A stretch of DNA of 39,607 bases from an uncultured Saprospiraceae bacterium (GTDB taxonomy: Bacteria; Bacteroidota; Bacteroidia; Chitinophagales; Saprospiraceae). A program made the position numbers and the translations under genes. The notes beneath the pieces were generated by a model. That model saw only the letters and a program-made list of their open reading frames with translations, was not told the DNA's origin and did no database searches. Shown one piece after another: positions 1 to 39,607 of the stretch (the first letter of the stretch is position 1; every line of letters starts with the position of its first letter). The stretch lies in the NCBI GenBank assembly GCA_937921555.1, contig CAKZUV010000333.1, positions 1 to 39,607 on the forward strand. Reading direction: 5' to 3'.

Positions 1-1320
1 ATTATTGTTTCTGGTAACTGTCCAGGAAATTATCAAATCATCAGAACCTGGACCGCTACAGATTTCTGCGGAAACGAAGCTACACAGACTCAGAATCTAT
101 TTGTTCAAGATAATACCAATCCAGTTTTTGCCGGTATACCAGAAAACATAAGTGCCTCCTGTGATAATATTCCAGCACCAGCTACCCCAACAGTTACTGA
201 TGACTGTAGTGCAAACGTAAGTATTAATTATACCCAGCAGCGTAATGAGTTAGGTTGCCCAGGAAATTATATTTTAACAAGAATCTGGACGGCAAACGAT
301 GGATGTGGAAATCAAACAGTTGCAACTCAAACAATTACGGTTGAAGATATTACCCCACCGACTCTTTTGCAGGTAGCGACTAATGTAACAATCAATTGTG
401 GTGAAACAGCAATTTTAGTTGATCCAATCGCCAACGATAATTGTGATCCAAATGTGTTTGTAAATTTGAATGAAATTATTATTCCAGGAGAATGTGAATA
501 CAGCTATTCTATTAGAAGAACATGGACAGCCACTGATCATTGCGGCAACGAAGATATCGCTACTCAAATAGTAAACGTAGTTGATAATACCGCTCCTGTT
601 TTAACAGGAGTTCCCAACAACCTGACTATCAGATGTGATGAAACAGCAATTATTCCAATTCCTCCAAGTGTCGGTGCTATGGATGATTGTGATCCGAATC
701 CTACCGTGACATTTTCGGAAGCAACAATAGAAGGCAACTGTGAAGGAAGTTATACCCTACTCCGCAGTTGGACCGCTACCGATGTTTGTGGTAACAGTAG
801 CATTTCCACGCAAAGTATTACGGTGAACGATCAGACTTCTCCTGAAATTAGCAATGCCCCAAGTGACATCACCGTAGAATGTGGCGCTATCCCAACCGCT
901 AACTTGTTAACTGCCACTGATAATTGTTCAGATGTAGTAGTAACCGTTGAAGACGAAAATCAAGGTGGCGTATGTGATGATACTTATATTTTAATCAGAA
1001 CCTGGACAGCTACGGATGCCTGTGGTAATACAGCCACTACAGCTCAGACTATTACCGTTGAAGACACTACAGCACCAATACTGAATGGCGTGCCAGTTAA
1101 TACGACTATAGACGGAAACAATGGTGGTACTGCTCCATCAGTGCCAGACAATATTAATGCAACTGACAATTGTGATTCAGAGGTTGAAATAATTTTCACA
1201 GAAGACACCCAACAAAATGGATGTGGAACTACAATTACCCGAACCTGGACCGCTATTGATAATTGTGGAAATACAGATCAGAAAAGCCAGATAATTACTA
1301 TTTCAGGTGACTTTGATATT
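1..1320 (+). repeat. HYR-like repeats (5 full + 1 partial) in the giant adhesin
   Basis: Six consecutive units of about 78-82 codons, the first cut by the window edge. Most carry four cysteines and the pattern C-x(n)-DNC/DDC-x(n)-GxC-x(n)-RTWTATDxCGN, then TITVxDxTxPxL. This is the HYR-type immunoglobulin fold common in Bacteroidota adhesins. Unit boundaries fall near the xTxPxLxGVPxN junctions. The fifth full unit has lost its first cysteine (TTIDGNNGG where the others have TIxC). More units probably lie upstream of the window. Confidence 0.85.
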
Positions 1321-4300
1321 AGTATTACACCTTCTTCACCCACAATTTGTGAAAATGAAAATATATCCTTTACTGTTATCGCAGAAGAGAATCCTGAAAG
1401 CTATCAATGGTCTGCTAATCATGGAACATTTGATGATCCAACTTCGGCAAATCCAGTTTACATAAGCAATGGTACCGCAAATGTATCGGTGAGTGTTATT
1501 GTAACCACTGCCTCTGGTTGTATTGGTGTGTCCAATACAAGTATTACAATTAATGAAAATCCGACAGTTCAGGCAATTGTCAACAGTCCTCTTTGCGAAG
1601 GTGAAAATATTACTTTGTTTGCCAGTGGAGGTTCATCATACGAGTGGTCAGGGCCCGAGGGAAGTTTACCTAGTATACAGAATCCGGTTATACAAAGTGC
1701 CTCGGTTGAGCAGTCGGGTGACTACTCTGTTACCGTCACTAACAATCAGGGATGTACAACTGTTCAAACGGTCAATGTGCTAGTCACTGATGACCTCAGC
1801 GCAGATTACTCTGTGGTGCACAAGGATTGTGAAAATACAGGTAGTATTATTTTAGGAATCGTAGGAGGTACTGGAAATTATACTTTCAGTTGGAATCCTT
1901 ACCCGGCAGGAGGCCCTACTCCTCAACCACAAAACAGAACTGAATTAAATTCAGGTATTTATACTGTTGTAATTCAGGACGAAGGAGGATGCGAAGTTAC
2001 CATCAACAATATCCTGGTAGAAGACCGCTGTAATAACGGAGCGTGTCCCGTAAATGCTGGAACTATTTCAATAGAAGAAGAGATTATTTGTTTTGAAAAT
2101 AACAGTAATAATATTTCTGCTACTCCGGATGGTAATATGGTTATCAGTCCTGACTTTGAAGTGATTTATTTATTAACTGAACAAAACGGTAATAACCTTA
2201 CCATTGCAGACACCTCTTCTGTTCCTGCATTTAATATTACAGAGACCGGAACCTTTACGATTCATACCGTGGTGTATGATCCTTCCACGCTAGATTTAGG
2301 CTTAATCAATTTTGGTGGCACTTCTATTTTTGAAATAAACAGTCTGCTTCAACAAGGCGGAGGAGATATTTGTGGGGCGTTAGACCTCAACGGTGCGAGT
2401 GCGGAAATCATAGAAATTGAAATAGAAATTGTTTCCAACTACCCTGACAATTGTAATTCTTCTAATGGCAACGTGGTCCTTTCACCAAATAACTTTGTCT
2501 ACCAGTGGAGTGATAACGGCATTGGTGCAACCCGAAATAATCTGGAAGCTGGCATCTATCAAATTACCGCATCTGATAACAATGGTTGTACAAATATTAT
2601 CGATCTGGAAATCAGAGACACTTGTATTTGTATTGAACCAGTAATTACAAATATTAATACCATCGAATCCAGCTGTGGATTTCAAAATGGCAGCGGAGAA
2701 ATAATCGTAGATGGTAATCCGTTAGACTATACCTTCGAATGGTCCACCAGTGCAGGTACTCCCAACAACGTTGGTAACAAAAGATCCAACCTCCAGGCTG
2801 GCGTTTATACTGTAACTATTGGATTTTCCGCAGTAACAAATTGTGAAATTACGGAAACTTTTTCTATTGGAAATATTGACGGGCCTAAGGTAGATTCTGT
2901 TTCTACAACTCCAGCTACCTGTAGTGCACCCGATGGTTCGGTAATTTTGTATCCTGATACTTACGACTACATCTGGGTAACCAACGATAATGCTACCACT
3001 AACAACAGAAGTGACCTTAAACCTGGCCGGCACAGTATTGTAGTTGTCAATCCACTGGCGCCTCAATGTCCGGATATTATTACCATAGAAATTGATTCCG
3101 TCAATACCACACAAATTTCGGTTGATATTATCTCCGAACCTCAATGTGGCATCCTCAATGGTGAAGTTTCCGTTACCGTCGCAAACAGTCCTGCCAGTAA
3201 TTTTAATTATATCTGGAGCGATGATCCATCTGTAAACCAGGCTAACCGTACAGGACTTGGACAAGGGGATTATACGGTAACAGTAACAGATCAGGGTGCT
3301 ACCGCCTGCGAGACTGTTTTTGACTTCACGCTAAACGAACAAGCAGTAGGGGCCTCTCTCATAATGGACTCGATTGTAACTATTGATTGTTATGGAGAGC
3401 GGGGGGAACTGTTCTACGATATAACTTACGCTAATAGCTTCGTACAACCCGCTGGTATTTTTATTACCAACGAACAAAATGCACCTTTCGACGCCGACAA
3501 CCTGATTGCCGGAGATTATACAATTGAGGTAGAAGATGCAAATGGTTGCCGTGGGGCAATTGAAAACTTCACAGTTACAGAATCCGAAGAACTGGTTGCA
3601 GTAACTACCATCACGGATATTGAGTGTACAACTCCCGGCCAGATTAATCTCACCGTCAATGGAGGATGCGGAACATTCACTTATGACTGGGGACACCTTC
3701 CGGGAACAGATGATCCACAAAATATAACCACTAACAACGAAGGTGTCTATATTGTTACCATAACGGATTGTAGTGGCTGTGAAAAAGTACTGTTCGGTCA
3801 ATACGTTGGAAATAATTGTGATAATGATAGTTGTCCTCCGGATCCAAGCGTTAATAATATCGTAGTTCAGGATGCCGACTGTGGACAAAACAATGGATCT
3901 ATTCTCCTGCAAGTGAGTGGAGGCACTCCGGATGATTTTATCTATGTATGGAACCCTGATGTCAGTACTACCAACAATGCCAACAACCTTAGTTCAGGTA
4001 TTTACGATGTGACTATCCGCCACGCAAATGACCCTTCCTGCCCACCCGTCACTCAAACTGTAGAGGTCAGCAATATTGATGGTCCGGAAGCGGTCGTAGT
4101 GTTCAGTGCTCCCGCTGGATGTACCAGCGCAGACGGATTTATTGTTTTATCACCTACTTCGTACCAGTATTTGTGGGAAGATGGAATCACAGGTTACAAC
4201 CGGAATGATCTGCTAAAAGGACCGCACAACATTACAGTTACTGATCCTGTTACTGGATGTACAAATACCATGATCGTCATCGTTGAGGAAGAAAATGATC

Positions 4301-7300
4301 TCGCTGCGGATATCAATATCGTAAGTGAACCTACCTGTGGTCAAGCCAACGGTAGCGCAACCATTAACGTTATGGATGGTAGTGGATTTTACGATTACAT
4401 TGGCTGGGGCAGCAGCACTTCCCGCAATGATCTGGAGGCTGGACCTTACGAAGTAACAGTGGCAGACAGAATTTCAGGATGCGAAACAATTATCAGTTTT
4501 ATTTTACAAGATAATGTTGCAGATGCAATTATCAGTATTGATCCACAGATAATAGTTTCCTGCCCGGGAGCATCCGACGGCACCGTCATTTATACGATAG
4601 AAACAGCGCCTGGATTTGTGGGACCAGAAGAAGTATTCATTACAAGGGACAATAATAATTTTTCCAACGGAACACTTACCACTGGCAACTATTGTATTGA
4701 AGTAAGGGATGCCAATGGGTGCCTCGCCGGAACTGATTGTTTTGAGGTTACAGAACCAGATCCAGTCAATACTGCTTTTTCTGTTATTCATAAAGATTGT
4801 GATAATAATGGAAATGAAATTCTGGGCAGTATCAATCTGGAAATTACCGGTGGTACCGGCAGCTATTCATTTAACTGGGAACATCTTGGTTCAGGTGACG
4901 ATCCACAAAATGTTGTTAACCTGCAGGACGCGACTTACGCGGTAACAATAACGGATGAAAATGGTTGCAGTACTACCATCAGAGATATAATCATCGCAGA
5001 TAATTGTGTTCCTTGTTCCGCACCTGTTGTTTCCGGTGTTACAACTACCGATGCAACTTGTGGTGACAATAACGGGGCAGTCATTCTGCAGATTACAGGT
5101 GATCCGAATATATATACTTACGAGTGGTCGCCTGCTGTTTTAAATAATGGAAATAGTGCAGACAATCTGAACGCCGGATCATACAACGTCACCATTTCCG
5201 AACCTGATTGTAATGAAACCACTACCGTGAGTTTTAATATCACTAATACTGACGGACCAATCGCCAGTATAGTAGATACAACCCCGGCTAATTGTGATGC
5301 GAATGACGGTTCTGCTATCCTGTCACCTGCTAATTACGAATACGATTGGGGACCTTCATTCGGTACTGGTGCGACTAAGAATAATCTACCGACCGGTAGC
5401 TATATTATTACAGTTACAGAACCTGGTAATATTTGTGTGAATACCATCGAGGTGACCATTGGACAGGAAAGTCCATTACTGGCAGATCACCAGATAGTTG
5501 CTCAGCCTAATTGTGGACAGGCCGACGGACAGGTGAATATTTCCGTAGAGAATGCGGCCGCCCCCGTGACTTACAACTGGAGTAATGGCTCCACCGGAGC
5601 GCTACAAAATGATTTGGCGGCCGGATCTTATACCATTACCATTACCGATCAGAATAATTGTATCACAGAAACAAATTTTGTCCTTACGGATAATATTCCC
5701 GCAGCAACCATTACTATCAATTCGATTACTGATAATACTTGCACCGGAAGCAATGACGGACAGGTGGACTATGACGTAGAATATGCGAATGGGTTTACAG
5801 AACCCGCTAACATTGAAATCTATAAAAATGAAATTGAACAAATAAATGGTCAGTTAGGTGCCGGTGAACATTGTATTATCATTACAGATAACAACAATTG
5901 TCTCGCTGGTGAAACTTGCTTTACCATTGTTGATCCACCCGCTATTGATGTAACAGTTGTTACTTCCGACGGAAATTGTGATAATGGAGGCACCATTGAT
6001 TTGATTGTTGTTGGTGGAACCGGAAACTACACTTACAATTGGTCCGGAAACGGTACAAATAATAATTCAGAGGATCAGACAGACCTAACTGAAGGAAGCT
6101 ATATTGTAACCATTACAGATGCTAATAATTGTAAAATTATTACTAATGAAATAAACATTCAAACGGATTGTCCGGCTTGTGCAGACCCCATCATCGTCGG
6201 CTCCGAAATCCGGGAAGCAACCTGTGGCGATGCCAATGGTAGTATTCAACTGACCATTTCCGGTAACGTAGCAGACTATACTTTCAGTTGGTCTAATGAC
6301 CCTGATAATAATAGTGCAACTAATAGCAATTTGGGAACTGACACGTATACCGTAACGATCACAAACACTGTTTGCCCGGCTACGCTAACCGAGTCTTTTA
6401 TTCTTACAAATATTGACGGACCAATGGCGACCGTTAATAATCTTACCGCTGCTTCTTGTAATACGGCCAGCGACGGAACTGCCACCCTGCTACCGGCCAA
6501 CTATATTTATAATTGGTCAGCAGGAACGGCTAACGGAAATACACAGACTGATCTGGCAGCTGGTCCTTATCAGGTTACCATTATTGATCCGGCCACGGGT
6601 TGTGACAATGTAATTAATGTAGAAATTCCGGAAGAAAATAATCTAACAATAGATATCCTGATTACCAGCCAACCTACCTGTAATCAATCTAATGGCGCCA
6701 TAGACATTCAGGTTACGGGAGGTAGTGGAAACTACAGCTATTCCACCGGACAGGCCATCAGAACTGATTTGCCACGTGGTGTTTATACGCCCGTCGTGAC
6801 AGATATAACGACAGGTTGTACCGCAGCGGCAACGGTTACTTTGACTGATGATGTAGCTGGAGCCACCGTTGAAGTAGATCCCGAATTTTCTTTATCCTGC
6901 CTCGGGGCAAATGACGGTACCGTAATCTTTAACATTATTGAAGAAAATGGATTTGTCACACCACGACGGGAGGAAATTATACGTACGGACGACCAGACCA
7001 TTCACCAGAATGGACAATTAATGCCTGGTAACTATTGTATCAATGTTTACGATGCGAACGACTGTCTGGCTGGCAACGGATGCTTTACGATAATCAGTCC
7101 TGCGCCGTTAAATGTTAGCAGCCAGATCAGCGACGCAGACTGTACTCAGCAAGGAAATATCAACCTGACAGTCAGCGGTGGTACCGCCCCTTACACCTAT
7201 AATTGGTCCGGCACCAGCGCTACTAACAATCAGGTAAATGTAAACGCCGAAACCTATACGGTTACCATATCGGATGCCAATAATTGCACAATGGTATTGA

Positions 7301-10300
7301 CAGGATTAGTGGTAGAGGATAATTGTGTCACCTGTAATGAACCACAAATTACCGGTGCTATAATTACCGATGCCAATTGTAATGAAAACAACGGTAGTAT
7401 CTCCATCAGTATAGCTGGTGACGTGGCGGATTACATCTTTAACTGGACACCTGCTAGTTCTGGCAACAGTCCAAATCCAACAAATCTAATAGCAGGAGAT
7501 TACACAGTGACCATCACTGAAAATACTGCTGGTTGCGAGAATGTTACAACGGTTAGAACCTTTATCGTAGGAAACACTGACGGCCCCGAAGCACTGATTG
7601 ATAATATAACTAACGAAGATTGTGGTCAGGCTAATGGTAGTGCTTCTCTGATACCTGCTAATTATACTTTTGAATGGGGCGCTTCCATTGGCACCGGAGC
7701 AGTTCAGAATAACCTCACAGCCGGTACTTATACCGTCACCGTCATCGAACCGGGTAATCCTTGTACGAACGTTTTAGAGGTTGCGATCGGTAGTAACAGT
7801 GACCTGACAGCTACTGCGACAGTCGACCAAAATGCCACCTGCGGCAATAGTGATGGTGCAGCAACTATTAATGTTAGTAATGGTAGTGGAAATTATACGT
7901 ACAGCTGGAATGGTGGAAGTAATCGCAGTGATCTGCCTGCAGACTGTTATGATATATTGGTTACAGACAATGAAACAGGTTGTAGCACCGACGTATCATT
8001 CTGTGTTACAGATGACGTAGCTGGTGCAGAAATAATTATTGCACCCAATACTTCCGTAAGTTGTGCGGGTGCAAATGATGGCACGATCGATTTTGATATC
8101 ATTTACGAAAATGATTTCGCAAACCCTGCGGTTATTTTAATTAAAGACCCTGCCGGAAATGTGCATAACAATGGTCATCTATTGGCTGGAATCTGGTGTG
8201 TGGAGGTGGTTGACGCCAACGGCTGTTTAGCGGCAGTAACTTGTACAGAAGTTACCGAACCAACCGCCATGAATCTGACCATTGGAATTGTCAACGCAGA
8301 TTGTACAACTTCTGGCACCATCGAAGTATCTGCTACCGGAGGTACCGGATTGCTCATTTACAACTGGGCAGATGTATCTGGAGCTGACAACCCTGCTGAT
8401 CGAACAAACCTCAATCCGGGTGTATATAATCTGACGGTTACCGATCAGAATGGTTGTACCGTTGTTCCCGCTCCCATTACCATAAGTAACGAATGCCCCA
8501 CCGGGTGCTCGCCTTTTGAAATTATCAGCGAAGTCATTGTCAACGCCACCTGTAATCAATCCAACGGTTCTGTTGTTTTGGATGTGACGGGTGAAGAATC
8601 TGATTTTGTTTACACCTGGCCGAACAATATCAGTAACGACCATACGGCCTCTGATTTATCCGCTGCTACTTATACTGTAACCATTACTGCGGTTGCTGAT
8701 CCCGACTGCGAAATTCTTCATACAGTTGTTATCGAAAATGAAGATGGTCCGGAAGCGGAAGTAATCAGTCAGTCTCCAACCACCTGCGAGTCAACCGACG
8801 GAGGAGTTACATTATCTCCGGCCAGTTACCTGTACATCTGGAGCGACGGAGGAAGCGGCGCGGTCAGAAATGACCTGGACAACATTGCCTATTTTATTAC
8901 AGCAGTAGATAACATAACTGGCTGCCAGAATATTATTGAAATAACTATCGAAGACATCAATCCACTGGCGAGTAGCGTCACGATTGACACCCTGCCCACC
9001 TGTGGTCTGGCCAACGGGATGGTAACCATCAATGTAACTGGCGGTAGCGGTGATTATAGTTTTGGTAACACTCAGAATCTTCCATCCGGTCCAAATGAAG
9101 TTATCATTATTGATAACGTTACAGGTTGCGAAACAATTGCTAATTTTGTATTGGAAGATAACGTCGCCAATGCTACCGTAACCGTCGATCCTGTTATTTT
9201 ACTGGATTGTACCGGAGATCAAAATGGTAGCATCGATTATGACATCGAATTATCAGCTGGTTTTGTCAGTCCCGAACGGATAGAAATATTAGATGAAAAT
9301 AATTTCACAGTTAATAATGGTGAATTAGGTACCGGCGATTATTGTATCATTGTTTATGATAATAACAACTGCGTAGCCGGTCAGGCCTGTACCCGAATTT
9401 CCGAACCAACAGCCATTGAGATAACCGTTTCCGCGCAGCATGCTACTTGCAGCGAAGCAGGAAGTATCGATTTAACTTTGTCAGGTGGAACAGCGCCTTA
9501 CCAGGTGGATTGGGCGGATGTTGCTGGCTTGAATAATCCGGAAGATCGCAGTGGACTCGCAGCGGCATCTTACATGGCTACCATTACAGATGCAAATGGT
9601 TGTACGGCAGTTATTCCGTCTACGACAATTGAAACTTCCTGTGAGCCTTGCCCTACTCCACCAGTAATCGTTAGTATTCTAACCATCGGTTCTGATTGCG
9701 AAACTAATAACGGGTCAGCCGAAATTCAAATGGATGGAAACATCAGTGATTATACCTTTACCTGGTCTGCCCCCGCTATTAGTTCTTCTTCAGAAGCTAC
9801 TGATTTAGCTCCCGGAGCTTATACGGTAACCGTAGTCAATACTAATGATATATCCTGTTTTAGTGAACAGAATTTTATTATTGAAAATAAAGAAGCTCCC
9901 GCTGAAATAGTTGTCAGTCAGCAACCGGCAACCTGTACTTCCCCGAATGGTAGCGTCAATCTCGAACCAGCAAATTACGATTATACCTGGCCCGATAATA
10001 CCATAGCTGCCAACCGTACTGATCTGGCAGCAGGTACTTATTTCGTAACCGTTTCAGCAGCTAACAATGACTGTGAAAATGTCATCGAAATAACGGTAGA
10101 TGAAATTAGTAATTTAGGGGTAGCTCATACCATTGTCGTACCACCGACCTGCGGAGAAGCCAACGGTGAGGTAAGATTCAACTATATGAATGGTAGCGGT
10201 CAGTACACCTTCGAACCGAATATCACTGATAATACCATGACCGGTTTAGTAGCCGGAAATTATCAGTTACTGGTTACGGATGTTGCGACGGGCTGTGATA

Positions 10301-13300
10301 CCCTCTACGAGTTTAGTCTGACGGATGAAGTTGTAAATGCGGTCGTAAATATTGCATCCGCACCACAAGTTTCCTGCATTGGAGAAAGTGACGCTACGGT
10401 AATCTTTGACATTGATTATAATCCTGGTTTTGTTCAACCAGTTGCGATTCGAATTTTACAGGACAGCACAGAAATATCTAACGGAAATCTGGGAACAGGA
10501 AATTACTGTCTGGAAGTAAGAGACGCAAATAATTGTATAGCGGCGGTGGAATGTTTCAATGTAACAGAACCCGCTCCTCTGAATACAGCCCTTATTCTAA
10601 ACAATGAAACTTGCAATACGCAGGGTAGCATCGAATTAACCGTCACTGGCGGAACTGCTCCTTACACCTACAACTGGAGTAACGGAAATGATACACCCAA
10701 CTTATCCAATTTAAATAGTGGATTTTATAGTATTACAATTACAGATGCCAATGACTGCGAAACTATTCTGACAGAGCTGATCATCAGCGACGAATGTACT
10801 CCTTGTGATAATCCAGTCATTGCCAGCACCATTATCACCGAGGCTACCTGCGGTGAACAAAACGGAACTATCCGAATTGAAATGGAACCCGGCGATTACT
10901 TATTCAACTGGAATCCAAATTTAAGTACTACCAATGAGATTAATAACCTGGAGGCAGGTACAGTTACCGTAACCGTAACCAACGCCAGCGATGCTACTTG
11001 TTTTACTACTGAAACAATTATAGTCGGCAACAACGATGGTCCGCAGGTATCCATTCTCAGCACCATAGCCGCAACTTGTACCGCCCCCGATGGTGAAGCC
11101 ACTTTAAGTCCTGATACTTATATGTACGAATGGAATGACGGTGAAAACGGAAACACCAGAAATAATTTATCGGCAGCGGAAAGTCCTTACATTGTTACAG
11201 TAACAGACCCAATCACTAATTGTATTGACATTGTTACAATAGAAATAGATGCCGAAAATACGTTAACCGCCGAAGCCATTATCAATAATCTACCGGATTG
11301 TGATAACAACAACGGATCGGTAACGATCGTACCAGAGGGTGGAAGTGGCAACTATACTTACGGCAACTGGTCAACCCCTTCCCGTACAGACTTGACGGCA
11401 GATTCTGTTTATAATCTAATAATAGCGGATACGGAAACCGGATGTACCTTCCCGGTTAATTTTATACTGGCAGCCGATAATTCCGACATTTCGCTAACGC
11501 TGAACAACTCAACAATAGCGCTGGATTGTACCGGTGAAGAAAATGGGTTCATTGGTTTTACAGTAGCTTACAGTCCCGATTTTGCGCAACCCGCCGATAC
11601 CATTATCCAAATGGCAGATGGTACAGGGATTGCTACAAACGGTAACCTGGCCGCCGGAACGTATTGCCTGTTGATCCGGGATGCAAATAACTGCTTAGCC
11701 GCAGAAAGTTGCTTTATCGTCACCGCTCCGTCACCGTTAGAAGTGGATGCCCAGCTAGCTAACTTAACTTGTGATCAAACTGGCAGCATTGATCTGATCA
11801 TTACCGGAGGATCTACTCCTTATACATTTGACTGGGAAGATCTGCCTGCTGGTAATAATCCGGAAGACCGAACCGATTTAACGGAAGATATTTACAATGT
11901 AACGGTCACAGATGCCAATGGTTGTATAACGATACTGTCCGGATTAACCGTCGAAAATACTTGTAACCCTTGCATCGCCAGTGATATTATTATTCAAAAT
12001 ATCAATACTACTGATGCCAACTGCGGACAACAGAATGGTAGTGCAACGATCAGCCTGGCGGGGGACGAATCTGAATATGATTTCGAATATTTCCCAACGC
12101 TTAGCAACGGGCATATCCAAAATGGCCTGATGGGCGGAGACTATAGCGTAACGATCACTCATCAAACGGATACAGATTGTGTAAATCCAGTGGTAACTAC
12201 CTTTACCATCGGCAACGTGGAAGGTCCGGAGACAATTGTAGTTAGTAATATTCCGGAAAGCTGTACCGCCGCAAATGGTCAGGTGACGCTGAGTCCCGAT
12301 ACTTTGATTTATCAATGGAGCGATGGTGGAACAGGCGCAGAACGTCTGAATCTGATCGCGGGGACTTATCAGATTACGATCTCTGAAGCAAATACTATCT
12401 GTGATAATTTTATGGAGGTTATCGTAGAAAATAACTCGGACCTGATAGCAAACGGTATGGTTATTTCAGAACCGGACTGCGATCTTAACAATGGATCAGC
12501 GACTATTTCAATTACTAATGGAAGTGGAAATTATACTTTTAATAATAACTGGGGAAATGATCCCACCCGTACCGATCTGGGTGCCGGAACGTATCCCGTC
12601 ACGGTTACCGATACACAAACAGGATGTACGGCTGCCGTTCTTATAAATATTGAAAATGCAGTTCCAAAAGCGAATATTACCATCAATGGAACAGTCGTTA
12701 CTACTTGCAGCAATAATGCGGATGGAAATGTAAATTACGATATTACGACCGATCCGGGATATCATGGTAATCCAACCGTAACAATCGAGGATACACTCGG
12801 CAATATCTATCTGAACGGTACGCTCTCCTTCGGAGATTTCTGTCTGATCGCCCGTGACAGTAACCAGTGCATCACTGCGCAGGAATGCTTTACGGTAGTT
12901 ACGCCCAATCCAATCCTGGCAACTTTTACAGCCAGTAATCAGACTTGCGATACTACCGGAAATATAATGCTCTCCGTAAGCGGAGGTACGGAACCTTATC
13001 AGTTTGACTGGGAAGATCTTACCATCGGTACAGAACCACAAAACCGGAACAACCTGAACGGAGGCATCTACACCGTTACCATCAGCGACGCTGCGGGTTG
13101 TACTGAAATAATTTCGACGATTATCGTTGAAAATGAATGCTCAGCATGTGCTGTTAATACCAGCATCACAACGACCGAACCGGACTGCGGACAAGACAAT
13201 GGTGTAATCGATATCAATTCTTTGGGTGGCAATTATAACTACCAGTGGAATAATAATGCAACCACCAATCGTATAAACAACCTGGCAGCCGGAACGTATC

Positions 13301-16300
13301 AGGTAACCATCAGCGAAAGAAATGATGCTAGTTGTTTTGTTGTAGAAACTATTACGCTCAGCAATCCGAACGCTCCACAGGCAACCGTAGCGTCTATTGC
13401 GCCTGCAACTTGTCAGCTAGCAAACGGTGCTGCTACCCTGAGTCCAACCACAAATTTTTATACCTGGACGGACAATGCAGGAAACGATTTCGGCAATGGA
13501 TTTACGAAAGATGATTTACCGGCAGGCACCTATTTTGTAACCGTAGCTTCTGGCAGTACAAGCTGTATTGAAATAATGACTATAGAAATTCCGGAAAACA
13601 ATCCGTTAATTGCCACGGCAACACTTACCAGTCTTCCATCGTGCGGAGAAAATAACGGAACGGTAACTATCCAGGTAGAAGGTGGCAGCGGAGATTATCG
13701 GTACGATTTGGGTCCGGTCATCGAAAATTTATCATCCGGGACGTACACAGATAACATTCTGGATCAGATCACCGGATGTCGAACCAACGTAGTATTTACG
13801 CTGACGGATGATGTACCGGCGGGAGCGACCATTGATGTTGACCCGAGCTTTGAACTGGCCTGTGCCGGAGACGCTAACGGATCAGTGCTGTACAATGTAA
13901 CTTATGAACCAGGTTTCATCACACCAGCAGATATTACTTTCATAGATGGCGATAATAATCCGGTCAACAATGGCAGCCTGAGTTCCGGAACATACTGTAT
14001 CATCGTCAGAGATGGTAATGGATGCCTGGCGGGAGAACGTTGCTTTGACGTTACCGATCCGGAAGAAATGATCCTGGCCATCAGCGTGACCAACGAAACG
14101 TGTGATGCGGCCGGAACGATTAATGCAATTCCTGCGGGTGGTACTCCTGGTTATATTTATACCTGGGGTGATACGAATTTAACAACGGCAGAAAGAGATG
14201 ACTTAACGAGCGGAATTTATCAATTGACCATTACCGACGCTAACGGTTGTCAGGCGGTCTTTGACAGCCTGATTGTTACGGACGAATGTACCGTCACCGA
14301 CTGTGACAACTTACTGGTCACCAGTGTAGTAACTACCGATGCAAACTGTAGTGATGAAAATGGTAGTGCAGCCATCAATATTGCAGGAATTGAATCAGAC
14401 TATCATTTTGCCTGGTCTAATGGTGCTACCGGCAGTAGTATTTCTGATCTGGCCGGAGGAATTTATCAGGTAAGTATTTCTGATCCTTCGGATAATGGCT
14501 GCGATACTATACGGAGTACAATCATTATAGGAAATTCTAACGGACCGGATGTAACCATCGTAGATACTACGCCGGCAACTTGTCCGGACAACGATGGAAC
14601 GGCTTTATTAAGTCCGGATTCAATAAATTACGATTGGATGCTGAACGGAAATCTCGCTGCTACCGGCGCCAGTCAGAACAATTTAGCCTCAGGAGAATAT
14701 CAGGTGATTGCTACCGATAATAGTGGATGTTCTCAGATACTTTTGGTCACCATTGGTCAAAATACGACCTTACTGGCTTCGGTCCAGATTCTGAGGCCGG
14801 CCGATTGTGGTATGGCCAACGGTTCTGCCCGTATAACAGTGAATAATGGAAGTGGAGATTACAGTATTCCGGAATGGGGAACCAACCTGACCCGAGATGA
14901 TTTGCCAGCAGGTTCGTACGAAATTGAAATTACCGATAATATAACAGGATGTAACACCTCGTTATTCTTTTCTATCCAGAATGATATTCCGGAAGCAATC
15001 ATTACCATTAATGAAATCATCCCGGTTTCTTGCTTGGGAAGTACAGATGGTACGATTGATTATAGTCTGGAACTGAGTCCTGGATTTGCAGGAAGCGGAA
15101 CGGCAGTGATTACCGACGACGAGGGAATCGAATACCAGGAAAATAATCTATCACCGGGTGATTATTGTATAGTGATCCTTGATGACAACGATTGTATAGC
15201 GGGCGAGTCCTGTTTTACAATTACGTCTCCGGAAATTATGGATATTAATCTGGCCTCTGTAAACGGAGATTGTAATCAGTCGGGCGCCATTTCAATTGGC
15301 GTGACGGGTGGCAATAGTCCGTATACGTTTGACTGGTCAGACTTACCCGGCAGCGATAATGTACAAAGCAGAAATAATCTGACTGCCGGAATTTACGAAC
15401 TGACCATTTCCGATACAAATGGCTGTACCGTAGAAACGGGGGCCATTACTATAAATAACAGTTGTATCACAACTGACACTATTTACGTAAGTACGCCTTT
15501 TGAATCTCCTGCGGACACGATTTGTCTGGACCTCAGTGAAATCGGATCGGATATTAGCAGGATTGTACTTTGCGAAGCACCCGACTTTGGTACGCTGACA
15601 CCGATCAGTGATTCATGTCTGGTCTATACGCCGAATCTATCGTTTAGCGGAGCAGATACGGCCTGCGTAATTATTTGTAACAATGAGGCCATTTGTGACA
15701 CTACCATTGTTATCATCAACACAGGAAATCCCGCACCGTGTCCGGGAGACCTATTTACGGATGTGGATACGGCAATTGTTGTCAGTAGTGACTGTACTGT
15801 GGGCGGTGAATTATGTCTTGGAATTCCGTTCTTCCAGATTGACAGATATTCCATCACTGATAACGGAAATGATTACCTGAGTGCCACCTTCGGTTGTGCA
15901 ATTGACAGCGTAATCAATTATTCTACCTTTACTTTCCCCGGTGGTGGAAACGTCGGAACTTACAGACTGGAAAACTGGAGCTTGAACAGCGAAATTTACC
16001 AGACCCGTTTTACAAGCATTCCGGAACTTGTGGACTCTATGAATATCTGGGATACTACTTCTAACTGGTTTTATGATGCCAGCCAGGAAATTATCGGTGG
16101 TGGAAACACCGCCAATGATTATGGCAATCTGAATATACGTCAAGAGACCACCAACGCATTTACCGTTGTCAATGTAAATACTAGTCAAGTTCCAACGGGT
16201 ACAAATTTACCGTTGACTGCTGGTTTCCACGAATTGGTTTTCACACATAATACTACCCGCTGCGTCGATACGGTATGGGCCAATGTCTACTGTGTGACTA

Positions 16301-17118
16301 CGGATTATGTGACAGATACCCTGGATGTGAACGAAACAGAAGTAATTTGTCTGGATTTGAGCGAGTTAACAGGATCGGTTGTCAGTGTTGAAAACAACTG
16401 TGAAAATAGTTCGGGTGAAATGGTGGTATATCAAATAGACGAAGAGGCGGTCTGCGTGAACGTCAGCAGTTTTGAAGAAGGTACCGAAGAGGCTTGTATA
16501 GTGGTTTGTGATGATACGGGAATTTGCGATACAACTTATTTCCAGATTACGGTCATTGAAAATCTGGCAGATATAATTCCTCCGGTGGCCGTCGAAGACC
16601 GGGCTAATACCACTGCTAATAATGCAGTAGATATTGGGCAATTAGTGAACGATACGATCAATGGCCGGCTGGATACCATTATTCTGATTACGCAACCACA
16701 AAATGGTATAGTCGGTATCAACGAAGATCAAACGATCAAATATACACCCGATACAGATTATTGTGATCCTGATAATCCGGATGTTTTCAGTTACGTTATC
16801 TGTAACCAAACGGGATGTGACAGTACCGAAATTTATGTAACCGTATTATGTAATGATCTCCTTATCTTTAATGGTTTTAGTCCGAATAATGACGGTGTAA
16901 ACGATTTCTTTACCATTCAGGGAATCGAGTCATTTCCTAATAATCATCTGCTGATCTTCAATCGGTGGGGTAATGAAGTGTATAGCAGAGAAGGATATTT
17001 AAACGACTGGGACGGAAGCTGGAACAAAAACAAAATACTACCAGATGGCACCTATTTCTACGTGCTGGACGACGGTGAAGGGAATAGATATTCCGGCTAC
17101 ATTCAGATAAACAGGTAA
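1..17118 (+). CDS. Giant SprB/HYR-repeat surface adhesin with class-B T9SS tail (5'-truncated)
   Basis: Frame 1 is open from the first base to TAA at 17116-17118, giving at least 5705 residues. The first start-like codon (TTG at 367) lies inside a repeat, so the true start is upstream of the window. Order of domains: one partial and five full HYR-like repeats (residues 1-440; each has the signature RTWTATDxCGN followed by TITVxDxTxP); two Ig/PKD-like domains (about 440-600); a leading SprB-type stretch; eleven copies of a five-module SprB-type block (about 880-5155); a unique region (about 5160-5520) that includes a domain rich in Trp/Tyr; a cadherin/Big_9-like domain with PPVAVEDRANTT and IKYTPDTDY (about 5525-5615); and a CHU_C / gliding-motility-type C-terminal domain (about 5620-5705) with FSPNNDGVND, FNRWGNEVY and LPDGTYFYVL. 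CHU_C domains direct class-B T9SS export, so this is probably a cell-surface filament used in adhesion or gliding, like SprB. No sprF-like gene follows it directly. Confidence 0.95.
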   Translation: MIVSGNCPGNYQIIRTWTATDFCGNEATQTQNLFVQDNTNPVFAGIPENISASCDNIPAPATPTVTDDCSANVSINYTQQRNELGCPGNYILTRIWTANDGCGNQTVATQTITVEDITPPTLLQVATNVTINCGETAILVDPIANDNCDPNVFVNLNEIIIPGECEYSYSIRRTWTATDHCGNEDIATQIVNVVDNTAPVLTGVPNNLTIRCDETAIIPIPPSVGAMDDCDPNPTVTFSEATIEGNCEGSYTLLRSWTATDVCGNSSISTQSITVNDQTSPEISNAPSDITVECGAIPTANLLTATDNCSDVVVTVEDENQGGVCDDTYILIRTWTATDACGNTATTAQTITVEDTTAPILNGVPVNTTIDGNNGGTAPSVPDNINATDNCDSEVEIIFTEDTQQNGCGTTITRTWTAIDNCGNTDQKSQIITISGDFDISITPSSPTICENENISFTVIAEENPESYQWSANHGTFDDPTSANPVYISNGTANVSVSVIVTTASGCIGVSNTSITINENPTVQAIVNSPLCEGENITLFASGGSSYEWSGPEGSLPSIQNPVIQSASVEQSGDYSVTVTNNQGCTTVQTVNVLVTDDLSADYSVVHKDCENTGSIILGIVGGTGNYTFSWNPYPAGGPTPQPQNRTELNSGIYTVVIQDEGGCEVTINNILVEDRCNNGACPVNAGTISIEEEIICFENNSNNISATPDGNMVISPDFEVIYLLTEQNGNNLTIADTSSVPAFNITETGTFTIHTVVYDPSTLDLGLINFGGTSIFEINSLLQQGGGDICGALDLNGASAEIIEIEIEIVSNYPDNCNSSNGNVVLSPNNFVYQWSDNGIGATRNNLEAGIYQITASDNNGCTNIIDLEIRDTCICIEPVITNINTIESSCGFQNGSGEIIVDGNPLDYTFEWSTSAGTPNNVGNKRSNLQAGVYTVTIGFSAVTNCEITETFSIGNIDGPKVDSVSTTPATCSAPDGSVILYPDTYDYIWVTNDNATTNNRSDLKPGRHSIVVVNPLAPQCPDIITIEIDSVNTTQISVDIISEPQCGILNGEVSVTVANSPASNFNYIWSDDPSVNQANRTGLGQGDYTVTVTDQGATACETVFDFTLNEQAVGASLIMDSIVTIDCYGERGELFYDITYANSFVQPAGIFITNEQNAPFDADNLIAGDYTIEVEDANGCRGAIENFTVTESEELVAVTTITDIECTTPGQINLTVNGGCGTFTYDWGHLPGTDDPQNITTNNEGVYIVTITDCSGCEKVLFGQYVGNNCDNDSCPPDPSVNNIVVQDADCGQNNGSILLQVSGGTPDDFIYVWNPDVSTTNNANNLSSGIYDVTIRHANDPSCPPVTQTVEVSNIDGPEAVVVFSAPAGCTSADGFIVLSPTSYQYLWEDGITGYNRNDLLKGPHNITVTDPVTGCTNTMIVIVEEENDLAADINIVSEPTCGQANGSATINVMDGSGFYDYIGWGSSTSRNDLEAGPYEVTVADRISGCETIISFILQDNVADAIISIDPQIIVSCPGASDGTVIYTIETAPGFVGPEEVFITRDNNNFSNGTLTTGNYCIEVRDANGCLAGTDCFEVTEPDPVNTAFSVIHKDCDNNGNEILGSINLEITGGTGSYSFNWEHLGSGDDPQNVVNLQDATYAVTITDENGCSTTIRDIIIADNCVPCSAPVVSGVTTTDATCGDNNGAVILQITGDPNIYTYEWSPAVLNNGNSADNLNAGSYNVTISEPDCNETTTVSFNITNTDGPIASIVDTTPANCDANDGSAILSPANYEYDWGPSFGTGATKNNLPTGSYIITVTEPGNICVNTIEVTIGQESPLLADHQIVAQPNCGQADGQVNISVENAAAPVTYNWSNGSTGALQNDLAAGSYTITITDQNNCITETNFVLTDNIPAATITINSITDNTCTGSNDGQVDYDVEYANGFTEPANIEIYKNEIEQINGQLGAGEHCIIITDNNNCLAGETCFTIVDPPAIDVTVVTSDGNCDNGGTIDLIVVGGTGNYTYNWSGNGTNNNSEDQTDLTEGSYIVTITDANNCKIITNEINIQTDCPACADPIIVGSEIREATCGDANGSIQLTISGNVADYTFSWSNDPDNNSATNSNLGTDTYTVTITNTVCPATLTESFILTNIDGPMATVNNLTAASCNTASDGTATLLPANYIYNWSAGTANGNTQTDLAAGPYQVTIIDPATGCDNVINVEIPEENNLTIDILITSQPTCNQSNGAIDIQVTGGSGNYSYSTGQAIRTDLPRGVYTPVVTDITTGCTAAATVTLTDDVAGATVEVDPEFSLSCLGANDGTVIFNIIEENGFVTPRREEIIRTDDQTIHQNGQLMPGNYCINVYDANDCLAGNGCFTIISPAPLNVSSQISDADCTQQGNINLTVSGGTAPYTYNWSGTSATNNQVNVNAETYTVTISDANNCTMVLTGLVVEDNCVTCNEPQITGAIITDANCNENNGSISISIAGDVADYIFNWTPASSGNSPNPTNLIAGDYTVTITENTAGCENVTTVRTFIVGNTDGPEALIDNITNEDCGQANGSASLIPANYTFEWGASIGTGAVQNNLTAGTYTVTVIEPGNPCTNVLEVAIGSNSDLTATATVDQNATCGNSDGAATINVSNGSGNYTYSWNGGSNRSDLPADCYDILVTDNETGCSTDVSFCVTDDVAGAEIIIAPNTSVSCAGANDGTIDFDIIYENDFANPAVILIKDPAGNVHNNGHLLAGIWCVEVVDANGCLAAVTCTEVTEPTAMNLTIGIVNADCTTSGTIEVSATGGTGLLIYNWADVSGADNPADRTNLNPGVYNLTVTDQNGCTVVPAPITISNECPTGCSPFEIISEVIVNATCNQSNGSVVLDVTGEESDFVYTWPNNISNDHTASDLSAATYTVTITAVADPDCEILHTVVIENEDGPEAEVISQSPTTCESTDGGVTLSPASYLYIWSDGGSGAVRNDLDNIAYFITAVDNITGCQNIIEITIEDINPLASSVTIDTLPTCGLANGMVTINVTGGSGDYSFGNTQNLPSGPNEVIIIDNVTGCETIANFVLEDNVANATVTVDPVILLDCTGDQNGSIDYDIELSAGFVSPERIEILDENNFTVNNGELGTGDYCIIVYDNNNCVAGQACTRISEPTAIEITVSAQHATCSEAGSIDLTLSGGTAPYQVDWADVAGLNNPEDRSGLAAASYMATITDANGCTAVIPSTTIETSCEPCPTPPVIVSILTIGSDCETNNGSAEIQMDGNISDYTFTWSAPAISSSSEATDLAPGAYTVTVVNTNDISCFSEQNFIIENKEAPAEIVVSQQPATCTSPNGSVNLEPANYDYTWPDNTIAANRTDLAAGTYFVTVSAANNDCENVIEITVDEISNLGVAHTIVVPPTCGEANGEVRFNYMNGSGQYTFEPNITDNTMTGLVAGNYQLLVTDVATGCDTLYEFSLTDEVVNAVVNIASAPQVSCIGESDATVIFDIDYNPGFVQPVAIRILQDSTEISNGNLGTGNYCLEVRDANNCIAAVECFNVTEPAPLNTALILNNETCNTQGSIELTVTGGTAPYTYNWSNGNDTPNLSNLNSGFYSITITDANDCETILTELIISDECTPCDNPVIASTIITEATCGEQNGTIRIEMEPGDYLFNWNPNLSTTNEINNLEAGTVTVTVTNASDATCFTTETIIVGNNDGPQVSILSTIAATCTAPDGEATLSPDTYMYEWNDGENGNTRNNLSAAESPYIVTVTDPITNCIDIVTIEIDAENTLTAEAIINNLPDCDNNNGSVTIVPEGGSGNYTYGNWSTPSRTDLTADSVYNLIIADTETGCTFPVNFILAADNSDISLTLNNSTIALDCTGEENGFIGFTVAYSPDFAQPADTIIQMADGTGIATNGNLAAGTYCLLIRDANNCLAAESCFIVTAPSPLEVDAQLANLTCDQTGSIDLIITGGSTPYTFDWEDLPAGNNPEDRTDLTEDIYNVTVTDANGCITILSGLTVENTCNPCIASDIIIQNINTTDANCGQQNGSATISLAGDESEYDFEYFPTLSNGHIQNGLMGGDYSVTITHQTDTDCVNPVVTTFTIGNVEGPETIVVSNIPESCTAANGQVTLSPDTLIYQWSDGGTGAERLNLIAGTYQITISEANTICDNFMEVIVENNSDLIANGMVISEPDCDLNNGSATISITNGSGNYTFNNNWGNDPTRTDLGAGTYPVTVTDTQTGCTAAVLINIENAVPKANITINGTVVTTCSNNADGNVNYDITTDPGYHGNPTVTIEDTLGNIYLNGTLSFGDFCLIARDSNQCITAQECFTVVTPNPILATFTASNQTCDTTGNIMLSVSGGTEPYQFDWEDLTIGTEPQNRNNLNGGIYTVTISDAAGCTEIISTIIVENECSACAVNTSITTTEPDCGQDNGVIDINSLGGNYNYQWNNNATTNRINNLAAGTYQVTISERNDASCFVVETITLSNPNAPQATVASIAPATCQLANGAATLSPTTNFYTWTDNAGNDFGNGFTKDDLPAGTYFVTVASGSTSCIEIMTIEIPENNPLIATATLTSLPSCGENNGTVTIQVEGGSGDYRYDLGPVIENLSSGTYTDNILDQITGCRTNVVFTLTDDVPAGATIDVDPSFELACAGDANGSVLYNVTYEPGFITPADITFIDGDNNPVNNGSLSSGTYCIIVRDGNGCLAGERCFDVTDPEEMILAISVTNETCDAAGTINAIPAGGTPGYIYTWGDTNLTTAERDDLTSGIYQLTITDANGCQAVFDSLIVTDECTVTDCDNLLVTSVVTTDANCSDENGSAAINIAGIESDYHFAWSNGATGSSISDLAGGIYQVSISDPSDNGCDTIRSTIIIGNSNGPDVTIVDTTPATCPDNDGTALLSPDSINYDWMLNGNLAATGASQNNLASGEYQVIATDNSGCSQILLVTIGQNTTLLASVQILRPADCGMANGSARITVNNGSGDYSIPEWGTNLTRDDLPAGSYEIEITDNITGCNTSLFFSIQNDIPEAIITINEIIPVSCLGSTDGTIDYSLELSPGFAGSGTAVITDDEGIEYQENNLSPGDYCIVILDDNDCIAGESCFTITSPEIMDINLASVNGDCNQSGAISIGVTGGNSPYTFDWSDLPGSDNVQSRNNLTAGIYELTISDTNGCTVETGAITINNSCITTDTIYVSTPFESPADTICLDLSEIGSDISRIVLCEAPDFGTLTPISDSCLVYTPNLSFSGADTACVIICNNEAICDTTIVIINTGNPAPCPGDLFTDVDTAIVVSSDCTVGGELCLGIPFFQIDRYSITDNGNDYLSATFGCAIDSVINYSTFTFPGGGNVGTYRLENWSLNSEIYQTRFTSIPELVDSMNIWDTTSNWFYDASQEIIGGGNTANDYGNLNIRQETTNAFTVVNVNTSQVPTGTNLPLTAGFHELVFTHNTTRCVDTVWANVYCVTTDYVTDTLDVNETEVICLDLSELTGSVVSVENNCENSSGEMVVYQIDEEAVCVNVSSFEEGTEEACIVVCDDTGICDTTYFQITVIENLADIIPPVAVEDRANTTANNAVDIGQLVNDTINGRLDTIILITQPQNGIVGINEDQTIKYTPDTDYCDPDNPDVFSYVICNQTGCDSTEIYVTVLCNDLLIFNGFSPNNDGVNDFFTIQGIESFPNNHLLIFNRWGNEVYSREGYLNDWDGSWNKNKILPDGTYFYVLDDGEGNRYSGYIQINR
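2638..15465 (+). repeat. Eleven-copy higher-order repeat, five SprB-like modules per copy
   Basis: Copies begin at about 2638, 3841, 5020, 6181, 7339, 8515, 9658, 10810, 11980, 13150 and 14311, a period of 1143-1203 bp (381-401 codons). Each copy has five modules in fixed order. (a) TDATCGxNNGS ... DYTFxW ... ending NxDGP. (b) TPATCxxxDGSAxLSPANYxYxW ... CxNxIEVTI. (c) xPTCGxANGSATIxVxxGSGxY ... DxxTGC. (d) VSCxGxxDGTVxYDI ... GFVxPA ... GxYCIxVxDANxCLAGxxCF. (e) CxxxGSIxLTVxGGTAPYTYNW ... TVTITDANGC, then a CxPC-type linker. All follow the SprB beta-sandwich pattern (xDGxxxLxVxGG, NLxAGxYTVTxTD). Copies are clearly diverged from one another, so the array looks old rather than freshly amplified. 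Confidence 0.9.
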
Positions 17119-17151
17119 ATGGTACATGCTATCTAAAACAATTGAAAATTT

Positions 17152-17853
17152 TTAATCCGTTGGCGTGCTGCGACTGTGTTTCAGTGCGCCAACGGATTGA
17201 TACAGCAGACATAAAATTTGCGAATAGACCACTATTTTTTGCGCAACTACCTGTAAGAATAACGCTTCTTCCGACCGGTACGCTCGCGGACCATAAAACA
17301 TGATGATGATTTGTGTACCCAGAATAATTGCAAAAATCAAGAAAGCTACCGCATATCGCCGGGGATACCGGGGTTCGAGCAAAATGGCCAGCGAATAAAA
17401 TATCGTTACCAATAAAAAAGCCAGAAATCCAATCCGGACGTAATAAACGTGTCCCCGATAATTGACGTTCCACGGGATATTGGCGATTGCAATGTATGAT
17501 ACGGCGGCCATCAAACCAAAAAGTCCGGTTAGGATGGCCAGGGTTTTTGCTGCTTTATTATTGAAAATTCCAGGCAAGGCAAAAAAGAAAAGCATCAGAC
17601 AGCCACCACTGAAAGAGAGCGCCGTTACAAATAAATACCGGGGCAGATTATTTGGGGCACCCCGAAAATCTACGGTCCGGCCCAAATCACTAAAATAATT
17701 TAATAGAAAAGAATAGCCCCGTAATTCCCGTTGGTGCAACGTGCCTCCGTCGTAAAAATACATGGCCAGGATGGTCAGTATCACAAACTGAATGGCGCCA
17801 ATGATTCCCAGAAGGAAAAACCATTGACGCCAACTCGAATTTTTATGCTTCAA
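17152..17853 (-). CDS. Six-helix membrane protein, DUF998-like, function unknown
   Basis: 233 residues, strongly hydrophobic. About six membrane helices are visible at residues 12-32, 70-92, 101-121, 136-157, 166-186 and 202-220. The loop after helix 1 carries LNYFSDLGRT, resembling the SDLG signature of DUF998-type membrane proteins; this family call is tentative. The start is TTG: the only in-frame codons before it are four codons and the TAA that ends the upstream hydrolase gene, and the next Met is inside helix 1. The gene sits 12 bp after the hydrolase, in the same reading frame, so the two are probably one transcript. It converges on the giant adhesin, and its last codons form part of a hairpin. 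No catalytic motif was seen. Confidence 0.8.
   Translation of the reverse strand: MKHKNSSWRQWFFLLGIIGAIQFVILTILAMYFYDGGTLHQRELRGYSFLLNYFSDLGRTVDFRGAPNNLPRYLFVTALSFSGGCLMLFFFALPGIFNNKAAKTLAILTGLFGLMAAVSYIAIANIPWNVNYRGHVYYVRIGFLAFLLVTIFYSLAILLEPRYPRRYAVAFLIFAIILGTQIIIMFYGPRAYRSEEALFLQVVAQKIVVYSQILCLLYQSVGALKHSRSTPTD
17154..17198. terminator. Long inverted repeat between convergent genes, possible bidirectional terminator
   Basis: AATCCGTTGGCG (17154-17165) pairs perfectly with CGCCAACGGATT (17187-17198). An inner ACTG/CAGT stem (17173-17176 with 17182-17185) closes a five-base loop. It lies 35 bp after the giant adhesin stop and overlaps the last codons and stop of the convergent membrane-protein gene. 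There is no clear U-tract on either strand, so intrinsic termination is an inference. Confidence 0.5.
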
Positions 17854-17865
17854 TTTCTTTTTGTC

Positions 17866-19311
17866 TTATCGCTGAATATTGATTTTTTCCACTCCGCGTA
17901 CAGTACCACCATTGACAGAAAGCAGATACATTCCGTTTGGTACTTCTTCTACATCAAATGTTACAACATTACCAGCTGCTATCTCAGATTTAATTAATTT
18001 TCCGTAGACATCAAACAAATTAACCGTAAATCCGCCCGTGCGTTCTGTTTCCATCTCAATGGTTAATACATCATTTGCCGGGTTGGGATAAACCTCGAAT
18101 AAATCCTGTGTAAATACTTCGTTGGTTCCAACGGTAACCTCCTGAAACTGCGCAAAGAAAGCGATCGCTGCCGTCGTAGCCGGATCAACACAACCTCCGT
18201 GGTTTGCTCCCGAATCAACATCCTCCGAGTCAACATCCGCCGCACCGTTTACATTCATCACAGAATCAGCTACCACAGAATTTCTGAAAGTTACCTGATC
18301 ATCAGCAGTACAGTAAAAAAGCCGGGTTGGAGCAGTTGGTGCCCAGTCAAAAACATCATTATCCCGTAGTGCATCCATCAACGGATGCTCCCCGTCATTG
18401 ACAACAATCTCCCGGATAGAATCCTGTAACATCAGCTTGGGAATGGGACCGCCCAGGAAGCTTAATTTGAATATAATCTGTGAATTTAAACTAAACAGAT
18501 TAATTTCCTCATTTTCAAACCGAACGATATCGTCCACAAACTGAGGTTTAAAAATCTCTTCCAGATCCGTGTAAATATTTCCGTAAGCAGCTTCGTAGGA
18601 AAGTACCAGTGAAACCAGATAAGCACAGAAAAGGTACGGATCATCGCCCGTCGTAAATTTCCGCATTTCCTGAGAAATACTGTAAGGGCCCGACATAGGG
18701 GCAGCGGCAGTCACGGTAAAGTCAGCGGATAAATCCTGCTCTATTTTCCGGTGCGTAGCCATCGCTGCGTGTCCGCCCTGTGAATAACCGGAGAGAAAAA
18801 CCTGATCGTTCAGGGTGATATCTTCGTCATTTTCCGCGTAGGCGCGCATGGCATACATCATATCGATAGAAGCACTGGCCTCGGAATCCGCGTGTACGTA
18901 AGGATGAATTCCACGGGCCGTACCCAGCCCCAGATAATCGGGAGCAGCCGTCACGTATCCCATACCACCGAAAATGATTGCTAATTCTGCTCCTCCTTCC
19001 AGTAGGGATGGCACATCGTTTCGGTCATTTACCGTTCCGTGGTGATAACAAAGCAGTGGAAAAGTTCCCGTCGGATCGTCGGGAACAATGAAAAGGCCCG
19101 AAGCTGTGTCCAGATTTCCCTGAAGATCGGGCGTCTCGTAGAGCATTTTGTACAGTTTTACGTCAAATTGTGCGTCCACCCCAAATTCACTGCTGAGCGC
19201 CTCCTTCGTTCGACTCTCAATAAAAGTCACCTCCACCACGTTTTGCGTAAACCCGTTAAAACTTAATCCTAAAAAAAACAGGCATAAGATTTTTGTAAAG
19301 CTATATTTCAT
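17866..19311 (-). CDS. Secreted alpha/beta-hydrolase (secretory-lipase-like) with class-A T9SS tail
   Basis: 481 residues. Signal peptide 1-22 (basic start, hydrophobic core, cleavage near GFTQ). The hydrolase domain spans about 25-390: a CYHHGT segment near 88-92 (oxyanion-side loop), PDYLGLG at 124-130, the nucleophile elbow GYSQGGHA with Ser177, a likely acid at Asp337/338 in CTADDQV and a likely catalytic His371 in GANHGGC. The layout matches secretory lipase or cutinase-like esterases that cleave ester bonds in lipids or polymers; the exact substrate cannot be read. Residues about 400-481 form a class-A T9SS sorting domain (FEVYPNPANDVLTI, VYGKLIKSE, PNGMYLLSV, ending INIQR). The protein is therefore predicted to cross the outer membrane. 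It is the first gene of a two-gene unit and has a TAnnTTTG-type -7 element 27 bp upstream. Confidence 0.9.
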   Translation of the reverse strand: MKYSFTKILCLFFLGLSFNGFTQNVVEVTFIESRTKEALSSEFGVDAQFDVKLYKMLYETPDLQGNLDTASGLFIVPDDPTGTFPLLCYHHGTVNDRNDVPSLLEGGAELAIIFGGMGYVTAAPDYLGLGTARGIHPYVHADSEASASIDMMYAMRAYAENDEDITLNDQVFLSGYSQGGHAAMATHRKIEQDLSADFTVTAAAPMSGPYSISQEMRKFTTGDDPYLFCAYLVSLVLSYEAAYGNIYTDLEEIFKPQFVDDIVRFENEEINLFSLNSQIIFKLSFLGGPIPKLMLQDSIREIVVNDGEHPLMDALRDNDVFDWAPTAPTRLFYCTADDQVTFRNSVVADSVMNVNGAADVDSEDVDSGANHGGCVDPATTAAIAFFAQFQEVTVGTNEVFTQDLFEVYPNPANDVLTIEMETERTGGFTVNLFDVYGKLIKSEIAAGNVVTFDVEEVPNGMYLLSVNGGTVRGVEKINIQR

Positions 19312-19337
19312 ATCTTTTGTTTATGGTTAGTAATAGT

Positions 19338-19345
19338 CAAAGATA
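19338..19345 (-). promoter_or_regulatory. Bacteroidota -7 element for the hydrolase gene
   Basis: On the minus strand this reads TATCTTTG, an exact match to the TAnnTTTG -7 consensus of the Bacteroidota primary sigma factor, and predicts a leader of roughly 20 nt. No TTG lies at the usual -33 distance (the nearest is about 29 nt upstream), so strength is uncertain. Confidence 0.5.
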
Positions 19346-19389
19346 ACATAATAATATCTATAATGTTTGTCTCCCAATATTCTAATCGC

Positions 19390-19417
19390 TTTGTAAATTA
19401 TTTTTTTTTTACCTTTG
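19390..19417 (+). promoter_or_regulatory. Bacteroidota promoter (TTTG-N16-TACCTTTG) for the TPR lipoprotein gene
   Basis: TTTG at 19390-19393 and TACCTTTG at 19410-19417, separated by a T-rich 16-nt spacer, match the -33/-7 elements of Bacteroidota. The ATG begins at 19422, only 4 nt after the -7 element, so the mRNA may be leaderless or the second ATG (19425) may be used. Confidence 0.65.
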
Positions 19418-19421
19418 TCTA

Positions 19422-20402
19422 ATGATGAAACGGATCCTTTTTGCTATTTCAATCTTTCTGATGGGTATCTGGGGATGTGAACCTGATGTAAAGCCTGCAC
19501 CACCCCGCGAAAACAAGGCAAGAATTGAGGCTGTCGGCTTTTCTGGTACTGCTTATCACGCAGTTCAGGATGCGCCCGTTGTTCAGGTCCGTAAAGACTC
19601 TATGTTAAATATTGCCTATCAGGACTTTCTGAAAGATTCGACCAATCTTGAAAATATCATCTGGTATGGACGCCGACTGGCGTATCTGACCCGTTACCAG
19701 GAAGCAATCGCGGTATTTACCCGTGGTATGAAACACCATCCGGAATCGCCGGAACTTTATCGTCACCGTGGTCACCGGCATTTATCTGTCCGCAAACCCG
19801 CCGAGGCCGTGAAAGATTTGATGAAGGCCGCTCTGCTGGTCGGTGACCGTCCCATACAAATCGAACCCGATGGTATTCCTAACCGGTTGAATCAACCGCT
19901 GTCTTCGCTGCAATTTAATATCTGGTACCACCTGGGACTGGCCCATTATTTACAACAAAATTATAAAGAGGCACAGATTGCTTACGAATCCTGTCTGAGA
20001 TATTCTACGAATGACGACCTCAAATGTGCTACGGCGGACTGGCTGTACATGACTTACAGAAGAAGAGGTTTTACAGAAGAACCAAAAGAATTGTTGAAAT
20101 CAATCACGGAAGATATGGTGCTGATCGAAAACGAAGCCTACCACCAACGGTTACTGATGTATAAAGGGCTACGGTCCCCGGATGATATTCTTATTTCTTC
20201 CAATACCGCCGCAGGCCGTCAACTGGATATGGCGACTCAGGGTTACGGGGTAGGAAACTGGTATTTATATAATGGTGAAGCAGAAAAAGCAGTCGATATT
20301 TTTCAAAGAATTCTAAAAACAAGCTACTGGCCGGCTTTTGGTTTTCTGGCCGCAGAAAGTGATCTGGAATATTTAGGAGCAAGGTACCCTGAATTATTTT
20401 AA
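19422..20402 (+). CDS. TPR-repeat lipoprotein
   Basis: 326 residues. The N-terminus (MMKRILFAISIFLMGIWGC) is a lipoprotein signal with lipobox IWGC, and Cys19 is the predicted lipidated residue; the mature protein starts CEPD. TPR-like helical pairs are visible at about 78-140 (WYGRRLAYL ... YQEAIAVFTRG ... PEAELYRH-type spacing), 166-195 (WYHLGLAHYLQQNYKEAQ) and 275-300 (NGEAEKAVDIFQRIL). It is probably a membrane-anchored scaffold for protein-protein contacts; no enzyme motif is present. Two adjacent ATGs (19422 and 19425) are both possible starts. It is divergent from the hydrolase across 110 bp that carries promoter elements for both. No terminator was found before the repeat-rich region that follows. 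Confidence 0.9.
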   Translation: MMKRILFAISIFLMGIWGCEPDVKPAPPRENKARIEAVGFSGTAYHAVQDAPVVQVRKDSMLNIAYQDFLKDSTNLENIIWYGRRLAYLTRYQEAIAVFTRGMKHHPESPELYRHRGHRHLSVRKPAEAVKDLMKAALLVGDRPIQIEPDGIPNRLNQPLSSLQFNIWYHLGLAHYLQQNYKEAQIAYESCLRYSTNDDLKCATADWLYMTYRRRGFTEEPKELLKSITEDMVLIENEAYHQRLLMYKGLRSPDDILISSNTAAGRQLDMATQGYGVGNWYLYNGEAEKAVDIFQRILKTSYWPAFGFLAAESDLEYLGARYPELF

Positions 20403-20609
20403 GGGTTTGAAGCACTGCGGTCGGTAATATGATAAAGCAAACTGATTAAACGATTCAACAATTAAACGAGCACAGCGATTAAACCGCGAAGCGACTAACG
20501 AAAAACCAGTAAAAAATTCCGAAATTTTACCCCAGCCCCGTAGGGGAGATTTCGTAATTTTTTACCTCGCTGGTATTTGACAAAGCTCAGCAATTCAACA
20601 AGCGAAGCA
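20403..20609. other. Intergenic region, non-coding, repeat-derived
   Basis: No convincing ORF. It contains scattered short related words (GATTAAACGATTCAACA, CAATTAAACGAG, GCGATTAAACC, AATTCAACA) around a long hairpin (20505-20574), then grades into the octanucleotide array. The composition looks like decayed interspersed repeat rather than regulatory DNA. No TAnnTTTG promoter for the downstream gene was found. Confidence 0.5.
20505..20574. repeat. REP-like long hairpin
   Basis: Left arm 20505-20525 (ACCAG + TAAAAAATTCCGAAAT) pairs with right arm 20549-20574 (ATTTCGTAATTTTTTA + CCTCGCTGGT), with one mismatch and a five-base insertion (ACCTCG side) in the right arm. The centre carries CCCCAGCCCCGTAGGGG, in which CCCC (20536-20539) and GGGG (20543-20546) form an inner stem. 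The shape suits an interspersed palindromic element. Confidence 0.6.
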
Positions 20610-20665
20610 ATTCAACATTTCAACATTTCAACATTTCAACAATTCAACATTTCAACATTTCAAAA
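20610..20665 (+). repeat. Octanucleotide tandem repeat (WTTCAACA)n abutting a start codon
   Basis: Seven 8-bp units: ATTCAACA, TTTCAACA x3, ATTCAACA, TTTCAACA and a final TTTCAAAA. They run without a gap into the ATG at 20666. The same word occurs singly just upstream (20593-20600). The array replaces the normal leader and ribosome-binding region of the HAD phosphatase gene. Confidence 0.85.
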
Positions 20666-21274
20666 ATGACCATCATCTTCGACCTTGGTAAAGTACTCAT
20701 CAACTGGGATCCCAGAAATTTATACCGAAAAATATTTGCCGACGAAAAAGAGATGGAATATTTTCTATCTGAAGTATGTACGATGGACTGGAATGAACAA
20801 CAAGACGCTGGCCGTACCTGGAAAGATGGAATCGGATTACTGGTGCCTGATTTTCCAAAATATGAAAAAGAGATCAATGCTTATTTTGACCGGTGGGAAG
20901 AGATGCTGGGCGGAGAAATTTCCGGAACGGTGGAAATTCTTAAAACCTTAAAAGCATCCGGAAAATACCGGATTTATGGACTGACCAACTGGTCGGCGGA
21001 AACCTTTCCGATTGCCCTGCGGCAATTTGATTTTTTGAATCTCTTTGACGGAATTCTGGTATCCGGGGACGAAGGCATCAAAAAACCTGACCCTGCTATT
21101 TACGAATTATTGCTGGAACGTTATCAGATTGATCGTAACAAGGCATTGTTTATTGACGACTCTTTACGCAACGTAGCCGCAGCAGAAAAGGTCGGTATCC
21201 AGTCCATACATTTCACTGGTCCGGATGCCTTAAAAAAAGCGTTGCAGCATTTGGAAGTTCTTAAAACCGAATAA
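20666..21274 (+). CDS. HAD-family phosphatase (YihX-like, subfamily IA)
   Basis: 202 residues, cytoplasmic, no signal peptide. HAD motifs are complete: motif I FDLGKVLINWD with nucleophile Asp6 (the second Asp is replaced by Gly, as in YihX-type DLGxV proteins), motif II LTNW (Thr107), motif III GIKKPDP (Lys139/140) and motif IV FIDDS (Asp164, Asp165). A helical cap lies at about 15-85. The family removes phosphate from small sugar or metabolite phosphates; YihX itself is an alpha-D-glucose-1-phosphate phosphatase, but the substrate here cannot be read. The start is fixed by the TTCAACA array that ends at the ATG. The 3' end overlaps the convergent dehydrogenase gene by 14 bp. Confidence 0.92.
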   Translation: MTIIFDLGKVLINWDPRNLYRKIFADEKEMEYFLSEVCTMDWNEQQDAGRTWKDGIGLLVPDFPKYEKEINAYFDRWEEMLGGEISGTVEILKTLKASGKYRIYGLTNWSAETFPIALRQFDFLNLFDGILVSGDEGIKKPDPAIYELLLERYQIDRNKALFIDDSLRNVAAAEKVGIQSIHFTGPDALKKALQHLEVLKTE

Positions 21275-22877
21275 CTTTCTTTACCGCACTTCCTTTTTCT
21301 GTTTTTATTTTTAACAAATAAATCCCGCTTGGTAAATCTGCCGTAGATAGTTTATCGTTGATGATACCGGTTCTGGCAAATTGCTTTTCTTGAATAAGCT
21401 TTCCATTTTGATCCACCAGCGAGACGACGCCTTCCGCGGGCGTTTCAAACGAAATTTTAAAATTTAGTTGCTGATCAAACGGCAAGGGAAAAACTATAAA
21501 TTCTTTTAAATTACTCAAATCATTTACGCTACTGACAAGGACGGTAACAGATTCAGAGGTATAAGAACAACCATTTTCCGTTTTTATCAGTAAAGAATAA
21601 TCACCATTTTCGGTCGCAGTATAATCGGGGGCGATAGCATCATCGATGGCCTCACCGTTCAGCAACCACTGATATTGATTACCGGCGTCAATATTTGTGT
21701 TAACGGAAAGTTCTCCATCGTTATCAGAAATACTTAGTTCAGCCGGATCGCCACTTACCACCCGGTAAATAGTGCCACCAAGATCGAGCACGTACAATTC
21801 GCCGTTGGCATCTTCGCCAAAGCCACTGATTGAAACATTACTGTTCAGCACTTCCTGGGTTACCCACACTCCGTTTACTTCATCGATCGTCCAGAATCGG
21901 CCGGAACAAAAATCACCAAAAACATATTTTCCATAAAGAGCAGGATATTCACATCCCCGGTAACGAATACCTCCCGTTACAGAACATCCAATGCTACCAC
22001 CACTGACGTAATCGAAAACAGGTTCCGCAAAATCACTTACCCCCGAACAGGCACTGGCCGGATTATTGAAAGCAATAGAACCTTCGCGGCAATTCCATCC
22101 GTAATTTTCTCCCCCACTGCTGCTGGCAGGCTGGAAATTTATTTCTTCCCGCGCATTCTGTCCCACGTCACCGATCCAGATATCTCCGGTCAATTTATCG
22201 AAACTCCAGCGCCAGGGATTTCTAATACCAAAGGACCAGATTTCGTCCAGCGTACTGGCATCATTCACAAAAGGATTATCTGCCGGAATGGTGTAAACCG
22301 ACGGATTAGTGGTCACATCCAGACGTAATAATTTCCCTAAAAAATTCTGTCGATTCTGACTGTTGCCTTGCGGATCACCACCCGAGCCACCATCTCCCGT
22401 CCCTACGTACAAATAGCCATCCGGTCCAAAAGCAATATCCCCACCATTATGATTACTAAACGGTTGATCAAACTCCAGTAATACAACTTCACTATTTGAA
22501 TCTGCTATGTTAGAATTATTCGGATCTACTGAAAATCTCGAAATCCGGGTATTCAGATTACCCGCCGTATAATTAACATAAAAATAGCCATTGGTCGCAT
22601 AATCGGGATGAAAAGCAAGTCCCAGCAGACCTCTTTCTCCACCACTGGATACTTCATTCTGAATATTTAAAAAACTATTCGGCAACGTATTTCCGTTGGC
22701 ATCAATGATTCTTATTCTACCGCTTTGTTCTACCACAAACAGCCGGTCATCGCCAGCATTTGCCAGATCAACGGTACTGCTAAAACCGGAGGCAAAATTT
22801 TCCAGTTCGATACTAGACTGTGCGACAAGATTGCCCGCCAATAGAAACACAAATAACAGAGGGGAAAGAAATTTCAT
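21261..22877 (-). CDS. Secreted PQQ-type glucose/sorbosone dehydrogenase with Ig-like domain and class-A T9SS tail
   Basis: 538 residues. Signal peptide 1-20 (NLVAQ). Residues about 25-375 form the six-bladed soluble glucose dehydrogenase (GSDH) fold: LFVVEQSGRIRI (46-57), ERGLLGLAFHPDY (81-93), NHNGGDIAFGPDGYLYVGTG (142-161; His143 is the expected general base), GDGGSGGDPQ, FGIRNPWRWSFD (216-227, PQQ-contact Arg219) and the terminal GELYVLDLGGTIYRV blade. The family oxidises aldoses with PQQ and Ca2+. Residues about 380-450 form an Ig-like domain (YQWLLNGEAI, ENGDYSLLIKTENGC). Residues about 455-538 form a class-A T9SS sorting domain (FIVFPLPFDQQLNF, LPSGIYLLKIKTEKG, VIRF end); the usual YPNP reads FPLP. 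The gene sits 73 bp after the beta-helix protein on the same strand, with no clear own promoter, so co-transcription is likely. Confidence 0.9.
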   Translation of the reverse strand: MKFLSPLLFVFLLAGNLVAQSSIELENFASGFSSTVDLANAGDDRLFVVEQSGRIRIIDANGNTLPNSFLNIQNEVSSGGERGLLGLAFHPDYATNGYFYVNYTAGNLNTRISRFSVDPNNSNIADSNSEVVLLEFDQPFSNHNGGDIAFGPDGYLYVGTGDGGSGGDPQGNSQNRQNFLGKLLRLDVTTNPSVYTIPADNPFVNDASTLDEIWSFGIRNPWRWSFDKLTGDIWIGDVGQNAREEINFQPASSSGGENYGWNCREGSIAFNNPASACSGVSDFAEPVFDYVSGGSIGCSVTGGIRYRGCEYPALYGKYVFGDFCSGRFWTIDEVNGVWVTQEVLNSNVSISGFGEDANGELYVLDLGGTIYRVVSGDPAELSISDNDGELSVNTNIDAGNQYQWLLNGEAIDDAIAPDYTATENGDYSLLIKTENGCSYTSESVTVLVSSVNDLSNLKEFIVFPLPFDQQLNFKISFETPAEGVVSLVDQNGKLIQEKQFARTGIINDKLSTADLPSGIYLLKIKTEKGSAVKKVIRF

Positions 22878-22950
22878 ATAGTATTGTATCTTGGATTCTA
22901 TGATAGAAGCCGTTTAAAAAATATATTATGCATTCAGAAAATCTGTCTGA

Positions 22951-25900
22951 CTATTGTTTAATAATCCGCCCCCGAAAGGTTTGGTTGTCTATATTCAACC
23001 GATAGAAATAAGTACCGGCAGCGGGAAAATGATGGCCTGAAACGCTCATCTTTTGTAACCCGGACGCGAAGTTTTCATCTTGTCTCAAAATTGCTTTACC
23101 AGTCAGATCATAAATTTCTAAGGAAACGGCAGAAGCGCCTGATAGTTCAAAAGTAAAAAGAGTTTGCTGATTAAAAGGATTAGGATACAGTTTTGGCGCA
23201 CGCTGGTCAAAACTTTTAATATCTGTCACTACCCCATCAGTAAACGCCCATTGAATGCTTTGTGCTGTTTGCTGCTCGTTATAAAGCAGCTGTCGCCCGT
23301 CGGGGCTTACAAAATTAATGACCTCACTGATCTTTTCTAAATCGGTGTGCACCAAAAACTGAAAATTCATCAATTCCATTTCCGGGGTAATCTTCCGTGC
23401 CTGATTCCCGACTTCCTCCGTGTACCACAAGAATTTCAGCCGTCCCTCTTCTTCCTGAAAACCAGTAACGCCGGTGACTTGCTGAAGTTCCAGATGCGCC
23501 GGATCAAAATTTATCATTGCCTCAAAACCCAGAATTTTTTCTTCCACCAGCATCCGGACCGGAATATTAATTATTTCTCCGGCAGTCGCCGCCCGGTCTT
23601 CTATTTGCCAGAGGCTGTTCTCACTACCCGTCAATGCAGGATTATTACTGTCGTTGGTATCCCCAATTTTCACCCCGATAAAATCAGCATTCAAATAATC
23701 AGTATTTAAATCATTGACGGTAATGGATTGTGGATAATTGTAATTCAGAGCTTGCGATCCGTAGTCAAAAGTATAGTCCGCCGGAAAAAATTCCCACGAA
23801 GTATTTTGTGGAAACTCATTAGTAATTTCAAGCACTATTTCCTGCATTTGTAATAAATCAAAAACCGAAACATTTCCACTCCGGTTAACGTCCGCCGCAA
23901 TGTACTCAGAAGCGGTACTAAAAGTATCGATGAGCAATAAATGCGAACGTATTCTGATAATATCAATTACCGTTACTCCGTTCCGGTGATTAATATCCTT
24001 AGTGGGGGTTATCTGATAGTTTTCTCCTTGTGGCAATCCGGTAAATAAAAAATCTCCGGAAGGATTATTTAGGAGATCAGATTCGTTGGTGCAAGATACC
24101 GTCACCTGACCAATGTCTATTCCGTCGGTACGATGAATCTGCCCGCCAATCGAATAATCATTTAAAGGCAATACAATCTCGATGATTTCACAAATCTCTT
24201 CGCTGCCACAATCGTTGGTCGCCGTCAGACATAACATATAAATTCCGGATTCGGTGTATTGGTGGTTAATGGTTTCTTCAATACTGCTTCCTCCATCTCC
24301 GAAATTCCACATTAAACCGTTGGCGCCCACCGCGGTACTCTGTGCGGTCAGCTGACTATCGGTTAATTCAAAAGTGAAACTGCTCACCGGATTCGTACCG
24401 TTATTACCGAGGATAACTTCCACGGTATTACTACAGTTATTAGCATCCGTAACGGTTACCTGATAAGTGCCCGCCAATAAATCATTGAACTCGTTGGTAT
24501 TGACCCGACCCGTTCCCAGATCGAATTCGTAAGGAGCAGCTCCTCCGGCGACATCCAGCGAAAATCCGGCGACGCCATCGTTACAGCTATCATCTGTTTG
24601 CTGGATGATACTGACTTCGGGTAAACCCGTATCTTCCAGATTTACCATTAATTCCTGCGAACATCCTTCCACGTCGGTGGCAACGACCAGATAGCTGCCC
24701 ATTGGCAAATTATTGAAACTGGTTTGATCTACTGGATTTCCGTTCAGGGTATATTCAAACGGCGCAGTACCGCCAGATATAGTAATAGAAAACGCACCGC
24801 TCTCATTACCACAGCTCGGATGAATCACCTCAGCTGCCATTAAACTAACGGGAGGCGTATCACCAATAACGGCGTTGAGTTGGGTCGAACAATTATTGGC
24901 ATCTCTAATTCCAATGGTATAAATCCCGGTTCCTAAATTATTAAAACTACCATTGTTTTGTTCTGCGCCATCAATACTGTAAACAAAAGGCGCCGTGCCT
25001 CCGCCGGCCACGACAATCAGCGAACCGTTGTCTGTTCCGCAGGTAGCACTGTTTAGTTGAGAAATAGCAATAATGGGAGGATTTGAATCTGCCAGCGTCA
25101 CCGTCACTACATCCGAACATCCGTTGACATCCATAACGGTCACTTCGTAAGTACCCGCAAAAAGATTATTGAAAACCGGCGACCCGGTCGTTGCTCCATT
25201 TGTGGTGTAGAGATACGGCCCCTGACCTCCGGCTACAGAAAGTGTAAAACTTCCGTTAGCGTCATTACAGGTCGCATCCTCCTGTGCAAGCACCGAGAGC
25301 TCGGGAGCAGACGTTTCCAGAATAGAAAAGCTTATTTCATCAGTACAATTATTGACATCAGACACGGTAACTGTATAATTTCCAGGACTCAAGTTTGCCA
25401 AGTTAGGATTGTCAAAATTCTGTCCGTTGTAACTAAACGTAAAAGGGAGCATTCCTCCGGAAACGGTCAGGTCAGCGGTACCATTGTCTTGTCCACAGGT
25501 AGCCATCGTTAGTTGAGCAACCGAAAGATTCGGCGGATTTGTATCCGACAGCGTGACGGAAATCACATCGGAACAATTATTCGCATCTGTCACGGACACC
25601 TCATAAGTTCCGGCAGTCAGATTACTAAAAACGAGTGACTCGGTGACCGTTCCGTTGATGGCAAAAGTAAAAGGAGCCTGACCTCCGGCAAGTGAAATGG
25701 TAAAATTTCCGTTGGCATTATTACAACTTGCATCGTTTTGTGAGGCTACGGATAGTACGGTGGCTGGATTTTCAGCAATTGTGAAACTAACCTCAGCGGT
25801 ACAATTATTTCCATCGGTTACGATGACCGAATAATCACCGACGCTTAAATTCTCCAGGTTTGGATTATTCGTATTTTGACCATTGTAAGAAAAAATAAAA

Positions 25901-27504
25901 GGCCCCGTTCCTCCGGAAGTATTTAAATCAACAGCGCCGTTATTTTGTCCACAGGTGGTCGCTGCTGCGTTTGCTGCGGTTAGTGTCAGACTGCAACCGG
26001 TGTAAGTAAAACAGTCCGCAAATTCGGAACTATTACCTGTAATATCCGTGGCGATAGCCGTGATGATATCTCCGGTATTGAGTAGCGTGTTGTTTGCGAA
26101 AGGTTCGGATAAAGTCCAGGAACCATTTACGACGTTGGCTGTTCCGAGGTAGGTTCCTCCCTGACAAGGTGCATCGGTGCAGGTAGTATTATCATTCCGG
26201 TAGAGTGCAATTGATTGATTGGGAATGGCGGTTCCACTGATATTACCGTATTCAGCCAGGGTGATGGCCGGCGACAAAATACCGTTATTGGATGTATTCG
26301 CAATAAAAAGAGCTATGGAATCATTACAATACAGATTATTTTGCACAATCTGGCATCCGAAAGTACCGGCGGCAATAGCAATACCAGCCGCATTATTTAC
26401 AATTACATTGCTCATTCCTGGTACGATTCCTCCGATTTGGTGCAGGTCACCACCGTCCCGTACCAGAATACCACAAAATTCGTTTCCGTTCGGAGTCGTT
26501 TCAAAGTAATTTGTACCAATAAAATTACCCTGGATTTTCGCCCTCGCCGATCCGCCACGAATCACAATTCCACAACCTTCCCACGGTCCCTGTCCCGGAT
26601 TTCCGTCAAAGAAGTCCTGTTCCAATCCATTATTGTGAATCACATTACCCCGATTAACTCCTCCAATCACGACGTCATCACCATTCAGTACGTCAATGGC
26701 ATCATCAGGAAAATTAATTATTTCCAATCCATAAATGGCACAACGATCTGCACGGACAAATAGTGCGTTGATGGCCACATCCCAGGCGTGAAATTGTCCA
26801 TCCAGGACCACCCTGGGACTAAAATCACCATTATTGCCAAAGGCCGGATGCGTAGTTCCGTCGATAAAAGTAGAATCATCAAAAATAGAAGGCAATTCAA
26901 AGCCGGAGGTTTCCCCTACCCTGATCGTATCCGGTCCGTCGCCCGGCAGATTAAAAACAATCCGGTTAAATCCGGGATTTGCGTTGGCGCATACAATGGC
27001 CTGCCGCAGAGAACCGGGACCTTCATCGTTGGTATTGGAAACGGTAATTTCGGTACTGACACTATTACAGTCAGAGGGTGCTACCTCAATAAAGGTTGGG
27101 TTATTTACGCTACTAAGGGCGTAATTATTTCCGGAAAAATACAGCGCGTTGGTACCTCCATTCAGGATTCCAAGCTGAAAGGTTGTATCCCAGGGAACAA
27201 AGAAGTTGGAACAACTGGCAGCAGGGTCAATATCCGCCTCATTATCCCAGTCCATGGACAATACGGTGAAACTGGCGTTTACATTCAGGCTGCTGCTACC
27301 CAGAAAACTGCAGGTATTGTTTCGCAGTCCGGAGATATGAATGCTGGTAGGTGTCTGATCATCCGGAGTTGCCGGAATGACTTCCATATCGGTCAGAATA
27401 AAATAAGTCTGGGCTGTAATATTTCCAAAAAAGCAAGAAAAAGACAGGAACAAACCTATAATTAACAGGAAAGACCTACCGGTGGAGGGTAATACTCTAT
27501 TCAT
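22951..27504 (-). CDS. Beta-helix / SprB-repeat / dockerin-cohesin-like secreted protein with class-A T9SS tail
   Basis: 1517 residues. Signal peptide 1-31 (ends NITAQ). Residues about 35-150: unassigned domain. About 155-490: right-handed beta-helix, introduced by NTNDEGPGSLRQAI (the CSLREAI-type entry motif) and followed by N-rich rungs such as VIHNNG, IQGNFIGTN, NVIVNNAAG and IVQNNLYCNDS. Residues 504-1036: seven SprB-like repeats. About 1040-1118: PKD domain (WNFGDGGSS). About 1120-1170: a small carboxypeptidase-regulatory/CnaB-like domain (YSIGGQIHRTDG). About 1171-1230: dockerin-like pair (DINHRNGVTVIDIIRI and DVNRSGNVSVFDLLQM). About 1300-1415: cohesin-like domain (PVRMLVEEKILGFEAMINFD). 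About 1436-1517: class-A T9SS sorting domain (KLYPNPFNQ). Probably a cell-surface or secreted binding protein, perhaps for polysaccharide; no catalytic residues were identified. First gene of a likely operon with the dehydrogenase. Confidence 0.92.
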   Translation of the reverse strand: MNRVLPSTGRSFLLIIGLFLSFSCFFGNITAQTYFILTDMEVIPATPDDQTPTSIHISGLRNNTCSFLGSSSLNVNASFTVLSMDWDNEADIDPAASCSNFFVPWDTTFQLGILNGGTNALYFSGNNYALSSVNNPTFIEVAPSDCNSVSTEITVSNTNDEGPGSLRQAIVCANANPGFNRIVFNLPGDGPDTIRVGETSGFELPSIFDDSTFIDGTTHPAFGNNGDFSPRVVLDGQFHAWDVAINALFVRADRCAIYGLEIINFPDDAIDVLNGDDVVIGGVNRGNVIHNNGLEQDFFDGNPGQGPWEGCGIVIRGGSARAKIQGNFIGTNYFETTPNGNEFCGILVRDGGDLHQIGGIVPGMSNVIVNNAAGIAIAAGTFGCQIVQNNLYCNDSIALFIANTSNNGILSPAITLAEYGNISGTAIPNQSIALYRNDNTTCTDAPCQGGTYLGTANVVNGSWTLSEPFANNTLLNTGDIITAIATDITGNSSEFADCFTYTGCSLTLTAANAAATTCGQNNGAVDLNTSGGTGPFIFSYNGQNTNNPNLENLSVGDYSVIVTDGNNCTAEVSFTIAENPATVLSVASQNDASCNNANGNFTISLAGGQAPFTFAINGTVTESLVFSNLTAGTYEVSVTDANNCSDVISVTLSDTNPPNLSVAQLTMATCGQDNGTADLTVSGGMLPFTFSYNGQNFDNPNLANLSPGNYTVTVSDVNNCTDEISFSILETSAPELSVLAQEDATCNDANGSFTLSVAGGQGPYLYTTNGATTGSPVFNNLFAGTYEVTVMDVNGCSDVVTVTLADSNPPIIAISQLNSATCGTDNGSLIVVAGGGTAPFVYSIDGAEQNNGSFNNLGTGIYTIGIRDANNCSTQLNAVIGDTPPVSLMAAEVIHPSCGNESGAFSITISGGTAPFEYTLNGNPVDQTSFNNLPMGSYLVVATDVEGCSQELMVNLEDTGLPEVSIIQQTDDSCNDGVAGFSLDVAGGAAPYEFDLGTGRVNTNEFNDLLAGTYQVTVTDANNCSNTVEVILGNNGTNPVSSFTFELTDSQLTAQSTAVGANGLMWNFGDGGSSIEETINHQYTESGIYMLCLTATNDCGSEEICEIIEIVLPLNDYSIGGQIHRTDGIDIGQVTVSCTNESDLLNNPSGDFLFTGLPQGENYQITPTKDINHRNGVTVIDIIRIRSHLLLIDTFSTASEYIAADVNRSGNVSVFDLLQMQEIVLEITNEFPQNTSWEFFPADYTFDYGSQALNYNYPQSITVNDLNTDYLNADFIGVKIGDTNDSNNPALTGSENSLWQIEDRAATAGEIINIPVRMLVEEKILGFEAMINFDPAHLELQQVTGVTGFQEEEGRLKFLWYTEEVGNQARKITPEMELMNFQFLVHTDLEKISEVINFVSPDGRQLLYNEQQTAQSIQWAFTDGVVTDIKSFDQRAPKLYPNPFNQQTLFTFELSGASAVSLEIYDLTGKAILRQDENFASGLQKMSVSGHHFPAAGTYFYRLNIDNQTFRGRIIKQ
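24397..25995 (-). repeat. Seven SprB-like repeats with A/B alternation
   Basis: Seven units of about 76 codons with the pattern CxxxNGxxxLxVxGGxxPFxxxxNG ... NLxAGxYxVxVTDxNNCS. Units 1 and 3 are close relatives (CGQNNG/CGQDNG, FSYNGQN), and so are units 2 and 4 (SCNNANGNFT/TCNDANGSFT, AGTYEVxVxD). Units 5-7 diverge. No Trp is present in the core, unlike the repeats of the giant adhesin. Confidence 0.85.
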
Positions 27505-28100
27505 AAATCATGATTGTGTGCAGCAACCCATTTAATGGTAATCGTACCAATAAACAAGGTTCCCTTATTTATAAAATACTGAATGCAAATATTTTATGTA
27601 TGTAGATTGATCGTCACGGGAAAACTAAAACCTGTGGGGTCAGGAGTAAAATAAAATCTCGTTTTTTTCCGTGTTCTTTAGGTGTGGTCGGTTTCGGGTA
27701 TAAAAATAATTATTTTAATTAGAAAATAGAACTAATTAACTTGAGCTTAACCTATCTCTGAATATATTGGCACGAAAAAAATCATAAAACCCAGAATAGG
27801 AGGTCAATTTTAATGGCAAGTATTAAAAAATGCCTGATATTTGCAGAAATAAGATTTTTCAGGGAAAATTCGGCAATTTTGGTTTAAAATCCTTATTTTT
27901 AAGGCCTATAAGAATTGTATTTTTACAGTATACCTTCCTTGATTGCACGACCAGGATTAATATGACACTCCCAAATTTCCTTTATTGCTTACAGATAAGG
28001 GACGTGAGTTTCAGGTCGAATTCACTATTACACGTATATGTTTATTTATTGAAGTTTTTGAATGCTTCATTTTACCAAAACGATTAATGATTTCAAGCCC
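27505..28100. other. Divergent intergenic region, AT-rich, no gene called
   Basis: 596 bp between two divergent surface-protein genes. No exact TAnnTTTG was found for either direction. The nearest are CAAATATT (27586-27593, minus strand) and TATGTTTA (plus strand, about 28036). A perfect AGGAGGT (27798-27804) lies 8 nt before an ATG that opens a 24-codon ORF (27813-27887); this may be chance. Longer ORFs here have atypical composition and are not credible. Confidence 0.4.
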
Positions 28101-31100
28101 ATGAAACATTTATTACTTTTCTTTGGATTAGTATGCTTTAGCAATACCGCCAGTACAGCAAATTCCTCTACCGCTTCTTTTTGGCAAACGATCTTTCCGG
28201 ATGCGTTTACAGTCGTTTCCGTTTCCCAATCTGCCAATACCAACAGCACTTTCGTCAGCAATTGTTCTGTTCCCTGCGTAGCAGCCGATTCTATGGAAAT
28301 GGTTAAAATAATCAATACTACCAATATTGAATTTGTAGAAACCAGCTGGAATGTAAATAACCCGGTTTGTACCTGGGCCGGTCTGACAATTGATGCCGAC
28401 GGGTATATCACTATTTTCAATAATAGAAATAAAGGTATCAATGGTGCACTCCCCGCTGATCTTGGACAGAACGGACTTACCAGAATGGAAGAATTTAAGA
28501 TTTCACAAAATGATCTTACGGGTTCAATTCCAGCGACAATGGGTAATATGCCCGAACTCTCCATCCTGTGGCTTGATGATAACCAGTTCACTGGCACCAT
28601 TCCAACGGAAATTGGAGATGCCAGCAGCCTGGCTATTTTCTGGGTAGACAACAACAATCTTAGCGGAGCAATCCCACAAAGTTTTCTCGATCTGGACTTC
28701 CTCCGGGATCTGAGTATTTATAATAACAGCTTTGACTCTCTGCCCGATTTCTCTTCTTCTGCGGTTACGGATATCAATCAGAACAACAGTATTTTCAGCA
28801 GAGATAATAAATTCACCTTCGATGATCTGGTTCCCAATGCCAACTTTATGAACAGACCGGGAGCCAATTTATACCATCCCCAGGATATTATAGAAATTCC
28901 CCCCGTTGCGGCACTACAGACCGGAGACACCTACGCCATCGACCTTGGCATCGACGCTGGTCTCACCACCAACGTTTACCGGTGGACCAAAGACGGGCTT
29001 CCTTTCGGACCGTTACTGTCCGTCAATCAACTGGACCTCAGTCCGGTCACCTTTGCCGATGCCGGAAACTACTGCTGCACCATCACCAATCCGGCACTGC
29101 CACTGTTGACCCTGGTAACTACCTGTCAGGAAATAACCGTCACTTGTGGCACCAGTACCGAAACGATTGATGATGTTTTATGTGCCGGTGGTTTTATCAC
29201 CGTAAATGGCACTAACTATGGAGACGGGTTTGACCTTACAGGAACCGAGGATGTCCCCGAACCAGACCAATACGGCTGTGATTCTATCGTCGTGATCGAT
29301 CTGACCATTATGAACGGAATGCCTGTGGACTTCGAACCTACCATCTGTCCCGATGATACAATCTTTGTCAACGGTACGCCTTATTATTTGGGTAACGACG
29401 AAGGACAGGAGACCTTTACCGTCAGTGGATGTGATTCGATTGTGGATGTAAATATTGATTTTTTTCCGGTAGCGTCCAATACGCTCGATGGTACCTTTTG
29501 CCGTAGCGATACCGTTTATGTAAATGGCGTCGCTTATTATTTTGGTAATGAAACCGGTAATCAAAGACTACTGAATGAAAGTTTCCGGGGTTGTGATTCT
29601 TTGGTGACGATTGATCTGAATTTTTATCCGGCCTACGAAGGCAACGATAACCGGACGCTGTGTTCCGGTCAGTCTGTTTTTATCAATGGAACAGAATACG
29701 GTCCCTCCCCGCTCCCACAATCCGGCTTCGAAAGAATTGTTGGAGTCGCACCCAATGGTTGTGATTCACTGGTCACCGTGGAAATCACTTTAAACAATGG
29801 CGTTACAGTAGAACGCAATGATGTATTATGTCCGGGACAAAGTATTTTTGTCAATGGTACCGAATACGGAGAATCACCTTTGCCCGACGAAGGAACGGAA
29901 GAGATGATGTTACCCAACGGTTGCGATTCGACCGTAATTATTGATCTTTCTTTTCAAAGTCAAATTACGGATAGCTACGCACCCTTTTTCTGCTACGACC
30001 AGACCATTGAAATTAATGGGACGGTTTATGGCAATCCGAATCTGGGACACAGACAAAACGGAACGGAGACCATCGCGGGAGCAGACGGTTGTGATACACT
30101 TAGAACTATTTTTATTAATATTCTGGATGAAAGTGAAGCAGATACCACCTTTGTAATTTGTCAGAGTGGATTTGTAGAATTTAACGGAACTATTTACAAC
30201 GAAGGAAATCTGGGTGGTACTGAAATTTTAGCAAACGCCGACCCTAACGGTTGTGATTCTATTTACAATGTCACCGTCACCGTCTATACGCCGGAAGAGG
30301 CCAACATCACGCCGCAGGTGTGTCCGGGGAAAGATTTTGTCCTGGCTGGAAGAGTTTTTGATGCCGATGATCCCGCCGGAACGGTTGTTTTAGATAATGC
30401 GGGCTTTTATGGTTGTGACTCTACGGTCAATGTGGCCCTCAGCTTCTATGATTCACTGAAAGGAACTTTTACCCGCACCATTTGTGAAGACGATAATTTT
30501 AATTACAACGGAACGCTCTACGGCGAAGGTGGAATCGACGAAGGTATGGAAGTAATTTCCGGAGCAGGTGCCAATGGTTGTGATTCTTTTATTCAGGTAA
30601 CAGTAAATTATTATCCGGCTACGACGGGTGATTATATCATCCGGCTTTGTCCCGGAGATAGTGAAGTATTTGACAATACCCTCTATGGCAGTCAGGATGG
30701 CGGCGTAGACAATGGTTTTGAAACCCTGGAAGGCGAAGGATTTGGCGGCTGTGATTCAACCGTTAGTGTAACCGTTTTATACTATGATGATCCTATCCCT
30801 GGATTCTTCGAAGAAAGAATTTGCCGGACAGACACCCTGTTTTACAATGGAACCGCTTACCATCTTAACAATAATAATGGAATTGAAAACATTGGCTCAC
30901 TTAGTTTTAATGGTTGTGACTCACTGGTAGAAGTAAACGTCCGTTTTTTCCCGCAGGTGCTTAACCGGGAAGATCCGACACTTTGTTCCGGAACGACTAT
31001 TATGGTCAACGGTACTACCTACGGAGAGGCACCCACCTATTTGCAATACGATTCGATTGTTTTAGAAAATGCCAGTTTCCGTGGCTGTGATTCTGTCATT

Positions 31101-34100
31101 GTGGTAGATTTGAGTTTTAACTCTTTTGTGGAAAATAATATCGTGGGAGATTTCTGCGGCTGCGGTGAAGTAGTTATCAGCGGTCAGACTTTCGATTGTA
31201 ATAATCCATCGGATACGATCACCTTTACGGAGGGTAGCTACACCGGATGTGATTCGATTGTTAATATTAATTTAACGTACAACGAAGCTCCCGTTTTTGA
31301 CTTAGTGCAAACATTATGTCCCGGTACAACAATTAACGTGCGGGGTACTACTTACGGAGAAGATATGCGGACAGGAACCGAAGTATTTCCAGCGGCAACC
31401 GCTGCCGGATGTGATTCTACGGTCAATATCAATCTGGATTTTTATCCAATAGCTACCAGAGATACGTTTGCCACGATTTGCCAGGGAGACAGTATTTTGG
31501 TAGGCGATACTTATTACAAATTTGCCGGGATTTTCAACGAAGTTGTTTCAATGGCGACGGCTGACAATTGCGATTCTATCCTGGTGCTGGACCTGACGGT
31601 CACGCAACCGGAACCCGCCGAACTCGACGACCTGGGAGAAATTTGCAGCTCCGCCAATCCGATTGCGTTGCCCCCGTCTCAGGGAGGTGTCAACGGTAAC
31701 TGGACCGGACCCGGAGTGACCGGAAACATGTTTGATCCGGCAACGCTCTCAGATGAAGTTACGCTCACATTCACACCTACAGACGGATGTGCCGAGGCCA
31801 ATTCAACCAACATTATCATCAGTAGTTTTTCTTCCGGAATGGTCACCGACTCTATCTGTCCGGGCGATACGCTGAATATTTCCGGGATTGAAATTACCAT
31901 GCCGGGCACCTACCGGGATACCCTGGAAGGAGTTACCGTTACGGGTTGTGATTCTTTGGTTTTAATAGAAATTACTCAAAAATCTCCGGCTGGTATTACC
32001 CTGCAAAGTATTCCTGCGTTATGCTCCGGAGATGCAGCCATCTCGCTGGATATAATTCAGGACGGGGTGCCGGGCAACTGGTCCGGACTGGGAACTTCCG
32101 GTGGAAATATGTTTGATCCCACCGGACTCAGTGGTATGGTGGAACTCACTTTTACGCCGGATGAAACTGGCTGTTTTATGGCAACAACGACCCAGGTTTC
32201 CATTAATGATGGTGGACCGGTTGTCCTTGAAAATATCCCATCTGAGATCTGTGTTACCAGTGATCCGATTAATCTGGATTCTATTCAATCGGGTACCGAA
32301 GGAAACTGGTCCGGTAGCAATGTTACCAATAATACCTTTGATCCGGGTACGCTGACTGGTAATATTCAATTAACTTTTACGCCCACCAATGGAGGTTGTG
32401 TAACCGCCAATAGTGCTTTCATTCGAATAACCGAAGCAACACCCGTTATGATTGAACCACTGGGGATGGTTTGCGGCAGCAATCCCATTACACTTCCACC
32501 GACGAATCCTGAAGGCATTCCCGGAACCTGGATGGGTCCCAATGTCACCGGTGGAAATAGTTTTAATCCCGTGGGATTAGGAACCGGAGATTATATCCTC
32601 ACTTTTACGCCAGACGGTGGTGATTGTCTGACCGAAAATACTACGAATATCACGGTTGGTAGTTTTGCCACAAAGGAGATCAACGAATCAATTTGCGAAC
32701 TTACCAATGGCTCCGTGACCATCAATCAGGTAATTTATTCTGCGGCCGGAATGTATGCCGATACGATTATCGGTGGTTCGGCGGCTGGTTGTGATTCCAT
32801 TATCAATATTACCATTACAGATGCGACCACAGCAATTAATCTGGCTCCATTGCCGGGGCTTTGCAGTTCGGGTGGAATTTTTAATCTGCCAACGATGCCA
32901 GACGGTATTCCCGGAACCTGGACCGGTACCAACGTTATCAATGGAAATAGTTTTGATCCTGCGGGATTGGAAACCGGAATTTATCCCCTGGAATTTATAC
33001 CGGATTCCGGAACCTGTGCGATGGGTGTCAGTGCAGATATTGAGGTAGGTGATAATGCTTCGGAGATGATTGCAGCCAGTATTTGTGAAGGAGATTCGGT
33101 AGCGCTGGGAAGTTCGTTTTATTCTGTTACCGGAATATATATGGATACCATTCCAAATGGTTCGGCGGCTGGTTGTGATTCGATTACCACGCTTAATTTA
33201 ACGGTAGAAAATACGGCTTATACTTTAGATAATTTCAATGCACTTTGCACCGGGGCAGATCCAATTTCGCTCCCTGATATGCAGGATGGCATCAGTGGTA
33301 ACTGGGAAGGAACCGGTATTGCACCGAATACAAATACTTTTAATCCGGACGGATTATCAGGAAATATTTCTATCACCTTTATACCCGACGCCACCAATTG
33401 TGCCGACGCCGCGACTACCACCATCGAAGTTTCGGAAAACGAAATTACCAATCTGGAAGCCACTATCTGTGCGGGTGACAGCTATCGCCTGAACAATATC
33501 GAATATGATACTGCCGGAATTTATATGCAACTGCTTTCCGGAACGGGAACAGATTGTGATACCGTTTTAAATTTTATTTTAAACGTAGAATCGGTGGATA
33601 ATCTGCCAGCGGCCAACGCGGGGAATGATCAGGAAATATGTGGTAACGAAACCAGTCTGTCCGCCAGCACGAGCAACGGAATTACCGGATTTTGGGAAGC
33701 ACTCGTCGGAGCCCCGATGATCGGCGACGAAACCAATCCAACCACGGACATCAGTGATTTACAGGACGAAAATTACCAGTTGAGCTGGATCGTTTCTTCG
33801 GAGTTCTGTCCGGATTATGACCAGGATACTGTTAATATTTCGGTAGCTATGGAAGACCCGCTGACCGTCGTGGATTCGTTTTTAGTAACGAGCGCTGATC
33901 CGGTTGAACTGAATCTGGTCGCGAATGATGATCTGCCCGATGATTTTACCATTACGCTTCTGAACGAACCCACCGTGGGAACCATTGAAGATCTTGGAGC
34001 AGGTATTTACGAATATACGCCCGCTCCTGATTATGAGTCCGGGCAGTTAATTTTAGGTTATCAGGTTTGTAGTGATATTTGTCCGGACCTGTGCCACCAG

Positions 34101-34421
34101 TCGGCGATCGTCCTTAATTTAATGGAGGATAATCGCCCGGTCATTGAGGTGCCTAGTGGAATTACGCCTAACGGGGATGATAAAAATGAGCGGCTGGTAA
34201 TTCCCGCCATCCGGGATAATCCCGAATTATTTGACCGGTCAGAACTGGTGATTTTTAATCGCTGGGGAAGTATTATTTATCAGGCACAGCCATACAATAA
34301 TGATTGGGGCGGCTTGGGGCCGAACGGCAGAATGGTTCCGGAAGGAACGTATTATTACGTGCTGCGATTGAATTTGGGCGAAGGGATTGTTTATAAGGGG
34401 GATATTACGGTTTTGCGGTAA
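28101..34421 (+). CDS. LRR-headed, GCDS-module adhesin with class-B T9SS tail
   Basis: 2106 residues from the ATG at 28101. An in-frame ATG at 28062 would put 13 polar residues before the signal peptide, so 28101 is preferred. Signal peptide about 1-19 (MKHLLLFFGLVCFSNTAST). About 80-240: a leucine-rich repeat domain with a plant-type cap (WNVNNPVCTWAGLTIDADG) and four LRRs (NDLTGSIPATMGNM, NQFTGTIPTEIGD, NNLSGAIPQSF). About 270-345: Ig-like domain (DAGNYCCTIT). 346-1175: fifteen GCDS modules. 1176-1836: four more GCDS modules interleaved with six Trp-containing modules. About 1837-1915: Ig-like. About 1915-2010: Big_9/cadherin-like (LNLVANDDLPDD, YEYTPAPDY). About 2012-2106: CHU_C class-B sorting domain (ITPNGDDKNERL, IFNRWGSIIY, VPEGTYYYVL). 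Probably a surface adhesin. Its neighbour PorP/SprF protein is a candidate export partner. Confidence 0.94.
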   Translation: MKHLLLFFGLVCFSNTASTANSSTASFWQTIFPDAFTVVSVSQSANTNSTFVSNCSVPCVAADSMEMVKIINTTNIEFVETSWNVNNPVCTWAGLTIDADGYITIFNNRNKGINGALPADLGQNGLTRMEEFKISQNDLTGSIPATMGNMPELSILWLDDNQFTGTIPTEIGDASSLAIFWVDNNNLSGAIPQSFLDLDFLRDLSIYNNSFDSLPDFSSSAVTDINQNNSIFSRDNKFTFDDLVPNANFMNRPGANLYHPQDIIEIPPVAALQTGDTYAIDLGIDAGLTTNVYRWTKDGLPFGPLLSVNQLDLSPVTFADAGNYCCTITNPALPLLTLVTTCQEITVTCGTSTETIDDVLCAGGFITVNGTNYGDGFDLTGTEDVPEPDQYGCDSIVVIDLTIMNGMPVDFEPTICPDDTIFVNGTPYYLGNDEGQETFTVSGCDSIVDVNIDFFPVASNTLDGTFCRSDTVYVNGVAYYFGNETGNQRLLNESFRGCDSLVTIDLNFYPAYEGNDNRTLCSGQSVFINGTEYGPSPLPQSGFERIVGVAPNGCDSLVTVEITLNNGVTVERNDVLCPGQSIFVNGTEYGESPLPDEGTEEMMLPNGCDSTVIIDLSFQSQITDSYAPFFCYDQTIEINGTVYGNPNLGHRQNGTETIAGADGCDTLRTIFINILDESEADTTFVICQSGFVEFNGTIYNEGNLGGTEILANADPNGCDSIYNVTVTVYTPEEANITPQVCPGKDFVLAGRVFDADDPAGTVVLDNAGFYGCDSTVNVALSFYDSLKGTFTRTICEDDNFNYNGTLYGEGGIDEGMEVISGAGANGCDSFIQVTVNYYPATTGDYIIRLCPGDSEVFDNTLYGSQDGGVDNGFETLEGEGFGGCDSTVSVTVLYYDDPIPGFFEERICRTDTLFYNGTAYHLNNNNGIENIGSLSFNGCDSLVEVNVRFFPQVLNREDPTLCSGTTIMVNGTTYGEAPTYLQYDSIVLENASFRGCDSVIVVDLSFNSFVENNIVGDFCGCGEVVISGQTFDCNNPSDTITFTEGSYTGCDSIVNINLTYNEAPVFDLVQTLCPGTTINVRGTTYGEDMRTGTEVFPAATAAGCDSTVNINLDFYPIATRDTFATICQGDSILVGDTYYKFAGIFNEVVSMATADNCDSILVLDLTVTQPEPAELDDLGEICSSANPIALPPSQGGVNGNWTGPGVTGNMFDPATLSDEVTLTFTPTDGCAEANSTNIIISSFSSGMVTDSICPGDTLNISGIEITMPGTYRDTLEGVTVTGCDSLVLIEITQKSPAGITLQSIPALCSGDAAISLDIIQDGVPGNWSGLGTSGGNMFDPTGLSGMVELTFTPDETGCFMATTTQVSINDGGPVVLENIPSEICVTSDPINLDSIQSGTEGNWSGSNVTNNTFDPGTLTGNIQLTFTPTNGGCVTANSAFIRITEATPVMIEPLGMVCGSNPITLPPTNPEGIPGTWMGPNVTGGNSFNPVGLGTGDYILTFTPDGGDCLTENTTNITVGSFATKEINESICELTNGSVTINQVIYSAAGMYADTIIGGSAAGCDSIINITITDATTAINLAPLPGLCSSGGIFNLPTMPDGIPGTWTGTNVINGNSFDPAGLETGIYPLEFIPDSGTCAMGVSADIEVGDNASEMIAASICEGDSVALGSSFYSVTGIYMDTIPNGSAAGCDSITTLNLTVENTAYTLDNFNALCTGADPISLPDMQDGISGNWEGTGIAPNTNTFNPDGLSGNISITFIPDATNCADAATTTIEVSENEITNLEATICAGDSYRLNNIEYDTAGIYMQLLSGTGTDCDTVLNFILNVESVDNLPAANAGNDQEICGNETSLSASTSNGITGFWEALVGAPMIGDETNPTTDISDLQDENYQLSWIVSSEFCPDYDQDTVNISVAMEDPLTVVDSFLVTSADPVELNLVANDDLPDDFTITLLNEPTVGTIEDLGAGIYEYTPAPDYESGQLILGYQVCSDICPDLCHQSAIVLNLMEDNRPVIEVPSGITPNGDDKNERLVIPAIRDNPELFDRSELVIFNRWGSIIYQAQPYNNDWGGLGPNGRMVPEGTYYYVLRLNLGEGIVYKGDITVLR
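29136..31625 (+). repeat. Fifteen tandem GCDS modules
   Basis: Fifteen units of about 50-60 codons: hydrophobic-C-x-G/x-D/Q-x-(I/V)-x-(V/I)-NGTxYG, then a variable loop, GTExxxxAxxxGCDSxVxVxLxF. Each unit has one cysteine near its start and one in GCDS (GCDT in unit 6, NCDS in unit 15), suggesting one disulfide per unit; unit 13 has extra cysteines (FCGCGE, FDCNN). Each carries a conserved NG(T)xY turn, replaced in a few units. Confidence 0.85.
31626..33608 (+). repeat. Interleaved Trp-module / GCDS-module array
   Basis: Six units of about 75 codons with the pattern CxxxxPIxLPxxQxGxxGNWxGxxVTxNxFDPxxLxGxxxLTFTPxxxxC alternate with four GCDS units of about 52 codons. Order: W, G, W, W, W, G, W, G, W, G. 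The W units have two cysteines and a conserved GxW core. Confidence 0.8.
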
Positions 34422-34448
34422 CCCATTTAACAAAGGAATGTTAAATAT

Positions 34449-34508
34449 AAATAAATAAGGTACGATTCTATACTTCCTCTTTTTGCATCACGCTGCACTT
34501 ATTTATTT
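34449..34508. repeat. AT-rich inverted repeat downstream of the GCDS adhesin
   Basis: AAATAAATAAG (34449-34459) pairs exactly with CTTATTTATTT (34498-34508) around a 38-nt loop, 27 bp after the adhesin stop. It is weak as a terminator by itself and might stabilise the mRNA 3' end. Confidence 0.45.
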
Positions 34509-34523
34509 GCCATTCCAAAGAGA

Positions 34524-34549
34524 GCCCGCCTGGTTTTCACCGGGCGGGC
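34524..34549. terminator. GC-rich hairpin, probable transcription stop after the GCDS adhesin
   Basis: GCCCGCCTGGT (34524-34534) pairs with ACCGGGCGGGC (34539-34549) over 11 bp with one G-U pair, closing a TTTC tetraloop. It is the strongest hairpin in the gap between the convergent genes. No U-tract follows on either strand, so it may act as a block or mRNA end-stabiliser rather than a classic intrinsic terminator. Confidence 0.5.
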
Positions 34550-34898
34550 ATATTCCTCAAGATATGAGAATCTCTAAACTTTGCCAAATCTATTGGACCG
34601 GCGAACCGATCAGCAGATTTATCCGTTTTTTACCTTTTACAGTCCTCCCCTTTCTTTGCGACGCAAAGTCTGAACTGTTGTTGATTTACATTACTATTAA
34701 TAGCCGCTACCCGCAGAAGGAAACGATCATCCAGAAAAGTCAGGACAATTAATTCAATAGCATTTAAAGGGAATATAAATTTTGCTTTAATCTAAGTCGG
34801 TATTGGGATAAATGCTTTTATAACACAAATATACAGTGTTCCGTTTGGGTACTTGTACCCTGTTTAGGGTATTTTATTAATACACCACAAATATAATA

Positions 34899-35849
34899 TT
34901 AAAAACTATAAAATAGATTGAATTCGTGGGAAGTTCCTGCTTCCGGGCCAAAAGAGGTAAAAAAGTAGTCGAATCCGTAGCCAATCGTAAAGGTATTATC
35001 GGAGCCAGGAGATTCTCCTACCAGTATTCCGGCTTCTATGTGCGCCGCGCCGGCGGTGCTCCCTCCGGCTCCCAACCAGAAATTAGTCGCCATCTTATAG
35101 CGTATATTAATATCTACATTTACCTCCGATTGCAGGGTATACCTGGCCCAGACACTGGGTTCAATAAATTTGTCATCACCCAGATATTTTACTAAGCCGA
35201 CAATTCCATAAAAATGCTGCACACGACGGGTAAAAAACGCTCCGTTACTATCTTTAAATTCCAGGTTCAATCCAATCAGTTGCGGAATAGAAACACCTCC
35301 GTATAACTGGGAATCATCCAACATTCCACCGGAAAAGCGTTTATAAGCAAAAGCACCGAAGCCAACATCCGGAAAAAGTCTGTTCTGATCTTCCGTAATC
35401 AGAATATCATTGGCTTCCAGAAAGTCAATATCTGTGATGTCCACCCGATACTGTACGAGTCCGGCATTAAATCCGACGGAAATACCATGATCATAGATAT
35501 CATTCGAAAAAATAGTGGCAAATCGTCCGTATAATCCCGTAAAACCTGTAGGTCCGGTCTGGTCGTTGATCAGATAACCACCACTCAGCAAACTAACGCC
35601 GTCACCGTCATAAATATAAGCGCCCTGAATCAACTGGGTGGTCGGTGGATTGGCAAAACCTACCCACTGCCGTCGGACGCTGGCACCGAAAGTAGTTTGC
35701 TGTTCAAAAACCATAAAATCGCTACCAATTCCAGCGGGATTAATTATCCCGATATTTTGTCGGTACTGAGTAAAGAGCGGTAGCTGCTGGGCAGCAACGG
35801 GCAGTTGAAAAATTAAACACACCAAAAAAATCTGGTAAATTCTGTTCAT
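34899..35849 (-). CDS. PorP/SprF-family T9SS outer-membrane protein
   Basis: 316 residues. Signal peptide 1-20 (QLPVAAQ). The start of the mature protein, LPLFTQYRQNIGIINPAGIG, is the PorP/SprF hallmark (xxFxQYxxNxxxxNPAxAG), followed by RRQWVGFANPPTTQ. The rest alternates short hydrophobic beta strands with turns, ending in an aromatic residue (FYSF), as in outer-membrane beta-barrels. In Flavobacterium johnsoniae, SprF is needed for secretion of the adhesin SprB, and class-B (CHU_C) cargo often has such a partner. Here the gene converges on the class-B GCDS adhesin, so it is a candidate partner for it or for the giant adhesin; this is inference. A strong minus-strand promoter lies about 300 bp upstream, implying a long leader. 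Confidence 0.93.
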   Translation of the reverse strand: MNRIYQIFLVCLIFQLPVAAQQLPLFTQYRQNIGIINPAGIGSDFMVFEQQTTFGASVRRQWVGFANPPTTQLIQGAYIYDGDGVSLLSGGYLINDQTGPTGFTGLYGRFATIFSNDIYDHGISVGFNAGLVQYRVDITDIDFLEANDILITEDQNRLFPDVGFGAFAYKRFSGGMLDDSQLYGGVSIPQLIGLNLEFKDSNGAFFTRRVQHFYGIVGLVKYLGDDKFIEPSVWARYTLQSEVNVDINIRYKMATNFWLGAGGSTAGAAHIEAGILVGESPGSDNTFTIGYGFDYFFTSFGPEAGTSHEFNLFYSF

Positions 35850-35851
35850 GT

Positions 35852-36022
35852 CTAAATCGGCTTTGAAATAGTTATAATAAGTGACAATGCATTCAGGTTA
35901 TTTCGGATATAGTTGATTGAACATCGCTGATTTCTCCGATACGTATTAGACTTTATTCCAAAATAATTTGTATGCTCCCAAATGATCTTTTTGTCCACCT
36001 TTTCGGCTTTTTTATCGTCCAT
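35852..36022 (-). CDS. Possible small upstream ORF in the porP leader (56 aa)
   Basis: An ATG-started ORF of 56 codons (a GTG start at 36037 is also possible) whose TAG lies 2 bp before the PorP/SprF ATG. The product is basic and hydrophilic (MDDKKAEKVDKKIIWEH..., ending ISKPI) and is not recognised. The tight spacing and its place downstream of a strong promoter favour a real leader peptide or coupled gene. Its short length and lack of any domain argue for chance. Confidence 0.25.
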   Translation of the reverse strand: MDDKKAEKVDKKIIWEHTNYFGIKSNTYRRNQRCSINYIRNNLNALSLIITISKPI

Positions 36023-36145
36023 AGCTAGGCTATGCACTCTAAAAAGAGCCTCAATCTGATCAAAAATATCTATTTGGTACCTCTACAAAACATTATGGAA
36101 TTAAGTCTATTTATTTTGGTAAACCAAAGATATGTCTTTTACCTG

Positions 36146-36175
36146 CAAAGGTAAATAGCGGCATACTATTCCAAA
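36146..36175 (-). promoter_or_regulatory. Bacteroidota promoter reading toward the porP gene
   Basis: On the minus strand: TTTG (36175-36172), an 18-nt spacer, then TACCTTTG (36153-36146), a full match to the -33/-7 consensus. A second -7-like TATCTTTG lies at 36132-36125. The start site would be near 36138, about 290 nt upstream of the PorP/SprF start. A perfect TTTACC/GGTAAA inverted repeat (36138-36155) overlaps the -7 and could bind a regulator. Confidence 0.6.
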
Positions 36176-36184
36176 GAAAATAAG

Positions 36185-36215
36185 TTTGAAATAATAAAAA
36201 AAATAATCACCTTTG
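36185..36215 (+). promoter_or_regulatory. Bacteroidota promoter for the VOC gene
   Basis: TTTG at 36185-36188, a 19-nt spacer, then CACCTTTG at 36208-36215 (one mismatch to TAnnTTTG). The ATG follows 10 nt later, so the predicted leader is only a few nucleotides long. Confidence 0.6.
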
Positions 36216-36225
36216 TAAGAAAAAT

Positions 36226-36639
36226 ATGCTTCCCTTTCATTACGCTTTCAAGATTAAAGACATTGCCAGCACCCGCTCCTTTTACGTGGATATTCTGGGT
36301 TGTGAAGAAGGTCGTTCGACCGATACCTGGATAGATTTTGATTTTTTTGGTCATCAACTTTCTGCCCACATCAGTGACCAAAGACCACCTTTGGATTATT
36401 GTGGAAAAGTGGATGGTGTAAAAGTACCCATTCCGCATTTTGGCGCGTTATTGTCGATTGCTGAATTTACGCGTATTCAGGAACGGCTGGAAAAGAATGA
36501 GATCTCCTTTATTGTGCCGCCACAGACGCGTTATTCCGGCTTACCCGCGGAGCAGCGAACGATGTTTTTTCTGGATTTCAGTGGAAATCCGATTGAGCTG
36601 AAAGCTTTCAGAGATATAGAGAAAGTTTTTGCGAAATAA
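36226..36639 (+). CDS. VOC-superfamily (glyoxalase/bleomycin-resistance fold) protein
   Basis: 137 residues, cytoplasmic. Two beta-alpha-beta-beta-beta halves are visible: FHYAFKIKDIASTRSFYVDILGC at the N-terminus (split: FHYAFKI, then STRSFYVDILG) and PHFGALLSIAEFTRIQERL in the second half, closing with MFFLDFSGNPIELKAF. Likely metal ligands are His5, His48, His71 and Glu124, the usual VOC positions. The family includes glyoxalase I, dioxygenases and antibiotic-binding proteins; the activity cannot be read from sequence. It is a single-gene unit with its own promoter and ends 5 bp before a hairpin-bearing gap shared with the convergent SdrD-like gene. Confidence 0.9.
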   Translation: MLPFHYAFKIKDIASTRSFYVDILGCEEGRSTDTWIDFDFFGHQLSAHISDQRPPLDYCGKVDGVKVPIPHFGALLSIAEFTRIQERLEKNEISFIVPPQTRYSGLPAEQRTMFFLDFSGNPIELKAFRDIEKVFAK

Positions 36640-36644
36640 TTACC

Positions 36645-36679
36645 AAAAAAGCCATCCCGAAAGTTAATTCGGGATGGCT
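36645..36679 (-). terminator. Rho-independent terminator, strong on the minus strand
   Basis: A perfect 12-bp stem, AGCCATCCCGAA (36650-36661) with TTCGGGATGGCT (36668-36679), and a six-base loop. On the minus strand it is followed by a run of six T (36650-36645). It lies 26 bp after the stop of the convergent minus-strand gene and probably also ends the VOC transcript from the other side. Confidence 0.85.
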
Positions 36680-36705
36680 CAGTTCGTTAAAAAAGTTATT
36701 CGATT

Positions 36706-39607
36706 TTATTCATTAGCAATAATAAAAGTCTTAGAACTACCCTTTCCGCCTCCTATCATGTTAAGATGGTAAGAGCCTGCCGGTAAATCAGTTATATCAA
36801 ATTGCAATAAATTTATATCATCCCGCACGGTACCTATGCTCAGTTGCTTGAGAATACGTCCTTGCATATCAATTACCTGAATTTGTGTTTCGTCAGCATT
36901 AGAATAGAATTTTACATTTATCACTCCCAGGTTACTACTGGTTGGATTAGGATATAATTCTAATTTATAATCAACGGAACAATCTGTATTCACATTAATA
37001 ATCTTTGAATATTCAAAGCTGCCATCTAAATCTACCATCTTTAAACGATAATAGTTAAAATTGCCAGCAGTTTTGTCAGTATAGGTATACCAAACGCCTG
37101 AGGCAGGTCCACCTGTTCCTTTGATTGTTTCAATCGAACTAAATAATCGTCCATCGCCGCTGCGTTCAACTTCATAGTGAGAAAAATTCTCTTCCGTTTC
37201 TGCATTCCATTTCAGGTTCGTGTGACAACCACTTGCTTGCCCAGAAAAATGGGTTAACGTTACTGGAAGTACAACAAGTGCTTGAAAATCTTCCACTTCA
37301 CCGTTCGTTTTTCCTCCTTCAAAATCAGTAGATACAAAAGGATTGTCATCTGCCCGTAGTCTTACGTTGACCGTACTTCCAACGGTAGCTGGTGCAGTGA
37401 TGGTAACAACTGCGATAGCTGGACTAGCCGTTACCTGCGAACCAGTATGGAAGTCATCATAAATTCCATCTTCGTTCCAGTCAATCCACATTCCGTAGAA
37501 TACGAGATCTGCCTGAGCTGAGTTTACCGTAATATTTACATCGTAGGTAGCACCTGCTTCGGCAAGTAGCGGAAACTGACCTGGTGCTGAACCGAAAGTA
37601 ATCGCATCATCAAATTGGTCTCCTTCACTATTTGGGCTACTCGGTTGAGCGATTTCAAAGTTGGTATTGGTTCCTAACCAAACATCAGTTGCACCATCCA
37701 ATACATCATCATCGTTAGCATCTGATACCGCACGGTGCCATACTACTGGGTAAGCAATTGGAGCATCACCATAATCTCGTTTTACATCTAAAACAGAGAT
37801 CACTAAAGTAGCATCTTCACAAGCCATATCTACGGTTGCATCATCACAAGTGGTGTAAGGAACGTTGACGTTTCCTACAAAACCAGGGGCTGGTGTGAAG
37901 CTATAGGTACCATCACTATTCAAAGTGATTTCACCCGCATTTGCAACAAAAACCCCTATGTCATTTGTACCGCCAACAATAGTAGGCATACCAACGGTAC
38001 CTGGCGTATCTCCCTTGCCGTCACCATCGGTATCAACTAAGAAGTCAGTAATGGATTGAGCATCCAATTCGCTATCGGTATCATTGATAGATACATCATT
38101 ACTTACCGTTACTCCAGCATCGGTTACTGCTGCATCATCATTTGCGAAAGTAGTATTCTCCGTATCTGGTAATACATTAATAATCAATTCGGTATCATCA
38201 CAAACAGCTGGTGCGTCTGCATTACAAATCGTGTAAGGCTGCGTAACAATTCCTGTAAAGCCAGTTACTGGTGTAAAGGAATAAGTTCCATCTGAATTAA
38301 GTGTCAAGGTACCAGCATCTGATACTGGATTTCCGTCTTCATCGACTCCTGCTACGGTTGTATTAGTTAAGGTAGTGGTAACGGCAGGGTTTAGATCGTC
38401 GGGATCTAAATCATTGGCCATCACATTACCTGTTCCTGTTTGATCTTGTAACACAGTGTTTACATCTGGATTAGCGATCACTAAAGTATTCTCGGCGGTA
38501 ATCTCTGGGAATACTTCGATGTAAACTGTTGAAGTATCACAGACTACCGGCGATCCATCATCACATACCTCATATTCAAATTGAGTCGTACCGGTAAATC
38601 CTGTTGCAGGAGTGAAGGTATAACTACCATCACTGTTTAAAACAACCACTCCATCTGCTGTATTCATTCCTCCGTTGGTATCATTCAAAGCAAAGGTTTG
38701 ATTGTTGCCTTCTTGATCTACATCGTTGGTACTAACATCTGCACTTACGGGTGTTTCAAAAGGTGTATTATTAAAATCGTCCGTAGATGCTGTTTTGTTC
38801 GTACTTATAAATCCGAAGTCATAAGAAGCTTCAATCGTTTCTAATGTTGGATTTGCATCAGCTAAAGTATTGGCGGCACCTTGCGATGCATTGGCCACTA
38901 CTCCTGTTGGATCATCAGAATCTTCCGTATCATTTCCGTTAGAATTGACATCATTTGTAGTGGTAATATATCCAGTCGGTGCAGCTGCACTAATCGTGTA
39001 AACTACGGTTCCACTTGCTGCGTAATCTTCATCCAGCAATAGGTTGCCGAAGGTATAATGACCGTTTACGTCGGTTGTATCTACGATCGTAATTTCTGGT
39101 GTACCGTCTCCATTGTAATCAATTTCCAACGTCACTAGTACTCCTTCTATTCCCATCTCGCCTACATCCTGGATTCCATCTTCATTGATATCATTCCAGA
39201 CGAAGTTACCTAAACTCGCGCCTTCTTCATAATAACCGAAATCAACGTCCATTACATCACCTGCACTCGCATCCACGGTGGTACTTGAAGGCTCGCTATC
39301 GGTTCCTTCACTGTGCCAGTAACCTAACAAAGTGTCATTTACATCTTCCACAGAAACCGTATAAATTCCTGCTGGAATATTTGCAAAACTATAGTCTCCG
39401 CTGGCATCCGTTGTCGTTGTGGCGATGATATTACCTAACGCATCTGTTAAGTTAACCGTCACTCCTGCAAACATCGTCGTTTCTGTTCCGTCCAAAGTGC
39501 CATCGGCATTTGTGTCTTCCCAGATACTTCCGCTGATTGCTACCGGTGCAGTCGCTGCATAGCCAAAATCCTGATCTAAATTGATTCCCGCCGTAGCAGA
39601 TAAATCA
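36706..39607 (-). CDS. SdrD-B / cadherin-like / GEVED surface protein with class-A T9SS tail (5'-truncated)
   Basis: The frame is open to the window end (966 visible residues plus TAA), so the N-terminus is missing; the first start-like codon (TTG at 39495) lies inside a repeat. Visible order, numbered from the window edge: the tail of one SdrD-B-like domain, a full one (about 10-115; GSIWEDTNADGTLDGTE ... YSFANIPAGIYTVSV ... VDFGY) and a third (about 118-265; LGNFVWNDINEDGIQD ... YDFGF); three cadherin-like/Big_9 domains marked by NSDGSYTFTPATGFTG or NSDGTYSFTP (about 268-365, 366-470, 470-600); an RDYGDAPIAYP segment; a GEVED domain (about 690-768; WIDWNEDGIYDDF ... GEVEDF); VTLTHFSGQASGC, a linker typical before T9SS tails; and a class-A sorting domain (about 880-966; LYPNPTSSN ... 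LPAGSYHLNMIGGG). SdrD-B domains bind Ca2+ and form rod-like stalks. Probably an exported, surface-attached structural protein. Confidence 0.92.
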   Translation of the reverse strand, partial: DLSATAGINLDQDFGYAATAPVAISGSIWEDTNADGTLDGTETTMFAGVTVNLTDALGNIIATTTTDASGDYSFANIPAGIYTVSVEDVNDTLLGYWHSEGTDSEPSSTTVDASAGDVMDVDFGYYEEGASLGNFVWNDINEDGIQDVGEMGIEGVLVTLEIDYNGDGTPEITIVDTTDVNGHYTFGNLLLDEDYAASGTVVYTISAAAPTGYITTTNDVNSNGNDTEDSDDPTGVVANASQGAANTLADANPTLETIEASYDFGFISTNKTASTDDFNNTPFETPVSADVSTNDVDQEGNNQTFALNDTNGGMNTADGVVVLNSDGSYTFTPATGFTGTTQFEYEVCDDGSPVVCDTSTVYIEVFPEITAENTLVIANPDVNTVLQDQTGTGNVMANDLDPDDLNPAVTTTLTNTTVAGVDEDGNPVSDAGTLTLNSDGTYSFTPVTGFTGIVTQPYTICNADAPAVCDDTELIINVLPDTENTTFANDDAAVTDAGVTVSNDVSINDTDSELDAQSITDFLVDTDGDGKGDTPGTVGMPTIVGGTNDIGVFVANAGEITLNSDGTYSFTPAPGFVGNVNVPYTTCDDATVDMACEDATLVISVLDVKRDYGDAPIAYPVVWHRAVSDANDDDVLDGATDVWLGTNTNFEIAQPSSPNSEGDQFDDAITFGSAPGQFPLLAEAGATYDVNITVNSAQADLVFYGMWIDWNEDGIYDDFHTGSQVTASPAIAVVTITAPATVGSTVNVRLRADDNPFVSTDFEGGKTNGEVEDFQALVVLPVTLTHFSGQASGCHTNLKWNAETEENFSHYEVERSGDGRLFSSIETIKGTGGPASGVWYTYTDKTAGNFNYYRLKMVDLDGSFEYSKIINVNTDCSVDYKLELYPNPTSSNLGVINVKFYSNADETQIQVIDMQGRILKQLSIGTVRDDINLLQFDITDLPAGSYHLNMIGGGKGSSKTFIIANE

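Follow-up and report, generated by a model that had tools for sequence, protein, structure and literature searches.

Organization of the locus

The window analysed here, a stretch of 39,607 nt that starts at base 1 of contig G000:C333 (genome:contig), harbors the gene of a T9SS type B giant protein from a genus of Saprospiraceae; gene and repeat array are referred to as W. Its open reading frame in frame +1 is intact over 5705 codons and open at the 5' end. As the contig starts within the coding sequence, the 5' end of the gene is lacking and the product is cut at its N-terminus, with any signal peptide and the tip lying outside the sequence. The features are compiled in Table 1. The array comprises eleven full-length blocks without a break (residues 877-5155 of the reading frame, delimited with an iterated block HMM). 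Each block is a series of five Ig-like modules of the SprB type, one of each of five distinct types, and downstream of the array lie a conserved tail and the type B sorting domain of the T9SS. The tail shares 65-69% identity with the tails of relatives within the genus, and the TIGR04131 match extends to the last residue of the protein, directly ahead of the stop codon (17116-17118). Outside the array lies a partial forerunner that consists of an e-like module, then a different domain and then a b-like module. The identity of this spacer domain (blastp) amounts to 61% with the paralogue on contig C30, 46% with G216, 38% with G188 and 34% with G099.

Table 1. Features of the giant gene in the window (nucleotide positions)
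Feature	Position	Strand	Evidence and remarks
HYR-type repeats in the N-terminal part of the open reading frame	1..1302	+	HYR_4C 109.9 bits, cut-off 27
Ig-like region before the array; most GhpA-like stretch of the W protein	1318..1794	+	Ig_7, Ig_2 below/near cut-off; phmmer
e-like module "e0" of the partial forerunner	1795..2031	+	module HMM scan; block profile 1711-2031 matches positions 283-387
Spacer domain (not SprB-type) separating e0 from b0	2032..2418	+	blastp; kept in long relatives
b-like module "b0", directly before block 1	2419..2619	+	module HMM scan; block profile 2422-2619
Array, eleven blocks of modules a-b-c-d-e	2629..15465	+	iterated block HMM, alignment, module HMMs, tree
Block 1	2629..3819	+	most divergent in array, 31-38% to others
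Block 2	3820..5007	+	block HMM, alignment
Block 3	5008..6171	+	block HMM, alignment
Block 4	6172..7326	+	block HMM, alignment
Block 5	7327..8496	+	block HMM, alignment
Block 6	8497..9642	+	block HMM, alignment
Block 7	9643..10797	+	block HMM, alignment; folded with the a module of block 8
Block 8	10798..11964	+	block HMM, alignment
Block 9	11965..13140	+	block HMM, alignment
Block 10	13141..14289	+	block HMM, alignment
Block 11	14290..15465	+	block HMM, alignment; one a/e hybrid module instead in G001:C37
C-terminal tail, array to sorting domain	15466..16845	+	Big_9 49.4 bits, cut-off 23.6
T9SS type B C-terminal sorting domain	16846..17115	+	TIGR04131 55.9 bits, cut-off 35; CHU_C 99.4 bits, cut-off 27

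Five module types in eleven blocks

The original prediction of an (a-b-c-d-e)x11 array with 55 modules is confirmed as a whole, since the five types are separable in every block and all eleven blocks are full; its start was placed at 2638 instead of 2629, its end was the same. As cut for the alignment, the blocks measure 382-397 residues (1146-1191 nt) and share a mutual identity of 31-43%. HMMs that were rebuilt without the tested block, with module borders taken from the alignment of all eleven blocks, placed every one of the 55 modules in its own type, with a median margin of 44.5 bits and a minimum of 5.6 bits (c01). The maximum-likelihood tree of the 55 modules, whose few columns (77) were flagged by the tree tool, requires four changes of type, which is the minimum for five types, whereas block number changes 50 times. 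A starred branch sets apart each of the types b, c, d and e but not type a, which shows two changes on its own, its monophyly not being rejected (p-AU 0.49 for the constraint). The mean identity is 38.4% within types (275 pairs) vs 27.2% between types (1210 pairs). Ranked by raw identity, 51 of the 55 modules have a module of their own type as closest neighbour, and no module (0/55) has its closest neighbour in its own block. Both the per-type HMMs and the module tree accordingly group by type before copy number, as had been anticipated, and neither a clustering by neighbour nor a period broken in several copies was seen. HMM assignment, tree and identities together support the proposal that block-wise duplication founded the array.

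A tandem repeat with the period of the block was not reported at the DNA level by a scan that covers periods up to 500. In the W array, exact repeats reach 17 nt at most, vs 13-14 nt in ten codon shuffles. Collapse or inflation of this array during assembly is unlikely, as its copies share at most 17 nt exactly; for arrays such as that of G216 an assembly artefact is a possibility.

Conservation of block positions in the paralogue and in sister species

The genome encodes a paralogue on contig C30 that also has eleven blocks. Block k of W best matches block k of C30 in 11 of 11 cases, with identities of 49-61% on the diagonal vs 28-42% off the diagonal, and W is likewise collinear with G001:C37 and with G004:C701 (10/10 blocks each). 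In the tree of 125 blocks each of the eleven positions forms one clade over five to seven rows with a local support of 98-100, and these position clades span both paralogues and the sister species. All five arrays of the W/C30 kind that were read to both ends without loss (W, C30, G001:C90, G002:C387, G005:C227) have eleven blocks, and contig ends truncate those of G004:C701, G004:C432 and G006:C477. G000, G001 and G004 are three genomes of the genus that carry both paralogues. The number of eleven blocks was reached before the duplication into the W gene and the C30 gene, and the array then froze; after the duplication, none of the five arrays with both ends read gained a block or exchanged one. 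The conservation extends to details such as a shifted cysteine in the a module of block 4, which lies within the ten-residue run VTITNTVCPA that is identical in all seven block-4 copies compared, from both paralogues.

The array of G001:C37 contains ten blocks plus an a/e hybrid module and has lost four modules in register, a loss that rests on a single draft genome. This sole length change seen inside the genus is in register.

The longest exact repeat measures 17-24 nt in the six arrays of the genus with 10-11 blocks, and elsewhere 95 nt in G216 (16 blocks), 53 nt in G188 and 29 nt in G099. Blocks 9 and 10 of G216 are 91% identical, and blocks 2-5 of G054:C41 match blocks 6-9 at 69-73%. In other genera, unequal recombination of blocks is apparently still enlarging arrays. 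The link of freezing to repeat length is correlative (16 arrays), as some arrays with longer repeats of 20-35 nt also look largely diverged.

Distribution of the block in Saprospiraceae

The block profile matches 68 of the 298 sampled genomes of the family at E<=1e-60 and 60 at E<=1e-90, which is a loose count with six candidates scored per genome. G028, from another family of the order, was matched at E 1.3e-71, yet its protein has no ABCDE run. Among 36 proteins that were picked for strong matches and read for order, 33 contain at least one ABCDE run, the exceptions being G021:C126, G015:C11 and G028:C33; G111, G165, G183 and G021:C126 depart from the order with runs of the kind ABAB, AAA or many E. 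Each type has retained its own signature, as originally claimed, not only in W (55/55) but also in other genera, where 498 of 500 modules from 100 blocks were recognisable, a figure that covers blocks already found as ABCDE runs and hence speaks to the types, not to their order. The block is a Saprospiraceae cassette that occurs in one to 16 copies and was apparently re-amplified independently in other genera. No paper on the five-module block or on block-wise conservation in giant proteins of Saprospiraceae was found in the open-licence literature, which mostly leaves aside subscription papers and preprints. We regard the position-by-position conservation of blocks in a paralogue and in sister species, the cassette and the in-register loss of four modules as new.

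Repeat arrays of bacterial surface proteins are usually thought to be labile and to be kept alike by recombination. A single family here presents the cassette in a short state (1-4 blocks), an amplifying state (16 blocks, copies 91% identical) and a frozen state (eleven position-conserved blocks), the last of which is conserved across a gene duplication and several species. The growth and subsequent locking of modular giant fibres, and a possible control of fibre length by block number, thus become testable within one family.

Selection on module types and the meaning of the strict order

All five module types are under purifying selection, with dN/dS ratios of 0.077-0.141 in the comparisons of W with G001:C37 and of C30 with G001:C90, in which dS (1.4-1.8) is close to saturation; these two provide the only usable ratios, dS being saturated between the paralogues and for several types in comparisons with G004. 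In a frozen array, every block, and likewise every one of the 55 modules, would now evolve as a locus of its own under purifying selection. A neutral by-product, i.e., an old and decayed amplification whose block has no function as a unit, would agree with the pairwise block identities, which follow no trend with distance except for lower values in pairs 9-10 blocks apart that involve the divergent block 1. Such an origin is nevertheless extremely improbable in view of the intact frame of 5705 codons, the retention of eleven blocks by both paralogues and the low dN/dS in all five types, on which neutral decay was rejected.

The original prediction had further stated that module identity is under selection. 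This holds for the types, which experience purifying selection and are kept in other genera, but the strict order requires no selection on order, because the phase is also retained when like modules recombine in register. It is conceivable, if doubtful, that the five-module order itself is selected, with a contact of each type that must recur every five modules in a banded filament or at one binding site per block, just as titin super-repeats match the thick filament. The preservation of clear type signatures under purifying selection in other genera (498/500) would be in line with such a constraint, as would an order that mostly holds (33/36 proteins with an ABCDE run) while the copy number varies between genera. 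However, in-register recombination alone suffices to maintain the order, from which several relatives deviate (G111, G165, G183, G021:C126), and no contact partner is known.

Predicted export and relationship to SprB-type adhesins

The SprB repeat PF13573 exceeds its curated cut-off in the array (block 7: 55.3 bits, cut-off 28). Seven places of the W array are among the PF13573 matches listed, and Pfam therefore recognises only part of the 55 modules. The genome contains at least 150 SprB-repeat matches on more than 30 contigs, i.e., many other SprB-repeat proteins, and it encodes a full-length SprA (2318 bits) and 21 matches of the PorP/SprF family. Sorting domain, repeats, translocon and shuttles are thus all present, and on this combination W is predicted to be a T9SS type B surface protein with SprB repeats. 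A PorP/SprF gene does not adjoin the W gene, the sole one on the contig being located at 34908-35795, at least seven genes away. Adjacency of shuttle and substrate genes has been described for 9 of 12 cases in Flavobacterium johnsoniae, which makes it common but not universal (PMC12618676). A strong GldJ match (366.8 bits) remains below the curated cut-off of 458.2, and matches below the cut-off are also found in two of 14 control genomes, so that gliding is not established. The GldJ-like gene is located on contig C299 with a PorP/SprF gene just before it.

W resembles SprB-type T9SS type B adhesins such as the one of F. johnsoniae in its PF13573 repeats, type B sorting domain, very large size and inferred surface location (PMC9870892, PMC12618676), but it lacks a neighbouring sprF, and the ordered five-module block in eleven copies with preserved block identity may also set it apart. 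That the W protein is the gliding adhesin of the organism, moved by the T9SS motor like its counterpart in F. johnsoniae, is unlikely. The repeats above the Pfam cut-off together with the type B sorting domain, SprA, the GldJ-like protein with its PorP/SprF gene and the description of F. johnsoniae SprB as a filamentous adhesin of 6497 residues (PMC9870892) would fit this role, but there is no adjacent sprF, and given the many SprB-repeat matches the glider could be another protein.

Predicted fold and similarity to GhpA

The predicted structure of block 7 plus the a module of block 8 consists of well-folded Ig-like modules (mean pLDDT 91.6) but has a low global score (pTM 0.47), so that the filament with a helical or banded five-domain repeat, as originally proposed, is a hypothetical shape. 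Each block contains roughly 14 cysteines. The solved protein nearest to the block profile by sequence is grappling hook protein A (GhpA) of Aureispira sp. CCB-QB1 (35 bits, E 5.6e-8), a giant protein of Ig-like modules. Aureispira belongs to the Saprospiraceae, the family of the window organism. The region before the array matches GhpA better (403 bits summed over 22 stretches in phmmer, mostly at query positions 440-600). Weak PDB matches of the block profile other than GhpA (9occ, 5lxk, 8zvi, 4jrw, 2y72) and a weak NCBIfam match to a type A tail inside block 7 were taken as general Ig-like resemblance. GhpA fragments also rank first in the Foldseek and VIA listings (9flw, E 9.6e-17 and Z 8.7, respectively), and the GhpA match table displays a period of about 249 residues (e.g., 1828, 2076, 2326, 2573), which suggests a three-module period.

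We consider it quite unlikely that the W protein works like GhpA, with identical chains side by side whose Ig-like modules form a multi-chain cable that catches prey or surfaces. GhpA is the closest solved relative by sequence, ranks first in both fold listings and is itself periodic, and its eight PDB entries contain 56 chains, i.e., seven per entry, and the hook is described as heptameric in a review (PMC11205867). Nevertheless, the two best GhpA entries superpose with TM-scores of 0.24-0.29 and an rmsd of 53 A, agreeing in single domains only, and Ig fragments of NCAM reach a similar VIA score (Z 8.2 vs 8.7). Moreover, the part from block 10 to the protein end has no PDB relative at E 0.1, and the five-module block as such was not recognised in GhpA.

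The array as the putative stalk of a giant adhesin

Our preferred explanation, with a probability of roughly 0.7, is that the array grew block-wise, then froze and serves as the stalk of a giant protein that the T9SS exports and that is bound to the cell surface; as judged from the sequence, the putative function is most likely that of a surface adhesin stalk. The ancestral array would have expanded by unequal recombination between whole blocks, a process that may have stopped once the blocks were only about 37% identical at the protein level and exact repeats longer than 17-24 nt had vanished, thereby freezing the array. The C-terminal domain would anchor the protein at the outer membrane via a PorP/SprF-type shuttle encoded elsewhere, the five-module array would form a rod of roughly 200 nm, assuming some 4 nm for each Ig-like module, and the N-terminal part with its many HYR repeats would be carried outwards, where it may bind surfaces, neighbours or prey.

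The unit of the titin C-zone comprises eleven domains of the Ig and FnIII type. In the A-band of titin, the C-zone is described as a super-repeat of Ig-superfamily-type modules in eleven copies (C1-C11), in which modules at equal places of the super-repeat are more alike than neighbours (PMC10665226). W shares the eleven-copy super-repeat and the greater likeness of modules at the same place (38.4% vs 27.2%; tree by type), whereas titin has a longer unit of Ig and FnIII domains and is intracellular; the central repeats of titin are the most alike, and no such centre was seen in W. A titin-like ruler of 55 individually inherited modules, in which the number of eleven blocks would be kept as a length gauge and the two collinear paralogues of equal length from one genome would lie side by side in register as a two-chain fibre, is a decidedly improbable extension. 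The parallel concerns the building logic and not homology, the same logic having been arrived at outside animals.

Architecture of the array gene

The window covers contig C333 of the assembly from its first base to base 39607, and the array gene is already open at the first base (Table). An iterated HMM search recovers eleven blocks in a row, as the original prediction of eleven copies of an ordered five-module SprB-type block (a-b-c-d-e) had stated. The blocks comprise 382-397 aa with a block-to-block identity of 31-43%, and the array contains no exact repeat longer than 17 nt. The best offsets in an ungapped self-comparison of the protein lie near 388, 775 and 1157 residues.

Table. Features of the window and one locus of another contig (C299) of the same genome
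Feature	Position	Strand or frame	Length	Content or evidence
Array gene	1 to stop codon 17116-17118	+1	5705 codons	begins before base 1
Array	2629-15465 (aa 877-5155)	+1	eleven full-length blocks	iterated HMM started from one block
N-terminal part of product				HYR_4C repeats
C-terminus of product				T9SS type B sorting domain (TIGR04131, 55.9 bits; CHU_C, 99.4 bits)
8-base repeat	20611-20663		6.6 copies	TTCAACAT, 95% matches
HAD-type hydrolase gene	ATG at 20666
Second SprB-repeat protein	22951-27504	minus	1517 aa	PKD domain, type A sorting domain
Leucine-rich repeat protein	28062-34421		2119 aa	T9SS type B sorting domain
PorP/SprF-type gene	34899-35849	opposite to leucine-rich repeat gene
PorP/SprF-family gene directly preceding GldJ-like gene	C299, 15234-17727

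Five module types

All eleven blocks consist of five modules, each 67-89 aa in length. When the HMMs were trained on the other blocks only, with module borders from the alignment of all eleven, every one of the 55 modules was assigned to its own type. The maximum-likelihood tree of the modules requires four changes of type, the minimum possible, versus 50 changes of block number, which bears out the expected grouping by type before copy number and supports block-wise duplication as the origin of the array. Types b, c, d and e are each set apart by a starred branch; type a is not, but holding it together is not rejected. Mean identity is 38.4% within and 27.2% between types. For 51 of the 55 modules the closest match belongs to the same type, and for none does it come from the same block. 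Type d, with four cysteines, is the outlier (21-25% to the other types). Ten blocks contain 15 cysteines and one contains 17 (six residues added in front). Same-type identity does not drop as modules lie farther apart in the array; the exception is pairs nine to ten blocks apart, which involve block 1.

Module identity had been proposed to be under selection. Each type is indeed kept by purifying selection: dN/dS between orthologous modules is 0.077-0.141 across the five types; it comes from two comparisons in which dS could be estimated, at values of 1.4-1.8 that are near saturation. Selection on the order of modules does not follow, because recombination pairs like with like and would thus preserve the order for free.

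Age of the array

Four other proteins of the window genome have at least two full blocks, namely those on contigs C30 (eleven), C145 (four), C203 (two) and C129 (two). In the comparison with the C30 paralogue, the same-numbered block is the best match in 11 of 11 cases (49-61% versus 28-42% elsewhere). The same holds for 10 of 10 blocks each against two sister-species arrays (G001:C37, G004:C701), in which block 11 is absent or cut. In a tree of 125 blocks, each of the eleven positions forms a clade of 5-7 rows that spans both paralogues, with FastTree local support of 98-100; the tool warns of long branches joining block 1 of G216, from another genus, to position 1. Block 4 carries a ten-residue run with a displaced cysteine that does not differ between the seven copies compared. 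The position-wise best matches, the position clades and this run show that the array already had eleven blocks before the gene duplication and that each block has descended separately since.

Eleven blocks are present in five arrays of this kind readable to both ends (window, C30, G001:C90, G002:C387, G005:C227). Three further arrays run off the end of their contig (G004:C701, G004:C432, G006:C477). The array of G001:C37, also readable to both ends, has ten blocks and, in place of block 11, one hybrid module that starts as a and finishes as e: four modules are gone, and the repeat stays in phase.

Distribution and re-amplification in Saprospiraceae

In a family survey with six candidates scored per genome, the block profile was found at E<=1e-60 in 68 of 298 genomes (31 of 112 genera), and in 60 genomes at E<=1e-90. 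Among 395 genomes drawn from the phylum it was found in three at E<=1e-60, all labelled as the same family and one being the window genome. A genome from another family of the order (G028) reached 1.3e-71 in another sample, yet without an ABCDE run. At least one such run occurs in 33 of 36 proteins read module by module (1 to 16 per protein), and 498 of 500 modules from 100 runs in 20 proteins of other genera are clear by at least 8 bits. The order is broken in G111, G165, G183 and G021:C126. The window protein and its long relatives share one layout: Ig-like part, an e-like module, spacer domain, a b-like module, array, tail and sorting domain.

Block number is 11 in the window genus, 16 in G216 and seven in G188 and G099. 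Window blocks share 28-46% identity with the blocks of G216, G188 and G054:C41, and blocks in other-genus arrays resemble each other more than they resemble those of the window; these arrays have therefore probably been re-amplified or homogenised independently, by whole blocks. In the 13-block array of G054:C41, each of blocks 2-5 is 69-73% identical to its counterpart among blocks 6-9, which points to four blocks (20 modules) having been duplicated in one step. In G216:C104, blocks 9 and 10 of sixteen are 91% identical, and inner copies are near-identical while outer ones are divergent, as if growth takes place mid-array.

Predicted structure and known systems

Block 7 with the following a module was folded from an alignment of 59 rows (window and relatives); the model has a mean pLDDT of 91.6, a pTM of 0.47 and beta-strands all along. 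Fold searches returned fragments of GhpA, the grappling hook protein A of Aureispira, first (9flw: Foldseek E 9.6e-17, TM 0.26/0.24; in VIA, Z 8.7, rmsd 53 A), followed closely by Ig strings of titin and NCAM. By this prediction and these searches, every module is an Ig-like domain.

The window protein is a variant of the SprB-type giant T9SS proteins, with GhpA as its nearest solved relative. GhpA chain 9flp_A matches the Ig-like region of the window about every 249 residues, hinting that the grappling hook, too, has a super-repeat of three modules. The titin A-band, as described in PMC10665226, is built on the same principle, in that the place of a module within the super-repeat predicts which modules it resembles; no kinship is claimed. 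Searches of open-licence literature gave no description of the five-module block.

Predicted export and genomic surroundings

Judging from its sorting domain, the protein would be exported by the T9SS. Most probably it is a rod anchored on the cell surface. The array would form the membrane-near stalk, ~200 nm long if each module spans ~4 nm, with the HYR region farther out and a putative role in adhesion.

The genome encodes a full-length SprA, 21 PorP/SprF-family matches and a GldJ-like protein scoring under the cut-off. No PorP/SprF gene adjoins the array gene, the nearest on the contig being the match at 34908-35795, within the PorP/SprF-type gene of the Table; such genes lie ~0.2 kb after the four-block gene of C145 and ~2.5 kb before the two-block gene of C203. 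In Flavobacterium johnsoniae, according to PMC12618676, three of 12 type B substrates are orphans without an adjoining shuttle gene and use one common shuttle. The sorting domain of the window protein shares 80% identity with the C30 domain and 63% with the C145 domain, which, given this precedent, makes a shared shuttle likely.

The leucine-rich repeat gene is convergent with the PorP/SprF-type gene, unlike the usual downstream order. The second SprB-repeat protein has a dockerin-type match barely above the cut-off. The 8-base repeat stops 3 bases before the hydrolase start codon, where slippage could vary its length and switch expression.
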